Of a DNA stretch of 64,000 bases, positions 1 through 64,000 are shown piece by piece. The DNA is taken from the NCBI RefSeq assembly GCF_009676705.1, contig NZ_CP046046.1:1759501-1823500 (forward strand). The letters are read 5' to 3'. Under the pieces are notes generated by a model. The model ran no database searches. It was not told the origin of the DNA and saw only the letters and a program-made list of their open reading frames with translations. Position 1 is the stretch's first letter. Every line of letters begins with the position of its first letter. This stretch comes from Spiribacter sp. 2438 (GTDB lineage Bacteria > Pseudomonadota > Gammaproteobacteria > Nitrococcales > Nitrococcaceae). The position numbers and the translations under genes were made by a program.

Positions 1-2230
1 GGACCCCGGTGGTGACCAGCTGGACGGCGTTGCCCAGCAGGCTGATGTCCGCGTCATGCCGGACGGCTTTTTCCCGATCCACCTGCAGCGACCAGTCGAT
101 GCCGGGCAGCGCCCGATTGTCTTCTATGTCGGCGAATCCGCCCAGTGACTCCATGCGCTCACGCACCGCCTCGACGCTGGCGGGCAATTGGTCCGGCGGA
201 CCGCTGAGCTGCAGCTCGATGGGCTTGGGCTGGGCCGGCCCCTGCTGCTGCTGGGTGATCTGGGTGCGAATGCCCGGTACATCCGCCACCGCGGCCCGGA
301 TGTCCTCAATAATGGCCACCGCCGGGCGCCGATGGCGCCAGTCGACGAACTCCAGCTGCACCACCCCCACGGCGTCGCGGGCGAGCCCCTGACCGCCCAC
401 CCGGGTGGGATCCGCCACGGTGCGGGCGTAGACGAAGGCGACTTCATCAAAGTCGGCTAGCCGCGATTCCACCGAGCGCATGAGGGCGTCTTTTTCGTGA
501 ACCGACAGATCCCCCCGGGCCTGGACCTGCACCCGGGCGTATTCCGGCTCCACCGAGGGGAAAAACTCCACCCCGGCCCCTAGCCGGCCATAGGCCGCAT
601 AGGTGGCCACCACCACCAGCAGAATGCCCAGCGACACCGTGCCCGGCCGCTTCAGCGCCCGCCCCAGCCAGCGCACATAAAAACCGCTAAAGCCGTCCAG
701 CTGATTGAGGTCACCGGACTCGGCAATGCGGATACGCGCCTGATGGCTGCCCTGCTCGCCCCCCTGGCGACCGAACACACCCCCCAGCACCGGGATGAAG
801 ATCAGGGCCATGGCCAGGGACGCGGTGAGGGTGAAAATCACCGTAATGGGCAGGAATTTCATGAACTGCCCGACCATCCCGCCCCAGAACAGCAGCGGCA
901 CGAACACCGACAGCGTGGTCAGCGTCGCCGCGGTAATGGGCCAGGCCATGCGCTTGGCGCCATAACGGTAGGCGTCCGGCGCCGACCAGCCCTCGGTCAT
1001 GCGCCGTTCCGCCAGCTCCACCACCACAATGGCGGCGTCCACCAGCATGCCCACCACCAGAATCAGGCTGAACAGCACCACAATGTTCATGGTGTAGCCC
1101 AGGGCATACACCGCCAGGATACCGGTCAGAAAGGCGCCGGGGATGGCCAGCCCCACCAGCATGGCGGGCCGCCAGCCCATCACCGCCACCACCACCAGCA
1201 TGACCAGCACCACGGCGGTCAGGACGTTGTTCTGCAGGTCCCGGAGCATGGTGCGAATGTCCTGGGAGCGATCCTGCAGGTAGGTGGCCTCGAGGGCGGC
1301 GGGCCACTCGGCGCGGCTCTGCTCCACCAGGGCGCGGATCTGGTCATTCACCTCGATGATGTTGGCCCCCACCCGCTTGGAGACTTCCAGGGTGATGGCC
1401 GGCTCGCCGTTAATGCGGACGAACTCGGTGGGGTCCTTGAAGGTGCGTCGCACCTGGGCCACGTCGGCAAAGGTGACCACCCGGTCATCCACCACCTTCA
1501 CCGGCAGGCCGAGCACATCGTCCATGTCCTCAATGACCCCCGGCACCCGCACCGCCAGCCGGCCGGCGCCGGTGTCCAGAGCCCCGGCGGCGATCAGGCG
1601 GTTGTTGCGGTCCACCAGGCTGAACAACTCCTCATACGAGACGTTGTAGGTCTGCATGACCCGGTCATCCACCGCCACTTCCAGCAGCTCTTCCCGGTCA
1701 CCGCCGATCTCGGCTTCGAGCACGCCGGGCAGCGCTTCGATGCGGTCCTGCAGGGCGCGGGCGGTTTCCAGCAGCGAGCGCTCCGGCAGGGGCCCGGACA
1801 GGGCCACGGTCAGCACCGGAAACAGCGCCACGTTGATTTCGTTCACCCGGGGTTCTTCGGCCCCCTGGGGCAGGTCCGCCTTGGCAATGTCTACGCCTTC
1901 ACGAACGTCGGCCAGGGCCTGATCGGCATCAAAGCCGGCATCGAATTCCAGGGTAATCGAGGCAAACCCCTCGGCGGCGGTGCCCTTGATCTGGTCGACG
2001 CCCTCGATGCCGCTCAGCTCCCGCTCCATGGGGCGAACCAGCAGCCGCTCGGCGTCCTCCGGCGAAATCCCTTCATAGGCCATGGAGACATAGATCACCG
2101 GGATGGTGAGATCCGGTTCCGCCTCCTTGGGGATCACCTGATAGGCATAAATCCCGAAGCCCACCACCAACAGGAATACCAGGCTCACCGAGCGGCTGCG
2201 CAGGAAAGCGGTCTCGATCAGTGCGCGCAT
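1..2230 (-). CDS. RND-family efflux permease (3' end outside window)
   Basis: Inner-membrane proton-driven efflux pump subunit of the AcrB/RND superfamily, working with the adaptor encoded just upstream. About 743 codons are present and the gene continues past the left edge. The N-terminus (MRALIETAFLRSRSVSLVF) begins with the usual short cytoplasmic stretch and TM1, followed by the periplasmic porter region. The TM4 region carries the conserved acidic relay motif (VVGMLVDAAIVVVE). Start chosen at the ATG 4 bp after the adaptor stop codon; a strong GGAGGA ribosome site lies inside the end of the adaptor gene. The protein resembles the short-adaptor RND subgroup more than AcrB itself; substrate cannot be told from sequence. 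Confidence 0.9.
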   Translation of the reverse strand, partial: MRALIETAFLRSRSVSLVFLLVVGFGIYAYQVIPKEAEPDLTIPVIYVSMAYEGISPEDAERLLVRPMERELSGIEGVDQIKGTAAEGFASITLEFDAGFDADQALADVREGVDIAKADLPQGAEEPRVNEINVALFPVLTVALSGPLPERSLLETARALQDRIEALPGVLEAEIGGDREELLEVAVDDRVMQTYNVSYEELFSLVDRNNRLIAAGALDTGAGRLAVRVPGVIEDMDDVLGLPVKVVDDRVVTFADVAQVRRTFKDPTEFVRINGEPAITLEVSKRVGANIIEVNDQIRALVEQSRAEWPAALEATYLQDRSQDIRTMLRDLQNNVLTAVVLVMLVVVAVMGWRPAMLVGLAIPGAFLTGILAVYALGYTMNIVVLFSLILVVGMLVDAAIVVVELAERRMTEGWSAPDAYRYGAKRMAWPITAATLTTLSVFVPLLFWGGMVGQFMKFLPITVIFTLTASLAMALIFIPVLGGVFGRQGGEQGSHQARIRIAESGDLNQLDGFSGFYVRWLGRALKRPGTVSLGILLVVVATYAAYGRLGAGVEFFPSVEPEYARVQVQARGDLSVHEKDALMRSVESRLADFDEVAFVYARTVADPTRVGGQGLARDAVGVVQLEFVDWRHRRPAVAIIEDIRAAVADVPGIRTQITQQQQGPAQPKPIELQLSGPPDQLPASVEAVRERMESLGGFADIEDNRALPGIDWSLQVDREKAVRHDADISLLGNAVQLVTTGV

Positions 2231-2234
2231 GGAG

Positions 2235-3290
2235 TCAGTCCTCCACGGTCACCGGGCGGACCCGCTCACCTTCGCGCACGAACCCCTGGCCCACGGTAAT
2301 CAGCTCCAGGCGCTCCGGCAGGCCGGTCACCCACATGCCCTCCCGCTGGGAGCGCACGATCTCCACGGGATGGAAGACCACGCGGTCATCCTCATCCACG
2401 GCTTTCACCCCCACCTCGCCGGTATCCGCCAGGGACAGCCAGGCCGGGCTGACAAAATGGGCCTCCACCGAATCCAGGGGGATGCGCAGGGTGGCGCTGA
2501 CGCCCACCGGCAGACCCTCCGGATTGGGAGCGGTGACCTCGACCCGAAAGGTCCGCGACCCCTCATCCGCCGCACGGGCGATGCGGGTGACCTTGCCGCT
2601 CAGGGCATCGCCGGTAGCCAGCTCGATCTCCACTTCCCGGCCCCGCTGCACCTGCCGGATCTCCTGCTGGGCCACGTTGGCCACCACGATCAGGGGGTCC
2701 ACCTGCAGCAGCCGGGCGATGGGGTCCGCCACCGCGACAAAGTCGCCCACCGACACCATGCGCGCTTCCACCACGCCGCTCATGGGGGCGGTAATGCGGG
2801 TGTCGTCGATTTCCTGGTTAATGGCCGCCAGCTGTGCCCGGGCGGCCTCCAGCGCCGCCCGGGCCTCGTCCACCGCCCGCTCCGACTGAAAGCCGTCGCC
2901 GCGGAGGCGCTCGGCGGCCTCAAGATCCGCAGAACGCTGCACCACCCGGGCCTGAGCCTCGGCCCGTCGCGCCTCGCGGTCGTTCATGGCCAGCTCCACC
3001 AGCCCGTCACCGGCTTCTACCGGGTCGCCCTCGGCGGCCTGCACCGAGACCACGCGCCCTGACGTTTCAGCTCGGACCGTGACATCCTGATCGGCCTGGG
3101 TGTCGCCCTGGTTTTCGATGAACCGGGTTACGGTCTCGGCGCTGACCGTCTGCACCTGGACGTCCATGGCCGGGCGCTCCGCCGGGGTGGGTTCCGGCGG
3201 CGGCTCATCGGCGGCAAACAGCCCGCTCAGCATCCAGAGCACCAGCAGCGCCGCCATGACGGCGGTGATCAGATAGGACTTTCGGTTCAT
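2235..3290 (-). CDS. RND efflux periplasmic adaptor (membrane fusion protein)
   Basis: 351-residue HlyD/AcrA-type adaptor linking an RND permease to an outer-membrane channel. An N-terminal membrane anchor (residues 7-26) precedes a proline-rich linker. The biotinyl/lipoyl half-motif follows (around 70-105, VRAETSGRVVSV and EGDPVEAGDGL), then an alpha-hairpin rich in Ala/Arg/Glu (110-165), the second lipoyl half (TAPMSGVVEARMVSVGDFV) and the beta-barrel domain. It lies 4 bp upstream of the RND permease gene and 15 bp downstream of ribA, so it is probably cotranscribed with both. No TolC-like gene is nearby. Confidence 0.9.
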   Translation of the reverse strand: MNRKSYLITAVMAALLVLWMLSGLFAADEPPPEPTPAERPAMDVQVQTVSAETVTRFIENQGDTQADQDVTVRAETSGRVVSVQAAEGDPVEAGDGLVELAMNDREARRAEAQARVVQRSADLEAAERLRGDGFQSERAVDEARAALEAARAQLAAINQEIDDTRITAPMSGVVEARMVSVGDFVAVADPIARLLQVDPLIVVANVAQQEIRQVQRGREVEIELATGDALSGKVTRIARAADEGSRTFRVEVTAPNPEGLPVGVSATLRIPLDSVEAHFVSPAWLSLADTGEVGVKAVDEDDRVVFHPVEIVRSQREGMWVTGLPERLELITVGQGFVREGERVRPVTVED

Positions 3291-3305
3291 GCGGCTGTGT
3301 CCGCG

Positions 3306-3929
3306 TTAATCGGCGTCGAAGTGATGACCGAATTTGGCGGCCTTGGTTTCGAGATAGGCGTGATTATGAGGGTTGCGCCCCGCCCGCAGGGACAGGCGCT
3401 CCGCCACCCGAATGCCCGCCGCCTCAAGCCCCAGCACCTTCTGGGGGTTGTTGGTCAGCAGGCGAATGCGGCTCACCCCCAGCGCCTGCAGCATGGCGGC
3501 CGCCACGCCATAATCCCGGGCGTCGGGGGCAAAGCCCAACGCCTCGTTGGCCTCCACCGTGTCCGCGCCCTCGCTGTCCTGCACCGCGTAGGCGCGGATT
3601 TTGTTCAACAGGCCGATGCCGCGTCCCTCCTGGCGGAGATACACCACCACCCCGGTGCCCGCTTCACCAATCCGCTGCATGGCCGCCTGCAGCTGGGGGC
3701 CGCAGTCGCAGCGCTGGCTGAACAGGGCATCGCCGGTCAAACACTCGGAATGCACCCGCACCAGCGGGTCATCGGCGCTGGCCGGATCCCCCCGCACCAG
3801 GGCCACATGCTCCTTGCCCTTGGCGTCTTCAAAGCCATGGATACGGAACTCCCCCCATTGGGTGGGCAGACGGGCCTCGCCGGTGGGACGGGCCCGCACA
3901 TCCGGGGACAGGGTCACTGGATCGCTCAT
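3306..3929 (-). CDS. ribA: GTP cyclohydrolase II
   Basis: First enzyme of riboflavin synthesis: it opens GTP to 2,5-diamino-6-ribosylamino-pyrimidinone phosphate plus formate and pyrophosphate. The 207-residue stand-alone form is present, without a RibB domain. Zinc ligands are visible as Cys63, Cys74 and Cys76 (SECLTGD ... [10 protein letters not shown]), followed by the conserved RQEGRGIGL segment at 99-107 and the C-terminal LTNNPQK motif. It sits in a minus-strand run between yqjG and the RND adaptor, with short gaps suggesting cotranscription; no FMN riboswitch is apparent in the 13-bp gap upstream. Confidence 0.95.
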
Positions 3930-3942
3930 GAGCGCCAGATTA

Positions 3943-4902
3943 TCACGCGCCCCGGCCGTGGGGCGCTTCCAGATCCAGCACCGGCCCCACGGGAATCACC
4001 CCGGTGGGATTAATCATCGGGTGACTGGTGTAGTAATGGCGCTTGATGTGATCCAGGTTGACGGTCTCGGCGATGCCCGGCTGCTGGTAGAGATCCCGCA
4101 GATAGCCGGACAGATGCGGGTAATCGGCGATGCGTCGCCAATTGCACTTGAAGTGCCCCACATAGACCGCGTCAAACCGCACCAGGGTGGTGAACAGCCG
4201 CCAGTCCGCCTCGGTAATGGAGGCACCGGTGAGATAACGCTGCTCGCCAAGGCGCGCCTCGAGCTCATCCAGCGCTTCAAACAGTTCACCCACGGCCTCT
4301 TCATAGGGCCCCTGGGCGGTGGCGAACCCCGCCTTGTACACCCCGTTGTTCACGGCGTGGTAGATCCGCTCGTTGAGTGCATCGATCTCGGCGGCCAGGG
4401 TGGCCGGGTACAGGTCCAGCGACGCCACCACGCCGGGGAGATCGTTGAAGGCCTGGTTGAGCATGCGCACCAGGTCCGCCGACTCGTTGCTGACGATGGT
4501 GCCCTGCTCCCGATCCCAGAGGGTGGGCACGGTCACCCGGCCGGTGTAATGGGGATCGGCCTTCTGGTAGAGCTGATGCAGATAATCCAGCCCGTAAAAG
4601 GGCTCTTCCGTGGCGCCGGGATAGCGGCCATCGAAATGCCAGCCGCCGTCGCCCATGTACGGATGCACCACCGACACACCGATGTGCGGCGCCAGTCCCT
4701 TGAGTTCGCGCACGATCAGCGTGCGATGGGCCCACGGGCAGGCCAGCGAGACGTAAAGATGATAGCGCCCGGAGACCGCGGGAAAATCGCCCTCCGGGCC
4801 GATCCAGCGACGGAACACCGTCTCCGGGCGCTCGAAGCGTCCTCCGGTGGACTCGGTGTCGTACCACTTGTCGTGCCAGACTCCGTCAACCAGCAGTCCC
4901 AT
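3943..4902 (-). CDS. yqjG: Glutathionyl-hydroquinone reductase (GST Xi class)
   Basis: 319-residue glutathione-S-transferase-fold enzyme of the Xi class, which reduces glutathionyl-(chloro)hydroquinones. The catalytic cysteine is Cys55 in the family motif SLACPWAHR (52-60). The N-terminal thioredoxin-like half is followed by an all-helical C-terminal GST domain containing [12 protein letters not shown]-type residues. Length and motif order match E. coli YqjG. It lies 13 bp upstream of ribA. A symbol by family resemblance only; the physiological substrate is unknown. Confidence 0.88.
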
Positions 4903-4959
4903 GGTCGATCCTCCCAGGCTGGGTATTGAAAAGGCCGGATAGGCTACGCCCCCGGGGCG

Positions 4960-6267
4960 TCAGTGGCCAGCGCGGGCGTCCTCGCCGCCGGTCAACGCCC
5001 GACCCGCCGCCCGGGCCATGCCGCGGATCACCGCCCACTCCGCCTGAACCCGGCGGACGCTGCGATGCCAGTCGCCCCGGGCCGACGCCCGGTCCACATG
5101 GCGGGGCACCCCGGACTGACGACGCTGCTGCAGACAGTCCTGATAGGCCCGGATCGCCCGGTCGGCACACTCGTCCAGCGAGACCGCCCGGGCGGTCTCA
5201 GCCACTGCCTGATCCAGCGCCACTCGCCGATCCGCCGGCAAGGCCAGCAATGACTGGATAGCCGCCGCCATGTCCGCCGAATCCGCCTCGGCGGGGAGCA
5301 GCCGGCCGTTGCGGTCATTCACCACCTCCCGGGCGCCCGGCGCGTCCAGCGCCACCACCGGCACCCCGGCAGCCATGGCTTCAGCCAGCACCATGCCCTG
5401 GGTCTCGGTGAAGGAGGCGAATGCAAACACGTCCATGGCGGCATAGGCGTCCGCCAGCGCCGGCAGGCGCAACGCCCCGGGCCGATGCAGGCGGTGGCTC
5501 AGTCCGGCGCCAGCAAACACCGCGTCCAGCTCCGCCGCCGCCGGGCCATCCCCCACCACCAGGGCGTGGACCCGGGGGTCGGCCTCGGCCACCCGTAGCA
5601 TGGCCCGGGCCACGGCCAGGGGGTTTTTCTCCTCGGCCAGACGCCCCACGTGCCCCACCACCCGGGCGTCCGCAGGGATCCCGTGGGCTTGCCGACCCCG
5701 CCGGCCATCGCCGGCGACAAACGCCTGCCGGTCGATGCCGGTGGGCACCACCTGCAGGGGCGCATCGACGCCCCGGTCCGTCAGCACCCGGGCAATGCTC
5801 TCGCTGGGCGCGAACACCCGGTCGCAGCTGTTGGCGTAGCTGGTGGACAGTGCCACGACAAAGCGCTGCAACGCGGCGGAATCACCGGGCACGTAGTGGG
5901 TGTAAGCCTCATACATGGTGTGATGGGTGAACACCAGCGGCGCGTCCCGCTCCAGGGCCACCCGCAGGGCGGTGGAGCCGATCAGAAAGGGCTGATGGGC
6001 ATGAATAATGTCGGGCTGGAAGGCCTGCAGCGCATCATTGAGTGGCCCGGGCACCGGCAGCACCACCGAAAAGTCGCTGCCATTGAAGTTCTGAAGGGCG
6101 GGAATGCGGACCACGTCCGGCTCATCGGCGGGCCGGTCCGGAAACTCCGGCGCCACCACCAGCACCCGATGCCCCCGGCGGCGGTAGGCCTCGGTAAAGT
6201 CCGCCACCGAACGGGCCACGCCACTGACGTGGGGCGTAAAGGTATTGGTCATCATGACGATGTTCAC
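4960..6267 (-). CDS. GT4-family glycosyltransferase
   Basis: 435-residue GT-B fold glycosyltransferase with the layout of MgtA/PimB-like GT4 enzymes. The N-terminus starts with TNTFTPHVSGVARSV (nucleotide-sugar transferase Gly loop), HAHQPF lies around residue 90-95, and the C-terminal Rossmann half carries VGRLAEEKNP and the EX7E-like region FTETQGMVLAEAMAAG. A basic tail (about 50 residues rich in Arg) extends beyond the domain. Its ATG overlaps the stop of the upstream glycosidase-like gene by 4 bp (ATGA), so the two are translationally coupled, suggesting a shared role in making or remodelling a glucan or glycolipid. Donor and acceptor are unknown. Confidence 0.88.
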   Translation of the reverse strand: MNIVMMTNTFTPHVSGVARSVADFTEAYRRRGHRVLVVAPEFPDRPADEPDVVRIPALQNFNGSDFSVVLPVPGPLNDALQAFQPDIIHAHQPFLIGSTALRVALERDAPLVFTHHTMYEAYTHYVPGDSAALQRFVVALSTSYANSCDRVFAPSESIARVLTDRGVDAPLQVVPTGIDRQAFVAGDGRRGRQAHGIPADARVVGHVGRLAEEKNPLAVARAMLRVAEADPRVHALVVGDGPAAAELDAVFAGAGLSHRLHRPGALRLPALADAYAAMDVFAFASFTETQGMVLAEAMAAGVPVVALDAPGAREVVNDRNGRLLPAEADSADMAAAIQSLLALPADRRVALDQAVAETARAVSLDECADRAIRAYQDCLQQRRQSGVPRHVDRASARGDWHRSVRRVQAEWAVIRGMARAAGRALTGGEDARAGH

Positions 6268-8585
6268 GAACCGCTCTCCGGTAGCTGAGCCGACCGGGCC
6301 TCGCCGGCCAGCACCCGGGGTTCCCGGCCCGGCAGGGCCACCTGAATGCCGCCGGGATCGCTTCCATCAATGCGCCACTCCAGCCGATGGGCACCATCGG
6401 CGGACGGCTGCAGGCTGACCTGGACGCTGCCCCAGGGCGTGGGGGTGGGCCCGTAGCGGATGACCTCGCCGGGGATGAGCCATCGGGGCTGGATGCCGCC
6501 ACCCAGGACCAGCTGGTCACCCTCTTCGCGGCAGAAGGCGTTGCGTAACATCGCCACCCACTCCGCCGCGGCCCAGACATGCTGACCATCGCCCATGCAG
6601 CCGCCCCGGGTCAGTGGGTGAATGGCCTCGGGCCACTGGCCGGTGGGGCTCGCCAGGTCGGCCACGGCATCGATCAATGCCAGCCCCCGAGAGTCGCCGG
6701 CCCGCAGCAGAATCTGCGCCAGATGCAGGGTCAGATAAGCGTTCACGCCGGAGTGGATCATGTCCTGAAAGAAACCACCGTGCACCTGATGGGTGTCCAG
6801 CAGATACTCCACGGTGGCCAGCAGCCGGCGGTCGTCTGGTGCCACCGTCTGCAGCGGATAGCCCCGGGCAATGGAGCCGATGGCCCCGGCATCCATGCGC
6901 CGCAGCGGCGAGGCCGGCAGCGCGGCATGCCCCAGCCGCTGTTCGTCCGCCGCCTGGGCGCGGTCAATGCTGGCCTGCAGGTCGTCGGCCTGCTCGCGCA
7001 TGCTGGCGGCCAGTTCGGTCTCACCCTCGGCCTCGGCGAGCCCGGCGGCGGCCCGCAGACCGCCCACGGCCCAGTCGTCGTCCCAGTAATAGAAATCATT
7101 GGGCCCCAGGTGCTCGGCGCTGAAGCCCGCCGGCAGCAGCCCCGCCTCGGGGCGCTCGGTGCCGGCGGGCAGTCGCTTGCGCGCCACCCACTCGGCCCCG
7201 CGGCGGATCACCCGGATCCATTCCGCCGGTCTGGCCCCCGGCGGCAGTGAGCCGGTCAGGGTGTGATAGCGGGCCAGGATCCACAGGGCCTGACCGTTGG
7301 AGTCCCACTCACCTTCCTGACTGTGGAAATACCCCGTGGCTCGGGTCTGACGCTCGGGAAAGTGGGCCAGCGCCCGGCCGGAGCGGTCCACCATGCCGAC
7401 GTTGAGCATGGCGTGAATGATGAAAGCGGCATCCCGGAACCAGAAGCGCCGATAGGTGTAGGGCCCCGGATAGATGTCCTCCACGGAGTGCTGCAACAGG
7501 GTCCGCAGCGCGGCGTCATAGAGTCGGGTCAACGGCTCATCCGGCACCTGCAGCCGCGCCACCCCCTGCAGCGCCTCGGCCCAGCTCTCGGGGCGCGACT
7601 GGGTGGTCTCGGCAGGCAGCGGCATGCGCAGGGCCAGCGAGCGCTCGCCGGCATTCGACAGGTCGTACAGGGCCACCGCCGTCACCAGGCCGGTGTCGCA
7701 GCGGATTGGCGTATCGGCGTCGGGGGGCGCGCCCTCGCCCCGGGCGGCGGCCAGGGCGGCATCGCCGTGACGATAATCCGAGCCCACCACCGCCGCCGGG
7801 CGCTCGGCAAAGTGGATGACGTCCCGGCGGGCGCCGGGTTCGTCGTCCTGAACCTGCCAGCGCCAGCCGTCGCCGTCTCCCTCACCGGGCTCGCCGCGAA
7901 CTTCGCGGACAAAGCTGATGCCCTCGGGATTGTAGGGACGCAGGGCGATGGCCAGCCGCCCCGGGCGATCACCGCGGGCGTGATACGTCGCCTCCAGCCA
8001 GTGGCGGTCGCCGTCGCGGACCACCCGGGCGCGACTTTCCAGGGACAGCCCCTGGGCCTCGCTGCGGGTGATGATGACCAGGTCGGTGTCATCGGCTTCC
8101 AGCCACTGCTCGACGCGGTCCAGACGCGCCGGGTAGAGCGCCGTGCCATCGTCGGCCAGGATCCACGCGTCCAGGGACCAGCCGTCCTCGACACCGGTGA
8201 GTAGCCCCCGGGGGTCCACCAGCGGCAGCGCGGCGCAATCCGGCTGTCCCACCGCCGTCCAGTTGCGATGGGTGAGATTGATGTGGGTCAGGCTGAAGGC
8301 CCGGGGCAGAAACGCTGCGCTGTGGGGATTGAACTGCTGTTCAATCCAGTAGGGCCAGACCCAGTCCAGATTGTGCTGAATCACCCGGGTGTTGATCAGC
8401 CCCCGGGCGTGGAACACCATGCCGGCCCGCAGCAGCTCGATGGGTTCGGCCACCTCCGAGGGCTGACTGAAGCGCCGGAACCGGGCCATCAGCGCCAGTG
8501 GATCCATAAAGCCCTGGGACCGGGCAGCGCGCCGCACCAGCCAGCGCCAGGGTAGCCAACGCATCGCTCCCAACAATCGCATCAA
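6264..8585 (-). CDS. Glycoside-hydrolase-like (alpha/alpha)6-barrel protein
   Basis: 773-residue cytoplasmic protein with no signal peptide. The middle (roughly residues 340-690) has the aromatic/acidic spacing of six-hairpin glycosidases of the glucoamylase/debranching type. Visible motifs are [16 protein letters not shown] near 375, then [29 protein letters not shown] and [20 protein letters not shown]. The N-terminal part is beta-rich and unassigned. The gene is coupled to the GT4 gene by a 4-bp overlap and lies divergent from folE across a 95-bp gap. I recognise the fold class, not the substrate; family assignment (GH15/GH63/GH133-like) is inference. Confidence 0.7.
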
Positions 8586-8680
8586 TCCACGCCCCCTGCT
8601 GTCCTCGCTCGCGGACCCGTGTAAAATCGATCGGTCATACGTCCGTCACGGGCGACAAGCCACTCGAATGGAGATCGACG

Positions 8681-9244
8681 ATGAATCCCGATCTGGATCA
8701 TCACTTCACGCAGATCATCACCGGCCTCGGTGAAAACGTGGAACGCGAAGGCCTGGTCAAGACCCCCTACCGGGCGGCCCGGGCCATGGAATTTCTCACC
8801 CAGGGTTACCATCAGTCGCTGGACGAACTGGTGAATGACGCCATGTTCGAATCGGACAATGACGAAATGGTCATTGTTCGGGACATCGAGTTCTATTCGC
8901 TGTGCGAACACCACGTGCTGCCATTCTTCGGCCATGCCCAGGTGGGCTATATCCCCGACGGGCGGGTGATCGGCCTGTCGAAGATCGCCCGCATCGTCGA
9001 CATGTACGCCCGCCGCCTGCAGATCCAGGAAAACCTGGCCCGCGAGGTGGCCGAGGCCCTGCAGCGGGTCACCGCTGCCAAGGGGGTGGCGGTGCAGATG
9101 GACGCCCGGCACATGTGCATGATGATGCGCGGCGTGAGCAAGCAGAACGCGGAAATGAGCTCCTCGGTGATGCTCGGCACTTTCCGCGAGTCGGTGTCCA
9201 CCCGCAATGAATTCCTGCAGCTGATCCGTCGGCGGCCGGCATGA
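8681..9244 (+). CDS. folE: GTP cyclohydrolase I
   Basis: 187-residue enzyme converting GTP to 7,8-dihydroneopterin triphosphate, the entry to folate and pterin cofactors. Zinc-binding residues are Cys75 and His78 in [12 protein letters not shown] and Cys146 in [10 protein letters not shown]. The product-shaping segment [13 protein letters not shown] is present. Start is supported by GGAG nine bases upstream. A TAAAAT hexamer near 8621 could be a -10 box. The stop overlaps the start of folX by 4 bp, so the two enzymes are coupled. Confidence 0.96.
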
Positions 9245-9618
9245 GCGAGGGCCTGAACCGCCCCCTCTCCCGGATCCACATCAAGGATCTGCGGTTGCGC
9301 ACATTCATTGGGTTCAATGAGGAGGAGCAGCGCAAGCGCCAGGACGTGGTGATCAACATCCGCATCGACTACGACGCCCTCAGCGCCGCTCGGGGCGACC
9401 AGGTGGACGAAGCGCTGAACTACAAAATCATCACCAAGGAAGTGATCGCCCACGTAGAGGACAATCGCTTCCTGCTGCTGGAAGCCATGGTGAATGACCT
9501 GGTGGAAATCGTGATGGCTCACCAAGCCGCCCAGCGGGTGGAGGTGGAGGTGGACAAACCCCACGCCCTGCGCTTCTCCGACTCGGTGTCCCTGACCATG
9601 GCGGCCAGCCGGGCCTGA
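9241..9618 (+). CDS. folX: Dihydroneopterin triphosphate 2'-epimerase
   Basis: 125-residue member of the FolB/FolX tunnelling fold. The N-terminus [17 protein letters not shown] and the stretch [20 protein letters not shown] follow E. coli FolX much more closely than FolB. FolX epimerises dihydroneopterin triphosphate to the monapterin form. Directly coupled to folE (ATGA overlap), so the pair likely feeds tetrahydromonapterin synthesis; no folM or phhA is in the window. FolB activity cannot be excluded, since the families overlap. Confidence 0.88.
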
Positions 9619-9645
9619 CCATCCGGCGGGCCCGCTGCTGCCGGT

Positions 9646-10488
9646 TCAGTGAGAGAGCAGCACCGGCAGGGTCATTTCACTGAGGATGGTCCGGGTGGTA
9701 CCCCCCAGCACCATTTCCCGAAAGCGGGACCGGCCATAGGCGCCCATCACTAGCAGGTCGGCATCGCTGTCCGCGGCGGCGGACAGCAGCGCATCCCCCA
9801 CCGAGGTGTCGCCAACCCCCTGGGCGGCGGCTTCCACCGGCACGTCATGACGGGCCAGATGGGCCGCCAGATCGGCACCGGGCATGTCGCCATGGCCCGC
9901 CTCCAGACGGGCCGGATCCCCCAGCACCACCACCCGGACCCAGCCGGCGCCGCGTAGCAGCGGCAGGGCATCATGCACCGCCCGGGCACACTCGCGGCTG
10001 CCATCCCAGCCAATGATCACCCGCCGGCCGATGGGGCGCGGGGTCCAGGCGTAGGGCAGTGACAGCACCGGGCATCCGGCCATGATGGCGGCCTGGCCCG
10101 GCAGGTCCGAAGGGACCAGGTCCGCCGGCCGATCGGGATCCACCTGACCGATCACCAGCAGATCCGCGTAGCGGGCATGCAGGGCGATGACATCCAAGGT
10201 GTTGCGGTCGATACGCAGGTCCTCCACGGACCGCCACTCGGTGCGCAGATCCTCGCCGTCCACCCCGTCCTGAAACGCCACTTCCAGTCGGCGGTTGCGG
10301 GTCTGCCAGGCCTCGCGGTAGCGGTCCAGGGCGTCCGGCGGCAGATACTCGGCGTGGGCGGCCAGGGGCTCGGCCACCGCCAGACCGGTCAGGCGGGCAC
10401 CGTAATGGGCGGCCAGGGCCGCAGTGGCGGCGACGTGCTGGGCTTCATGGCCGTCGTCACTCAAATACAGCAGGATGTCGCGGATCAT
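9646..10488 (-). CDS. Universal stress protein, tandem UspA domains
   Basis: 280-residue protein with two UspA domains (about 1-145 and 150-280). The second carries the ATP-binding signature (LLVMGAYGRSRFREMVLGGTTR), whereas the first is more divergent, the usual asymmetry in tandem Usp proteins. It is convergent with folX across 27 bp. That gap contains a short CCGGC/GCCGG inverted repeat that may be a weak bidirectional terminator. Role in stress survival is inferred from the family. Confidence 0.9.
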   Translation of the reverse strand: MIRDILLYLSDDGHEAQHVAATAALAAHYGARLTGLAVAEPLAAHAEYLPPDALDRYREAWQTRNRRLEVAFQDGVDGEDLRTEWRSVEDLRIDRNTLDVIALHARYADLLVIGQVDPDRPADLVPSDLPGQAAIMAGCPVLSLPYAWTPRPIGRRVIIGWDGSRECARAVHDALPLLRGAGWVRVVVLGDPARLEAGHGDMPGADLAAHLARHDVPVEAAAQGVGDTSVGDALLSAAADSDADLLVMGAYGRSRFREMVLGGTTRTILSEMTLPVLLSH

Positions 10489-10667
10489 GGGGCCTCCCGG
10501 CGCAATTCATTGCTCTTGCAGACTACCCCCCGGGCCACGCTTCACCAAGCGCTTGCCGTGACATCACTCCGGGGGCTGATAGACTGGAAACTTTACGGGT
10601 TTTGTACCGGTCGGAGTGCCATGGCCGCCTACAGGCCCGCGTCAGACACACCATCGGGACGGTGTTC

Positions 10668-11771
10668 ATGAAACTCTTCGTACGATTCGGTATCGCGTTA
10701 CTGTTGCTGGGCGCGATCTTCGGGGGCATTTTCGGCTACAAGTTCCTGGTGCAATTCCAGCCGCCGGAAGGCGCCGGGGAACCGGTGCCGGCCAATGTGA
10801 TTGCCTCGGAGGTGATCACCGAGGAATGGCGCGCGGAGCAGCAGGCGGTGGGCGGTCTGACCGCCGTGGATCGGGTCGATGTCAGCACCGAAGTGCCGGG
10901 CCTGATTGAGTCCATCGCCTTCGACTCCGGCGATGCCGTGGCCGCCGGCGACGTGCTGGTGGAGCTGGACAAATCCGTTGATCGCGCCGAACTGCAAGGC
11001 CTGGAAGCCGAAGCCGAGCTGGCGCGTATTGAGTTCGACCGGGCCCAGGATCTGCTGCCCCAGCGGGCCATCTCCCAGTCGGAATTCGACTCCGCCCGGG
11101 CCCGGCTGGACAGCGCCAATGCCGCCCTGAACACCCAGCAGGCCCGCCTGCGGCAGAAGACCATCCGCGCCCCCTTCGACGGGCTGCTGGGCCTGCGGCG
11201 GGTGAGCGCCGGTCAGTTCATTTCACCGGGCACCGCCATCGTCGAGCTGCAGCAGCTGGACCCCATCTACGCGGACTTCTCCCTGCCGGAGCGGTTCCTC
11301 CCCAGGCTCTTCAAGGGACAGACCGTGCGGGTGACCACCGGCGCCTTTGACGACGAAGCCTTCGAGGGGGAGATTCAGGCCATCGAAAGCGGCATCCAGG
11401 CCCGAACCCGCTCGGTATCCGTGCGAGCCGTGCTGGACAACCCGGATGACCGGCTTCGGCCGGGCATGTTCGCCCGGGTCACCGTGCTCGAACCGGAGAC
11501 CCAAGCCGTCCTGACGGTGCCCGCCACGGCGATCAACTTCAACGTCTACGGCGACTTCGCCATCCGCATTAGCGAGACCGACAACGGCCCGGTGGCCGAA
11601 CAGGTGCAGGTGCGCACCGGCCAGACCCGGGACGGCCGGGTGGAGGTGCTGGAAGGTCTCGAGGCCGGTGATCGCGTGGTGGGGGCGGGCCTCAACCGGG
11701 TGCGCCCGGGTCAGCCACTGACCATTGATGACACGGTCAACCTGGATCCGGCCGAGGTCAGCGGTCGATGA
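10668..11771 (+). CDS. RND efflux periplasmic adaptor
   Basis: 367-residue membrane fusion protein. The ATG at 10668 is preferred over an upstream in-frame TTG at 10602 because it places the membrane anchor (residues 7-25) at the N-terminus. Lipoyl half-motifs are STEVPGLIESI with SGDAVAAGDVLVELD, and APFDGLLGLRRVSAGQF, flanking an alpha-hairpin at about 80-130; the beta-barrel and membrane-proximal domains follow. It resembles MexH/VexC-type adaptors. Its stop overlaps the permease start by 4 bp. First gene of a four-gene coupled operon that ends with ABC-2 exporter genes. Confidence 0.9.
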   Translation: MKLFVRFGIALLLLGAIFGGIFGYKFLVQFQPPEGAGEPVPANVIASEVITEEWRAEQQAVGGLTAVDRVDVSTEVPGLIESIAFDSGDAVAAGDVLVELDKSVDRAELQGLEAEAELARIEFDRAQDLLPQRAISQSEFDSARARLDSANAALNTQQARLRQKTIRAPFDGLLGLRRVSAGQFISPGTAIVELQQLDPIYADFSLPERFLPRLFKGQTVRVTTGAFDDEAFEGEIQAIESGIQARTRSVSVRAVLDNPDDRLRPGMFARVTVLEPETQAVLTVPATAINFNVYGDFAIRISETDNGPVAEQVQVRTGQTRDGRVEVLEGLEAGDRVVGAGLNRVRPGQPLTIDDTVNLDPAEVSGR

Positions 11772-14700
11772 GGTTCACCGACCTTTTCATCGGCCGTCCG
11801 GTACTGGCCACGGTGGTGGCCCTGCTGATCCTGCTGGCGGGCCTGCGGTCCATGGGCCTGCTGGAAGTGCGGGAGTACCCCCCCTCCGAAGCCACCGTGA
11901 TCACGGTGACCACCGCCTTCCCCGGCGCCGACAGCGACCTGGTCCAGGGGTTCATCACCCAACCGCTGCAGCAGGCCATTGCCGAGGCCGCCAATATCGA
12001 CTTCATGACCTCGGAGAGCCGCCAGGGCCTGTCCACCATTGAAGTCAACATGGAGCTGAACACCGACCCCAACGCGGCGGTGGCCGAGGTCCAGGCCAAA
12101 GTGGCCAGTCAGCGCAACGTGCTGCCGGCGGATGCCGAGGATCCGGTGATCGAATCCGGCACCGGTGACCAGACGGCGCTGATGTACATGGCCATCTACA
12201 GCGACACCGTGCCGGTGCCGGAAATTACCGATTTTGTGGATCGGGTGATCCAGCCCCAGGTCCAGGCCACGCCGGGGGTGGCGAAAGCGGACGTGTTCGG
12301 GCGCTCGCCGGCCATGCGCCTGTGGCTGGATCCCGAGCGCATGGCCGCTCTCAACGTCAGTGCCAACGATGTCCGGGCGGCGCTGGAAGCGAACAACTTT
12401 CAGGCGGGGGTGGGTCGCACCAAGGGCCCGTACACCCAGATCAATCTCTCTGCCACCACCGATGTCAGCGATCCGGATGAGTTCCAGCGGCTGGTGATCC
12501 GCCGCGAAAATGACACTCTGGTGCGCATCGAGGACGTCGCGGTCAGTGAGTTCGGCTCCGAGACCTACGACTCCATCGCCTGGTACCGGGGCCAGCCGTC
12601 GGTGTTCATTGCCGTGGAACAGGCCCCCGGGGCCAACCCGCTGGACGTGGCCGGCGCGGTGACCGAGCAGATGCCTGACCTGGAGAGCCAGCTGCCCGAG
12701 GGCGTGCAGATCGCCCTGCCCTACGACGGCAGTGAATTCATCGAAGACTCCATTAACGAGGTATTCCGTACCATCGCCGAGGCCATCGCCATCGTGCTGG
12801 TGGTGATCTTCCTGACCCTGGGTTCGGTGCGGGCGGCCATCGTGCCCTCGGTGGCCGTGCCGCTGTCCCTGGTGGGTGCGGGCAGCATCATGCTGGCCCT
12901 CGGGTTCTCGATTAACCTGCTGACCCTGCTGGCCATGGTGCTGGCCATTGGTCTGGTGGTGGACGACGCCATCATCGTCACCGAAAACATTCACCGTCAC
13001 ATCGAAGAGGGCATGTCCCGCATCGACGCGGCCATTACCGGCATGCGCGAGCTGGCCCTGCCCATCATCGCCATGACCACCACGCTGCTGGCGGTGTTCG
13101 CCCCCATCGGGTTCATGGAGGGCCTGGTGGGCACCCTGTTCAGTGAGTTCGCCTTCACCCTGGCCGGAGCGGTGCTGATCTCCGGTGTGCTGGCCCTCAC
13201 CTTTTCGCCCATGCTGGCCTCACGGGTGCTCAAGTCCGGCGGCAATCCGGATCGCTTCGAGGCCTTCGTGGAGCGAGCGTTCAGCGGCCTGGCCGCCGGT
13301 TACAAACGGCTGCTCCACGGCATGCTCGAGACCAAGAGCGTGCTGATCTTCTTTGGCATCGTGGTGCTGTTGTCCAACGTCTTCATGTACGTGCTCAGCG
13401 AGGACGAACTCGCCCCCACCGAGGATCAGAGCATCGTGCTGTTCCAGGGCACGGCGCCCCGCACGGCCACCTTTGACTATCTGGAGCACTTCGCCCGGGA
13501 TTTCCAGCGCGAGGCCGAGGAGATGGCCGAGTACCGTCGCAGCTTCATGCTGCTGGGGGGCTTCAGCCCGGACACGGTGTTCGGCGGCATCAACTTCGTG
13601 CCCATCGAAGAGCGGGACCGCAGCCAGGCGGAACTCCAGGAGGAGCTGAGCGCCCGATTCGGCGCCAACCCGGGCTTTGACACCGCGGTGTTCCCGCTAC
13701 CGGCACTGCCCGGCTCCGGCGGCGGGCTGCCGGTGCAGTTCGTGCTGACCACCTCGGAGGATTACGAGTCGCTGGACGCCATGGCCGACGAAATGATCGA
13801 CCGGGCCATGCAGAGCGGCAACTTCATGTTCCTGCAGAAGTCCGTGGAGTTTGACCGCCCGCTGATTACCCTGGATGTGGATCGGGATCGGGCGGCGGAC
13901 CTGGGGATCACCATGGCCGACCTGGGCAGCAGCCTGGCCGGGCTGCTGGGTGAAGGCAACGTCAACCGGTTCAGCCTGGATGGCCGCAGCTATGAAGTCA
14001 TTCCCCAGGTGGATCGCCAGTTCCGGCTGAGCGCCGATCAACTGCAGGATCTCTACGTGGAAACCGCCGCCGGCGACCAAGTGCCGCTGGCCGGACTGAT
14101 CACCCTGCGGCACTCGGTGGAGCCGGCCTCCCGCAATCAGCACCAGCAGCTCAACGCCCTGACCCTGGAGGGCATCCCCATGCCCGGCACCAGCCTGGGC
14201 AATGCGCTGGGCTTTCTGGAAACCACCGCCACGGAGATGCTGCCGGGAACCTATGGCATTGACTACACCGGCGAGTCGCGGCAGTTCATTCAACAGGGTG
14301 GCGCCCTGGTGCTGACCTTCTTTTTGTCGATTCTGGTGATTTACCTGGTGCTGGCGGCCCAGTTCGAGAGCTGGCGGGATCCGGCCATCATCCTGGTGGC
14401 GGTGCCGCTGAGTATCGCCGGCGCGCTGGCGTTCATCACCCTGGGCTTCGCCACAGTGAACATCTACACCCAGGTGGGGTTGATCACCCTCATCGGCGTG
14501 GTGGCCAAAAACGGCATCCTGATTGTGGAGTTCGCCAACAAGCTGCAGATCAACCGCGGGCTGGACCGCCGGGCGGCGGTGGAGGAAGCCGCCGCCATTC
14601 GTCTGCGGCCCATCATCATGACGTCGCTGGCGCTGGTGGTGGCGATGATTCCGCTGCTGATCGCCACCGGCCCTGGCGCGGTGAGCCGCTTCCAGATCGG

Positions 14701-14812
14701 CCTGACCGTGGCCGGCGGACTGGGCATTGGCACGCTGTTCACGCTGTTCGTGCTGCCGGCCTTCTACCTGGTGCTGGCCCGGGATCACAACGCACGGGTC
14801 GCCGGCACCTGA
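11768..14812 (+). CDS. RND-family multidrug efflux permease
   Basis: Full-length 1014-residue AcrB/MexI-type proton-driven pump. The N-terminus MRFTDLFIGRPVLATVV is typical. The TM4 relay motif (AIGLVVDDAIIVTENIHRHI, near residue 400) has the paired Asp, and the C-terminal half repeats the fold (LITLIGVVAKNGILIVEFAN). Two large periplasmic loops lie after TM1 and TM7. Coupled upstream to its adaptor by ATGA and downstream to the ABC ATPase by TGATG overlap. No outer-membrane factor gene follows, so a shared TolC is presumed. Confidence 0.93.
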   Translation: MRFTDLFIGRPVLATVVALLILLAGLRSMGLLEVREYPPSEATVITVTTAFPGADSDLVQGFITQPLQQAIAEAANIDFMTSESRQGLSTIEVNMELNTDPNAAVAEVQAKVASQRNVLPADAEDPVIESGTGDQTALMYMAIYSDTVPVPEITDFVDRVIQPQVQATPGVAKADVFGRSPAMRLWLDPERMAALNVSANDVRAALEANNFQAGVGRTKGPYTQINLSATTDVSDPDEFQRLVIRRENDTLVRIEDVAVSEFGSETYDSIAWYRGQPSVFIAVEQAPGANPLDVAGAVTEQMPDLESQLPEGVQIALPYDGSEFIEDSINEVFRTIAEAIAIVLVVIFLTLGSVRAAIVPSVAVPLSLVGAGSIMLALGFSINLLTLLAMVLAIGLVVDDAIIVTENIHRHIEEGMSRIDAAITGMRELALPIIAMTTTLLAVFAPIGFMEGLVGTLFSEFAFTLAGAVLISGVLALTFSPMLASRVLKSGGNPDRFEAFVERAFSGLAAGYKRLLHGMLETKSVLIFFGIVVLLSNVFMYVLSEDELAPTEDQSIVLFQGTAPRTATFDYLEHFARDFQREAEEMAEYRRSFMLLGGFSPDTVFGGINFVPIEERDRSQAELQEELSARFGANPGFDTAVFPLPALPGSGGGLPVQFVLTTSEDYESLDAMADEMIDRAMQSGNFMFLQKSVEFDRPLITLDVDRDRAADLGITMADLGSSLAGLLGEGNVNRFSLDGRSYEVIPQVDRQFRLSADQLQDLYVETAAGDQVPLAGLITLRHSVEPASRNQHQQLNALTLEGIPMPGTSLGNALGFLETTATEMLPGTYGIDYTGESRQFIQQGGALVLTFFLSILVIYLVLAAQFESWRDPAIILVAVPLSIAGALAFITLGFATVNIYTQVGLITLIGVVAKNGILIVEFANKLQINRGLDRRAAVEEAAAIRLRPIIMTSLALVVAMIPLLIATGPGAVSRFQIGLTVAGGLGIGTLFTLFVLPAFYLVLARDHNARVAGT

Positions 14813-15831
14813 TGGCCGGTCAGCCGGCTCACCCCCCGGTGCCCGCCACCGGGGGCGACGAAGGCGCGGTGGCCACCGACCGCCCGCTGGCGGTCGTGGC
14901 CCGGGGCCTGACCCGTCGCTATGGCGGCCGCAACGTGGTGGATGGCATTGACCTGACCATCCCCGCCGGCGAGTGCTTTGCCCTGCTGGGCCCCAACGGG
15001 GCCGGCAAGACCACCACCCTGCGCATGCTGCTGGGGCTCACACCCCCCAGCAGCGGCGACGTCACCGTGCTGGGTGAGCCCATCCCGGAACGCGGCCGCG
15101 CCATGCGCGAGCGCGCCGGCATCGTGCCCCAGTTCGACAACCTCGATCCGGACTTCAGCGTGCGCGAGAACCTGGTCACCTACGGCGCCTACTACGGCGT
15201 CCGCCGGCGGGACGTGGAGGCGCGCATGGACGAGCTGCTGCGCTTCGCGGAACTCACCGAACGGGCCAACGACGCCATCGACGGCCTGTCCGGCGGCATG
15301 AAGCGCCGCCTGACACTGGCCCGGGCCCTGGTCAACGACCCGGAGCTGCTGGCGCTGGACGAGCCCAGCACCGGCCTGGACCCCCAGGCCCGGCAGCACA
15401 TCTGGGAGCGACTCCACACCCTGCGCCGTCAGGGCCGCACCCTGCTGCTCACCACCCATTACATGGAAGAGGCCGAGCGGCTCTGCGATCGGGCGGCCAT
15501 TATCGATCACGGCCGCATTGTCGCCTGTGACTCGCCCCGGCGCCTGATCGAAGCCCACATCGAGCCCCACGTGGTGGAGCTGCGCGGCGACCTGGCCATG
15601 CACTGGCTGGGCCGACTGGCGCCCCACGCCGAGCACGACAATGCCCTGGCGCCCCTGGCAGACGCCGGGCTGCGGGTGGAACCGGTGGGAGAGACGGTGC
15701 TCATCTATGGCCAGCAGCGGGACCACCTGCTGGACGAGGTGGAAGCTTTGGTGGGGCCCGGTTACCTGTACCGCCCCGCCAGTCTCGAGGACGTGTTCCT
15801 GCGGCTGACCGGCCGGGAGCTGCGGGACTGA
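14812..15831 (+). CDS. ABC-2 type exporter ATP-binding protein (NodI-like)
   Basis: 339-residue ATPase. Walker A is GPNGAGKTT at 60-68, the Q-loop is at about 107 (VPQFDN), signature LSGGM at 159-163, Walker B LLALDEP at 179-185 and the switch His in LLTTHYMEEAERL. Closest in style to NodI/DrrA drug or lipo-oligosaccharide exporters. The start codon shares a base with the RND permease stop and its own stop overlaps the next ATG, so it should be co-translated with both an RND pump and an ABC permease. A Pro/Gly-rich 25-residue N-terminal extension precedes the domain. Confidence 0.9.
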   Translation: MAGQPAHPPVPATGGDEGAVATDRPLAVVARGLTRRYGGRNVVDGIDLTIPAGECFALLGPNGAGKTTTLRMLLGLTPPSSGDVTVLGEPIPERGRAMRERAGIVPQFDNLDPDFSVRENLVTYGAYYGVRRRDVEARMDELLRFAELTERANDAIDGLSGGMKRRLTLARALVNDPELLALDEPSTGLDPQARQHIWERLHTLRRQGRTLLLTTHYMEEAERLCDRAAIIDHGRIVACDSPRRLIEAHIEPHVVELRGDLAMHWLGRLAPHAEHDNALAPLADAGLRVEPVGETVLIYGQQRDHLLDEVEALVGPGYLYRPASLEDVFLRLTGRELRD

Positions 15832-16631
15832 TGAGCGATCGCCCCCTGATCCAGGACCTGCGCGAAGCGCCACAACTGAGCACCCGGTTCGTGGCGGTGT
15901 GGCTGCGCAACCTGCGGGTGTGGCGCAAACTCATGCTGCCCTCGATCCTGGGCAACTTCGGCGAGCCGCTGCTGTACCTGCTGGCCCTGGGTTACGGGCT
16001 CGGCCAGTTCGTCGGCGAGGTGGAGAACATGTCCTACATGATGTTCCTCGCCAGCGGTATTGTCTGTTCCGCCGCCATGACCGGCGCCACCTTCGAGGCG
16101 CTGTACTCCGCCTACACCCGGCTGACCCAGCAACAGACCTGGGCCGCCATGCTGGCCGCCCCCATGAACGTCGACGACGTGGTGCTGGGGGAAATAGTCT
16201 GGGCGGGCACCAAGGCCCTGATCAACGCCAGCGCCATCGTGCTGGTGGCCGCCCTGCTGGGGCTGGTCCGCGGCCCCGAGGCCCTGCTGGTATTCCCGAT
16301 CATTCTGCTGGCGGGCCTGGCCTTTGCCGGCATCGCCATGATCGTCACCGCGATTTCCCCCAGCTATGACTTCTTTCTGTACTACTTCACCCTGGTGATG
16401 ACCCCCATGCTGCTGCTCTCGGGGGTGTTTTTCCCGCTCTCCAGCCTGCCGGACGTGGTGGGCATCGGCGCCCAGTTCCTGCCCCTGGCCCACGTGGTCA
16501 TGCTGGTGCGCCCGCTGATGACCGGCGGCACCATCGATGCCCCGTTGCTGCACCTGGCCGTGATTCTGGTGTACATCGTCGGCACCTACTGGATCAGCGC
16601 CGCGCTGGCCCGGCGGCGACTGATTCGGTGA
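15831..16631 (+). CDS. ABC-2 type exporter permease (NodJ-like)
   Basis: 266-residue integral membrane protein with six predicted TM segments, and the ABC-2 signature region near the C-terminus (LLLSGVFFPLSSLPDVVG) typical of NodJ/DrrB permeases. It partners the ATPase encoded immediately upstream (1-base TGATG overlap). Last gene of the four-gene RND-ABC operon; a tandem GGGGGTC repeat follows the stop rather than a clear terminator. Substrate unknown. Confidence 0.9.
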   Translation: MSDRPLIQDLREAPQLSTRFVAVWLRNLRVWRKLMLPSILGNFGEPLLYLLALGYGLGQFVGEVENMSYMMFLASGIVCSAAMTGATFEALYSAYTRLTQQQTWAAMLAAPMNVDDVVLGEIVWAGTKALINASAIVLVAALLGLVRGPEALLVFPIILLAGLAFAGIAMIVTAISPSYDFFLYYFTLVMTPMLLLSGVFFPLSSLPDVVGIGAQFLPLAHVVMLVRPLMTGGTIDAPLLHLAVILVYIVGTYWISAALARRRLIR

Positions 16632-16692
16632 GGCAAGGGGTCGCGCCGTGGGGGTCGCGCCGTGGGGGTCAGAGCCGTGGGGGTCAGAGCCG
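16632..16692. repeat. Short tandem repeat, about 15-bp unit
   Basis: Four imperfect head-to-tail units built on GCCGTGGGGGTCAGA, with the first units ending in TCGC instead of TCAGA. They fill the gap between the ABC permease stop and the convergent apt gene. Units of this GGGGTCAGAGC type are scattered in many proteobacterial intergenic regions; no stem-loop is evident here. Confidence 0.8.
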
Positions 16693-16701
16693 GCCCTCGC
16701 T

Positions 16702-17250
16702 CTAATACTGAATCAGCGAGGTGACCGGCGCGTCGGTCATGTGCTCCCGGGCGTTCAGGAAAGTCAGCTCAATGACGAAGCTGTAACCCAGCATTTCCGC
16801 GCCCAGGCGGCGTAGCAGATCACCGGTGGCCCGGGCAGTGCCGCCGGTGGCCAGCAGATCGTCCACGATCAGCGTCCGCGCCCCCTGATGGAAAGCGTCC
16901 CGATGCACCTCCAGCGCGTCGGTGCCGTATTCCAGCTGGTACTCGCAGGAATGCACATCGGCGGGCAGCTTGCCGGGCTTGCGCACCGGGATGAACCCCG
17001 CGCCAATGCGATAGGCCAGCGCCGCGCCGAAAATGAACCCGCGGCTTTCGGTGCCGACGATGTACTCCGGCGTGGGTCCATCGATGGCCTCCGCCATCAG
17101 ATCCACCGACAGACGCAGCCCCTCGGCGTCCCCCAGCAGCGGCGTGATGTCCTTGAAAAGAATCCCCGGCTTGGGGAAATCGGGAATGTCGCGAATAAGT
17201 GATTCCACCGTGGCAAGGGCAGAGTCCCGATCGGCGATGGCGGTGGTCAT
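16702..17250 (-). CDS. apt: Adenine phosphoribosyltransferase
   Basis: 182-residue purine-salvage enzyme making AMP from adenine and PRPP. The PRPP-binding loop is at about 127-140 ([14 protein letters not shown]), with the class-typical [15 protein letters not shown] segment near 25-39 and ESRGFIFG at 68-75. The ATG at 17250 was chosen because AGGAG lies upstream in the right place and it gives the family length; an upstream in-frame extension adds 20 unconserved residues. Monocistronic by layout. Confidence 0.96.
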
Positions 17251-17358
17251 GGATATCCTCTCCTGAATTCCGAAGCCCTTTATGCTGCATGGCCGCCGGC
17301 CCGGCGGCAAGCGGGGTGGGGGGGGTTCAGGGGTACTGGGGTTCAGGGACTCAGGGGC

Positions 17359-18105
17359 TCAGCCTACCTGACCGGAGCCTAGGCCTTGTCGGAGATACCG
17401 CAAATGCGTTTCGGCGGCGGCAACCGCGGCGTCCGCGTCGCCCGCCCGAATGGCGGCCACCAGAGCCCGGTGCTGCTGGCGCAGATCCTCCTCGCCGCTG
17501 GCGCTGACCAGCATCGCCGCCCGGGCCCGGCGCACGTGCTCCCGCAGCACCGTGAACAGCCCCCGCATGATCGTTACCAGCGCCACGTTGTGAGAGGCCT
17601 CGGCGATGGCCAGATGCAACCGCGCATCCCAGTCCGCCGCTTCACTGGCCTGGTGTTGGGCCTGCGCCGCTTCCATGTGCTCCAGCGCCTCGGCGATGGT
17701 GTCATGGTCCTTGTCCGTGGCACGGGTCGCCGCCAGCCTCGCGGCCAGGGTCTCCACCCCCTGGCGCAGCTCAAGCACGTCCGCCAGCGCCTTCGGCTGG
17801 GTCTGCATCAGGCGCAGCAGGGGATCGGTCAGCGTCGGCGCCCGGGTGGGCGCTACCCGATAGCCGGCATTGCGGCGCACCTCCAGCAGCTCCCGGGACA
17901 CCAGCCGCAGCAGCGCTTCCCGCAGCGAAGCCCGGGAGACGGCCAGCATGCGGGACAGCTCCCGCTCGGCAGGCAGGGAGTCACCGGCGTGCAATCGCCC
18001 CTCCACGATCTGGCGCTCGATATGCTCGACGATGGCGTCCGAAAGACGTCCTTCGTCCGGCGGTTCGATGGGTTCGAAGAGGGGGGCGGGTGAGGATGAT
18101 GTCAT
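17359..18105 (-). CDS. GntR-family transcriptional regulator, FCD (FadR) subfamily
   Basis: 248-residue repressor/activator. Winged helix-turn-helix at about 20-90 (AGDSLPAERELSRMLAVSRASLREAL is the recognition region). The all-helical FCD ligand-binding domain occupies 105-235, with metal-ligand-type Asp/His residues (DARLHLAIAEASHN and the C-terminal HRALVAAIRAGD). Members usually respond to organic acids. No catabolic operon adjoins it, so the target is not visible here. The 110 bp downstream to apt are G-rich and unremarkable. Confidence 0.9.
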   Translation of the reverse strand: MTSSSPAPLFEPIEPPDEGRLSDAIVEHIERQIVEGRLHAGDSLPAERELSRMLAVSRASLREALLRLVSRELLEVRRNAGYRVAPTRAPTLTDPLLRLMQTQPKALADVLELRQGVETLAARLAATRATDKDHDTIAEALEHMEAAQAQHQASEAADWDARLHLAIAEASHNVALVTIMRGLFTVLREHVRRARAAMLVSASGEEDLRQQHRALVAAIRAGDADAAVAAAETHLRYLRQGLGSGQVG

Positions 18106-18211
18106 GGGGCGGTCAAGGGGACGTCATGGGCAGGCCCTGAGGGCCATGGGCAGGCCATGGGGGCATGAGCCGGTCCCAGGCGGGGCATGATGAGGCCCAT
18201 CGCATCACGCA

Positions 18212-18529
18212 CTATCGCCCGCGAGCCGGGGGAGCGGCCCGCATCCGTTCCAACAGGTCCTCCGGGCGCACCCGGCGGGCCCGGGCCGCGGATCGGGCCG
18301 CAGAGCGGGCCGAGTGTTCGTTACGCGGGACGGAGGACGTCAGACGCTCGGCGTCGGATAACTCCTCGAGGCAGTTCCGGCACAGGCAGTCATCGTACCG
18401 CCGGGCAATCCACTCACGGGTGGTGTCGCTCAGCTGAATGTCCACACACTGGCAGCGATGGATGCTGCCCAGTCGGCACTCAAAGCCACCACCACAACGC
18501 GGACAGGCCTTGGGCTCATGTTCAGGCAC
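18212..18529 (-). CDS. Cysteine-rich CWC-family protein
   Basis: 105-residue protein read from a GTG that overlaps the end of the DUF1289 gene by 8 bp; a longer same-frame ORF runs upstream through the DUF1289 repeat but is a shadow. Eight cysteines (9, 12, 18, 26, 28, 48, 50, 53) are arranged as CxxC, a lone Cys, CxC and CxCxxC, expected to bind zinc or a metal cluster, as in the Cysteine-rich_CWC family. The Arg/Ala/Ser-rich tail after residue 60 is probably disordered. Function unknown; coupling implies partnership with the DUF1289 protein. Confidence 0.75.
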   Translation of the reverse strand: MPEHEPKACPRCGGGFECRLGSIHRCQCVDIQLSDTTREWIARRYDDCLCRNCLEELSDAERLTSSVPRNEHSARSAARSAARARRVRPEDLLERMRAAPPARGR

Positions 18530-18854
18530 GAGACACCCCGGTGGGAGCCGGCGAAGCCGGGGCGGGCGAGGCGGTGCCCGCGCCGGTTGGCGCCGCGGCG
18601 GTGCCCGCGCTGGTTGCCGCCGCGGCGGTGCCCGCGCTGGTTGCCGCCGCGGCGGTGCCCGCCCGGCCGTCGAAAGCGTCGTCCGCAAACCAGCCGCCGG
18701 CAGCGGCCTCACGCTCCAGTCGATCCATGATGGCGAGACGCTTCTCCTCGGGATAATCCCGCCACTCGGCGATCTCGGTCTCGCTGCGACCACAGCCGAT
18801 GCAACGGCCGCTTTCCATTTCGCAAATGCTCACGCAAGGGGACGAGGCAGACAT
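18522..18854 (-). CDS. DUF1289 small Cys-rich protein with Ala-rich repeat tail
   Basis: 110-residue protein. The conserved DUF1289 part (1-50) has Cys7, Cys11, Cys18 and Cys21 (CVSIC ... CIGCG), the expected four-Cys metal site, followed by the EIAEWRDYPEEKR helix. The tail (62-105) is a low-complexity Ala/Gly/Thr/Ser repeat of nine residues coded by a 27-bp DNA repeat, not part of the family. A strong GGAGG site precedes the ATG, next to a 16-bp palindrome. Function of DUF1289 is not established. Confidence 0.85.
   Translation of the reverse strand: MSASSPCVSICEMESGRCIGCGRSETEIAEWRDYPEEKRLAIMDRLEREAAAGGWFADDAFDGRAGTAAAATSAGTAAAATSAGTAAAPTGAGTASPAPASPAPTGVSRA
18571..18663. repeat. 27-bp in-frame tandem repeat
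   Basis: Three full copies plus about 12 bases of a fourth, beginning GCGGTGCCCGCG. They lie in frame within the DUF1289 gene, each coding nine residues of the AGTAAAATS type. Two of the copies are identical, suggesting recent slippage; copy number is likely variable between strains. Confidence 0.9.
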
Positions 18855-18861
18855 GAATCCT

Positions 18862-18877
18862 CCACTAAATGTAGTGG
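18862..18877. promoter_or_regulatory. Palindrome upstream of DUF1289 start
   Basis: CCACTA-AATG-TAGTGG is a perfect 6-bp inverted repeat with a 4-base spacer, directly adjoining the GGAGG ribosome site of the DUF1289 gene. It could be an operator or a 5'-leader hairpin controlling translation. Assignment is inference from position and symmetry only. Confidence 0.4.
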
Positions 18878-18914
18878 CTCAGTTGTAACAGAGACACTAA
18901 TGGGTGGCCAGTGC

Positions 18915-19325
18915 CTAGGACGGGTACGCGGGTGGCCGGCGACGTGGACGGGGCGGCGTCAATCCCGGCTCAAGGTCGCGGTTTGGCGTAAGCCCCATGA
19001 GTTTGGCTGCCGTGCGGCGATCACGTCGCGCGGACCGCAGATCATACTCCATCTGTAGTCGCATCCAGAATTCCGGCGATGTTCTGAAGTACGCGCCCAA
19101 CAGCAGGGCTGTTTGAGCCGATATCCGACGCCGACCACTGAGAATGTCGGTGATTCGATTCACCGGGACCCGGATGTCGTCCGCCAGCTGGGTCGGCCCG
19201 AGTTGCAGCGTGTCCATGAACTGAGTGCGCAGCACATGACCAGGCGGAATGGGCGGCAGCGACTCATCGGTGACGCTGGGGTGACGCTCTGGATACAGCG
19301 GATGATGAAAATTCGCATTGCTCAC
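18915..19325 (-). CDS. higA: HigA-family antitoxin (XRE-type)
   Basis: 136-residue DNA-binding antitoxin. The family segment PPGHVLRTQFMDTLQLGPTQ leads into the helix-turn-helix (about 40-70, LADDIRVPVNRITDILSGRR) and AQTALLLGAYFRTSPEFWMR, all characteristic of HigA. N- and C-terminal extensions (about 25 and 30 residues) are less conserved. The ATG overlaps the stop of the upstream toxin-like gene by 4 bp: toxin first, the normal higBA order. Probably autoregulates the pair. Confidence 0.88.
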   Translation of the reverse strand: MSNANFHHPLYPERHPSVTDESLPPIPPGHVLRTQFMDTLQLGPTQLADDIRVPVNRITDILSGRRRISAQTALLLGAYFRTSPEFWMRLQMEYDLRSARRDRRTAAKLMGLTPNRDLEPGLTPPRPRRRPPAYPS

Positions 19326-19732
19326 TGTGGCTCTGCCTCCAATCCCCAGGACTCGGGCGAACTGTAGGGACCATGCAGCCGCGGCGGCCGATAACGCGTG
19401 CCGAACTTCGAATCGTAATCACAGGTCAGGTCCACCTGTACAGCCTCGCCGTCGATCAAACGGAATTCCATCCACCAGCCATAACCAATGTCGACGCGGT
19501 AGCCGTTAGGCTCGGCATCGTCGGAAGGACCGTCGGGCGCCCCCGTGTTCGATACGAAATGACACGGGTGCAATCGGTCGCCGAATGCCTGCTGGATATC
19601 CTGCAGATCAACCGCCGCGTGAAGCACTGAGAGATGCTGCCGCACCGAGAACAGAACACGCGGATGAATGTTAAACGGCTGCCGGCCACGCCAAATCATG
19701 CGCAGGGTTGGGTGCGACGTCGTCCGAAGCAT
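19322..19732 (-). CDS. higB: HigB-like toxin (RelE/ParE superfamily)
   Basis: 136-residue protein encoded directly upstream of, and overlapping, higA. The core follows HigB order: LSVLHAAVDLQDIQQAFGDRLHPC, then YRVDIGYGWWMEFRLIDGEAV and a final VDLTCDYD strand. This suggests a ribosome-dependent mRNA interferase. It is longer than the usual 90-100 residues, with an N-terminal extension, an acidic insert around residues 60-72 and about 28 extra C-terminal residues. Start at 19732 is chosen on the presence of AGGT upstream; a longer frame upstream reads through repeats and is unlikely. Confidence 0.65.
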   Translation of the reverse strand: MLRTTSHPTLRMIWRGRQPFNIHPRVLFSVRQHLSVLHAAVDLQDIQQAFGDRLHPCHFVSNTGAPDGPSDDAEPNGYRVDIGYGWWMEFRLIDGEAVQVDLTCDYDSKFGTRYRPPRLHGPYSSPESWGLEAEPQ

Positions 19733-19931
19733 TTGGATTGTTACCTCGCGTTGGCTGCCTGGAACGAATGGCTGAGGCTCCGGTTTTAGCAGTCGCAAAG
19801 ATGCTCGGGTTGCGAGCGGGTTCACGGTTGGGGGGATTGCGGTGGCGGGTTCAGGTCGCGGGTTCACAGTGGGGGGTTCGCCGTGGCAAGCAAAAGTGAG
19901 AGAAGGCTGGGGGAGTTGTTTTTGGGAAAGA

Positions 19932-19951
19932 GGACGCATGGGCTAAAACGT
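19932..19951 (+). repeat. Dispersed repeat, copy 1
   Basis: GGACGCATGGGCTAAAACGT, preceded by a G-rich stretch containing GTTTTTGGG. The same 20-mer, one or two changes apart, recurs inverted at 20141-20160 and direct at 30531-30550, each with a similar G/T-rich left shoulder, so the whole unit is about 50 bp. Confidence 0.8.
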
Positions 19952-20000
19952 AACGCCCGCTTGCAGACCAAGTACGCGGGACGGAGTGCGTAGTGGCTGG

Positions 20001-20105
20001 TGTCAGCCGATCAGTGGTCGGAAGTCGGCGGTCAGCGGTTGGTGACCGACAGTTGGCGACCGGCAGTTGGCGACCGGCGGTCAGCAGTCGGCAGTCGGCG
20101 GTTCC
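20001..20105. repeat. Degenerate GC-rich tandem repeats
   Basis: Head-to-tail variants of CAGTTGGCGACCGG and CGGTCAGCAGTCGG fill the spacer between the two inverted copies of the dispersed repeat. No open frame or RNA structure can be supported here. Confidence 0.75.
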
Positions 20106-20140
20106 TTAATGGTCGGCAGCCCTATCCTGGTGCGGCACTG

Positions 20141-20160
20141 ACGTTTTAGCCCACGCGTCC
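20141..20160 (-). repeat. Dispersed repeat, copy 2 (inverted)
   Basis: Reverse complement of GGACGCGTGGGCTAAAACGT. With copy 1 it forms an inverted pair bounding 19932-20160, and its right shoulder reads (on the minus strand) G-rich followed by GTGTTTTTCGG, like the other copies. Confidence 0.8.
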
Positions 20161-20178
20161 TACTTGCCGAAAAACACA

Positions 20179-20318
20179 CCCTCCCTCCCCCGGGACGCGG
20201 GAGGGAGGGCGGAGGACGGAGGACGGAGGACGGAGGACGGAAGATGGGATCGCTGAAGAGGGGGCATGTGCCGCGAGCCTACCTCCACGAGCCTACCTCC
20301 ACGAGCCTACCTCCTACG
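20179..20318. repeat. GC hairpin and two tandem repeats downstream of acuI
   Basis: Three elements lie in the 594-bp gene-free stretch after acuI. A strong inverted repeat at about 20179-20209 pairs CCTCCCTCCC with GGGAGGGAGG. Four to five GGAGGAC units lie at 20211-20238. Three CGAGCCTACCTCCA units lie at 20274-20315. The hairpin lacks a T-tract on either strand, so it is not a typical intrinsic terminator. I see no gene between 19733 and 20326. Confidence 0.75.
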
Positions 20319-20326
20319 AGTCGGCC

Positions 20327-21343
20327 TCACCCCCGATGCTCATGCCTCACAACCACCCGCCCCCGCACGCCACCAGCCAGAATTCGGTCGATAGCATCGT
20401 TCAGGCCCTGGAGGTCCACTTCTTCGGCCATGTCGTCCAGGCCCGCGGGGCGCCAGGGGCCGGCCAGGTCGTTCCAGATCTCGCGACGGGGCTCAATGGG
20501 GCAGTTCTGGGACGACACGCCGATCAGCGCAATGTGCCGCAGGATGAACGGAAACACCGTGGTGTGCAGTTCCGGCGAGGCCACCAGGCCGCAGCAGGTG
20601 ACAGTGCCCCACTCGCGGACGCCCTTGATGGCCGCCGCCAGGGGCTCGCCGCCCACGGTGTCCACCACTCCGGCCCAGCGGGCCTTGACCACCGGTCGCT
20701 TGGCGTTGCCATCAGTGAGCGCTTCGCGGGGCAGCACCTCGGCGGCGCCCAGGCCCTCGAGCCATTCCACCGCGTCGGCCTTGCCGCTGACCGCCACCAC
20801 GCGATAGCCCAGTTTCGCGAGGATCGCCACGGCCATACTGCCGACGCCACCGGTGGCGCCCGTGACCAGCACCTCGGTGGTGCCGTCCTTGTCGGGCATA
20901 ACGTTGCGACCCCGCAGCTCGCGGATGCACTGGGCGGCGGTGAAGCCCGCGGTGCCCAGAATCATGGCCTGGCGCGCCGACAGATCGCCGGGGCGGCGCA
21001 CCACCCACTCCGCCGGCACCCGGATGTAGCCGCCGAAGCCGCCCTCGGTTTCCATGCCCAGGTCATAACTGGTGACCAGCACCGGATCGCCGGGTTTCCA
21101 GTCCTCGGACTCGCTGGCCACCACTTCGCCGGCGGCATCAATGCCGGGGGTGTGCGGAAACTCCCGGGTGACACCGGGGTGACCGCTGGCCGACAGGGCG
21201 TCCTTGTAGTTCAGCGCCGACCAGTCCACCCGCACCAGCACCTCGCCGGCGGGCAGGTCGCTGATGGATTGAGGTTCGATGCGGCGGGTGAACTGGTCAC
21301 CCTCCAGATGCACCCGCAGGGCGTCAAACAGTTTCGCGCTCAT
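20327..21343 (-). CDS. acuI: Acrylyl-CoA reductase / YhdH-AcuI family oxidoreductase
   Basis: 338-residue zinc-independent medium-chain dehydrogenase. The substrate domain carries the family motif DWSALNYKDALSASGHPGV (near 40-58). The Rossmann domain has ATGGVGSMAVAILAKLGY (about 162-179) for NADPH. AcuI reduces acrylyl-CoA to propionyl-CoA, a detoxifying step in DMSP and 3-hydroxypropionate metabolism. Stand-alone by layout; ilvA ends 44 bp upstream on the same strand. Exact substrate is inferred from family resemblance. Confidence 0.87.
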   Translation of the reverse strand: MSAKLFDALRVHLEGDQFTRRIEPQSISDLPAGEVLVRVDWSALNYKDALSASGHPGVTREFPHTPGIDAAGEVVASESEDWKPGDPVLVTSYDLGMETEGGFGGYIRVPAEWVVRRPGDLSARQAMILGTAGFTAAQCIRELRGRNVMPDKDGTTEVLVTGATGGVGSMAVAILAKLGYRVVAVSGKADAVEWLEGLGAAEVLPREALTDGNAKRPVVKARWAGVVDTVGGEPLAAAIKGVREWGTVTCCGLVASPELHTTVFPFILRHIALIGVSSQNCPIEPRREIWNDLAGPWRPAGLDDMAEEVDLQGLNDAIDRILAGGVRGRVVVRHEHRG

Positions 21344-21387
21344 GGGTCCCCTCCTCGTTTGGCCCGGAGCACTGTGATCAGTGCCAC

Positions 21388-22899
21388 TCAGCTCAAAAAC
21401 AATGCATAGGCCGGATTGTCGGATTCGTTGCGGTACGGATAGCCCAGCTTGTCCAGACTTTCTTCGAACTGGGCGCGCTGCGCCGGCGGCACCTGAATGC
21501 CCACCAGCACCCGACCATAGTCTGCGCCATGGTTGCGGTAGTGAAAAAGGGAGATGTTCCAGCGCTTGCCCAGGCGCTTGAGAAAGTTCAGCAGCGCGCC
21601 GGGCCGCTCGGGAAACCGCACGTGGTAGAGCACTTCGTCGCCGACGTTGTGGCCGCGGCCGCCCACCATGTGGCGCACGTGCACCTTGGACATTTCATCG
21701 TCGGTGAGATCCAGCACCGGGTAGCCCCGCTCCTCCAGGGCACGAATCACCTCATCGCGCTCATCCAGCCCGTCATTCAGGCCGATGCCTGCAAACACAT
21801 GGGCCTCCTCGGAATGGGCATAACGATAGTTGAACTCGGTGATGGCCCGGTTGCCGATGGTCTCGCAGAATTCCCGAAAGCTGCCCGGCCGCTCGGGGAT
21901 GGTGACCGCCAGCACCGCCTCGCGGTGCTCCCCCAGTTCGGCGCGCTCGGCCACATGGGCAAGGCGCGAGAAGTTCATGTTGGCGCCACAGTTGATGCCG
22001 ATGAGCGTCTCGCCGGTGATGCCGCGCTGCTCCACGTATTTCTTGATGCCGGCCACCGCCAGCGCACCGGCGGGTTCCATCACCGTGCGGGTGTCCTCAA
22101 AGATGTCCTTGATGCCGGCACAGATTTCATCGGTGCTCACCAGCAGGCACTCATCCACCAGCTCGCGGGCAATGCGGAAGGTCTCCTGGCCGATCTGGCG
22201 CACGGCGACGCCGTCGGCAAAGATGCCCACTTCGTCCAGCGTCACCCGACGGCCGGTGGCCATGGCCCGCTCCAGGGTGGGGGCGTCTTCGGGCTCGACG
22301 GCGATGATGCGGATATCCGGACGCAGCTGCTTGATATAGGCCGCAATCCCGGCGATCAGCCCGCCACCGCCCACCGGCACGAACACCGCATGAATGGGGT
22401 GGGGATGCTGGCTGAGGATCTCCATGCCCACAGTGCCCTGGCCGGCAATCACGTCCGGATCGTCATAGGGCGGGATGTAGGTGAGGCCGCGCTCCTCCAC
22501 CAGCTTTTCAGCATGGGCCTTGGCGGCGTCGTAGTTATCGCCGTGCAACACCACCCGGCCACCGAAGTTGCGCACCGCGTTGACCTTGATATCCGGCGTG
22601 GTGCGGGGCATGACGATGGTGGCCCGAATCCCCAGATGCTTCGCCGACAGCGCCACGCCCTGGGCGTGGTTGCCGGCGGAGGAGCAGATCACACCCTTCT
22701 GGCGCTGGGCCTCGGTGAGCCGGGCGATTTTGTTGTAGGCGCCGCGGATCTTGAACGAGAACACCGGCTGGAGGTCTTCGCGCTTGAGCAGGATGTTGTT
22801 GTTGAACCGCCGGGACAGATTGTCCGCCGGGGTGAGCGGCGTCTGCTGGGCAACGTCGTAGACGCTCGCGGTAAGAATGCGTTGCAGATAGGATTTCAT
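21388..22899 (-). CDS. ilvA: Threonine ammonia-lyase, biosynthetic
   Basis: 503-residue PLP enzyme deaminating threonine to 2-oxobutanoate, the first step of isoleucine synthesis. The PLP lysine lies in FSFKIRGAYNKI (about residue 49), followed by SAGNHAQGVA and the phosphate-binding VGGGGLIAGIA. Two C-terminal ACT-like regulatory domains (about 325-410 and 420-500) indicate the isoleucine-inhibited biosynthetic form. Divergent from rpiA across 75 bp, a common gammaproteobacterial arrangement. Confidence 0.95.
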   Translation of the reverse strand: MKSYLQRILTASVYDVAQQTPLTPADNLSRRFNNNILLKREDLQPVFSFKIRGAYNKIARLTEAQRQKGVICSSAGNHAQGVALSAKHLGIRATIVMPRTTPDIKVNAVRNFGGRVVLHGDNYDAAKAHAEKLVEERGLTYIPPYDDPDVIAGQGTVGMEILSQHPHPIHAVFVPVGGGGLIAGIAAYIKQLRPDIRIIAVEPEDAPTLERAMATGRRVTLDEVGIFADGVAVRQIGQETFRIARELVDECLLVSTDEICAGIKDIFEDTRTVMEPAGALAVAGIKKYVEQRGITGETLIGINCGANMNFSRLAHVAERAELGEHREAVLAVTIPERPGSFREFCETIGNRAITEFNYRYAHSEEAHVFAGIGLNDGLDERDEVIRALEERGYPVLDLTDDEMSKVHVRHMVGGRGHNVGDEVLYHVRFPERPGALLNFLKRLGKRWNISLFHYRNHGADYGRVLVGIQVPPAQRAQFEESLDKLGYPYRNESDNPAYALFLS

Positions 22900-22974
22900 G
22901 GCAGAACGGGAGTGGCCCCAAAAGAGTCACAGTGTATAGGAGCGCATCCACAGTGACGAAGGAGCCGGATTTTC

Positions 22975-23637
22975 ATGAGTGCTGAGTCCCAGAAGCAGGC
23001 CGTTGCCGAAGCCGCCGTCGCCGAAGTCGAAGCCGACAGCGTCATTGGTGTCGGCAGCGGCACCACGGTCAACTATTTCATTGACGCACTGGCGGACAGC
23101 GGCAAGAAGGTGGAGGCCGCCGTCGCCGCCTCTGAAGCCAGCGCCGAACGACTCATGACCCATGGCATCGAAGTAGTGGACGCGAACAGCGTGCGCGAGC
23201 TCTCGCTGTACGTGGATGGCGCCGACGAGGTGAACCGCCACCTGCAGATGATCAAGGGCGGTGGCGGCGCCCTGACCCGGGAAAAGATCATCGCCGCGCT
23301 CAGTCAGCGGTTTTTGTGCATCGCCGACGAGAGCAAGCGGGTCACCGTGCTGGGGGATTTCCCGCTGCCGGTGGAGGTGATCCCCATGGCCCGCTCCTAT
23401 GTGGGTCGCAAGCTCATCGAAATGGGCGGCCGGCCGGACCTGCGCAAGGACTTCATCACCGACAACGGCAACATCATTCTGGACGTGCGGCACCTGGACC
23501 TCTCCCAGCCCATCGCCCGGGAGCGGGAGCTCAACGGCATCGCCGGCGTGGTCACCAATGGCCTGTTCGCCGTGCGGCCCGCCGATGAACTATTCGTCGC
23601 CACGGACACCGGCGTGCAGCGATTCGAGGCGGCCTGA
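22975..23637 (+). CDS. rpiA: Ribose-5-phosphate isomerase A
   Basis: 220-residue pentose-phosphate enzyme interconverting ribose-5-P and ribulose-5-P. Signatures are [13 protein letters not shown] (about 24-36), DGADEVN (about 81-87) and [12 protein letters not shown] (about 93-104, catalytic Glu/Lys region). AAGGAG lies 10 bases before the ATG. A TATAGG hexamer near 22935, preceded by TG, is a possible -10 element. Followed 19 bp later by the DUF2905 gene. Confidence 0.96.
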
Positions 23638-23656
23638 GAGGCCGGCCTGAGAGCCC

Positions 23657-23857
23657 ATGCAGAAGCTGCTGATCACCATCGGCCTGGTGATTCTGGTCAT
23701 CGGCCTGCTCTGGCCGGTGATCAGCAAGCTGGGCCTGGGCCGCCTGCCCGGCGACATCCTGGTGCGCCGGGAGGGCTTTACGTTCTACTTTCCGCTCACC
23801 ACGTCGATCGTGGTGAGCGTGGTGGTAACGGCATTAATCTGGTGGTTGAGGAAGTAG
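23657..23857 (+). CDS. DUF2905 small membrane protein
   Basis: 66-residue protein with two TM helices (about 4-24 and 43-62), separated by the family hallmark GLGRLPGDILVRREGFTFYFP. DUF2905 proteins are widespread and uncharacterised. It probably reads through from rpiA, with which it is in tandem. Confidence 0.88.
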   Translation: MQKLLITIGLVILVIGLLWPVISKLGLGRLPGDILVRREGFTFYFPLTTSIVVSVVVTALIWWLRK

Positions 23858-23872
23858 CGCCCCAGCACCTCG

Positions 23873-24817
23873 TTACAGATACCGTTTGTCGTACAACATG
23901 TGCACGCCCTTGTTGCCGTCCACCACCTGGGTGATGTGGAGGTCCCCCACCAGGCTGCACATCATGTAGGCCTGGTTGCGGTCCATGTCGCTACGCGCAG
24001 TGATGTGACTGACCATCTGGCGGACGGTGTCGGCGGCGGCGGCGTCCAGATCATCCGCCAGCCCCATGGCAATCAAGTGGGTCTCCGTCTCGGCAAAAGG
24101 CTGGGTGTAGCCGAGGTCCTTGCGAACGGTCAGGCGGAAGCGCCCGGTCAGCGCGGTTTCAAGGGCATCGATGCAGACCTCGCCGTCCCCCTGGCGACCG
24201 TGGCCATCGCCCGCCGAAAACAATGCCCCGTCGTTAAACACCGGCAGGTACAGCGTGCTGCCCGGTTTGAGCTCTTTGTTGTCCAGGTTGCCGCCGAACG
24301 CCCAGGGAACCGGTGACGAGAGCCTGCCCCAGGCCGGCGGCGGCGCCACGGCCATGATGCCGAAGAAAGGATCGAGTTCGAACTCCACTCCCCACGGCGT
24401 CACCGCCATGCCGCGGTCGCGATCAATGGCGATGTGCTGAGTCTGATAGTCGGTGAACTCGTGGGGCAGAATGCCCTTCAGCGGCAGGATCTGGCAGAAA
24501 CCCCAATCCTGGCGTGGGGTGGCCTCGAGCACCTCCACCTGGAGGACGTCGCCGGGCTTGGCACCCCGCACGTAGACGGGCCCGGTGAGATGATGCACTC
24601 CCTCACCGGATTCCTTGCGCTGCGCATCGAGCACCGCCTTGTGGTCAGGCAGCACGCCGCGCTCGCCCGGGGGCAGATCCCACGGCTCACCGGAAATCGT
24701 ATCAATGGTCACTTCATCGCCGGAGTCGATCTCGAGCGCCGGCTCCCGACGGGCATCCAGGTAACCCCAGGCCACCGTATCCGGGGTCGCCTCCAAATGA
24801 TGGGTCTGACTCATCAA
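23873..24817 (-). CDS. fmdA: Acetamidase/formamidase
   Basis: 314-residue FmdA/AmdA-family amidase releasing ammonia from formamide or acetamide. Visible family segments: GPVYVRGAKPGDVLQVEVLE (about 82-101), GGNLDNKELKPGSTLYLPVF, the catalytic-region SAGDGHGRQGDGEVC with its GDGH element, and a C-terminal SLVGDLHITQVVDGNKGVHM. Last gene of the urtABCDE operon (11-bp gap to urtE), so imported short-chain amides are likely hydrolysed by it. This parallels the fmd gene cluster of Methylophilus. Cytoplasmic, no signal peptide. Confidence 0.9.
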   Translation of the reverse strand: MMSQTHHLEATPDTVAWGYLDARREPALEIDSGDEVTIDTISGEPWDLPPGERGVLPDHKAVLDAQRKESGEGVHHLTGPVYVRGAKPGDVLQVEVLEATPRQDWGFCQILPLKGILPHEFTDYQTQHIAIDRDRGMAVTPWGVEFELDPFFGIMAVAPPPAWGRLSSPVPWAFGGNLDNKELKPGSTLYLPVFNDGALFSAGDGHGRQGDGEVCIDALETALTGRFRLTVRKDLGYTQPFAETETHLIAMGLADDLDAAAADTVRQMVSHITARSDMDRNQAYMMCSLVGDLHITQVVDGNKGVHMLYDKRYL

Positions 24818-24828
24818 TGCATCGCTCC

Positions 24829-25524
24829 TTACATCGCAAACAGTGTTTTGGCCTCATCACCGGCCAGATTCTCGGTGTCGCCCTGACCGACGACCCGGCC
24901 CCGGGCCAGAATCAGATATTGATCACCCACCGCCTTGGCAAAGTCAAAGTACTGCTCCACCAGCAAAATCGACATGGACCCCTTGAGCTGAGCCACCACG
25001 TCTTCGATGGCCTGAATGACATTGGGCTGAATGCCCTCCGTGGGCTCGTCCAGAATCAGCAGGGACGGAGCCCCCATGAGGGCTCGGCCAATGGAGAGCT
25101 GTTGCTGCTGCCCGCCGGAGAGGTCGCCGCCGCGCCGACCCCGCATTTCGTGGAGCACGGGGAAGAGTTCATGCACCTGCTCATACAGCCCCTTGTGCTG
25201 ACTCCGGGGCAGGTGATCGGCGGCGATGGCGAGGTTCTCCCGCACCGACAGGTCCGAAAAAATATCCCGCCCCTGGGGCACATAACCGACCCCCTGACGG
25301 ACCCGCGCATGGGGCAACACCCCGGTCATGGGACGGCCATCGAGGTAGATTTCGCCGCCGCTGACCGGCTCGATGCCCATCAGGCACTTGAGCAGTGTCG
25401 TCTTGCCGGCACCGTTGGTGCCCATCACCGACAGGCACTGACCCGACGGCACATCCACTGAGATCGAGTGCAGGGTCTGGGCGCTGCCGTAATGGTGAGA
25501 GACCTGATCGAGGGTGAACTGCAT
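24829..25524 (-). CDS. urtE: Urea/short-chain amide ABC transporter ATPase UrtE
   Basis: 231-residue LivF-type ATPase: Walker A GTNGAGKTT (35-43), signature LSGGQQQQL, Walker B LLILDEP. The ATG at 25524 is preferred over the adjacent ATG at 25527 and over a much longer upstream frame, because AGGA is then six bases away and the length fits UrtE. Pairs with UrtD in the branched-chain-type importer. Confidence 0.9.
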   Translation of the reverse strand: MQFTLDQVSHHYGSAQTLHSISVDVPSGQCLSVMGTNGAGKTTLLKCLMGIEPVSGGEIYLDGRPMTGVLPHARVRQGVGYVPQGRDIFSDLSVRENLAIAADHLPRSQHKGLYEQVHELFPVLHEMRGRRGGDLSGGQQQQLSIGRALMGAPSLLILDEPTEGIQPNVIQAIEDVVAQLKGSMSILLVEQYFDFAKAVGDQYLILARGRVVGQGDTENLAGDEAKTLFAM

Positions 25525-25549
25525 CATCAATCCTTTCTTGCCGGCACGC

Positions 25550-26299
25550 TCAACGGCCGAGATAAACCCGCATGACTTCCGGATCCTGGGTGACGTGCTC
25601 CATGCTGCCGTCGCAGAGCAGTCGGCCCTCATGCAGGACCGACACATGGTCACTGACCCGACCGACAAACTGCATGTCATGCTCCACCAGCAGAATGCAG
25701 CGCTCAGGGCTTCGGAGGCGCTCAAGGAGATCGGCGGTGGCCTCGCGTTCGCCGTCACTCATGCCGGCCACCGGCTCGTCCAGCATCAGCACCTTGGGGT
25801 CCCGGGCCAGCACCATGCCGATTTCCAGCCACTGTTTCTGACCATGGGCCAGTGTGCCGGCGGGCGCCTCTGCCAGCTCATTCAGCCCGATGGTCCTGAG
25901 CACCGTTTCTACTCGGTCCTGCTTGTCACTGACTTCGCCCCGGGTGAGCTCGCGGATGAGGGAGTCGGGGTAGAGTCTGACCCCCAGGGCGATGTTCTCG
26001 CGCACTTTCAGGTGTTCAAAAACACTAGGGCGCTGAAATTTGCGGCCGATACCGGCCCGGGCACGCTGGGGCAACGTCAGCTTGAGCACATCCGTGGCCC
26101 GGTCCAGCAGGATCGTGCCTCCACTCGGCTGGGTGATGCCCGTGATGACGTCCATGACCGTGGTTTTGCCGGCGCCATTGGGGCCGATGACTCCATGGAT
26201 CGTGCCGTACTCGGCGATAAACGACAGCTCATTCACGGCCCGAAAACCGCTGAACTCAACGCTCAGGCCCTCAATGTAGATCGCGGTGGGCTCAGTCAT
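25550..26299 (-). CDS. urtD: Urea/short-chain amide ABC transporter ATPase UrtD
   Basis: 249-residue LivG-type ATPase: Walker A GPNGAGKTT (39-47). The segment LAHGQKQWLEIGMVLARDP stands in for the usual LSGGQ signature (AHGQ), as is typical of UrtD; Walker B is VLMLDEP. Its start overlaps the urtC stop by 8 bp, so it is coupled to the permease genes. Confidence 0.9.
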   Translation of the reverse strand: MTEPTAIYIEGLSVEFSGFRAVNELSFIAEYGTIHGVIGPNGAGKTTVMDVITGITQPSGGTILLDRATDVLKLTLPQRARAGIGRKFQRPSVFEHLKVRENIALGVRLYPDSLIRELTRGEVSDKQDRVETVLRTIGLNELAEAPAGTLAHGQKQWLEIGMVLARDPKVLMLDEPVAGMSDGEREATADLLERLRSPERCILLVEHDMQFVGRVSDHVSVLHEGRLLCDGSMEHVTQDPEVMRVYLGR

Positions 26300-27389
26300 T
26301 GCGCCTCCGGGAGAACAGCGGACCCGGGTCCATCAGGCCGTTGCGTAGCAACACCACCACGAACAACACCGAGCCGGTGAGGATGAACGGCCAGAGCTCC
26401 GGCATAAAACGCGTCAACCAGAATTTGGCAACACTCACCAGCACCGCACCAACGATGGCACCGTACAGATAGCCCCGGCCGCCAATGGCCACCCACACCG
26501 CAATTTCGATGGACAGCATCGGTGAAAGGAGCTGCGGCGAGGCCACCTGCACCTGGGGCACGTACAGCAGGCCCGCCAGAGCCGCCAGCAGTGCCGAGAG
26601 GCACCACACGCCGGTTTTGACCCACAGGGTTTCATAACCCAACACCCGCAGACGATCCTCATCATCGCGAATGCCGATCAGCAGCTTGCCCAGCGGGCCC
26701 ACGGTCAGCCGCCGCAGGGCAATCAGCGCCATGAACAGCACCAGCGCCGAGACCGTGGCGATGCCGACCCGGAATTCCAGACTGCTCAGGGGCATCCCCA
26801 ATAACGAGCCGAATCCGGATATTCCGTTATTGCCGCCAAAGCCGGTGTCATTGCGGGACATCACCAGCATGGCCGCGTAAACAAACGCCTGACTGAGGAT
26901 CGCGAAGTACACCCCCACCACCCGGGAGCGGAAAGCGAGGAAGCCAATGACAAAAGCCACCAGCGCTGTCAGCACAAAGATCGCGAGCACCGCATAGCCG
27001 AAGTACTCGAAAGCCATCCAATGGGCCGGAAATTCCGATAATCCCATATACTCGAGGAAGGTCGGCACACCGGACTGGCCCACATAACTGGCCTTGATCA
27101 TGTGCATGCCCACCAGGTATCCCCCGATGGCAAAGAAAAGGCCATGCCCCAGGCTCAGATAGCCGGCATAACCCCACACCAAGTCATGGGCGAGTGCCAG
27201 CAGCGCAAACGCCATCACCTGCCCCACCAGGTTGACCTGATACCCGCTCAGGCCGATGGGGGTATCGGCGAGGGGCCCCAGCCCCAGCAGCGGCAAGCCC
27301 AGGGTCACCGCTGCAATCAGTCCCAGCACCGTTAAATAACGTCGGTCCGGCGCTGTGCCCCCACAAATCCATGTCACTACCCCGTGCAT
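26292..27389 (-). CDS. urtC: Urea/short-chain amide ABC transporter permease UrtC
   Basis: 365-residue LivM-type permease with about ten TM helices. Conserved substrate-path segments include LVWGYAGYLSLGHGLFFAIGGY and NNGISGF. It lies 5 bp after urtB and overlaps urtD. The first 20 residues are hydrophilic, matching family members. Confidence 0.9.
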   Translation of the reverse strand: MHGVVTWICGGTAPDRRYLTVLGLIAAVTLGLPLLGLGPLADTPIGLSGYQVNLVGQVMAFALLALAHDLVWGYAGYLSLGHGLFFAIGGYLVGMHMIKASYVGQSGVPTFLEYMGLSEFPAHWMAFEYFGYAVLAIFVLTALVAFVIGFLAFRSRVVGVYFAILSQAFVYAAMLVMSRNDTGFGGNNGISGFGSLLGMPLSSLEFRVGIATVSALVLFMALIALRRLTVGPLGKLLIGIRDDEDRLRVLGYETLWVKTGVWCLSALLAALAGLLYVPQVQVASPQLLSPMLSIEIAVWVAIGGRGYLYGAIVGAVLVSVAKFWLTRFMPELWPFILTGSVLFVVVLLRNGLMDPGPLFSRRRND

Positions 27390-27394
27390 CGTTA

Positions 27395-29005
27395 TTAACG
27401 CCTACCCTTTTTCGGAAAGAGCCCATTGGGCTTTTGCTGAATGAACGCAATCACCGCCAGCAGCACAATGACCTTGGCGGCCACAGCTCCGAACTGCGGC
27501 TCGATAATGGCGTTGAGCTGACCAATCCCCAGGGCCGCCACCGCCGTACCCAGCACACTGCCGACGCCACCGACCACCACCACAATGAAGCTGTCGATGA
27601 TCAGAGCGGTGCCCATGGTGGGGTTGATGTTGTAAATACTGGTGAGCGCCAGGCCCGCGATCCCAGCCAGGCCGGAACCAAACGCAAAGGCCATGGCATC
27701 GGTGCGGCGGGTCGACACCCCCACACAAGCGGCCATCTCCCGGTGCTGGGTGGTGGCCCGCATGCGCAGCCCGAAACGGGTTCGGTAGAGCACAATGAGT
27801 GTTCCCACCAGCGTTAGCCCGGCGATGACAATGGAAAGCAACCGCGACCAGGTCACCGAAAACTCACCAAACACCGTAAAGCCCAGCTGCAGGTACTCCG
27901 GCGTCACGAAGTTAAGGTTCTGGGTGCCGACGGTTACCCGTACCAGATTGATCAGCAGAAGACTCACCGCCCAGGTGGCCAGCAGCGTCAGCAACGGACG
28001 GTGGTAGAGGTGTCGTACGATCCCCCACTCCATGACGACGCCCACCAGCGCCGGCGCCAAAAAGGCAAACGGCAAGGCGATAAACAGATAAAACTCCATC
28101 AGTCCCGGCGCCGCCGCCCGTAAGATTTCCTGAACAAACCAGGTGGTATAAGCGCCCAGCATGACAAACTCGGCCTGGGCCAGGTTGATGACCCCCATCA
28201 GCCCAAAGACGATGGCGAGCCCCAGCGCCGCCAGGAACAGCACACTGCCATAGCTCATGCCGTGGTAAACCACCGTGGCGACGCCACTCAACTGGATGAT
28301 GCGGTGGATCGACGCTCGGGTTTCCTCCGCCGCTGTGATAACCGCCGGATCGGTGGTCTCATCAGCGTCCGCGAGAAATTCATCCAATGCTCTCCGGCTC
28401 ACCCGAGTAGAGCTCTGGCTCAGCGTGGCAATGGCCCGCTGCTGAGCCTGCGGCTCGCCGGAGGCCAGCAGCGCTGGCACCAGCACATTCTCCAGCGCGG
28501 CGACCACGTCCGGGTTTTCTTCGGCCTCGTAAATCTGCTCGATCAGCGCCGGCGGCACATCGCCCAGCGATCGGCCCAAGCGCTGGGCAGCCCGAATCCG
28601 TGCCTCGGCTTCCACCCCGGTGAGCAACTGTACCGCCGAGGCAAACGGGTCCAGGGCCCGACGCAGTGGGATATTCAGAAACGGTGCTGAAGCGCCGGCG
28701 GGTGGCTCATCGACCACCGTGCCGGTGAGCACATTCTGAAAGCCCTCATCCCGGGGGATGAATGCCGTGCCCTCGGCGCACAGCAGGTCGCCATCGCGGA
28801 AGGCCAGCATGGCTCTTGCGATCAGCGGCTGCTCACCGGTTTCATGGGTTTCCACCATGTCGGCGAGGACGGCCTTGAAGGAGCCGACGCGGGCTTCGCG
28901 GTCACCATCGCACCAGGCGTCGATGACATCGCTCTGCGCCATGACCGTGCTCGCCATAAAAAGAGTGAGCGCGCCCAACAGGCGCGCTCCAAGTCGGTGC
29001 ATCAT
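27395..29005 (-). CDS. urtB: Urea/short-chain amide ABC transporter permease UrtB
   Basis: 536-residue LivH-type permease with the long UrtB-specific N-terminal extension. It has a signal peptide (about 1-23, ending AQS), a soluble HEAT-like alpha-helical stretch (25-235), then eight or so TM helices (VMLGAYTTWFVQEI and VVVVGGVGSVLGT motifs). The extension is normal for UrtB and absent from LivH. Spaced 9 bp from urtA and 5 bp from urtC. Confidence 0.9.
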   Translation of the reverse strand: MMHRLGARLLGALTLFMASTVMAQSDVIDAWCDGDREARVGSFKAVLADMVETHETGEQPLIARAMLAFRDGDLLCAEGTAFIPRDEGFQNVLTGTVVDEPPAGASAPFLNIPLRRALDPFASAVQLLTGVEAEARIRAAQRLGRSLGDVPPALIEQIYEAEENPDVVAALENVLVPALLASGEPQAQQRAIATLSQSSTRVSRRALDEFLADADETTDPAVITAAEETRASIHRIIQLSGVATVVYHGMSYGSVLFLAALGLAIVFGLMGVINLAQAEFVMLGAYTTWFVQEILRAAAPGLMEFYLFIALPFAFLAPALVGVVMEWGIVRHLYHRPLLTLLATWAVSLLLINLVRVTVGTQNLNFVTPEYLQLGFTVFGEFSVTWSRLLSIVIAGLTLVGTLIVLYRTRFGLRMRATTQHREMAACVGVSTRRTDAMAFAFGSGLAGIAGLALTSIYNINPTMGTALIIDSFIVVVVGGVGSVLGTAVAALGIGQLNAIIEPQFGAVAAKVIVLLAVIAFIQQKPNGLFPKKGRR

Positions 29006-29014
29006 GCGACCCGC

Positions 29015-30247
29015 CTAGAGGTAGGGGCTATAAGGCACAGGCACCGTGGTTTCCGGCGACTGCCAGACAATGTCGAAGCCCTGGTTACGATTAACCGAGC
29101 CGATGAACACACCCCGGTGAACATAGTTGTTCTCCTCGGTGAGCTTGATGTCGTAACCCGACGGGCAGGCGAAGCTGATCCCCGGGAAGGCACCACGCAC
29201 CTCGGGCACGTCAAACGTCCCGGCCCGTTCCACGGCCTGCGCCCACATGTGGACCCCGCTGTAAGTGGAGACCATCGGGTCGATGGACACATCCGGGCGG
29301 AACGGCACATTGTTGGCCTCAACGTAATTCGCCCAATTGCGCAGGAATCGCTGGTTCTCCTCACCCGGTGCGTTCTGCAGGTACGCCCAGCAGTTCAGGT
29401 GGCCGACCAGCGGCTCGGTGTCCAGGCCCTCGAAGTCAGCCTCCACAACGTCCAGCCCCAGCACCGGCACGTCGAGGGCGCTGATGCCCTGGTTGATGTA
29501 CTCCTGGAAGAAGTTGGGGATGGAGTTGCCGACCACCGTCAGCACCACAATGGGCTGCTCACCGCTCTCGTCGGCGAAGGTCCGGATCTGATTCACCAGA
29601 CTCTGGAAGTCCGAATGCCCCACCGGCACGTACTCCTCGCGCCAGGCGCTGGGCTCGATGCCCCACTCCTGCTGCCAATAACCCTTGAGCTGGGCATTGA
29701 TGGTCCGCGGCCAGACGTAGTCCGAACCCAGCATGAAGAAACGTCGGGCCTGACCGCCGTCGTCACCCATCAGATACTCCAGCGCCGGCAGCACGGAGCT
29801 GGCGGGCGGCGAGTTCATGTAGACAACGTTCTTGGAATTCTCCTCGCCCTCGAAGTGGAGCGGGTAGTACAGCAGGCCGTCGTTCTCTTCGACCACGGGA
29901 AGAACCGCGACGCGCGACGCGCTGGTCCAACAACCAAACATCGCCGACACCCGCTCTTCTTCGAGCAGCTGACGACCCTGCTGGCCGTAAAGCGGCCAAT
30001 CCGAGGCAGGATCCGTGGTGACCACCTCAATCTGGCGCCCGAGAACACCGCCGTTGCGGTTGAGCTCTTCCGCCGCCATCCCGACCACGTGATTCAGCCG
30101 TCCCTCAATGTTCGCCATCGAACCCGAGGAAGAGAACAGGCAACCCACTTTGACCTTGTCCCGAGACCACGCCGGCAGGATGATGCCCGGCGCACTCATC
30201 GCGGCGCCGGCCACCCCCACGCTTTTCAAAAAGCTTCTTCTACGCAT
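29015..30247 (-). CDS. urtA: Urea/short-chain amide substrate-binding protein UrtA
   Basis: 410-residue periplasmic receptor of the UrtA/FmdD class. The N-terminus MRRRSFLKSVG followed by a hydrophobic Ala/Gly run is a twin-arginine-type signal. Family features include YYPLHFEGEE and the LGSDYVWPRTINAQ segment. The ATG at 30247 is used rather than an in-frame GTG six codons earlier, because the twin-arginine motif then sits at the N-terminus and GGGAG is correctly placed. First gene of the operon; preceded by a sigma-54 promoter and an NtrC-like site. Confidence 0.9.
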   Translation of the reverse strand: MRRRSFLKSVGVAGAAMSAPGIILPAWSRDKVKVGCLFSSSGSMANIEGRLNHVVGMAAEELNRNGGVLGRQIEVVTTDPASDWPLYGQQGRQLLEEERVSAMFGCWTSASRVAVLPVVEENDGLLYYPLHFEGEENSKNVVYMNSPPASSVLPALEYLMGDDGGQARRFFMLGSDYVWPRTINAQLKGYWQQEWGIEPSAWREEYVPVGHSDFQSLVNQIRTFADESGEQPIVVLTVVGNSIPNFFQEYINQGISALDVPVLGLDVVEADFEGLDTEPLVGHLNCWAYLQNAPGEENQRFLRNWANYVEANNVPFRPDVSIDPMVSTYSGVHMWAQAVERAGTFDVPEVRGAFPGISFACPSGYDIKLTEENNYVHRGVFIGSVNRNQGFDIVWQSPETTVPVPYSPYL

Positions 30248-30298
30248 AACCGCTACTACTCCCACTTATCTGCAACGGAATTGTTCGCGGACGGTTAC

Positions 30299-30314
30299 TG
30301 CAAGAGCTGGGCCA
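30299..30314 (-). promoter_or_regulatory. Sigma-54 (RpoN) promoter of urtABCDE-fmdA
   Basis: On the minus strand the sequence reads TGGCCCAGCTCTTGCA, against the consensus TGGCACG-N4-TTGCW, with the invariant GG and GC separated by ten bases. Predicted transcription start is about 12 bases further on, near 30289, leaving a leader of about 40 bases before urtA. A sigma-54 promoter needs an activator, and a fitting site is found upstream. Confidence 0.75.
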
Positions 30315-30400
30315 ACTTGAAATTTATCGGCAACGATTAGCGGTTAATCAGACACTTACAAATTATCGAGAGAATATGAACGTCTTGACAGAGAAACATT

Positions 30401-30417
30401 TGCACCGCATTGGTGCG
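30401..30417. promoter_or_regulatory. NtrC-type binding site
   Basis: TGCACCGCATTGGTGCG matches the NtrC dyad TGCACC-N5-GGTGCA in 11 of 12 conserved positions. It lies about 110-120 bp upstream of the predicted sigma-54 start, the usual enhancer distance. This makes nitrogen-limitation control of the amide/urea operon likely. One additional half-site GGTGCA occurs at about 30433. Confidence 0.7.
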
Positions 30418-30441
30418 GAGGGCGGCCAAAACGGTGCAGGC

Positions 30442-30466
30442 GAGAGAGAGAGAGAGAGAGAGAGAG
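30442..30466. repeat. GA dinucleotide tract
   Basis: Twenty-five bases of uninterrupted alternating G and A, between the NtrC-like site and the dispersed repeat at 30531. Such tracts are prone to slippage; no coding role is visible. Confidence 0.9.
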
Positions 30467-30530
30467 TGGGGATAAGATTGGGGGAGGGAGTCTGGCGTGG
30501 ATTAACGGGAGAGTTGTTTTGGGGGAGTCA

Positions 30531-30550
30531 GGACGCGTGGGCTAAAACAT
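30531..30550 (+). repeat. Dispersed repeat, copy 3
   Basis: GGACGCGTGGGCTAAAACAT with the same G/T-rich left shoulder (GTTTTGGGGGAG) as copies 1 and 2. It overlaps the last three codons and stop of gmhB, whose TAG comes from the CTA inside the repeat. Confidence 0.8.
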
Positions 30551-31078
30551 CAACCCCCGGGCAGCGGCCACCAGGTCCGGAAAAACCTCGGTACCGGCGG
30601 GCAGCCCACCGGTCTCGTAAGTGTCCCGGCCCTTGCCGGTGGTCACCAGCATCGGGCGGGCGCCAACCGCCACGGCGGCCTGGAGATCGCGAAGGCTGTC
30701 GCCGATCACCGGGACGCCGGTCAGCGAACACTGAAAGCGTTGGCCGATTTGCTGATATAGGCCCGGGCGCGGCTTGCGGCAGTCGCATCCTTCCTCGGGC
30801 CCGTGCGGACACCAGACAATGCAATCCACGCTGGCATCCAGCGCCGCCAGCTGGCGGCGGAGCGTCTGGTGGATTTCAGCGAGGGTGTCTTCGGAGAGCA
30901 GGCCCCGGGCAACGCCGGACTGGTTGGTCGCCACCGCCACCGTCCAGCCACTTTGCTTAAGCTCGGCGATGGCCTCCAGGGCGCCGGGGATGGGCACCCA
31001 CTCGTCCACGGATTTCACATAGTGCACGGAGTCGTGGTTGATCACTCCATCCCGATCGAGGATCACCAACCGCCCCAT
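30542..31078 (-). CDS. gmhB: D-glycero-beta-D-manno-heptose-1,7-bisphosphate 7-phosphatase
   Basis: 178-residue HAD phosphatase of ADP-heptose synthesis for LPS core. Motif I is LDRDGVIN (Asp8/Asp10), motif II VATNQSGVARG, and the structural zinc site includes CPHGPEEGCDCRKP (Cys-x-His and paired Cys typical of GmhB). Motif IV is IGDSLRDL. Its ATG shares a base with the gmhA stop. The extreme C-terminus (LMF-stop) falls in a dispersed repeat, so the tail may not be native. Confidence 0.92.
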   Translation of the reverse strand: MGRLVILDRDGVINHDSVHYVKSVDEWVPIPGALEAIAELKQSGWTVAVATNQSGVARGLLSEDTLAEIHQTLRRQLAALDASVDCIVWCPHGPEEGCDCRKPRPGLYQQIGQRFQCSLTGVPVIGDSLRDLQAAVAVGARPMLVTTGKGRDTYETGGLPAGTEVFPDLVAAARGLMF

Positions 31079-31641
31079 TACAGGGCGTCTTCAATAAACG
31101 TGCAGAGCATGTGCAGGATGAACAGATGGGCTTCCTGGATGCGGGCCGTGCGATCCGCCGGCACCACCAGGCTCATATCCACCGCAGCGGCCAGGCTGCC
31201 CCCATCACGGCCAAGCAGCCCGAGGGTGGTCAGGCCACGGGAACGGCCTTCCTGGACGGCTTCGAGGACATTGGCGGAATGGCCAGAGGTGCTAATGCCC
31301 AGCAGGACATCACCCGGGCACCCCAGCGCCTGGAGCTGGCGGGCAAAAATCTTCTCAAACCCGTAGTCATTGCCAATGGCCGTTAGCGCCGACGTGTCCG
31401 TGGTGAGAGCGATGGCCGCCAGGCCCGGGCGCTCGCGCTCGAAGCGCCCGGTCAGTTCAGCGGCGAAATGCTGGGCATCCGCGGCCGAGCCGCCGTTGCC
31501 ACAGACCAGCACTCGACCGCCGTTGTTGAGGGCCTCCGACACCAAATCGGCGGCCTGCCGAACCCGGGGTTCCAGCGCGGATAGCTGTTTAAAAACCTGA
31601 AAGTGTTCGTCGAGGGCCGTAGCCCATGAATCGGTGGTCAT
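31078..31641 (-). CDS. gmhA: Sedoheptulose-7-phosphate isomerase
   Basis: 187-residue SIS-domain protein. CGNGGSAADAQHFAAELTGR (about 50-70) and GISTSGHSANVLEAVQEGR are the phosphate-binding SIS signatures shared by GmhA and DiaA. Coupling to gmhB favours GmhA, which makes D-glycero-D-manno-heptose 7-phosphate. Start at 31641 rather than ten codons upstream, because MTTDSWATALDEHF matches family N-termini in length. Confidence 0.88.
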   Translation of the reverse strand: MTTDSWATALDEHFQVFKQLSALEPRVRQAADLVSEALNNGGRVLVCGNGGSAADAQHFAAELTGRFERERPGLAAIALTTDTSALTAIGNDYGFEKIFARQLQALGCPGDVLLGISTSGHSANVLEAVQEGRSRGLTTLGLLGRDGGSLAAAVDMSLVVPADRTARIQEAHLFILHMLCTFIEDAL

Positions 31642-31654
31642 TGGCCGACTGCCT

Positions 31655-32200
31655 CTACAACAACCCTTCAATCGCCGCCTTCAGCTTGGCGGACTCGGGG
31701 CCGGTCGTGGCGCCGAAGACTTCCACCACCTCGCCGTCGGGATTCACCAGGTATTTGTTGAAGTTCCAGCGCGGGGCGCGGGACTGGCGGGCCAGCTCGG
31801 CAAACAGCGGGTGGGCGTCGGCGCCGCGCACCGGGATGGTGGCCATCATGTCGAAGGTCACGCCGAAGTTCACAAAACAGGTCTCGGCGGCGCTGGCTTC
31901 ATCGGTCTCCTGATTGAATGAGTCCGAGGAGAAGCCGATGACTTTCAAGCCCCGCTCGGCATAGGCCTGATGCAGGGCCTCCAGGCCTTCGAACTGGCCC
32001 GTGAATCCGCACTGGCTGGCGGTGTTCACCAGCAGCACCGCACGGGCATCGGCGGCCAGCGTCTGGAGGTTCACCGTCTCGCTGGAATGCAGACGTCGCA
32101 GATCATGGTCGAGCATGTCGAAAGCCTTCGCCAGGGTGGGCGTCGAGACCATCAGGGCGATGACGAAAATGACGGTCCAGAGTTTCATGGTATGAAGCAT
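31655..32200 (-). CDS. Glutathione peroxidase family protein, exported
   Basis: 181-residue thiol peroxidase. The peroxidatic Cys is in NTASQCGFTGQFEGLE, the catalytic Trp/Asn in RWNFNKYLV, and the FSSDSFNQE segment is the family FPCNQF region, altered. The N-terminus (MLHTMKLWTVIFVIALMV then ALAKA-like cleavage) is a signal peptide, implying periplasmic action. The ATG at 32200 has GGGAGG upstream. Tandem with gmhA-gmhB (13-bp gap). Confidence 0.87.
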   Translation of the reverse strand: MLHTMKLWTVIFVIALMVSTPTLAKAFDMLDHDLRRLHSSETVNLQTLAADARAVLLVNTASQCGFTGQFEGLEALHQAYAERGLKVIGFSSDSFNQETDEASAAETCFVNFGVTFDMMATIPVRGADAHPLFAELARQSRAPRWNFNKYLVNPDGEVVEVFGATTGPESAKLKAAIEGLL

Positions 32201-32257
32201 AGCTGAGAACCCTCCCGGGCTCCTAGCAGGGGTTGCCGTCATGCTTGCGTTTACTAG

Positions 32258-33100
32258 ATGAGGCTATTATTTTTGCTAGCAGCACCTAGCAAGACTACTA
32301 CCCATGCCGATCAACTACCAAAGACCCTTGCCGGGCGCTTTGAGTTAACGCGCCTGGGCCATTGGCGCTTCTGCGAGCTGCAGGCCGCCTTCGGCTATGA
32401 CCTCGAGCGCTATCTCGCCTATGGGGGCTACCCCGGCACCGTTGCCTTCGAGGGAGATCGCGATCGCTGGTATGCCTATCTCAAGGACGCCATTGTGGAG
32501 ACGGTGATCGGCAAGGACATTCTGCAGTTTCAGCGGGTCGGCAAGCCGGCGCTATTTCGACAGGCCTTTGAGATCCTCTGCCGCTACCCGGCCCAGGAGA
32601 TCAGCTACACCAAACTGCTCGGCCAACTCCAGGACCGCGGCAACACCGACCTCATCAAACACTACATCCGCCTCTACAAGAGCGCGTTCATGTTTCATGC
32701 GCTGGCCAAGTACTCCGCCAAGGCTTGGCGGCGCCGCGGCTCCAGCCCGAAAATGCTGCCCGCCTGTCCTGCGCTCCACACCATGCATCAAAGCGCTCGG
32801 ATACTGGACGATCCCGAGCAGCGTGGCCGGGTCTTCGAACTGGCCGTCGGCGCGGAGCTCGCCCAGCAGCCCGGGGCTCTGTACTACTGGCGCGAGGGCA
32901 AGGCCGAGGTGGACTTCGTCTACGCCCATCGCAACGCGCTCTACGCCATCGAAGTCAAATCCGGGCGGCGAAAATCCCGCAGGGGCCTCAGTGCCTTTCT
33001 TGAACAAACCCCGGGCGCCGTCCCCGTCATCCTTACCCCGGAGCATTTCAGCACTTTCTCGGCAGACCCGATGGCGTTTCTCGAGAAGGTGAGCGGTTAA
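32258..33100 (+). pseudogene. 5'-truncated AAA_14/DUF4143 ATPase
   Basis: 280 codons that match only the C-terminal two thirds of the AAA_14-DUF4143 ATPases. LAGRFELTRLGHW marks the end of the ATPase lid, then YLAYGGYPG, ILCRYPAQEISYTKLLGQLQD, KYSAKAWRRRGSSPK and the nuclease-like EVDFVYAHRNALYAIEVKSG. Walker A and B regions are absent, and the first 15 residues look like random read-in. Likely a decayed relic without ATPase activity. Convergent with the polysaccharide locus. Confidence 0.8.
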
Positions 33101-33175
33101 CTCGCAGAACTTGCCTCAGTCCACGACCGCCGCGGGTGCAGGTGGCGTAGGTGAGCCTTACGACCGGCACCAACG

Positions 33176-33209
33176 AAAAAGGGCCGGCAACCGTGGCTGC
33201 CAGCCCCTT
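33176..33209 (-). terminator. Intrinsic terminator of the polysaccharide locus
   Basis: On the minus strand the arms AAGGGGCTGGCA and TTGCCGGCCCTT form a stem of about 11-12 bp (loop about GCCACGG), followed by TTTTTCG. It lies 30 bases beyond the stop of the last gene of the long minus-strand locus. It also separates that locus from the convergent DUF4143 relic. Confidence 0.8.
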
Positions 33210-33238
33210 GAAATCGTGGGGATTGTGCGGAAAGGGCG

Positions 33239-34555
<1,317 letters not shown>

Positions 34556-34583
34556 ACCGATGCTCAAAACCTTTTAGAGCTAA

Positions 34584-35711
34584 TCACGATATCAATTCTT
34601 GATACACAGCCATCGTTCGCTCGATGACGATACGCTCATCAAACTCGGCCTGAGCTTTCCGGCGGGCGGCCTCGCCGAGACGCTGGCAAAGGGCCGGATC
34701 AGCCGCGAGTCGCTCAATAGCATCCGCCAGTGCGGTCGCATCGCGGGGCGGTACCAGCAGGCCATCGACGTCGTCGGTCACCACTTCGCGGCATCCGGGC
34801 ATATCGGTTGTGATTAATGCCCGCTCACACGCCGCCGCTTCAATCAAACTCTTGGGCAGACCTTCCCCATAATAACTGGGCAGGGCCACCGCATGGACAG
34901 ACCGAAACAATGTCGGCATGTCATCGACTTTGCCCAGCCACAGGATCAGTCCCTCATCCTGCCAGTGTCGTATTGCATCCTTCGCCACCGCCGCGGGGTT
35001 ACCGGGATCAGGCTCGCCGGCGAGCAGGAACTCCACGGCCGTCCCACGCGCCTGCAGCAACCGGGACGCCTCGACAAGCTCGCCGACGCCCTTATCCCAG
35101 AGCAGTCTTGCGGGTAGCACCACACGAAACGGTGGCGTGGCCGGCTCATTACTCGGTGGTGTAAACCGATTCAGATCCACGCCAGAGCCCTTGATCAGAC
35201 GGATATGGGCCTTATCGATCAGCCTCGCCTGCTCAAACACCGCGGCATCGTCGCCGTTCTGGAGGATCAGCCGGCTCTTTTTGCCACCCAATGCCGCGCG
35301 CAACACGCCGCGTACCAGCGGCCGCAGCAACCCGGCCTTCACTGAGCCACTGGTGAATACATAGCCCATTCCCGCCACGGCACTTACCCGTGCGCGATCG
35401 CCGGCCAGCCGCGCCGCCAGCGATCCATAGACCGCCGACTTGATGGTGAACCCGTGCACGAGGTCGATCTGCTCTGAACGGATGAACCCAACCAACCAGA
35501 TCAGCAGTCGCAGTTCGCGCCATGGGTTAAGGCTAAGGCGCTCCATTGGTGCAGCCCGCCACTCCAGACCGAGCCTCTGCAGCGCCTCGCCATAGGGTCC
35601 CGGCGGCGAGAGCAGCAGCACTTCATGCCCCGCTGCCTGCAGTGCCCGAGCCTGGGCGTAGCGGAAGTTATAGAGGTACCACTCGGTATTGGCGAACAGG
35701 AGGACTTTCAC
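34584..35711 (-). CDS. GT4-family glycosyltransferase
   Basis: 375-residue glycosyltransferase with the N-terminal NTEWYLYNFRYAQARALQAAGHEV pattern and a C-terminal donor domain (PARLLWDKGVGELVEA, YGEGLPKSLIEAAACER with the EX7E motif). This N-terminus is typical of enzymes adding GalNAc/FucNAc-type residues in O-antigen loci (WbpX/PglA-like). The start is a GTG; the frame extends 27 codons further, overlapping the preceding EpsG-like gene, which is less likely. No good ribosome site is seen. Confidence 0.85.
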   Translation of the reverse strand: MKVLLFANTEWYLYNFRYAQARALQAAGHEVLLLSPPGPYGEALQRLGLEWRAAPMERLSLNPWRELRLLIWLVGFIRSEQIDLVHGFTIKSAVYGSLAARLAGDRARVSAVAGMGYVFTSGSVKAGLLRPLVRGVLRAALGGKKSRLILQNGDDAAVFEQARLIDKAHIRLIKGSGVDLNRFTPPSNEPATPPFRVVLPARLLWDKGVGELVEASRLLQARGTAVEFLLAGEPDPGNPAAVAKDAIRHWQDEGLILWLGKVDDMPTLFRSVHAVALPSYYGEGLPKSLIEAAACERALITTDMPGCREVVTDDVDGLLVPPRDATALADAIERLAADPALCQRLGEAARRKAQAEFDERIVIERTMAVYQELIS

Positions 35712-35742
35712 AAACAATTGGGCTGATGGCCGCCCGTCAGAA

Positions 35743-36822
35743 TCATGACGCCACGAGTGGATAGAACTGATACGGCAACCACGCAGGCGCATGCGTGGCG
35801 AAGTTCAGCCAGACAAACTGCACAACCGCATAATAGACGAGGATGACGGCCACCCAATCTCGATTACTTTTCCCGGCCCGTCCAATGGCATCTGGTAAGT
35901 GGGAGAAGACGACAAGCTGGAGCGGTATCAAAAACAGCCCAAGGCGATCCAAGGCGGTTGATGAGGGAACGATTGGATACATTGCTAATAAGGTAACCGC
36001 TGCCAAAGCGACCCACCGCCAGATAACCTGCTCATGATGCAGTAGCGTAAAGCGACGCCACCAGATCAACAGGATCGCCGCCGGCACGGCATTCATCGCC
36101 AGACGCACGAGGGCCCCCGCGGACTGGTATTCCGCCTCGATATAGTTTGCGTAGAGCTGGTCGAAGTGATCCTGAACAAACACCCAGTAGGCCACAGCGG
36201 CCACGCCCCCGATTCCCAGCGTCATTATCCAGCGATTTCGGCTTCGCCCCAGTACCGCCAGCGGCAGCAGGACGACGGCAGACTTATGGAATGTGGCCGC
36301 GGCCAGAGCCCAGAAAATGAATTGCCGTTGCCGGGCCCGGAGCAGCGCCGCCAGTCCCAGCATGCTGAGGCCCAGTGCTGCACCTTGGCGGGTATAGCCC
36401 ATCATCACGACGATGACCAGATACGGAATGGCAACCGCCACTGCCAGCCACGGACGCGGTTGGGTGCGGCTGAACACCGCCAGCCCGATTGCACCGATTA
36501 GACCGCAGACGAGATTAACCGCATAGATTGTCCCGCCATTCTGGATCACCAGCCAGTTCAGCAGGTAGTAACCCGGATCACCGCCGGACAGCACATCGTA
36601 GAGGCTCAGCCAGTACCGACTTTCAAGATTCCCGATGTACGATCCCCAGTCCGCACCCACCTGATGGCGATAACCCATGAACAGCGTGAGTGTCGCGATC
36701 AGCAGCAACCAAGCGTAGTTGGGATGGTAGATACGCCGGGCGAGACGGCTGCGGGGCGAATACCAGCCACCGGCCAATGCCGCGGCGGAGGGGATGAGAA
36801 AAATCAGCCAGTACGGCCACAT
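35743..36822 (-). CDS. EpsG-like polysaccharide polymerase
   Basis: 359-residue membrane protein with about nine TM helices. Family features: FMGYRHQVGADWGSYIGNLE after TM2 and VVMMGYTRQGAALGLSML in the middle, both typical of the EpsG/Wzy-like family that polymerises repeat units at the periplasmic face. Starts 1 base after the amidotransferase stop, so coupling is expected. It is the only polymerase candidate in the locus. Confidence 0.85.
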   Translation of the reverse strand: MWPYWLIFLIPSAAALAGGWYSPRSRLARRIYHPNYAWLLLIATLTLFMGYRHQVGADWGSYIGNLESRYWLSLYDVLSGGDPGYYLLNWLVIQNGGTIYAVNLVCGLIGAIGLAVFSRTQPRPWLAVAVAIPYLVIVVMMGYTRQGAALGLSMLGLAALLRARQRQFIFWALAAATFHKSAVVLLPLAVLGRSRNRWIMTLGIGGVAAVAYWVFVQDHFDQLYANYIEAEYQSAGALVRLAMNAVPAAILLIWWRRFTLLHHEQVIWRWVALAAVTLLAMYPIVPSSTALDRLGLFLIPLQLVVFSHLPDAIGRAGKSNRDWVAVILVYYAVVQFVWLNFATHAPAWLPYQFYPLVAS

Positions 36823-36823
36823 G

Positions 36824-38731
36824 TCAGGCGCTCTCCTCGAGCCAGGCCTGAAACATCAGGATATGCCAGATCCGGGCGTGACCTTGGCGATGGCCAGCCA
36901 GATGCTCAGCCCAGCACTCGCGCACGAGCACCGGGTCGAGATAACCCTGTTGACGGAGACGGTTTTCATTCAATAAGTCCTCGGCCCAATCCCGTAGGGG
37001 CCCGCGCAGCCAATCCCCCAAGGGCACCGCGAATCCGGCCTTGGGCCGATCCAGCAGTGCCTTCGGCACATACCGATAGAGCATCTGACGCAACAACCAC
37101 TTCCCCTGCCCGTCGTGCACCTTATAGCGATCCGGGACACTACAGGCGAATTCCACCAGCCGGTGATCAAGCATCGGTACCCGGGCCTCAAGGCTGACTG
37201 CCATGCTGGCGCGGTCCATCTTCGTGAGGATGTCATCGGGGAGGTAATTTTGCATGTCCGCCAGGATCATCTGTTCACGCAGACCAAGGCCATCAGGCGG
37301 GGCCGCGCCTTGAACGGGGATAGACCCGGAGGCGTTGGCTCCAAGCACGAGTACTGCCGGGTCGTGCCACCCGGCGCGGAGTCGATGATAGAAATCCATT
37401 CCATCCGTTGCGCCGATGGCATCGCGGAGCTTTTCCAGTTTTTCACCGAGCAGCGGTGTAGAACTGCTGGCGGTCAGTCGCCGCGACCGCAGTGCCAGTG
37501 ACAGAGATCCGGCAATTGCCCGGCGCATCGGTTGGGGCAGCAGTCGGAGCCCGCGCCATAGCTTCGGCCCCGCGACATGACGGTTATAGCCGGCGAAAAG
37601 CTCATCGCCACCATCACCGGAGAGGCTGACCGTGACCTGCGATCGGGCAAGTCGGCTCACTAGATAAGTGGGGATCTGCGAGGAATCCGCGAAGGGCTCG
37701 TCGTAGATCGTGGGCAGGCTGGGGATGACCCCCATCGCCTCATCGGGGGTGACGTAGAGCTCGGTGTGCTCCGTACCCAGGTGTCTGGCAACGGCGGCGG
37801 CATGCACGGCCTCGTTGAAGCCGGATTCGGTAAAACCAATGGAGAACGTGCGCACCGGCTGCGAGCGCTGCGCCTGCATCTGCGCCACCACCGCTGAGGA
37901 ATCGTAACCTCCGGAAAGAAACGCCCCCAGTGGCACATCGGCTTCCATGCGCAGGCCCACTGCATCCCGCAGGCGGTCATCGAGTTGATCAATCAGCGCG
38001 TCGGCGCCCCAGGACTCATCCGGCCCATTGGCTGCGATGGCTGGCAGATCCCAGTAGCAAACCGGCTCGCTGATCCGCTGTCCACCATCGCTGACTACCA
38101 CATAGTGCGCTGGCGGCAGCTTGCGAATGCCCTGATAGATGCAATGCGGGGCCGGCACATTGCCATCGCGCATGAACGCCGCCAGCGCGTCGCGATCAAT
38201 CGCGCCCACCCACTCCGGGTGGGCGGCGAGTGCCTTTAGCTCGGACCCAAAAAGGAAAGTGCCGTTCGCGTAGCCGTAGTAAAGCGGTTTTTCGCCCATG
38301 CGATCACGGGCGAGGGTGAGGCTGCGACACTGCCGATCGTAGAGCGCGAATGCGAACATGCCATTCACCCGCTTGAGCGCACTCTCAATGCCCCAGTGGC
38401 GCAGGCCGGCTAATAAGGTCTCGGTGTCGGAATGGCCTTGCCAGTCAAAGCCGCCCCCTTCGGCCTCAAGATCCGCCCGCAGCGCGCGGTGGTTGTAGAT
38501 CTCGCCGTTGTAGACCAACACATAACGCCCGCAGGGCGAGTGCATGGGTTGGTGGCCCGCGGGCGAGAGATCGATGATGGAGAGACGCCGGTGGGCCAGC
38601 GCAACGCCGTCACTCCCTTCAGTCCAGACACCGGCGTCATCCGGCCCGCGGGTGGTGATCCGTGCGGCCATGCGCTCGGCGAGATCTCCATCCGCCGATC
38701 CCCTACCCCAGAAGCCAATGATACCGCACAT
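36824..38731 (-). CDS. Asparagine-synthase-type glutamine amidotransferase
   Basis: 635-residue AsnB-like enzyme. Cys2 of MCGIIGFWG is the glutaminase nucleophile; YNGEIYNHRALR is the class II GATase motif. The synthetase half has the ATP PP-loop SGGYDSSAVV (Gly-Gly then Tyr-Asp-Ser) and SLSGDGGDELFAGYNRH. In polysaccharide loci such proteins (e.g. WbpS) amidate uronic-acid sugars, here a likely target given the uronate pathway. Cytoplasmic. Confidence 0.9.
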   Translation of the reverse strand: MCGIIGFWGRGSADGDLAERMAARITTRGPDDAGVWTEGSDGVALAHRRLSIIDLSPAGHQPMHSPCGRYVLVYNGEIYNHRALRADLEAEGGGFDWQGHSDTETLLAGLRHWGIESALKRVNGMFAFALYDRQCRSLTLARDRMGEKPLYYGYANGTFLFGSELKALAAHPEWVGAIDRDALAAFMRDGNVPAPHCIYQGIRKLPPAHYVVVSDGGQRISEPVCYWDLPAIAANGPDESWGADALIDQLDDRLRDAVGLRMEADVPLGAFLSGGYDSSAVVAQMQAQRSQPVRTFSIGFTESGFNEAVHAAAVARHLGTEHTELYVTPDEAMGVIPSLPTIYDEPFADSSQIPTYLVSRLARSQVTVSLSGDGGDELFAGYNRHVAGPKLWRGLRLLPQPMRRAIAGSLSLALRSRRLTASSSTPLLGEKLEKLRDAIGATDGMDFYHRLRAGWHDPAVLVLGANASGSIPVQGAAPPDGLGLREQMILADMQNYLPDDILTKMDRASMAVSLEARVPMLDHRLVEFACSVPDRYKVHDGQGKWLLRQMLYRYVPKALLDRPKAGFAVPLGDWLRGPLRDWAEDLLNENRLRQQGYLDPVLVRECWAEHLAGHRQGHARIWHILMFQAWLEESA

Positions 38732-38746
38732 CGAATAACCCGCTTA

Positions 38747-39514
38747 CTAATTGTCGGCGACACGCGAGAACAAGACGATTAACATGCTACCCACGCTAGC
38801 CACCACCGCGTAGTACGCAGCGAGGATTACATAGCCGAGTGCGGAGTCATACGGCCACAAGGCCAGTATTCCCGCCAACGGCATACAGAAGAAGAAAAGC
38901 CTGAATTCAGGACGCTGACGGCCTGGCATGCTCAAAAGCCCTTTGCTGTCGAGGTAACCAAACATGCGGAAACCCACATAGGCCATGGCGGCTGCAAGCC
39001 CAACACCCATCCGCTGTGAGTCCTCAACCACGAACATGACCGGTGCCATGAACCGCAACCAGGCAAGCCAGAGAAAGGTGGCTACCTTCAACTCCCTATC
39101 TTGCAGGAGATTATGAAGCGTGAAGACCACGCCCAAGGTCACGAAGAAAGACCACCATTCCGGGGTAGCCAGGAGCCCCAAGAGCATGGTGACCACCAAG
39201 AACATTGCAATCCGCGAGCCAAACCATGCCGCTACCCAGTAGTAACCGGCCCCCTGAGGACCCCTTTGCCGCCCGCCTTCCTCCCATTTGGCAGCAAACA
39301 GGTCGTTAACGAGATAACCGATCTCGTACAGGCTGATAAACGCAAGGTAGGAAAGCCCGGCAATCGCTATGGACTGCTCCGGAGCCGCGGCGCCGATGGT
39401 CACTGCGAGAACGACCGCAGCCACCCATTCGAAAACGAGGTGAAATGTGATGCTTCCACTCCGCAATCGCGTGTTATGAAAATAGCTAAACGGCAGAAGG
39501 TAGACAACGTTCAT
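38747..39514 (-). CDS. UbiA-like polytopic membrane protein
   Basis: 255 residues, seven or eight TM helices. The first loop reads YEIGYLVNDLFAAKWEE, which has the N-D start of the UbiA prenyltransferase NDxxDxxxD motif but with Ala at the second Asp and Glu at the third; a later loop holds MFGYLDSKG. Overlaps the HAD gene start by 4 bp. HAD plus UbiA pairs are known in phosphoribosyl-lipid synthesis (DPPR synthase type). Activity here is uncertain because the metal-binding motif is degenerate. Confidence 0.55.
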   Translation of the reverse strand: MNVVYLLPFSYFHNTRLRSGSITFHLVFEWVAAVVLAVTIGAAAPEQSIAIAGLSYLAFISLYEIGYLVNDLFAAKWEEGGRQRGPQGAGYYWVAAWFGSRIAMFLVVTMLLGLLATPEWWSFFVTLGVVFTLHNLLQDRELKVATFLWLAWLRFMAPVMFVVEDSQRMGVGLAAAMAYVGFRMFGYLDSKGLLSMPGRQRPEFRLFFFCMPLAGILALWPYDSALGYVILAAYYAVVASVGSMLIVLFSRVADN

Positions 39515-40194
39515 CCGTCCACCTCAACAAACGTGGCATTCACACCATCCCATCGTTCACGATGCGCAGGATCATGCAGTACCACATAGGAGTACGCCGC
39601 CTCCTGAACCAAGGAACGGTCAGTGAGATTGTCGGTGAGCACACACACCTGCCCCGAAAGAAGATCTTCGCCGTATTTTTCGACGAGAGCCTCTCTTTTC
39701 TGCCCGGTCAAATCATTCTCATAACGTCCGGTAAGAACGCCTGCACGGTGCTGGAGCTTACTGGCGACATAGCCAACTCCTGTTGAGGTGGCCAACGCAG
39801 AAACCACAGGCTCGAGGCTCGCAGAGGCGAGAATGACACGTCCGCCAGACAACGGTTTTTCGAGCAGTAACCAGACGGTCGGAACCCTGCGCTCGAGCAA
39901 AAGAGCTTCCGCATATTCCCGGGCACTTTGCTCGACCGCCTGGAGGCGGTCTCCGGCCAGCAACCGAACCGCAAAATGCTTCAGCAGATGACGCCCAGTC
40001 ATTTTCTCGGCGATCGCAAACGCGACCCAGAAAGGACTACGACGCGTGCTTACCGCCTTGAAAAGCCAACTGCGGAGCGGTCGGGCACGATCGCTATCAA
40101 AATGATGCCTTAGGAGCCCGAGCGTAGTGTCATCTCGTACTAGCGTGCCGCACACGTCGACAACGTATACTTCAGCTTTGCCGCCAACGCTCAT
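39511..40194 (-). CDS. HAD-superfamily phosphatase-like protein with altered motif I
   Basis: 227 residues in SerB-like (HAD-IB) order: motif I VVDVCGTLVRDD (13-17 DVCGT), helical cap, motif II LASASLEP, Lys motif GQKREAL, motif IV VLTDNLTDRSL. The nucleophile Asp13 is kept, but the general acid/base position two residues later is Cys15 instead of Asp. Coupled by 4-bp overlaps to the GT gene upstream and the UbiA-like gene downstream. Probably processes the lipid-phosphate product of its neighbour, or is catalytically changed. Confidence 0.75.
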   Translation of the reverse strand: MSVGGKAEVYVVDVCGTLVRDDTTLGLLRHHFDSDRARPLRSWLFKAVSTRRSPFWVAFAIAEKMTGRHLLKHFAVRLLAGDRLQAVEQSAREYAEALLLERRVPTVWLLLEKPLSGGRVILASASLEPVVSALATSTGVGYVASKLQHRAGVLTGRYENDLTGQKREALVEKYGEDLLSGQVCVLTDNLTDRSLVQEAAYSYVVLHDPAHRERWDGVNATFVEVDG

Positions 40195-41450
40195 CCCTGC
40201 ACACCGAGTTGTTCATAAATCTCGCGGTAAGCATGCTTCGCGTTCTCCAGCCCAAGACGCTCATGGGCAGCCCGTCGCAAGCGATCGCCACCTTTAGCAC
40301 TAATCCTATCCAGTTCGTCAGACACCATCCGGTATGCATTCGGAGCTTCCAAGTCAATTAACATCCCGGCATCAAGGTCGTGCGTAATCCTATCCACATC
40401 TCCAACACCGGAATTGCTGATCGCCGGAATACCTAATGCAAAAGCCTCGGCGAGCTTTGTGGGCGAACACGCCATCTGAGAATACGTAGAGCGTCGGAAG
40501 CTCAACATGATGTCCGAAATGCCTAGCAACTTCGGGACTTCCTTACGACTGGCTGCCCTCACGTAGATGCGATCCCGAAGATCCCTCATCTCCAACCTCA
40601 CGAGGTTGGCTTCTTGAGCATCAGACCAGTCACGGGTAATCAAGAGCAAACACACATCATCCCTTCCCATTGCAATCGTCTTGAACAACCTCAACATGTC
40701 ATCCAGCAGGTAGATGGTTCCGAGAGAGCCCAGGTAGGATAAAACTATCGTATCTGGAGCAATATCAAGCTCCGAGCGAATTGATGTTCTCTCATCTGCG
40801 GCCAAACTCTTGAAGTGTTCGAAATCAGCGCAACAAGGTATGACCGTGATTGGCGCGTTCGTACCCGGCGCAAGTTTGTAGATTTCGGGCACTACCCGTT
40901 CGGTGAGCACGACAACTGAATCCGCACATTCAAGAAGACGCCTTTCAACCCGCTTGTAATACCAATAAAGCAGTCGATAGCGGTACTTGCTCTGTGGCCA
41001 CAAGTTGCCTTCTACCCGTTCATCCACCCACAACCCACGCATATCGAAGATGTTTTTCACACCAGTCAAACGGTGCAGGAAACAACCGACTTGCATGGCC
41101 TGATAGCTGCGGCAGTGCGCGAGACCGAACCGATATCGCAGTTGAAGGCCAAGTGCCGATCCGTACATCTTCATCAGGTCCCAAGCCTTACCTACCATGC
41201 CGAAGCCCGCAGTGAAGGACAACGGGGTCCAGTGAATCCCCTTATCTCCCAACTCTTCTCGAAGTGTCCCGGCCTCCTCGCGAAACCGGTCAGGCTTCTC
41301 GAAGCTGACGACATGCAGCGGCCTTGTGTGCTCAGCAATATTGTACAGATAAGGCAGAATCTGGCTACCGCCAAGAGGATCAAGCAGCCCATCGTACGTG
41401 ATAAATAAGGCCCCATTCCTTTTAGCTGGGCGACTTCCTTCAAGACTCAT
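40191..41450 (-). CDS. GT4-family glycosyltransferase (intact member of a local family)
   Basis: 419-residue GT-B enzyme. The N-terminus FITYDGLLDPLGGSQILPYL and the LHVVSFEKPDRF strand define a subfamily shared with broken genes at 42740-42940 and 50935-53775. The middle has AHCRSYQA and FDMRGLWVDERVEG. The donor domain shows SYLGSLGTIYLLDD and SPTKLAEAFALGIPAISNSGVGD. It is the only complete copy of this subfamily in the window. Lower GC than the first 30 kb. Confidence 0.87.
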   Translation of the reverse strand: MSLEGSRPAKRNGALFITYDGLLDPLGGSQILPYLYNIAEHTRPLHVVSFEKPDRFREEAGTLREELGDKGIHWTPLSFTAGFGMVGKAWDLMKMYGSALGLQLRYRFGLAHCRSYQAMQVGCFLHRLTGVKNIFDMRGLWVDERVEGNLWPQSKYRYRLLYWYYKRVERRLLECADSVVVLTERVVPEIYKLAPGTNAPITVIPCCADFEHFKSLAADERTSIRSELDIAPDTIVLSYLGSLGTIYLLDDMLRLFKTIAMGRDDVCLLLITRDWSDAQEANLVRLEMRDLRDRIYVRAASRKEVPKLLGISDIMLSFRRSTYSQMACSPTKLAEAFALGIPAISNSGVGDVDRITHDLDAGMLIDLEAPNAYRMVSDELDRISAKGGDRLRRAAHERLGLENAKHAYREIYEQLGVQG

Positions 41451-41542
41451 GATTTTCGTGCCCGCATCTCAAGCTCAAAGCATTTACCCTTTTCAATTAG
41501 TTCCCGTTGAACGAAAACGGTATTACCGACAGGTAACTAGAT

Positions 41543-42259
41543 CTAATCGCCAAATCGATATGCAAACCGCTCGATATCCCGGGAATATAAGGACCTAACG
41601 ATATCCACCATTTCGGGACTGTACGCCTCCTGATATGACTTCCCCGTACCTCTTCTCCGATGAGGCAAGGACGCATCGATACCTAGTTTGTCCATGACAT
41701 GCTCGAAATCCCTCTCTAACCACTCGAACCGCCCGATAAAGTCAACGCAGAGATCACCTGTTCTCGGGTCTTCGAGCCAGTCGACCTGATCCCTGAAGTG
41801 ATCATATCGCTTGATCATCGAGCCATAATTCAACGATGGGTCTGCAAGTCGAAGCACAAAATCTTCAAACGAATTGATTCCCACTAGCATGACGGTTGCC
41901 CAACGGTGATCTCGATGCGTGTCTGAACCGATACGACGATTGAAGTACTGATATGCGGAATACAACCTATCCCAAGGGTTACGAACGAAAGTGAATTTGA
42001 AATATTTACTCACTATGTCTGGGTGATATGCCAGATGCCGACGTATCGGCCGATGCCCTACTGATGAGCCAAACAAGGCTTCGGCTATACTACTCCCGGC
42101 CGCCTTGGGTATATGCACAAAGATAGAACAATGGCTATGGAACCCCTTAACAAAGGGATCGCCCGCGGGCCATGCAGTGCGATATACCCAGCCGGGGATA
42201 CGGATGTTGAACTGAGCGTCCTTGACCCGAATCTGAGTTCTGTCACGGATCGTCAGCAT
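41543..42259 (-). CDS. Sulfotransferase (Sulfotransfer_2 / carbohydrate type)
   Basis: 238-residue PAPS-dependent sulfotransferase. The 5'-phosphosulfate loop is HIPKAAGSS (49-57) and the 3'-phosphate site FVRNPWDRLYSAY (91-103), the usual pair in chondroitin/HNK-type carbohydrate sulfotransferases. AAGGA precedes the ATG closely. No PAPS-making genes are in the window. Expected acceptor is the locus glycan. Confidence 0.85.
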   Translation of the reverse strand: MLTIRDRTQIRVKDAQFNIRIPGWVYRTAWPAGDPFVKGFHSHCSIFVHIPKAAGSSIAEALFGSSVGHRPIRRHLAYHPDIVSKYFKFTFVRNPWDRLYSAYQYFNRRIGSDTHRDHRWATVMLVGINSFEDFVLRLADPSLNYGSMIKRYDHFRDQVDWLEDPRTGDLCVDFIGRFEWLERDFEHVMDKLGIDASLPHRRRGTGKSYQEAYSPEMVDIVRSLYSRDIERFAYRFGD

Positions 42260-42337
42260 GGTCCTTTCCAGGCTCCCTCGGGGAAAAAGCGGTATAAAGC
42301 AGGTGGCATTCTACAAACCCCAAAATAACGTATAGCT

Positions 42338-42715
42338 TCAATCCGGGCTGAGATCCGCGGCACGTCGCCGTGGGGAATCGATATCGTGCTCGGCTTTCAT
42401 CGATGCCCCAACTGGCTTCGCCAATCGCGTAGCTTGTCCAACCAGCAATGGTGCAGGACGCTTGCCACTCTCGAATATCTTCGCGAGCCCAGACTGGCAG
42501 TCCGTGGAGACGACCGCCGCACCTGCGGCAATCGATTCCACCCTTACTTTACCGGACGCTTCTCAGGCCGAAGAAGACATACACAGTCCAGCCGGAACGT
42601 GGAACCGAATAGGCTCGGCGTCCAAATGTACTTCCAAGAACAAAAGCCGCGACAGGTCGCACTTCATGAAAGAGCTCCGGTAGGGATCTATTGGGCTCAC
42701 ATGCCCGAAACCTAA
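42338..42715 (-). pseudogene. Decayed GT4 glycosyltransferase C-terminal fragment
   Basis: In one minus-strand frame the sequence reads SRLLFLEVHLDAEPIRFHVP, then CMSSSA, a TGA stop (42563-42565), then EASGKVRVESIAAGAAVVST and DCQSGLAKIFESG. This parallels LSSNWEGFGNVIVEALAAGV in the GT4 at 43811. The stop and shortened spacing show it is dead. The tail after residue 30 has no recognisable pattern. Confidence 0.65.
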
Positions 42716-42739
42716 CGCCGAGGGAGACGCCACCGGACC

Positions 42740-42940
42740 TTACAATTCACCGCTCACGGTAGTGCAAAGCCCCGAGTCCACCCAGGTTATCGCAACGCTG
42801 TCAGCCATGTCCTCCGGCTTCTCAAAGGTGACCAGGGTAATCGCATGGTCCCGCGACAGCCCGCGCAGGTAGCTCATCACCTGGCTCTGGCCGAGTGGCT
42901 CGAGCAGGCCGTTGCGAGTGAGGTAGAGGACCGGCTTCAC
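42740..42940 (-). pseudogene. N-terminal fragment of a GT4 glycosyltransferase
   Basis: Only the first ~48 residues of the 40191-type subfamily remain: YLTRNGLLEPLGQSQVMSYL followed by ITLVTFEKPEDMAD, then unrelated sequence to a stop. Begins in ATGA overlap with the ATP-grasp gene stop, so it was once part of the same operon. It may be the 5' end of the relic that follows at 42338-42715, with the middle deleted. Confidence 0.75.
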
Positions 42941-43809
42941 TGCGGCGCGCCGTCTCGAAACAGGATGTCACTAACGCGCTTTTCGCCTTCGCGACTTCTG
43001 AAACGCCCGTGCGCCGATTCAGGGCAGTGCGTCAGCTCACCAACAAAGAAGCGCTCTCCGGAGACAAAAAAGTCGACGCGAACGAACTCAAAGCCCGCCG
43101 ATAGAGCCCTAGCGGCTTCCATCATCGCGTCCAAACATTTCGGCGCGTCTTCCCAAGCGCCCGCTGGATAGTTGTACTCCTCCATTATGCGGTCCCAACC
43201 GGCGGAATAGAGATTCCGTCGATGGTCTGTGTGCCGGTGGCTGTCGACCTGGATCAACCGCGGGACGCCACCGAAACAGAAAACCTTGTAGTCCTTGGTG
43301 TCGGGACCATCCGGGAGCATCGGCTCGACGATTAGGCGCGGGCGAAGGAAGCGATAATTGGCTTCCCGCGCCTCTGTATAAGGCGACTTCTGTAATGAGC
43401 GAGCGAGCGTCGCGCGATTCTGCTCTGACAGCTTGCTTTGGCCGTCAGCAACGAAAACGACCGACCCGCTACTGTGTGCGGGCTTGATCACGCATGGCCG
43501 CGAAAGCTCGCTCACATCGATCTCATCGACGTGCTCATACACAGCTAGCGTGTTAAGGGTGAGATCACCACCACACCGGCTTTTGACGAAGTCTTTCACC
43601 ATCAGCTTGTCGGAGGTGATTTGGCGGAAAATATCCAGGAGAGCCGGCGATGTCTTTAAAAAATAAAAGTAGTCATTGAGAAGGCCGCTATCCCGCCGTG
43701 GAAGCCTTCTCTGCGCATAGGCGAAAATGACGAACAGGTACAGTCGGTCGAAAAGGCCACCGTAGGGAAGACGGCCGAGTAGCCGGCGCGCGTAATGAGT
43801 CAATGGCAT
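42937..43809 (-). CDS. TupA-like ATP-grasp protein
   Basis: 290 residues, matching the TupA-like ATPgrasp family. MVKDFVKSRCGG near 75-86 is the substrate/ATP lid start. RPCVIKPAHSSGSVVFV is the grasp loop with its Lys, and DYKVFCFGGVPRLIQVDSHR and FEFVRVDFFVSGERFFVGEL (acidic metal ligands) complete the site. Such proteins in teichuronic or capsular loci are thought to form amide links on uronate sugars. ATG at 43809 has GGGGAG six bases upstream. Confidence 0.85.
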   Translation of the reverse strand: MPLTHYARRLLGRLPYGGLFDRLYLFVIFAYAQRRLPRRDSGLLNDYFYFLKTSPALLDIFRQITSDKLMVKDFVKSRCGGDLTLNTLAVYEHVDEIDVSELSRPCVIKPAHSSGSVVFVADGQSKLSEQNRATLARSLQKSPYTEAREANYRFLRPRLIVEPMLPDGPDTKDYKVFCFGGVPRLIQVDSHRHTDHRRNLYSAGWDRIMEEYNYPAGAWEDAPKCLDAMMEAARALSAGFEFVRVDFFVSGERFFVGELTHCPESAHGRFRSREGEKRVSDILFRDGAPQ

Positions 43810-43810
43810 A

Positions 43811-44495
43811 TCAGCTCCCCGCAACAAGCTCTAGATAGCACGCGGCTTGCCTGGCCGGGCGGAAGTCCTCGGCTCGTGCCTTGAGTCTGTCCAGGTCGTC
43901 GGGTGAGTGTGCGGCCTCCTCTATGGCTTTCGCCATACCGGGGGTATCCCCCGTTGCGACGAGCCTGCCGAAGCGGCCGCCGTCGAGAATCTCCGCTGAG
44001 CCACTCAAACAGTCAGTGCTCACCACCGAGACGCCGGCGGCGAGAGCCTCGACGATGACGTTGCCAAAGCCCTCCCAATTCGACGACAGGACGAAGACAT
44101 GGGCGTGCTTCAGAAAAGTGGCCGGGTTGGGACAGAAGCCGGGCATCCACAGGCTCTCGCCGACGCCGAGATCGCGGGCGAGCGCCTCCAGCTCGCCGCG
44201 CAGGGGCCCTTCGCCGAGGATAAGCAGCCGCGCATCGCGGCGGCCCCGCAGATCGGCGAGGACGCGTAGGAGGACGTCGTAGCCTTTCGCCCGCTTGAGC
44301 GTGCCGACGGCGATTAGGCGCGTCTCGCCCGCAAGCCAGCCGTCGAGGGCGCGCCGGTCCTCGGTGGTCATGGCGTCTGGATTCATGGGGCGGACCGGGT
44401 TGTGTATGACCTCAATCTGGTCGCGGGGGAGACCGGCGGCTGCGCCGAGGCTTTCCGCGACTCCCTCTGAGACTGCGACCACACGGTGGCAGGGG
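43811..44495 (-). pseudogene. GT4 glycosyltransferase, 5' end removed at IS3 junction
   Basis: About 228 codons coding the C-terminal donor half: LIAVGTLKRAKGYDVLLRVL, ARLLILGEGPLRGEL, and LSSNWEGFGNVIVEALAAGV (EX7E). Coding continues in frame up to the IS3 inverted repeat (CHRVVAVSEGVAES), so the N-terminal acceptor half of ~150 residues is missing. It is not found elsewhere in the window, suggesting deletion after insertion. Confidence 0.85.
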
Positions 44496-44499
44496 GGTT

Positions 44500-45528
44500 C
44501 TACCCCACCACCACGGACGGTTTCGTTAAGCGTCGTTTCTGATCCATTGGTTGTTCAACCCGCCGACGCATTCTCGGGTTGTGGAATCGCTCAATATAAT
44601 CAAAGACATCACTTCGCGCCTCGGCCTGCGTTAAATAGCGCCGGCGGCGAACCCGGTCACGCTTGAGGAGACCGAAGAACCCTTCTGCTGCGGCGTTATC
44701 GCCACAGTGGCCAACCGCGCTCATGCTCCAGATGACATTATGGTCGCGCAGAAAAGCCTGGTATTCACCACTGGTGAACTGCGTCCCGCGGTCGGAGTGC
44801 AGGATCACCGGGCTATTGTCTTCCCGCTGCCAGTTCGCCATCAGAACCGCTTTGAGCACCAGATGTTGGTCTTGCCGTGCACTCATCGACCAGCCGATAA
44901 CCACGTTGTTGTAGAGGTCAATGACCGCAGCCAAATACAGCCAACTCTCGCCGGTACGGATATAGGTGATATCCGTCACCCACCGCTCGTTGGGCGCTGC
45001 CGCGCTGAAGTCCCGTTCGAGATGATTGCTCACCGCCACCGGTCGGCTGCCAGAGCGCTTGCGACGCCATGCGCGACGTTGCGGAATACCCTGCAGCCCC
45101 TCGGTGGCCATCAGCCGGGCCACTCGATTGAGGCTGAGAGACTCCCCCTCATAGAAGAGCTCCTCATGAATACGAGGGGCTCCAAGAACACCTTGATGGT
45201 CTTCGTGAAGCTCCCGCATGCGCCGGCGCAGCCGTTGGTTCTCAGCAGAACGCTGGCTTACCGGTCGTGCAAGCCAAGCATAGAACCCGCTTGGCGAGAC
45301 TTTCAGACAGCAGCACATCAGTCGGACAGAATATTCACCGCGACAGCGCTGGATCACCGGGTACCGCCGGGTGACTCCCTGGCGAAGAACGCTGCCGCAT
45401 CGCGCAAAAAATCCCGTTCCTTTTTCACCCGAGCAAGCTCTCGCCTCAGCCGGGCGACATCTTCGTCTCGTGGTTGGCCCTTGCCGGGGGAAGAGTCCTC
45501 GCCAGCGGTGTGGGAAGCCCGGCACCAA
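44500..45528 (-). CDS. IS3 transposase OrfB (element A)
   Basis: DDE integrase-fold transposase. The HTH_21-like start YPVIQRCRGEYSVRLMC is at about residue 56. The catalytic triad can be read as Asp in WVTDITYIRTG, Asp in ILHSDRGTQFTS and Glu in NAAAEGFFGLLKRD. The first ~55 codons overlap orfA in another frame, so the normal product is probably an OrfAB fusion made by -1 frameshifting. Appears intact. Confidence 0.88.
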   Translation of the reverse strand: MVPGFPHRWRGLFPRQGPTTRRRCRPAEARACSGEKGTGFFARCGSVLRQGVTRRYPVIQRCRGEYSVRLMCCCLKVSPSGFYAWLARPVSQRSAENQRLRRRMRELHEDHQGVLGAPRIHEELFYEGESLSLNRVARLMATEGLQGIPQRRAWRRKRSGSRPVAVSNHLERDFSAAAPNERWVTDITYIRTGESWLYLAAVIDLYNNVVIGWSMSARQDQHLVLKAVLMANWQREDNSPVILHSDRGTQFTSGEYQAFLRDHNVIWSMSAVGHCGDNAAAEGFFGLLKRDRVRRRRYLTQAEARSDVFDYIERFHNPRMRRRVEQPMDQKRRLTKPSVVVG

Positions 45529-45677
45529 CGCTCGAGGACCGAGCGATGAATACCAAGATCATGCGCAACGTCTTTGATCGTCACATCAGGCCGACTCGCG
45601 AGCTCGACCGCTTCCTCTTTGAACTCTCGACTGAACCGTCGTCTCTTCTGTCCCATCGGACACCTCCTGCTTCCCAT
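45354..45677 (-). CDS. IS3 transposase OrfA (element A)
   Basis: 107 residues: helix-turn-helix RRRFSREFKEEAVELA ... IKDVAHDLGIHRSVLERW, then a leucine-zipper-like helix (VARLRRELARVKKERDFL). This is the DNA-binding part of the OrfAB transposase. The run of six T in the overlap region (around 45405-45411, minus strand) is a candidate slippage site. Confidence 0.88.
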   Translation of the reverse strand: MGSRRCPMGQKRRRFSREFKEEAVELASRPDVTIKDVAHDLGIHRSVLERWCRASHTAGEDSSPGKGQPRDEDVARLRRELARVKKERDFLRDAAAFFARESPGGTR

Positions 45678-45719
45678 GATGAAGCTTTTCAGATGTGTCC
45701 GCAGCTATGGGGTAGAACC

Positions 45720-46064
45720 CGCCCGGGCACTGGCGTCGCTGCGCTCATTCGCGTGCTCGCAGCTCGACCGCCACCGCTGGATCTGTTCGGGGTACAGCCC
45801 ACGCCGGCGGCAGTACTCCGCCACCTCGGCCTCGGACAACGCCGCCGTCTCTAGCACGGCGTTGAACTTGTCCTGCAAGCTCCACCCTTCGGACTCGGCG
45901 CTGTTGTCCGGCAGCAGCCGCCCCCGAGAGCGCGCCTTCTTACGCCAGTTATACAGCGTCGCAGCCGACAGGCCTTCTTCCTCGGCCACCTCGGCAACCG
46001 TGCGGTTGTGCGGCGGCAGGAGCTTTTTCAGAACCGCCTCCTTGCGCTCGTCGGAATACCCCAT
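45720..46064 (-). pseudogene. OrfA of a second IS3-type element, cut by element A
   Basis: About 115 codons beginning MGYSDERKEAVLKKLLPPHN, with EEEGLSAATLYNWRKKAR (HTH) and DKFNAVLETAALSEAEVAEY. This is the OrfA type of a different IS3 subgroup. The frame runs straight into the element A end at 45719 and no matching orfB remains, so only the 5' end of this element survives. Confidence 0.85.
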
Positions 46065-46101
46065 CGGAACCCTCTCAACGCCCCCGTTTCGGTTTCAGAC
46101 T

Positions 46102-46584
46102 CTAACATCGGGTGAGGTTCCAACTAGCCTGACAGCGGGGGCCCATACGCTGACGGAAACTGGACCAGGCGTAGTCACCAGCCGTTAGCACCATCCTCGC
46201 CCGTACCGGGTTGTGCTCGATGTAGCGCGTGCAGGCCAGCAGATACCTCTCGGTCTGCACCGGGCTGGACTTGTAGCGACCTTCCCACAGCGTACCGGAC
46301 CGTCCCTCCAACCGATTGCGGTACCTCGTGGCCCGCGCCGCCAGCGCCTTCATCAACCGGCCCATGGCGGCTACTTCCTCACCCGGCCCCAGCAACAGGT
46401 GCACGTGGTTCGTCATCAAGCAGTACGCATACACCCGGATGTCCAGCGCACTGCTCAGCTCCCGCATATCCTCCAGGTACCGCTCGTAATCCTCGGCCCC
46501 GGCAAACACCACCTGCCGATTATGCCCGCGCTGCACCGCATGGTGCGGCATATGCGGCAACACCACTCGCGCCATCCTTGGCAT
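46102..46584 (-). pseudogene. REP-associated tyrosine transposase (RAYT), 3'-truncated
   Basis: 160 codons of a Y1-transposase: N-terminus MPRMARVVLPHMPHHAVQRG, HUH motif in CLMTNHVHLLLGP, then ATRYRNRLEGRSGTLWEGRY and RYIEHNPVRARMV. Full RAYTs are usually over 200 residues; here homology ends at AWSSFRQRMG next to the second IS3-type end. All HUH/Tyr residues of the catalytic core are present, but the C-terminal part is gone. Confidence 0.8.
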
Positions 46585-46631
46585 GCCTTTCCTCCCTGGT
46601 CACGCGCTACTACCGCCACATCCATGCAGCC

Positions 46632-46655
46632 GAAAATAAATCTGTCCCCGTATTC
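46632..46655. repeat. RAYT-associated repeat (AATAAATCTGTCCCC type)
   Basis: GAAAATAAATCTGTCCCCGT lies directly upstream of the RAYT gene. A degenerate second version (GAAATCCAGCTCTCCCTGTG) sits at about 46912, upstream of the decayed RAYT copy. Sequences of this kind commonly flank RAYT genes in proteobacteria. Confidence 0.6.
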
Positions 46656-46664
46656 TTGCTCGGC

Positions 46665-46895
46665 CCATGGCGACCACCTCCCCTCCTGGGCCAAGCAACA
46701 GGTGCACGAGTCTCGTCATCAATCAATACGAATACATCCGGCTGCCCAACGCACTGCTCACCTCCCGACTATCCCCCAGGAACCGCACGCATTCCTAGTC
46801 CCCGGCAAACACCACCTGCCGATTGTGCGCTCGCTCCACATGGTGCGGCGTATTTGGCAGCACCTCTCGCGCTATCCTTGATACACAGGGTACCG
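46665..46895 (-). pseudogene. Decayed duplicate of the RAYT 5' region
   Basis: About 230 bp that align with the RAYT gene from roughly 46370 to 46600 at the nucleotide level. Shared strings include CAACAGGTGCACG, CGGCAAACACCACCTGCCGA and ATGGTGCGGC. Many substitutions and indels are present and there is no open frame. Together with the intact part and the two flanking repeats it looks like an old tandem duplication. Confidence 0.7.
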
Positions 46896-47578
46896 CTACA
46901 TCCTTGAAGCGGGAAATCCAGCTCTCCCTGTGTTGCTGTTTTCACGCCCTGTTCCTCGTTTTATATATACTTTTTGAATCAGAAATTGGCTGTCATACAC
47001 TTTCAACGGCCCAGCCGATTTTGCACCGCCTAGGAAGTCTCTAACTGCCCTCCTCACAGGGTAGTGATATTCCGCACCCCATTTGTAATCATCTCCAACA
47101 ATCACCCCCCCTTCTTGATCTTTTCGTAACTAAGCCGGAGATCTTCCAAAACATATCCGTAATAATGGTTTCCGTCTACATAGATCCAATCGAATGTTTC
47201 ATCCTCAAAGCTTATCAACACATCTTTGGACGAGCCTCGGTGCACATGCACTGCTTCATCCTCTGCGAATGCCGTCTTCACTGCCTCGAAAATATCGTCC
47301 ATATCCTTCTGGCCCTTCGCCTCCTTACCGCCATACATCCGGTCGGGATACTCGTCCTGAAACGCCCACGGATCCACCAAGTGCAGCTCTTTGGGGTCGG
47401 TTACATCCAAAATTGACCTACTAAACTGACCCTTCCAGACGCCTATCTCCGCACAGACGGAACCTTTCGGCATTTTTCTCAACACATACATGCGGGGATC
47501 ACCCCCATGGAGAATCTTACGCCCAACAGAACTAACCACGTTTTTTACAATCAACAGACCTCTCCTCTTAAATTCCAA
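46896..47578 (-). pseudogene. Class I SAM methyltransferase with a homopolymer frameshift
   Basis: The first frame (47102-47578) codes SVCAEIGVWKGQFSRSILDV (SAM motif I), LHLVDPW and FDWIYVDGNHYYGYVLEDL, ending at KKGG-stop. The next frame continues exactly where expected with IVGDDYKWG and VRRAVRDFL. The break lies in a run of seven G (minus strand, 47105-47111); one more G would restore a ~227-residue protein. Either an inactivating indel, a sequencing error or a phase-variable switch. Confidence 0.8.
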
Positions 47579-48395
47579 GCACCAAATCTTTCGAGTATTC
47601 GTACCCCATCTCTGCGGCCAATCGTTTCGTGCGATCTAGGACCTTTTTGGCCTGCTTCTCTGTTAAAACGCCAGGCCAAGTGTTTATCTTTGGCTTAATT
47701 TCCTTACTAACCTGCTCAGCGCGCACGGCCATATTCCCTTTCTGCTTTACCGAGTCATAGGCGGTATCGCCTTTAGCGATTAGTCCCGCCTGCCATGGAA
47801 GGTTCAAGAAGTCGCACAGCTCGCGAAACCCGACTTTAGGCTCCCTCGTCAAGTTTTCATAATTAACAACTTTCACAGAACTTTCGCCCCGGAGGGACAG
47901 AATTCTTTTATTATCCACCTTCCAGCGAGCGATGGCGCCTTCCAAATTCCCGAACCTCGTGTAGAGAGATGCGACATTATCGAGGGGATTGCGGACGATA
48001 GCAATGAACATTGCATCCGGCAGCACCCGCTTGATTTTTCTTACCGCATGTACATGCTTAGGGGTCTTTTCCAAAACCAGACCCTTCCCTTCAAGCTCCG
48101 CAAAATAGGACCACTCTTTGACGATTCGGCGGGAACAATGCGCACCGAAACCAGGGCCGAATGCGTTGGTTTCTCTCCCAATCAGGAAGACATCTGAATG
48201 CCCACCGAGTTTGGCTGCGATTAACGTGGTCCCACTATGACCGCAGCCAAGGACAAAGCCGAACCGGAGATCGGAGATATAAGGCTTAATGAATGGATCC
48301 GGAACTGAATTCCAAATCGATACGGCGCGCTGACGAAGCCAAGGTCCAACAGGGGTGTAATGAGAAACCGAATATTTTGATGGGATATAAATCAT
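47568..48395 (-). CDS. Sulfotransferase family protein
   Basis: 275 residues from the ATG at 48395; in-frame upstream ATGs at 48434 and 48536 are possible but add unconserved sequence. The 5'-phosphosulfate loop is LGCGHSGTTLIA (49-60), the 3'-phosphate site IVRNPLDNVASLYTRFG, and VVNYENLTREP follows. Second PAPS-dependent enzyme of the locus, distinct in subfamily from the one at 41543. Overlaps the methyltransferase start by 11 bp. Confidence 0.82.
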   Translation of the reverse strand: MIYIPSKYSVSHYTPVGPWLRQRAVSIWNSVPDPFIKPYISDLRFGFVLGCGHSGTTLIAAKLGGHSDVFLIGRETNAFGPGFGAHCSRRIVKEWSYFAELEGKGLVLEKTPKHVHAVRKIKRVLPDAMFIAIVRNPLDNVASLYTRFGNLEGAIARWKVDNKRILSLRGESSVKVVNYENLTREPKVGFRELCDFLNLPWQAGLIAKGDTAYDSVKQKGNMAVRAEQVSKEIKPKINTWPGVLTEKQAKKVLDRTKRLAAEMGYEYSKDLVLGI

Positions 48396-48647
48396 TATCT
48401 CTGACTCGCTTGATACCTCAGGGAAGACGCTCATGGGGCCAGATGGCTGAACTTTCCATCCGGGTTCTACCGCGGCACCAAAGAGATAAGCTAAACGGTA
48501 GGTACGAACCCAGCGAACAAGCCAAAAAACACTCAACAGGAAAAATGCCGTAAACTGTTACGTCCCGGATGATTCTATTTCCCCGAGGAGCTATCCTTTG
48601 TGGTGTGCACGCGAACTGCTGAACACTGTGCTCGAGGAGGCCCGACA

Positions 48648-49673
48648 TTGAACATCCGGTTGCACGCTAACGCGACGACGACACCCAAGACGAGGGCGTA
48701 TATCCAGTCCTCCGACAAGAGCATCCAGGCGCTGGCCGATGAGCTTGGCGTGTCGGTGTCGACGGTACGCCACTGGCGCAATAGCGATACGATCCACGAT
48801 GGCTCGCACACGCGGAAAAACCTGCTGGCAACCCTCAGTCCCGCTCAGGAGGCCATCGTTATCGAGCTGCGCCGCACATTGCTGCTGCCGCTCGATGACC
48901 TGCTGACGGTGGTGCATGAGTTCATCCACCCCGACCTCTCGCGCTCGGCGCTGGATCGCTGCCTGCGGCGCAATGGCGTCTCCCGGCTGGCGGACCTGCG
49001 CCCGGCCGAGCCGTGCGATGCAATCAAAGCGAAGCCGTTTAAAGCCTACGAGCCCGGTTTTATCCATATCGACTACAAGTACCTGCCGCAGATGCCCGAT
49101 GAATCCCGGCGCCGGTACCTGTTCGTAGCCATCGACCGGGCAACGCGCTGGGTCCATGTAGAGATCAAAACCACCAAGTCAGCACAAGCCGCCAGGGCGT
49201 TCCTGAAGGCCGTGCGGGCAAAGGCGCCGTTCCGCATCCGCCAACTCCTCACCGATAACGACAAAGCGTTCACCGACCGGCTGCAAAGCAAGCAGCGCGC
49301 CCCCAGTGGCGAGCATGTCTTCGACAAGCTCTGCGCCGAGACGGGGATCGAGCACCGGCTCACCCCGGTGCGCCGCCCGCAGACCAACGGCATGGTGGAG
49401 CGCTTCAACGGCCGGATCAGTGACGTATTGGCGAGCCACCGCTTTGACTCCCAAGAGGCGCTGGAGACCACGCTTAAGCGCTACTGCCACCAGTACAATC
49501 ATCACATACCGCAAAGAGCGCTGAATCACCGAACACCGATCCAGGCCATGAAAGACTGGCAAACCACTCACCCGCAGCTATTCATTCGGCAGGTGCGCAA
49601 TCATACGGGACCTGACATCTACTCAGCCGTGAGAAACCCCGCGAACCGCTGGCTAGGTGTGATCTCTCAATAG
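48648..49673 (+). CDS. IS481-family transposase (first copy)
   Basis: 341 residues from a TTG preceded by GAGGAGG. N-terminal HTH (IQALADELGVSVSTVRHW), then the rve core with Asp in FIHIDYKYLPQ, Asp in LLTDNDKAFTD and Glu in NGMVERFNGRI: a complete DDE. Element ends are not clear; the right end abuts or is overrun by the second IS481 at 49676. Opposite in strand to all polysaccharide genes. Confidence 0.88.
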   Translation: MNIRLHANATTTPKTRAYIQSSDKSIQALADELGVSVSTVRHWRNSDTIHDGSHTRKNLLATLSPAQEAIVIELRRTLLLPLDDLLTVVHEFIHPDLSRSALDRCLRRNGVSRLADLRPAEPCDAIKAKPFKAYEPGFIHIDYKYLPQMPDESRRRYLFVAIDRATRWVHVEIKTTKSAQAARAFLKAVRAKAPFRIRQLLTDNDKAFTDRLQSKQRAPSGEHVFDKLCAETGIEHRLTPVRRPQTNGMVERFNGRISDVLASHRFDSQEALETTLKRYCHQYNHHIPQRALNHRTPIQAMKDWQTTHPQLFIRQVRNHTGPDIYSAVRNPANRWLGVISQ

Positions 49674-49675
49674 GT

Positions 49676-50692
49676 TGTCCACGGGGGAGCTCCGAGGGAT
49701 GCTGAGTTTGCGGACTTGGCAACCCAATGAAGGAGACCCCCGTGGACAGTCATCACAATGCCGCGCTCACGCCTCGAGGTCGAGCCCGGATGGTTCGTGC
49801 CGTCATCGATCAAGGGCTGAGCTATCGCAAGGCAGCGGAACGCTTCCGTGTTGACCCAAAGACGGTTCAGCGCTGGACGCAGCGCTACCGGCGATACGGC
49901 CACAAGGGGGTATACCAGCGATCTTCGCGCCCGAAGTGTCAGCCACGCCGGACACCGAAGCGGATCGTGCGGCAGGTCATTGCGAGGCGCCGACAGCGCT
50001 GGACCATGGATCGCATCGCCATGAACATGGGCATCTCCCGGGCAACCGTGTGCAGGATCCTTCAGCGCAATAGGCTCAATCGCCTGAGTGCACTGGAGAT
50101 CAAACCACCGCCGCAGCGCTATCAGTATGAGAACCCCGGCGACCTGCTCCATCTGGACATCAAACAGCTCGGCCGCTTTGAGCGTGTCGGCCACCGCATC
50201 ACTGGACGCCGCGTCGGCACATCCCGCGGCGCTGGCTGGGAATATGTGCACGTGGCGATCGATGACTGCTCGCGCATTGCCCACAGCAAGATCCAGGACT
50301 CAGAGACCGCCGATGCCGCAGTCGACCACCTATTGGCGGCCGTACGCTATTACCGATCGCTCGGCGTCACGATCCGGCGCGTGCTGACCGACAACGGTGC
50401 CTGCTATCGCTCAAAGAAGTTTGCCGCGATGTGCCGCTGTCTGGGTATACGGCACCGGTTTACTCGGCCTTACACGCCGCGCACCAACGGAAAAGCCGAG
50501 CGCTTCATCCAGACGGCGCTGCGCGAATGGGCTTATGCCTTCGCCTATACAAACTCTACCGAGCGAGAGCAGCACCTGCCGCGTTGGCTTCACGACTATA
50601 ACTGGCATCGCCAGCACGGTAGTCTCAATCACCAGACACCGATCAGCACCCTCGGGCTATCTGGGGACAACCTCATGAGACTGCACACCTAG
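49676..50692 (+). mobile_element. IS481-family insertion sequence (second copy)
   Basis: Left end starts TGTCCACGGGGGAGC at 49676. A related inverted motif (GGGGACAACC, reverse GGTTGTCCCC) lies near 50664-50673, and the transposase stop is at 50692. Immediately beyond, a minus-strand glycosyltransferase frame begins, so the element sits at a gene break. Right boundary is uncertain by about 20 bp. Confidence 0.7.
49742..50692 (+). CDS. IS481-family transposase (second copy)
   Basis: 316 residues from GTG, six bases after AAGGAG; the ATG at 49727 lies before that site. HTH DQGLSYRKAAERFRVDPKTV, then DDE core: Asp in LLHLDIKQLGR, Asp in VLTDNGACYRS and Glu in NGKAERFIQTAL. The C-terminus GLSGDNLMRLHT is typical. 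Only distantly similar to the first IS481 copy. Appears intact. Confidence 0.9.
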   Translation: MDSHHNAALTPRGRARMVRAVIDQGLSYRKAAERFRVDPKTVQRWTQRYRRYGHKGVYQRSSRPKCQPRRTPKRIVRQVIARRRQRWTMDRIAMNMGISRATVCRILQRNRLNRLSALEIKPPPQRYQYENPGDLLHLDIKQLGRFERVGHRITGRRVGTSRGAGWEYVHVAIDDCSRIAHSKIQDSETADAAVDHLLAAVRYYRSLGVTIRRVLTDNGACYRSKKFAAMCRCLGIRHRFTRPYTPRTNGKAERFIQTALREWAYAFAYTNSTEREQHLPRWLHDYNWHRQHGSLNHQTPISTLGLSGDNLMRLHT

Positions 50693-50938
50693 GCGCCGCG
50701 TAAAGGCAGCCAGCACGTCCCAACGACGGGCACGTCCCGTCTGGTACTTGTGCTCCAGATAGCCCTCGTCGAACAACGGCGAGACCGTGCAATCGAAACC
50801 GGCCTGTTCCAGGTACGGCAGATACTGGAAACTGCGATACCGGCTGCTGGCACCGTTGCGGGGGTATTTGGTCAGAAACAGGAGGCGGGGCCCGGACGTC
50901 TTGGCCTCCGGCATTCTCCGAGAGTCTGCTCTCGTCAT
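50693..50938 (-). pseudogene. N-terminal fragment of a GT4 glycosyltransferase
   Basis: About 80 codons: RLLFLTKYPRNGASSRYRSF then YLPYLEQAGFDCTVSPLFDE and TGRARRWDVLAAFTRRL, the acceptor-domain start of a glycosyltransferase. The frame then enters the IS481 end. The remaining ~300 residues are not found. Its ATG overlaps the stop of the IS1380-split GT by 4 bp, so the two were adjacent in one operon. Confidence 0.85.
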
Positions 50939-51815
50939 CCGTCGCTTCCATTGTCGACGGATACAAGCCGGCGATAGATACTCGCATACCGTTTCGCGCC
51001 CTGCTCGACAGAGAAGTAATCCTCCGCCGCATGGCGGCAGACACCGGAAGTCACGATCCCGTCATAGCGCTCGAGCAATGCCCGCGCCGCCGCGTCCAGT
51101 TCCTCCCCAGCCCGGGCATCTTCCACCACGACGCCCACCTGGTAACGCTCGATCAACCGAGCCAGATCGCCAATGCCGGTATTGCCGACAACCGGCACGC
51201 CGGCGGCGAGAAATTCACCGAGCCGGGTCGGGGCCCGGCCGATATCCGGGGCGTAGAACATGACGCCGACATCCATCTTCGCCAGCCGTATCGGCATCTC
51301 GTCCGGCGTGGCCGACGCAATATCCACATCCGCCGGATTGACGCCGGCTGCCCGTGCTGCGGCCAGAACCTGGTCGTGGTCGTCCCGGGTGACAATGCTC
51401 GCCCGGGCATCGGCCCGATGCCGTTTCAGCGCCAGGAAAAAGGAGAAGAACGCGTCGAGATAGAACCAGCCGCTGGGCAGCGTCCCCATGGTGCCGACCG
51501 TGAAAGGGCTGCGCTCCGCCAACGGACGCGGCGAGCCATCACCCCGAGTCCCGGTGAAGCGCTCCACGTCCACACAGGTGGTGATCACCTCGTAGCGATC
51601 ACGCGGAATCTCCGGGTATATCTCGACCAGATGATCGACCGCGGCTTGCGTCAGGCTGACCACGCTTGCCGCCTTGCGCAACAAGCGACGTTCCACCCAC
51701 TTCAAACCCCGATAAGTCAACGGGCTTTCATTAAGCCTTTCAGCCGTGACCATCTCGTCCGGCCACAGCGCTCGCATATCGAAGATGAACGGCTTCCCGG
51801 TAACTTTGCCACACA
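50935..51815 (-). pseudogene. GT4 glycosyltransferase, 3' part (split by IS1380)
   Basis: Codes the C-terminal ~290 residues: GKPFIFDMRALWPDEMVTAE, VGTMGTLPSGWFYLDAFFSF, and PTRLGEFLAAGVPVVGNTGI. When the IS1380 element and one copy of its ACACA duplication are removed, this joins in frame to the 5' part at 53407-53775 (IPAIGAWLC then GKVTGKPFIF). The unbroken gene would be about 415 residues and belongs to the same subfamily as the intact GT at 40191. Confidence 0.9.
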
Positions 51816-53406
51816 CCCGGATAATTCATCAGGCGAGAGATAGAGGGATGACGCGACGCTCGATTCCCCTCAAAATCAGTGTTGTGCAGACATTGAGAAA
51901 GAAGGAGAGCGCCGCGCCATGGGTGAAACGCTATCGCTGTTCGAGCCGTCGTTCAATGGTTCCGTGCGGGTGGAGACGCGCTCCGAGCGCCTCAGTGGCG
52001 ATGGCGGTTTCCTGCTGCTGCGCGAAGTCCTCGATGACACCGGCCTCATTGACCACCTCGTCGGGCGGCTGCACGACCCGCGCTGCCCGGAGCGTGTCGT
52101 GCATTCACTCCCGGAGCTGCTGCGCGAGGCCGTTGCCATGATCGCTCAGGGCTGGGGTGATCAGAGTGATGCGCAACGGCTGCGCGACGACCCCTTGCTC
52201 GCGCTCGCCGGCAGCGACCGGCGTGGTGTGGCGGCCGCCGGCAAGACCCTGGCCTCGCAGTCGACGTTCTCGCGGTTGCTGGACTTGCTCGCGCAGCCCT
52301 GCAACCAGGCGGTGATCGACACCGCAGCGCTGGAGCTTGCCACGCGGCGACGGGCCGCAGCCGGTGCGCCGCCGGCGCCTGTGATGACCGTCGATGTCGA
52401 CGGTCTGCCGCTTGCCGCCCCTGGCGCGCAGGCCGCCGCGTGGATCCCGAAGCTGGTCGCCACGCTGCGCGAGCGTGGTCTCGCTCGGCAGGTGCGCTGC
52501 CGGCTCGATGCCGGGTTCACCGACGGCGCCACCCTCGAGGCGCTGGACCAGGCCGGGATCGCCTACCTCGGTCGGCTGCGCGACAATGCCGCGCTGGACC
52601 GCCACTTCGACCCGCACCGCCGGCGCGGCCCGGGGCGTCCGGCGGAGCGGCCTCGGGAGTGGACCGAGGAGACGGGATACGGGACCGAGAGCTGGCAGCG
52701 CAAACGCCGCGTGGTCATGGTCATCCAAGAGCACCCGGCCGAACTCTTTCGGCGGTGCTTCTACATCGTCACCAATCTGCCCGCCTCGACCCACAGCGGC
52801 GAGCAGGTGCTGGCGCTGTACCGCCGCCGCGGCAAGGCCGAGGGGCACATGGGCGAGTTCAAGGACACCATCGGCACCTCGCTGCCGTGCACCTCGCGGG
52901 GACGGGCCAGCGAGGCCGAGGTCTTTGCTCGGGCGCAGGCACTGCTGTCGTTGCGGCTGCTCGCCTATGAGCTGCTGCACGTGCTGCGCGCCCAAATGGA
53001 GGCGGCCACCGGCCGTGGCTGGAGCCTGCGGCGGCTGCGCGAGCGCGTGCTCAAGGCCGCCGCCCGCGTCCAGCGCCATGCACGCCGGCTGCATGTGATC
53101 CTGGAGCGTCGCGCCGCCACGCTGTGGCGCAAGCTCCTGGGGCGGCGTCACCGATGGCGACTGGCCGCATGACGGCGTCCGGTTCACCGCAAAAAGCCAT
53201 CCTCGACGCGCTGGAACACTTCGGCGATGGGGGCGCTCGTCTGCAGCGTGGCCAACCGGCTTCGAGAGCCCCTTTTAAGGCCGCTCATGCGGGCCTCGCA
53301 CCCGGTTCGGAACCGTTGAACCCGCCACCGGCTGCATCAACGAAGGCGATCGGCTCATGAACAGTCAGTCAGCCAGGCCGAATCATTGGCTGGTGCATTA
53401 GGCGGG
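51816..53406 (+). mobile_element. IS1380-family insertion sequence (complete)
   Basis: 1591 bp. Terminal inverted repeats of about 19 bp: left CCCGGATAATTCATCAGGC, right (reverse complement) CCCGCCTAATGCACCAGCC. Both flanks carry ACACA (51811-51815 and 53407-53411), a 5-bp target duplication, indicating a simple, relatively recent insertion into a glycosyltransferase gene. The 230 bp between transposase and right end hold no other gene. Confidence 0.92.
51919..53172 (+). CDS. IS1380-family transposase
   Basis: 417-residue DDE transposase. Conserved order: LSGDGGFLLLREVLDDTGL, MTVDVDGLPL (first Asp), RLDAGFTDGATLEAL (second Asp), YRRRGKAEGHMGEFK (Glu region), and the basic SLRRLRERVLKAAARVQRHA tail. 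Reads away from the left end; no frameshift. Likely active. Confidence 0.9.
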   Translation: MGETLSLFEPSFNGSVRVETRSERLSGDGGFLLLREVLDDTGLIDHLVGRLHDPRCPERVVHSLPELLREAVAMIAQGWGDQSDAQRLRDDPLLALAGSDRRGVAAAGKTLASQSTFSRLLDLLAQPCNQAVIDTAALELATRRRAAAGAPPAPVMTVDVDGLPLAAPGAQAAAWIPKLVATLRERGLARQVRCRLDAGFTDGATLEALDQAGIAYLGRLRDNAALDRHFDPHRRRGPGRPAERPREWTEETGYGTESWQRKRRVVMVIQEHPAELFRRCFYIVTNLPASTHSGEQVLALYRRRGKAEGHMGEFKDTIGTSLPCTSRGRASEAEVFARAQALLSLRLLAYELLHVLRAQMEAATGRGWSLRRLRERVLKAAARVQRHARRLHVILERRAATLWRKLLGRRHRWRLAA

Positions 53407-53775
53407 ACACAACCACGCGCCAATGGCCGGGATGTAGCTGCGGCAGTGAACGAGCTGCACATCGCGGCGTGCCGAATAACGCAAGCTCAACCACAGCAAG
53501 ATCATAAGATCCCAAACGGTGGCCATCAAACGTGGACGGTGATGGTACATTTGCGGCCTCCAATTTATGCCAAGATCGACACATTCGGCATGGAGCTCCC
53601 GGTTCGCATTAGTGTCCGCCATGGTCCCGGGCTTTTCGAAGCTCAGGAGTGTAAACGTAAACTCGCCGCCAAGCCGCGATAGGTAACTCAGCACCTGGGA
53701 ACGCCCCAGCGGTTCGAGCATGCCGGTATAGGACAGGTACAGAACGCCTTTTTTGCTACTCGAATTCGACGGCAT
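53407..53775 (-). pseudogene. GT4 glycosyltransferase, 5' part (split by IS1380)
   Basis: Codes residues 1-~122: LYLSYTGMLEPLGRSQVLSY, FTLLSFEKPGTMAD, NWRPQMYHHRP and VHCRSYIPAIGAWLC, then enters the IS1380 end. The 3' part is at 50935-51815. Start at the ATG at 53775 is provisional; the frame is open 29 codons further upstream but without clear conservation. Confidence 0.88.
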
Positions 53776-54015
53776 TGAACTCACGTCTGCGTGCTCACGG
53801 TACTGTTCACTCAAGATTCCCTTCCTAAATTCAACCAATACCTGCAACTCCAGGTCATGCAACGGGTCGACCCTGATGGATCAGCCCGACAAACGATTCG
53901 ATGACCGGCCTCAGCCATTCCACGAGCGCGATATGGGGCCTCTGTGACGCTTTAAACAGAAGCGACTACTTCATTAAAATGGGGGGTACGCTCGCGCTTC
54001 CTTATCATGGGGGGC

Positions 54016-54744
54016 TCAGAGAGCTCCCACCTTGGCAAGAAGCCTTTCCGCCATTGATTCTGGATTCTCGCCATCTGCGACATGAAGCAGTGCCTCGCCG
54101 ATCACAGCTTCACCTTTCTGAGCGATAAACGCCGAAATAGCTCGCCTGTTCGTTGGAACCATCGTCGTTTGACCTCGACTACACCATAGACCCAGGTAGC
54201 GTCTCAATTGATTTCTTATCCCCAGTTTGGCGTCTATAGAAGCAGTTGCGCGATTTTGCCGTGCTCTATAACGCTCCCTCCTGATGCTATCGTCAACGAC
54301 GAGGTTTACCACTAGCACGGGCACACCGCGCCACTGAATTTGCGTTAGCACTTGCTTAGCATACTCCCACCAAACAGCTCGTTCCCGATACGTGATACAT
54401 CGTGTGTCTCGTAATGTACGGATAGGCCCTTCATCCAGTACGAAAAAGCCTTCACTTAGGCACTCCATAGCCCGAAGTCCGGATTCAACGGATGAACATT
54501 TCCGAGCCAAACTCAGTGTCTCTTTTAATCCCAAACCCCACAAAATGCTGAACCGAAACGCTACCGCGTAACCACGAATTCGCCCCACCACATTCCTTGC
54601 TTCTGGTATTCTAATTACGTCAACGCCGTGCACACTCTGTAACACCCTCGAAACAGTCGTTTTTCCAGTTCCACCAGGTCCAACCAGTTCAATGATTTTT
54701 ACTTTTCTAGTCGCCAAAAGTCTGCCTTCAGAAAGTTCATTCAC
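54016..54744 (-). CDS. P-loop NTPase, putative kinase
   Basis: 242 residues with Walker A VGPGGTGKTT (21-30), a later acidic segment FFVLDEGPIRTLRD in the Walker B place, and an Arg-rich lid region (SIRRERYRARQNRA). The arrangement suggests a small-molecule or nucleotide kinase of the AAA_18/adenylate-kinase-like group; no precise family recognised. An IS1380 end lies 8 bp before the ATG, so its native promoter has been displaced. Lower GC than the core genes. Confidence 0.6.
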   Translation of the reverse strand: MNELSEGRLLATRKVKIIELVGPGGTGKTTVSRVLQSVHGVDVIRIPEARNVVGRIRGYAVAFRFSILWGLGLKETLSLARKCSSVESGLRAMECLSEGFFVLDEGPIRTLRDTRCITYRERAVWWEYAKQVLTQIQWRGVPVLVVNLVVDDSIRRERYRARQNRATASIDAKLGIRNQLRRYLGLWCSRGQTTMVPTNRRAISAFIAQKGEAVIGEALLHVADGENPESMAERLLAKVGAL

Positions 54745-54751
54745 ACCTTAC

Positions 54752-54843
54752 CCCGGATAATTCATCAGCCTCAGCCTGAAATGGGTAGGCGTGCCCCCTT
54801 GCATCCTTTAGACTCAGTAGCTTGAAAGAGAAACAGACCTAAA
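54752..54843. mobile_element. Remnant left end of an IS1380-type element
   Basis: CCCGGATAATTCATCAGCC at 54752-54770 is nearly identical to the left end of the complete IS1380. The internal sequence that follows is different, and after 92 bp it is interrupted by another IS1380-type end at 54844. No coding sequence. Confidence 0.7.
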
Positions 54844-55907
54844 CCCGGGTAATTCACCAGACCGCTCGATCAGCCCCACAACCGACCCAAGCAAGTTGAT
54901 CGCAGCGGCGTGAGCGTTGTTCGAGGGCCGGCAAGGCTGGTTTCCGGCCTTCTCGGCCCCTTTCCGAGGGGCTGATTGACCCGATGTTAGCCGGTTTTTG
55001 GGGCGCGGGGCGAGCGGCCCTGTGGCGCTGCCTCGGCACCCTGGTTTGTGTCGACTCTGTCTGTCCCGCGGGCGTCTATCCCGGTGGCGGCCAGGCCATG
55101 CGGGCCAGAGACGGCATCAGTTTTCGCCAGAGCGGCAGGGCCGGGCGGGCGATGACAAAGTGCAGCCGCCGGCCAGTGCGCTGGACGCGGGCGGCCACCT
55201 TCAGCACCCGCTCGCGCAGTCGGCGCAGGCTCCAGCCCTCGCCGGTGAGCGTCTCCAGGCGGGCCCGGAGGATGTGCATCAGTTCAAAGGCCAGCAGGCG
55301 CAGCGAGAGCAGGGCCTGGCTGCGCGCCCGGACGGTGTCGTCATCGGCCACGCCTCGGGAGGTGGGCGGCAGCGACGTGCCGATGACGTCCTTGAATTCG
55401 CCCATGTGGCCCTCGGCCTTGCCGCGTTTGCGGTAGTGGGCCAGCACCCGGGTCGGTGGCCAGTCCAGATTGGTGACCAGGAAGAAGCAGCGCCGGAAGT
55501 AGTGGCCGGGCTCTTCCTGGACCACCATCAGCACTCGCCGCTCTCGGGACCAGGAGCCCGCCCGGTAGGTGGTCTCCACCACCCACTCCCGGGGCTTCTC
55601 CGCCGGGCGGCCGGGGCCGCGCACCAGATGGGGCTGGGCCAGGCGCTGGAGGACCGGGTTCTCGCGCAGCCGGCCCAGGTAGCCGATGGCCCGGCTGTCC
55701 AGCGCCTCCAGGGTGGTGCCGTCGGTGAAGCCGGCGTCCATGCGCACCACGGCGCGCTGACAGAGGTGCTGCTCGGCCTCCGCGACCAGTGCCGGGACCC
55801 AGTGGGCCGCCTCCGCCGCCGGGCCGGCGTTGCCGTCGCGCCGAGACCGGCGAGCATATCGCCGGTCTCGGCGCAGGAGGCGATGAGCGGGTAGTGCATG
55901 CGCGCCC
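54844..55907 (-). mobile_element. IS1380-family element, truncated by IS3 element B
   Basis: Starts with the terminal repeat CCCGGGTAATTCACCAGAC at 54844 (the transposase-3' end). It contains about 230 non-coding bases, then the C-terminal two thirds of a transposase on the minus strand, and stops abruptly at the IS3 end near 55907. The other half is not found to the right of the IS3 element. Confidence 0.85.
55076..55902 (-). pseudogene. IS1380 transposase fragment with frameshift
   Basis: From 55830 downward the frame codes GNAGPAAEAAHWVPALVAEA, VRMDAGFTDGTTLEALDSRA, YRKRGKAEGHMGEFKDVIGT and a basic tail, clearly homologous to the complete transposase at 51919. Just upstream the homology continues in another frame (YPLIASCAETGDMLAGL), showing a frameshift near 55830-55840. 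The N-terminal third is cut by IS3. Confidence 0.85.
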
Positions 55908-55978
55908 GGTAATCCCCCCGAAAAATGATCGAGGTGATAAGTGGAATTTTGTACCCTAGTAAAGACAGGAGATTCCAC

Positions 55979-56245
55979 ATGCGTAAATCACGATTCACCG
56001 ACAGCCAGATCATGGCGGTGCTCAAGCGGGCTGAAGCCGGGGTCAAGGTCCCGGACCTCTGCCGCGAGCACGGCATCAGCAGTGCGACGTTCTATAAGTG
56101 GCGCTCTAGGTTTGGCGGCATGGACACCTCGATGATGAAGCGGCTCAAGGAGCTCGAGGACGAGAACCGGCGCTTGAAGAAGATGTATGCCGAGGAGCGG
56201 CTTAAGTCGGATCTGCGTCAGGAGGCCCTTGAGGGAAAGTGGTAA
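55979..56245 (+). CDS. IS3 transposase OrfA (element B)
   Basis: 88 residues starting [19 protein letters not shown], with [21 protein letters not shown] and a leucine-zipper region ([19 protein letters not shown]): the common IS51-group OrfA. Overlaps orfB by 7 bp in the -1 frame, the normal arrangement. Confidence 0.9.
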
Positions 56246-56976
56246 GGCCATCTCATCGCCGTGAGATGGCCAGAAAGGCAGTCGCCGCCGGTCGCTGTAG
56301 CGTTCGACTGGCCTGCTGCACCTTTTCCATCAGCGAGACCTGTTATCGGTATCGGGCAAAGCTCAAACATGAGAATGCAGTGATTGCCGATTGGCTGGTG
56401 CGTCTAACGCACAATCACCGCAACTGGGGCTTTGGGCTGTGCTACCTATACCTTCGCAACGTCAAAGGCTTCCGCTGGAACCACAAGCGCGTGTATCGCA
56501 TTTACCGATCGCTTGAGCTCAACCTGCGCATCAAGCCAAAGAAACGCTTGATCCGTGAAAAGCCCGAGCCACTTGCTGTCCCAGAGGCCGTGAACCAGAA
56601 CTGGTCGATGGACTTTATGCACGACCAGCTATCGGATGGACGAACCTACCGGCTGTTCAACGTCATCGATGACTACAACCGTGAAGGCCTGACCATCGAT
56701 GCGGACTTCTCGCTACCGGCTGAACGAGTCATCCGCTCCCTAGAGCAGCTCATTGAGTGGCGAGGCAAGCCACAGGCTATTCGCTGCGACAACGGTCCGG
56801 AACACGTCCGCCTCATTCCACCTCTCCGTTATGACTGGCTGAGCCAATATCTGTTCGAATCAATCGCTGAGGCCCAGGACTTTGCCACCCGGTGGCTGTG
56901 GACTTACAACAATGAACGCCCGAATATGGCACTCGGCGGCATAACCCCGAAACAGAAGGTGGCCATGGCGGCCTGA
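56239..56976 (+). pseudogene. IS3 transposase OrfB (element B), catalytic deletion
   Basis: 245 residues. N-terminal HTH_21 region and [14 protein letters not shown] (first Asp) and [12 protein letters not shown] (second Asp) are present, but the frame then jumps directly to [20 protein letters not shown]. The ~40 residues normally between, including the catalytic Glu of the AYVERYN motif, are missing (junction near 56815-56835). The deletion keeps the frame open but should abolish transposition. Confidence 0.85.
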
Positions 56977-57086
56977 CGAGCTCTACTTATCGCCCCGGTT
57001 ATAAATGGGGGGATTACCGTATGGCTACTCGTGGCCCGAAGGCCACCCGAGGATGGGTCAAAATTGTTGTCCGCAGGAGGGGCAGC

Positions 57087-57333
57087 CTAGATGGCCTTCA
57101 ACATGCTCCAGGGCCATGTCGGCATACATCTTCTTCAACCGGTTGTTCTCGGGCTCCAACTCCTTCAGGCGCTTCAGATCCGAGGCTTCGAGCCCGCCAT
57201 ACTTCGACTTCCACTAATAGAAGCAGGCCGTGCTGATGCCATGCTCCCGGCAAAGATCCTTCACCTTACGGCCGTTCTCGGCCTCCTTGAGGATCGAGAC
57301 GATCTGGCTCTCACTGAAACGGGAGTTCCTCAT
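57087..57333 (-). pseudogene. OrfA relic of another IS3-type element with internal stop
   Basis: On the minus strand from 57333 the sequence reads [34 protein letters not shown], then an amber stop, then WKSKYGGLEASDLKRLKELE, ENNRLKKMYADMALEH. It is a sister of element B OrfA, different in detail, with a TAG at about 57215. Only the orfA end survives; the ~110 bp on either side hold nothing recognisable. Confidence 0.85.
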
Positions 57334-57444
57334 TGCCACTTATTCCATCGCTTACGCTCAATGATGGCGGAAGTGCCTACTCATGACCTGTCCGCAATCT
57401 GGAGGAGGCAATGTACGGTCTGAATAAACCAACAAACCTGATTA

Positions 57445-58605
57445 TTATATGCAAGGCTGGTCTGGCGGAACGTAATTGAAAGCTTCCTCTAAACAATGTG
57501 AGAAATAATCTGAAAACAGTTCAAGAGTGTGTTCGGTTCGTGCTTTCTTCGATGCATTTCTACCGAGAGTGCGTATGAGCTCCGGCTTCGTCGTCAGTTC
57601 TTTCAGTGAGCTTGCAAGGGCACTAGCCTCGGGATTGATTCGTCGTCCGATGCTTTCGTTTACAATTTTGTATGTCTCACCAACATCAGTAGCAACAATA
57701 CAGCATTCACAAGCCATCGCTTCTAAGAGTGCTTGGGAAGGATAGTTCTCTTCCTGCAGCGATAAAAATATTTTAGCACGCGCCATGGCATCAACTGCGT
57801 CCTCAGCTTGATAAATCCACACAGAAGTTTTGCGCAACTTCAAACATCTTTGCCTGATGTATGATTCCAACGGCCCCCAGCCACAGAAATGCACGCTTAG
57901 CCTAGATGGCAGATCAGAACCTTCCAGAATCTCAAACGCGTCGATGGCTAAATCGAACCCTTTTATAGGGACGAAACGTCCCGCCATACATATATCGATA
58001 TCTTTAACTGTCGCTTTTTTCTCTCGGTAATCCGTGAAGGAGCAGGGGGCCGTCTGCAATTTGCAGCCCTCATTGTCTGGCAGAAAACCGCGTATGGAAT
58101 TAGCGATAGATGGAGACAGACAATCACAAAATTTTGCTCTTCGGAGACAAAACTGGATAATTCTGTTTCGTGCAGCACTGTTATTTGCCCGGCGCGACGT
58201 GACATAACCATACAGCGCAAAACTGAATGTTACCGTAAACGGCTTTATTAGTAGCATGAAAAGGTGAGTAAAATTGGGAGTCCCCATCAAATGCATATGC
58301 TTGATTTGATGCTGCTTCAAAATACGCCGCAAATGGAAAAGTTTTTTTACCCTGTAGAAAAACCCCACCACGCCTTTTTTACCGTCGGATGAGGGAGAAA
58401 CAAGGACATTTTGATCGTCTTCGCTAACGATTCCTAAGCGCTGGAGTGATTCTAGGCCATTTTTCGTAGTCAATAGAAAAAAAGAGCCATCTCGTTGACG
58501 CAAATGGCTGTAAAGACGGGCATAACGCCGCTCCGCACCACCAAATGATGTCGAATTAGGCCCGAATAACAGGATACGCAGGTTTTGATTTTTTCTTCTG
58601 CTCAT
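57445..58605 (-). CDS. GT4-family glycosyltransferase, low GC
   Basis: 386 residues: N-terminal LFGPNSTSFGGAERRYARLY (Gly-rich acceptor loop), MAGRFVPIKGFDLAIDAFEI starting the donor domain, and EENYPSQALLEAMACECCIV carrying the EX7E motif. Distinctly AT-richer than its neighbours, pointing to recent acquisition. GAGG lies ten bases before the ATG. Flanked by IS relics on both sides but itself intact. Confidence 0.87.
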   Translation of the reverse strand: MSRRKNQNLRILLFGPNSTSFGGAERRYARLYSHLRQRDGSFFLLTTKNGLESLQRLGIVSEDDQNVLVSPSSDGKKGVVGFFYRVKKLFHLRRILKQHQIKHMHLMGTPNFTHLFMLLIKPFTVTFSFALYGYVTSRRANNSAARNRIIQFCLRRAKFCDCLSPSIANSIRGFLPDNEGCKLQTAPCSFTDYREKKATVKDIDICMAGRFVPIKGFDLAIDAFEILEGSDLPSRLSVHFCGWGPLESYIRQRCLKLRKTSVWIYQAEDAVDAMARAKIFLSLQEENYPSQALLEAMACECCIVATDVGETYKIVNESIGRRINPEASALASSLKELTTKPELIRTLGRNASKKARTEHTLELFSDYFSHCLEEAFNYVPPDQPCI

Positions 58606-59090
58606 TTTTTAAATACCTCGCGCAGCAACGGGTGACTGCCTTTAAAGAATTCGGTCCGACAGAAGATAGCGCGTAATAAAAACCTGTTAGCTTTCACAAC
58701 TGGGCAAGAGATCAGTAAAAGCCTCGCACGGCCTGAATATCCAAATCAGTTGAAATTGCTATAAATTTCTGAAAATCTCTTAAAGTCCAGTCTTACTTGT
58801 TCGCAAGAGGCCGAGGTTTTTTGCGAGTTTGACAACCTCAATGCTATTTAATATTCCGTTTCTGCCAAAGCTTGCCTTCCGTCGCCTCGTCAATTAGATT
58901 TTCGTTAAATGCCCACAAGTTTTGTGTATCAAAATAGCTCCATTTCAACAAATTAAATAGGCACTTAAAACGGCCCCGCTATCGTAGCCAATGGGATGGA
59001 GTCCACCCAACTTATCTCGTAGATATGAGCTAGATCTTTGATGAAGAGCGGAACCATGGCCATTGCTCATGTCGGTGTTGATGAACCCCG
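58606..59090. other. AT-rich non-coding stretch with an orphan gene 3' end
   Basis: No complete gene is seen. On the minus strand, 58845-58973 codes about 42 residues ending WSYFDTQNLWAFNENLIDEA, TEGKLWQKRNIK-stop, which looks like the C-terminus of a lost gene of unknown family. An adjacent frame has IEVVKLAKNLGLLRTSKTGL-stop. The rest shows only scattered stops. Confidence 0.4.
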
Positions 59091-59182
59091 AACTGAACTG
59101 CCGTCTCTTCTGTCCCAGCGGACACCTCCGCCTTTCCATGATGAAGCTTTTCAGGTGTGTCCGCAGTTATGGGGTAGAAACC
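59091..59182 (-). mobile_element. Solo end of IS3 element A
   Basis: About 90 bp nearly identical to 45630-45719: the start of orfA (RRRCPLGQKRRQFS), a leader with CATGATGAAGCTTTTCAG, and the terminal TGGGGTAGAA. Same orientation as the full element 13.4 kb away. No transposase remains. Confidence 0.85.
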
Positions 59183-59254
59183 ACGGATTGTTTGCATCTG
59201 TATCGCACTTATACGAATGGTCTGAACTGCAATAGCCTTTGGCGGCGAAGCCAC

Positions 59255-60373
59255 TTATGGGCTGGATCGCTCTGTGCTGGTGCAGACCTTACCAATCCGA
59301 TTAATTACCTCTTCCGGCAACCCCCTACTCATCGGCAGGCTCAAGCCCTCGCTAGCCACCTGCTCGGCCACCGGAAAATCCCCCGCTCGATAACCCAGCG
59401 CTGCAAACACCGGCTGCAGATGCAGCGGCACGGCGTAGTAGCTCACCGACGGGATCCCTTCGGCCTGCAAGCGCTCGCGCAGCGTATCGCGCTCCGGCGA
59501 GAGCACCGTGTACTGCGCCCAGACGGAGGTGTTTTCAGGCGCCACGGTGGGGGTGGTGAGCGGCGCATTGCTCAGAGCTGCGGTGTAGCGCGCGGCGACT
59601 GCTTGGCGCTGGGCGATTTCCTGGTCAAAGACCTCCAGCTTCGCCAGCAAGATCGCCGCCTGCAGGGTGTCAAGCCGGCCGTTGAGGCCAAGGATTGGGT
59701 GATCATGTTTTTTGGCCTGCCCATGATTGCGGATCTGGCGCATGCGTTGGGCAAGCTCAGCATCGTTCGTAAACACCGCCCCGCCATCGCCGTAACAGCC
59801 CAGTGGCTTGCTGGGGAAAAATGACGTACAACCAATGGTGCCTAAACCGCCGGAGCGCTGGCCCTGATGGGTGCCCCCCAAGCTTTGTGCGGCATCCTCA
59901 ATCACCGGCAAGCCATGCCGCTCGGCAATGGCGTTAATGGCGCTCATGTTGGCGGGCTGGCCGTAGATGCCGACCGGCATAATGGCCCGGGTGTTATCAG
60001 TGATAGCGGCCTCAATAAGCGCGGGGTCCATATTCCAGGTATCGGGCTCAATATCCACAAACACCGGCTTGGCCCCCACCAGCGCAATCGTCTCGGCGGT
60101 GGAAATCCAGGTATAGGGCACCGTAATGACCTCATCGCTCGACCCAATTTCCAGCGCAATCAGCGCAATCTGCAGGGCATCGGTGCCGGAGGCGACGCCT
60201 AGGCAATGTTCGACACCGACGAACTGTTCAAGCTTTTCTTCCAGCTCCTGAACTTCAGGCCCAAGAATGTACTGGCCATGCGCCAGCACCCGATCCATGC
60301 GCTCGCGAATGCGCGGCTCGAGTGCCTTGAACTGCGATTTCAGATCGATGAACGGAATACTGGGTTGGGTCAT
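59255..60373 (-). CDS. wbpE: DegT/DnrJ/EryC1 aminotransferase (WbpE-like)
   Basis: 372-residue PLP aminotransferase acting on a UDP-3-keto-GlcNAcA-type intermediate to install the 3-amino group. The N-terminus PFIDLKSQFKALEPRIRERM matches WbpE. PLP site residues are in GVASGTDALQIAL, VIEDAAQSLG and SFFPSKPLGCYGDGGAV (Lys). ATG at 60373 chosen over a longer upstream frame that runs back into wbpD. Follows wbpD by 8 bp in the known B-D-E order. Confidence 0.92.
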   Translation of the reverse strand: MTQPSIPFIDLKSQFKALEPRIRERMDRVLAHGQYILGPEVQELEEKLEQFVGVEHCLGVASGTDALQIALIALEIGSSDEVITVPYTWISTAETIALVGAKPVFVDIEPDTWNMDPALIEAAITDNTRAIMPVGIYGQPANMSAINAIAERHGLPVIEDAAQSLGGTHQGQRSGGLGTIGCTSFFPSKPLGCYGDGGAVFTNDAELAQRMRQIRNHGQAKKHDHPILGLNGRLDTLQAAILLAKLEVFDQEIAQRQAVAARYTAALSNAPLTTPTVAPENTSVWAQYTVLSPERDTLRERLQAEGIPSVSYYAVPLHLQPVFAALGYRAGDFPVAEQVASEGLSLPMSRGLPEEVINRIGKVCTSTERSSP

Positions 60374-60381
60374 TAGGCGGT

Positions 60382-60960
60382 TCAGTCCAGGGGCTCTAGG
60401 GCGTCGCCATCGAGGCGATAGCGCTCGCCCGTCACGGGACACTCCGCTTCAGCATGACCAGTCAGCGGCAGATTCAGGCGCTCACCGTGGCGGCTCATCC
60501 AGCCGATGGGCTGGGCGGGCACGCCGGCCATGAGCGCATAGGGCTTGACGTCGTGGGTGATGACCGCGCCGGCGCCGATAAAGCAGTACTCGCCCAGCGT
60601 CACACCACAGATGATGGTGGCGTTGGCGCCAATGGTGGCGCCCCGTCGCACCCGCGTCGGCCGGTATTCCGCCTTGCGCGTGACGGCCGAGCGGGGGTTA
60701 TGCACGTTGGTGAAGACCATGCTCGGGCCGCAGAAGACCTCGTCTTCCAGCACCACGGCGTCGTAGACGCTCACGTTGTTCTGGATCTTGCAACGGTCAC
60801 CGATCACCACGTCATTGCCCACAAAGACGTTCTGCCCGAGCGAGCAGTCCTCGCCAATGCGCGCGCCCCCGCAGACATGCACCCAGTGCCAGATGCGGGT
60901 ACCGGTGCCGATCGCAGCACCGGCATCGACAATGGCGGTCTCGTGCGCCTGGTAGCTCAT
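60382..60960 (-). CDS. wbpD: UDP-2-acetamido-3-amino-uronate N-acetyltransferase (WbpD-like)
   Basis: 192-residue left-handed beta-helix acyltransferase: hexapeptide repeats run from about residue 15 to 140 ([60 protein letters not shown]). His/Asn residues of the WbpD active site lie in [11 protein letters not shown]. Acetylates the 3-amino group to give UDP-GlcNAc3NAcA. Starts 2 bases after wbpB ends. Confidence 0.92.
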
Positions 60961-60962
60961 GA

Positions 60963-61925
<963 letters not shown>

Positions 61926-61970
61926 TTATTTTGCATTGTGGTTGGCAACTTCCATGTTGGAAAACATTAA

Positions 61971-63773
61971 TCAGGCGCGGGTGCCCGCCATCTTCTGAAA
62001 TTGGGTGCTTTGGGCCTTGAGCGATTCGAACTGCCCGCTTGCCTCGACCCGGCCGTGGTCGAGCAGCACCACCTGATCGCACCCCGCGACGGTGGAGAGC
62101 CGATGCGCGATAAGGATGATGGTCTTCTGATGATGGAGCGCATCGATGGCCTCCATCACCGCCCGTTCGGTGACGGTATCCAGCGCACTGGTGGCCTCAT
62201 CAAACACGAGGATATCCGGGTCGTGGTAGAGCGCCCGGGCGATCCCGATGCGCTGGCGCTGCCCACCCGATAGGCGAACGCCCCGCTCGCCGACGATGGT
62301 GTCATACCCCTGCGGCATCTCTTGGGTCACAAATTCATGGACCTGCGCCATGCGCGCGCAGCGCTTAACCTGCTCGGCATCGATCTGCTCGGGATCAATC
62401 CCAAAGGCGATATTCTCGGTCACCGTAGCGTCAGTGAGAAAAATGTCCTGTGGCACATAGCCAAGGGCCGCCTGCCAGGCACGGAGGTTCTTATCGGTGA
62501 CCTGCACACCATCGACGGTGATCGCGCCCTCAGTGGGCCGGAGCAGGCCCAAGATCACATCCACCAGCGTGGTCTTGCCGGCGCCGGTGCTGCCCACCAG
62601 TCCCACGGAGCTGCCCACTGGGATGGTGAGGTTGATATCCGCGAGGGCCGGCTGAGTGGCCTTGGGGTAATGGTAGGTGACCTGATCCAGCGCGATCTCG
62701 CGTTTTGGCTGCATCGGCGCCGGTGCGATTTTATGGATTTCGGCGAGCGACGCCCGGCGGTGCAGATCATCGTAGACCGTGTCCACTGCCGCCGAGCCGA
62801 ATCGCAACTGCGCGATACCCTGATAAACGTTTTGAGCCGCGGGCAGCATGCGATAGCCAGCAAAGGCGTAAAGGCCGAGCACGGGGAGCACGCCGCCGAG
62901 GCCGCCGCCACTCACACCGCCGTTCGCGGCCATCAGCACTAGTGTCAGTATAATGATGCCACCAAAACCGATCGCCTCGATCAGGAACTTCGGGACCTGA
63001 CCCAGTACCTGGCTTGCCGCCTGATGCTTCGCAAATCGCGTCGAAGGGCCGCGAAAGCGCGATAGATAGGCATGCTCGCGGCCGAGGAGCTTCACATCCT
63101 TGATACCACCCAACGCTTCGCCGGCGGCGGTGAAACGCTCGGCGTTGGCGCGAACGCGATCCTGCCCGATCCGACCAAGGAAGCGTCGGATCCCGACGTA
63201 AATCAGTGCGTAGGCACCGCCGATGAGTGCAGCAACCGCTGTGGCGAGCACGGGATCAATCACTACCAAGAGAATGACAATGGCGAGGAGTACTGTGCCG
63301 TGGGCCAGGACGTTCAACGCCGGCCGGATCACCTGGCCTTGGAGCTGCTGGGTCTCGGTCAAGATGCTCTTCGACATATCCCCGCTGTGGCGATCCAGGA
63401 AATACGCGTAGGGCTGGCGCAGATAGGTCTCGAGTAATCGCTCACTCAGCGAATGCATCCGCATCCACGCCCAGCGGTTCATCGCATAGAGCGTTACGGC
63501 CCGAAAAACTGCCGAGATAATGATCAGCGCAAACGCCCCAATCCCTAACGCCATCAAAAACGCATCCACGCTCGCGAACCCACCCCACTCATAGGCGGCG
63601 GCAAGCACCGGATTGGTCTCCACGATCCCCGGATTGCCGAGCACCGAAAGGAACGGCATGACCGAAGCGACGCCGGCGGTCTCGAGCACGGCCATGCCAA
63701 CGGCCATCATCAAGACGATGGCGCCGCGGCGCTTCTCTCGGCGGGTGAAGAGGCTTAGGAGTTTTTTGATCAA
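61971..63773 (-). CDS. ABC transporter, PglK/MsbA-like lipid-linked oligosaccharide flippase
   Basis: 600-residue fused half-transporter: six TM helices in 1-320, nucleotide-binding domain 365-600 with Walker A GSTGAGKTT, signature RLSGGQRQRIGIARAL and Walker B ILVFDEATSALD. In polysaccharide loci such proteins flip lipid-linked repeat units, an alternative to Wzx, which is absent here. It lies 48 bp upstream of wbpB; first recognisable gene of the minus-strand locus in this window. Confidence 0.87.
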   Translation of the reverse strand: MIKKLLSLFTRREKRRGAIVLMMAVGMAVLETAGVASVMPFLSVLGNPGIVETNPVLAAAYEWGGFASVDAFLMALGIGAFALIIISAVFRAVTLYAMNRWAWMRMHSLSERLLETYLRQPYAYFLDRHSGDMSKSILTETQQLQGQVIRPALNVLAHGTVLLAIVILLVVIDPVLATAVAALIGGAYALIYVGIRRFLGRIGQDRVRANAERFTAAGEALGGIKDVKLLGREHAYLSRFRGPSTRFAKHQAASQVLGQVPKFLIEAIGFGGIIILTLVLMAANGGVSGGGLGGVLPVLGLYAFAGYRMLPAAQNVYQGIAQLRFGSAAVDTVYDDLHRRASLAEIHKIAPAPMQPKREIALDQVTYHYPKATQPALADINLTIPVGSSVGLVGSTGAGKTTLVDVILGLLRPTEGAITVDGVQVTDKNLRAWQAALGYVPQDIFLTDATVTENIAFGIDPEQIDAEQVKRCARMAQVHEFVTQEMPQGYDTIVGERGVRLSGGQRQRIGIARALYHDPDILVFDEATSALDTVTERAVMEAIDALHHQKTIILIAHRLSTVAGCDQVVLLDHGRVEASGQFESLKAQSTQFQKMAGTRA

Positions 63774-64000
63774 AGCGGTGCTGCGGGCCTTATCGGCGGT
63801 GGATTTTTGCGGCGGGCCGGCTTTCGCGAGGCGGCTTTTGGCGGTGAAACTTCCGCTTTGGACCGGAGTTTTCCGTTAAACCCACTATGAGCCAAACCAG
63901 GGGGAATCCCCCTCCCCTAATCGGAACGCCCCGCTCTTGAGACGGCAACCCCCACCCCTGAGTCACCTCAAAACGGCCTCAAACCGCCCCAGAGTGGCTC
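63774..64000. other. No gene recognised
   Basis: The 227 bp upstream of the flippase gene hold no convincing start, ribosome site or homology on either strand. The right-most 110 bp are C-rich on the plus strand. The locus promoter may be here or beyond the window; no clear -35/-10 pair is seen. Confidence 0.5.

Follow-up and report, generated by a model that had tools for sequence, protein, structure and literature searches.

The GT4, HAD and UbiA-like genes of a surface-polysaccharide cluster in Spiribacter sp. 2438 are part of a conserved, hitherto unnamed enzyme set, the most likely role of which is to attach a ribose-type sugar. A first-pass annotation of the window (the whole 64 000-nucleotide stretch of DNA analysed here) had described a HAD protein with Cys at the acid/base position beside a membrane protein with an altered UbiA motif. 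These two departures proved to be conserved together in homologous pairs: position +2 of loop I is Cys in 29 of 29 HADs (window, one further genome and 27 loci), and N+4 of the membrane motif is not Asp in any of the 28 readable partners, which excludes a private mutation or decay.

Gene triplet, polysaccharide cluster and homologues

The three genes were confirmed, by reading the sequence directly, to be joined by an ATGA overlap at both junctions, as previously noted (Table 1). Of 28 loci, 26 have overlapping HAD and membrane genes, and in the other two the genes are separated by 2 and 13 nt (distances computed with the first start codon). In 27 of 29 loci the gene immediately beside the pair belongs to the GT4 clusters; these clusters are single-linkage BLAST groups, and six of the 27 adjoining genes were checked individually against Pfam. 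The predicted role of the GT4 enzyme is to form the linkage adjacent to the pentose.

Table 1. Positions of the triplet and of other cluster genes in the window.
Feature	Position	Strand	Size and profile evidence
GT4 glycosyltransferase, first triplet gene	40191..41450	-	419 aa; PF13579 41.5 bits (cut-off 29.7)
HAD-IB type protein, DxCxT loop I	39511..40194	-	227 aa; PF12710 28.4 bits (cut-off 27)
UbiA-like membrane protein	38747..39514	-	255 aa; fold matches and motif counts; UbiA Pfam match absent
Asparagine-synthase-like amidotransferase, gene after membrane gene	36824..38731	-	PF00733 402.4 bits
EpsG-type (Wzy-like) polysaccharide polymerase	35743..36822	-	PF14897 169.6 bits
Second GT4 glycosyltransferase	34584..35792	-	PF00534 97.6 bits
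Nucleotide-sugar dehydrogenase, TviB-like	33239..34567	-	TIGR03026 376.7 bits (cut-off 189.8, passed); NF011729 548.9 (cut-off 592, below)
Sulfotransferase, same cluster	41543..42259	-	PF03567 53.7 bits
ABC transporter with fused membrane domain	61971..63773	-	PF00005 and PF00664

In at least nine of 28 loci the membrane gene is followed immediately by the asparagine-synthase-like gene, whose product probably amidates a uronic acid; the ABC transporter is a candidate flippase of the locus. In line with the absence of DprE1/E2 partners first noted, no such gene was noticed among the window genes scanned. For a Pfam tally of neighbours, 11 of the 27 loci supplied 128 genes of at least 170 aa lying within 9 kb; 125 of them were used, after three long ones had been set aside. 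The commoner neighbours of the pair include EpsG, Wzx-type and ABC transporter genes. GT-C families were not found among the 25 commonest of the 104 Pfam families in this tally, so each such family matches at most three proteins; the MATE flippase family was likewise not among these 25.

This tally bears on the reading in which the pair makes polyprenyl-phosphate-ribofuranose, by phosphoribosyl transfer and then 5'-dephosphorylation, for a periplasmic GT-C enzyme, as in the three-component system of Citrobacter youngae. The pairing of a HAD with a UbiA-type protein is that of C. youngae ORF15 (available text of PMC11127046), YxxND is retained, and in one locus (L043) a PMT_2-type GT-C gene follows directly after the pair. 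Among the genes scanned individually within about 10 kb, however, the PMT_2 match was confined to that locus and a MatE match to the Wzx-like protein of L033; the usual partner is a GT4, by family a nucleotide-sugar type enzyme, and none of the 28 membrane partners has kept the N+4 Asp. We regard this reading as unlikely. The modified lipid-linked sugar pathway suggested by the first-pass annotation may apply, although the GT-C enzyme that it calls for is not commonly encoded near the pair.

Homologous loci were collected by a genome scan in which 27 of 59 pattern hits were confirmed; the HAD played no part in locus finding. The peptide patterns ended in YE or held GY..ND plus [AG], so the conservation of those membrane residues (including the Tyr at N-3) is partly built in. 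Related strains (four each of Halomonas, Psychrobacter, Hymenobacter and Aliiroseovarius) are not independent. Locus L032, apparently the same as L018/L013, was counted once; L051, with a cut membrane gene, was counted for the HAD only; L019 entered the counts of 29 HADs and 28 partners and lies outside the HAD (28 rows) and membrane (27 rows) alignments. L015, L016 and L017 (E 0.003–0.008) were dropped as relatives, the HAD/membrane pair being absent from their ORFs. Distances among the HADs and among their membrane partners rise together (r 0.92, 378 pairs), a pattern for which common descent would be enough. In a Bacteroidota sample one of 296 genomes matched at E≤1e-8, the match being the search centre itself, so the family is rare in Bacteroidota. 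Searches of plasmids, phages and viral contigs did not find relatives, and no description of the split pair was found among the papers listed by literature searches.

HAD protein

Loop I of the window HAD reads VVDVCGTL (D13, C15, T17), in agreement with the nucleophile Asp and the DVCGT Cys first described. The nucleophile Asp, the Thr of motif I, the Ser of motif II, the Lys of motif III and the acidic motif IV of the superfamily are present; D13, C15, T17, S124, K166, D188 and D192 are invariant in 28 aligned rows, in which no further invariant acid or His was found; Trp215 is invariant as well. It is the second Asp (Asp+2), the general acid/base of HAD phosphatases, that is replaced by Cys in all 29 proteins. 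Other HAD branches without Asp+2 include the P-type ATPases, phosphonatases and dehalogenases.

The AlphaFold model (pLDDT 93.7) has a Rossmann core and a cap, and aligns with 3fvv (Z 19.2, rmsd 3.1, 210 aligned) and with the phosphoserine phosphatase 3m1y (Z 16.0, rmsd 3.9, 192 aligned). Fold and motifs II–IV are those of HAD-IB phosphoserine-phosphatase-like enzymes (3fvv, SerB), which carry the acid/base Asp where the window HAD has Cys; a PDB sequence search with the HAD returned distant SerB-type chains and chance matches only. By hhalign, which here compared single profile pairs and not a database, the HAD profile matched the phosphatase domains of canonical HAD-PPPRS fusions at 96.6 % (controls 0.2 and 0.6 %). 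The canonical profile was built from at most 20 of 25 fusions (L056, L075, L082, L083 and L089 were left out).

In contrast to the Cys of the split family, position +2 in the 25 canonical fusions read is Asp in 23, Asn in two and Cys in none; the loop I pattern allowed only Asp, Asn and Cys there, and ten of 35 proteins, mostly short and without the HAD, gave no loop. As canonical HADs mostly carry Asp+2, the Cys cannot be read as a sign of that chemistry. DxFDT-type HADs were not found in a scan of the loci's ORFs.

The DxCxT protein is predicted to be a sugar-5-phosphate phosphatase. A non-hydrolytic HAD, as formerly considered, is less likely than was thought, because Hib CrpP, reported as a glycan ribose-5-phosphatase, likewise lacks the second Asp: in the available text of PMC10299916, only the first Asp of its DxD is conserved. 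The likeness, as far as that text goes, is in the loss of the second Asp.

Membrane protein

The window motif, YEIGYLVNDLFAAKWEE, keeps N70-D71 and has Ala at N+4 and Glu at N+8, exactly as first read (ND..A...E). The family motif is Y-E-x-G-Y-x-x-N-D-x-x-[AGSI]-x-x-x-[ED]. Relative to the NDxxDxxxD of UbiA, N-D is constant, Asp never occurs at N+4, and N+8 is Glu in 22 and Asp in six of the 28 partners. The term first applied, 'degenerate', does not fit a motif whose changes are themselves conserved. All 28 split partners, all five fused-sister proteins and all 35 canonical PPPRS proteins have Tyr at N-3, which neither of the genome's own two ordinary UbiA proteins has. At N-6 (Glu64) all 28 split partners have Glu, whereas canonical PPPRS proteins have Ser (33) or Gly (2; n=35); these 35 were chosen by a pattern requiring Asp at both N+4 and N+8, which leaves only their N-3 and N-6 counts as informative. 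The invariant polar residues are R16, E64, Y67, N70, D71, H134, N135, R154, R183 and K191 (27 rows).

The loss of Asp at N+4 together with the invariant Glu at N-6 suggests a rebuilt site. The site might then serve a different donor: the UbiA-like transferase would have moved off PRPP to another phosphosugar or a prenyl donor, and the HAD, with no further invariant acid or His, would be a phosphotransferase or act on a substrate with a good leaving group, like the other HAD branches that lack Asp+2. The retained N-3 Tyr, a HAD complete apart from Asp+2 and the reported activity of CrpP without its second Asp (available text of PMC10299916) make this unlikely, too. The absence of Asp+2 from all 29 HADs would also fit a structural or regulatory subunit, the membrane protein then serving as a scaffold or binding lipid; ten invariant polar residues are scarcely to be expected of a scaffold, however, and the nucleophile, Thr, Ser, Lys and motif-IV acids of the HAD are invariant, so that a non-catalytic pair is very improbable.

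The AlphaFold model of the membrane protein has a pLDDT of 93.4. In a Foldseek search at least 46 of 50 rows were isoprenoid-synthase/UbiA types by title, with a best E of 0.25; UbiA (4tq4) and Rv3806c (8j8j) were among the matches with weak scores and were outranked by soluble prenyl synthases. The alignment with 8j8j (Z 8.1, rmsd 4.5, 180 aligned) lies below the 13 for a helical bundle, and such Z values in helical bundles may reflect a common arrangement only. A different fold had been named as an argument against the assignment; the search gave UbiA/isoprenoid-synthase types, at weak scores (E >0.2), and a fold of this kind is supported but weakly.

PF01040 gave no match at E≤1 among 27 family members, for which no convincing Pfam model was found; two members scanned had no NCBIfam match, and a PDB sequence search did not find relatives. 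The PPPRS model NF008977 has two matches in the genome, at 301 and 311 kb, and did not match the window gene. The membrane profile matched PPPRS at 40.5 % (five controls 0.0–0.4 %) over 222 columns, with YxxND on YxxND; the fused sister family alone gave 1.0 and 0.1 %. The kinship to HAD-UbiA phosphoribosyl systems put forward in the first-pass annotation is thus favoured by both profile comparisons, but the fold scores are weak. A PPPRS match (E≤1e-15) was found in 5 of 18 host genomes (19 loci minus L039; one of the five spans model positions 4–148 only), so the pair neither requires nor regularly accompanies PPPRS.

The fused HAD/UbiA-like family (L094–L098) shares YE.GY..ND, Ala/Gly at N+4 and Glu at N+8 in 5 of 5 members; its membrane part matches the split membrane profile at 97.6 % and, in the three of five members scanned, belongs to no Pfam or NCBIfam family. 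It differs in being a single polypeptide whose HAD keeps DxD (5 of 5). Homologues with Asp, which had been taken to speak against a meaningful Cys, therefore exist in the fused sister, but not among the split HADs; as the sister keeps Asp+2, the Cys marks the GT4-linked lineage.

Proposed reaction and known systems

Our preferred but tentative reading, which falls a little short of an even chance, is that the HAD and membrane protein together make up a split, membrane-embedded module, which works alongside the GT4 at the cytoplasmic face and carries out a two-step, PRPP-dependent ribofuranosylation (pentofuranosylation). The UbiA-like protein, a putative phosphoribosyltransferase, would bind PRPP through Tyr67, Asn70, Asp71, Glu78 and the family-specific Glu64 and pass the phosphoribosyl group to an acceptor, a lipid-linked glycan being likelier than free polyprenyl phosphate. 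The DxCxT HAD would then strip the 5'-phosphate through Asp13; Cys15 may replace the usual acid/base Asp, or the substrate or partner may take over that role. The GT4 would extend (or prepare) the ribose, and the finished unit would be flipped and then polymerised by the EpsG-type polymerase. The module would thus act like the soluble GT4-HAD-transferase Cj1432, with the UbiA-like enzyme standing in for the soluble transferase.

Points for the module are the pair overlap, GT4 adjacency, N-3 Tyr, YxxND alignment, fold matches, HAD profile, Cj1432, CrpP and the EpsG, Wzx-type and ABC neighbours. Points against it are the N+4 Asp missing in all 28 partners, the inactivity of ORF15 D251A, a PPPRS profile similarity of just 40.5 %, Foldseek E values never below 0.001, the Asp+2 of canonical HADs and the lack of pentose reports: among the literature matches listed, none was found for pentose or ribofuranose in these polysaccharides. 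A bolder proposal, which we think somewhat unlikely, is that the membrane proteins are a new family of UbiA-fold, PRPP-dependent glycosyltransferases that place phosphoribose directly onto lipid-linked glycans, the N+4 Asp having been traded for an intramembrane Glu (E64) and the Cys-HAD site being completed by the membrane partner or the substrate.

If the module is right, a conserved family of membrane proteins that has neither a Pfam model (27 scanned) nor an NCBIfam match (two scanned) would gain a function, and bacterial glycans would have a third pentofuranose route next to the lipid-donor three-component system and the soluble enzymes that use PRPP. The DxCxT HADs and their DxDxT sisters would form a natural series for probing the need for the general acid/base Asp, and the pair would serve as a marker by which polysaccharides with ribose-type sugars could be predicted in Halomonas, Psychrobacter, Hymenobacter and Aliiroseovarius.

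Rv3806c (mycobacterial phosphoribosyltransferase; PDB 8j8j), in which Tyr70 binds the 5'-phosphate and Asn73 binds Mg-PRPP (available text of PMC10994848), shares the Tyr-x-x-Asn spacing and is among the fold matches, but the equivalent of its Mg-binding Asp77 is missing in 28 of 28 split partners. The mycobacterial phosphatase is not a HAD (available text of PMC11127046). According to the same text, C. youngae ORF15 is a fused HAD (PRP) and polyprenyl phosphoribose synthase with N247, D248, D251 and D255, and its D251A variant was inactive in vitro and severely reduced in function in vivo. Like the window pair, it combines a HAD and a UbiA-type protein in a polysaccharide locus and has the N and D of the motif; unlike it, ORF15 is one fused gene and not two, has D251 where N+4 is never Asp here and Glu stands at N-6, differs at HAD position +2 by having Asp in place of Cys, and has MATE and GT-C neighbours where GT4 is usual here.

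In Campylobacter jejuni Cj1432 a GT4 domain is followed by a HAD phosphatase and then a PRPP-transferase domain, each of which was assayed (available text of PMC12096443). Like the triplet as it is interpreted here, Cj1432 and Hib Bcs3 (CroT–CrpP–CriT) combine an enzyme that extends the glycan with a HAD phosphatase and a phosphoribosyltransferase, and the gene order matches. They differ, as far as the available texts go, in being soluble and multidomain, and CriT is akin to soluble PRPP-transferases (PMC10299916) rather than to UbiA.

Triplet and surrounding region

Triplet: The three consecutive ORFs (table) are joined by ATGA overlaps, at the GT4/HAD junction and at the HAD/membrane junction alike. 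Pfam assigned the first ORF to GT4 and the second to PF12710, and returned for the third a holin match alone, below the cut-off (E 0.0089). In NCBIfam the HAD lay near TIGR01490 and TIGR01488, under both cut-offs, and the membrane protein gave no match.

Features of the window and, where a locus number (L) is given, of loci of the same system
Feature	Location	Strand	Remarks
GT4 glycosyltransferase	40191-41450	minus	419 aa
HAD	39511-40194	minus	227 aa
UbiA-like membrane protein	38747-39514	minus	255 aa
TviB-like dehydrogenase	33239		
Sulfotransferase	41543-42259		
TupA-like ATP-grasp protein	42937-43827		PF14305, 144.9 bits
Mobile element	44500-45677		
Sulfotransferase	47568-48536		
Mobile element	49727-50692		
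Mobile element	51919-53172		
DegT aminotransferase, hexapeptide acetyltransferase and inositol-dehydrogenase-like genes	59255-61922		grouped
Cluster C11 protein	L036, 10780-12132		
Cluster C11 protein	L038, 10843-12192		
Cluster C11 protein	L046, 7675-9027		
Cluster C11 protein	L039, 8003-9343		
Cluster C21 protein	L029, 4932-6113		393 aa

Region: The triplet is followed, in order, by an asparagine-synthase-like amidotransferase, an EpsG-type polymerase, a second GT4 and a TviB-like dehydrogenase. Elsewhere are found two sulfotransferases, a TupA-like protein adjoining a glycosyltransferase, a DegT aminotransferase, an ABC transporter with a fused membrane domain, and insertion elements (IS3-like transposase ORFs, assigned by reading, an IS481-type integrase and an IS1380-family transposase). 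As a whole the region resembles a flippase/polymerase-type polysaccharide locus, and the presence of two sulfotransferases in it suggests that the polymer is sulfated. The DegT, acetyltransferase and inositol-dehydrogenase-like genes, together with the TviB-like dehydrogenase, are those that synthesis of a 2,3-diamino-uronic acid would be expected to call for.

Distribution and conservation

Occurrence: The membrane gene was found in one of 54 genomes of the order, its own. Against 59 relatives the HAD had itself as the single strong match, with weak partial matches in eight others (identity at most 35%); the pair is thus absent from the sampled relatives. Among 398 genomes of the phylum there were two real homologues (57% and 27% identical), both adjoining their own HAD with DVCGT; three weak matches from this search were dropped. 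In a Bacteroidota sample the gene was present in one of 296 genomes, the centre genome. The cluster was probably acquired, since the GT4 gene lies in a stretch of only 51% G+C (0.51 at 40001-42000 of the window, against 0.61-0.70 in the first 32 kb) and the closest relatives (64-67%) are Halomonas. A similar drop in G+C was seen near 56-60 kb.

Locus collection: A species-genome collection was scanned with a three-sequence membrane alignment, the HAD not being used as query, and 27 loci were obtained from 59 pattern hits. Hosts were Halomonas, Psychrobacter, Alcanivorax, Alloalcanivorax, Arenimonas, Aliiroseovarius and another alphaproteobacterium, as well as Hymenobacter, Rufibacter, Adhaeribacter, Fulvivirga, Niabella, one member of the Eremiobacterota and an Acidobacteria MAG. 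The HAD directly precedes the membrane gene in 27/27 loci; the two genes overlap in 26 of 28 cases and are spaced by 2 and 13 nt in the others. A GT4-cluster gene lies directly upstream of the pair in 25/29 (24 from two main clusters, plus L032) and directly downstream in L035 and L046; neither L033, where the upstream gene is a UDP-GlcNAc 2-epimerase, nor L039 has such a neighbour.

Conserved residues: Positions in the membrane protein are numbered from the Asn of NDxxDxxxD, and +2 denotes the second Asp site of HAD loop I. All 29 HADs (27 loci, the window and one further genome) read D-[VI]-C-[GDN]-T-L. The triplet described in the first-pass annotation, with its DVCGT loop and altered N-D motif, was confirmed. 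Across the membrane proteins that could be read (28), N-D does not vary, and N-6 is Glu and N-3 is Tyr throughout; N+4 is occupied by Ala (14), Ser (7), Gly (6) or Ile (1), and N+8 by Glu (22) or Asp (6). For those residues that fall within the scan patterns, conservation is partly by construction; for Cys+2 it is not. Alignment of 28 HADs gave 15 invariant columns, among them Cys+2, the nucleophile, Thr, Ser, Lys and the motif-IV acids, and no additional invariant acid or His that could substitute for Asp+2.

Fused family and canonical enzymes: The joint conservation of Cys+2 and the altered motif, which the first-pass annotation had raised, holds in the split pairs, where N+4 is never Asp (28/28), but does not extend to a sister family in which HAD and UbiA-like domain form one polypeptide. 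The latter (five proteins in 4/299 genomes) has YE.GY..ND, Ala/Gly at N+4 and Glu at N+8, each in 5/5, and retains DxD in 5/5; the altered membrane motif therefore has no need of the Cys. Both families share that motif; Cys was observed in the split, GT4-linked family alone. One genome carries two of the fused proteins (L094 and L098). In canonical polyprenyl-phosphate phosphoribosyltransferases (PPPRS, n=35) N-3 is Tyr in 35/35 and N-6 is Ser (33) or Gly (2); the two ordinary UbiA proteins of the genome that contains the window have Ala and Cys at N-3. Among 25 HAD-PPPRS fusions with a pattern-readable loop I, +2 is Asp (23) or Asn (2) and never Cys; the Asn cases, L056 (GLNGS) and L089 (DLNGS), are a separate loss of Asp+2.

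Fold, donor and acceptor

Fold comparison: The fold of the HAD is evident from its match to 3fvv (Z 19.2, rmsd 3.1, 210 aligned). The membrane protein model, a confident one (pLDDT 93.4), gave no Foldseek match with E < 0.001 (best 0.25); at least 46 of the 50 matches listed were isoprenoid synthases, A. fulgidus UbiA (4tq4) or Rv3806c structures (8j8j/8j8k). VIA-align with 8j8j gave Z 8.1, rmsd 4.5 and 180 aligned, soluble synthases scoring higher (best 9.5); Z values of this size between helical bundles can mean a common arrangement only. By hhalign the membrane family matched the fused family at 97.6%, PPPRS at 40.5% (50.7% when the query included the fused family) and five control families at 0.0-0.4%; the fused family alone did not reach PPPRS (1.0% and 0.1%). 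The alignment with PPPRS superposes YxxND on YxxND.

Acceptor: The first-pass annotation had offered a lipid-linked sugar pathway or a non-hydrolytic HAD with a non-prenyl membrane transferase; its interpretation is partly supported, and both readings are retained as less probable ones. Synthesis of a lipid donor by the pair is less likely than transfer to a glycan: the lipid-donor system is reported to employ a transferase of the GT-C type together with a flippase of the MATE type (PMC11127046, in the part cited), and among the genes scanned singly a PMT_2 protein was seen in L043 only. The commonest families among 125 neighbours from 11 loci (25 of 104 families shown) were GT4, amidotransferase, acyltransferase, epimerase, EpsG and Wzx-type flippases. 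As the usual partner, GT4, is judged by family to be a nucleotide-sugar enzyme and GT-C/MATE are not among the common neighbours shown, a glycan acceptor is preferred, on suggestive grounds. In Bacteroidota a family of ~450 aa (cluster C11, eight loci) lies near the pair; it had no match in Pfam (three members) or NCBIfam (one member) and is possibly an unlabelled polymerase. The cluster C21 protein, which occupies the EpsG position in Psychrobacter loci, had no match in either database (L029 protein).

Donor: In Rv3806c, Mg-PRPP is described as held by Asn73 and Asp77 and the 5'-phosphate by Tyr70 (PMC10994848, in the part cited). The split membrane family has the Tyr and Asn at equal spacing but has lost the Asp77 position. 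For C. youngae ORF15, the cited portion of PMC11127046 describes variants at N247, D248 and D255 as barely active in vivo, D251A (the N+4 position) as severely reduced in vivo and none of the variants at the four positions as active in vitro, and names N247 and D255, not the N+4 residue, as those in contact with Mg. If this assignment holds, the Glu/Asp kept at N+8 outweighs the lost N+4. The invariant N-6 Glu, which by periodicity would share a helix face with the Tyr and Asn, may compensate for the lost Asp. PRPP is thus a plausible donor from the motif; another donor, or a HAD that is non-hydrolytic, is rated only marginally below the lipid-donor route.

Comparison with known systems: Our best reading, held tentatively, is a new variant of PRPP-dependent pentofuranosylation. 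As precedents for the HAD, Hib CrpP is reported to take the 5-phosphate off transferred ribose, and in it the first Asp alone of DxD is described as conserved (PMC10299916, in the part cited). For Cj1432M, which is related to CrpP (31% identity), a rate of 3.4 per min is given for hydrolysis of the transferred ribose-5-phosphate (PMC12096443, in the part cited). Cj1432 starts with a GT4 domain, and its domain order, GT4-HAD-phosphoribosyltransferase, is the gene order of the triplet.
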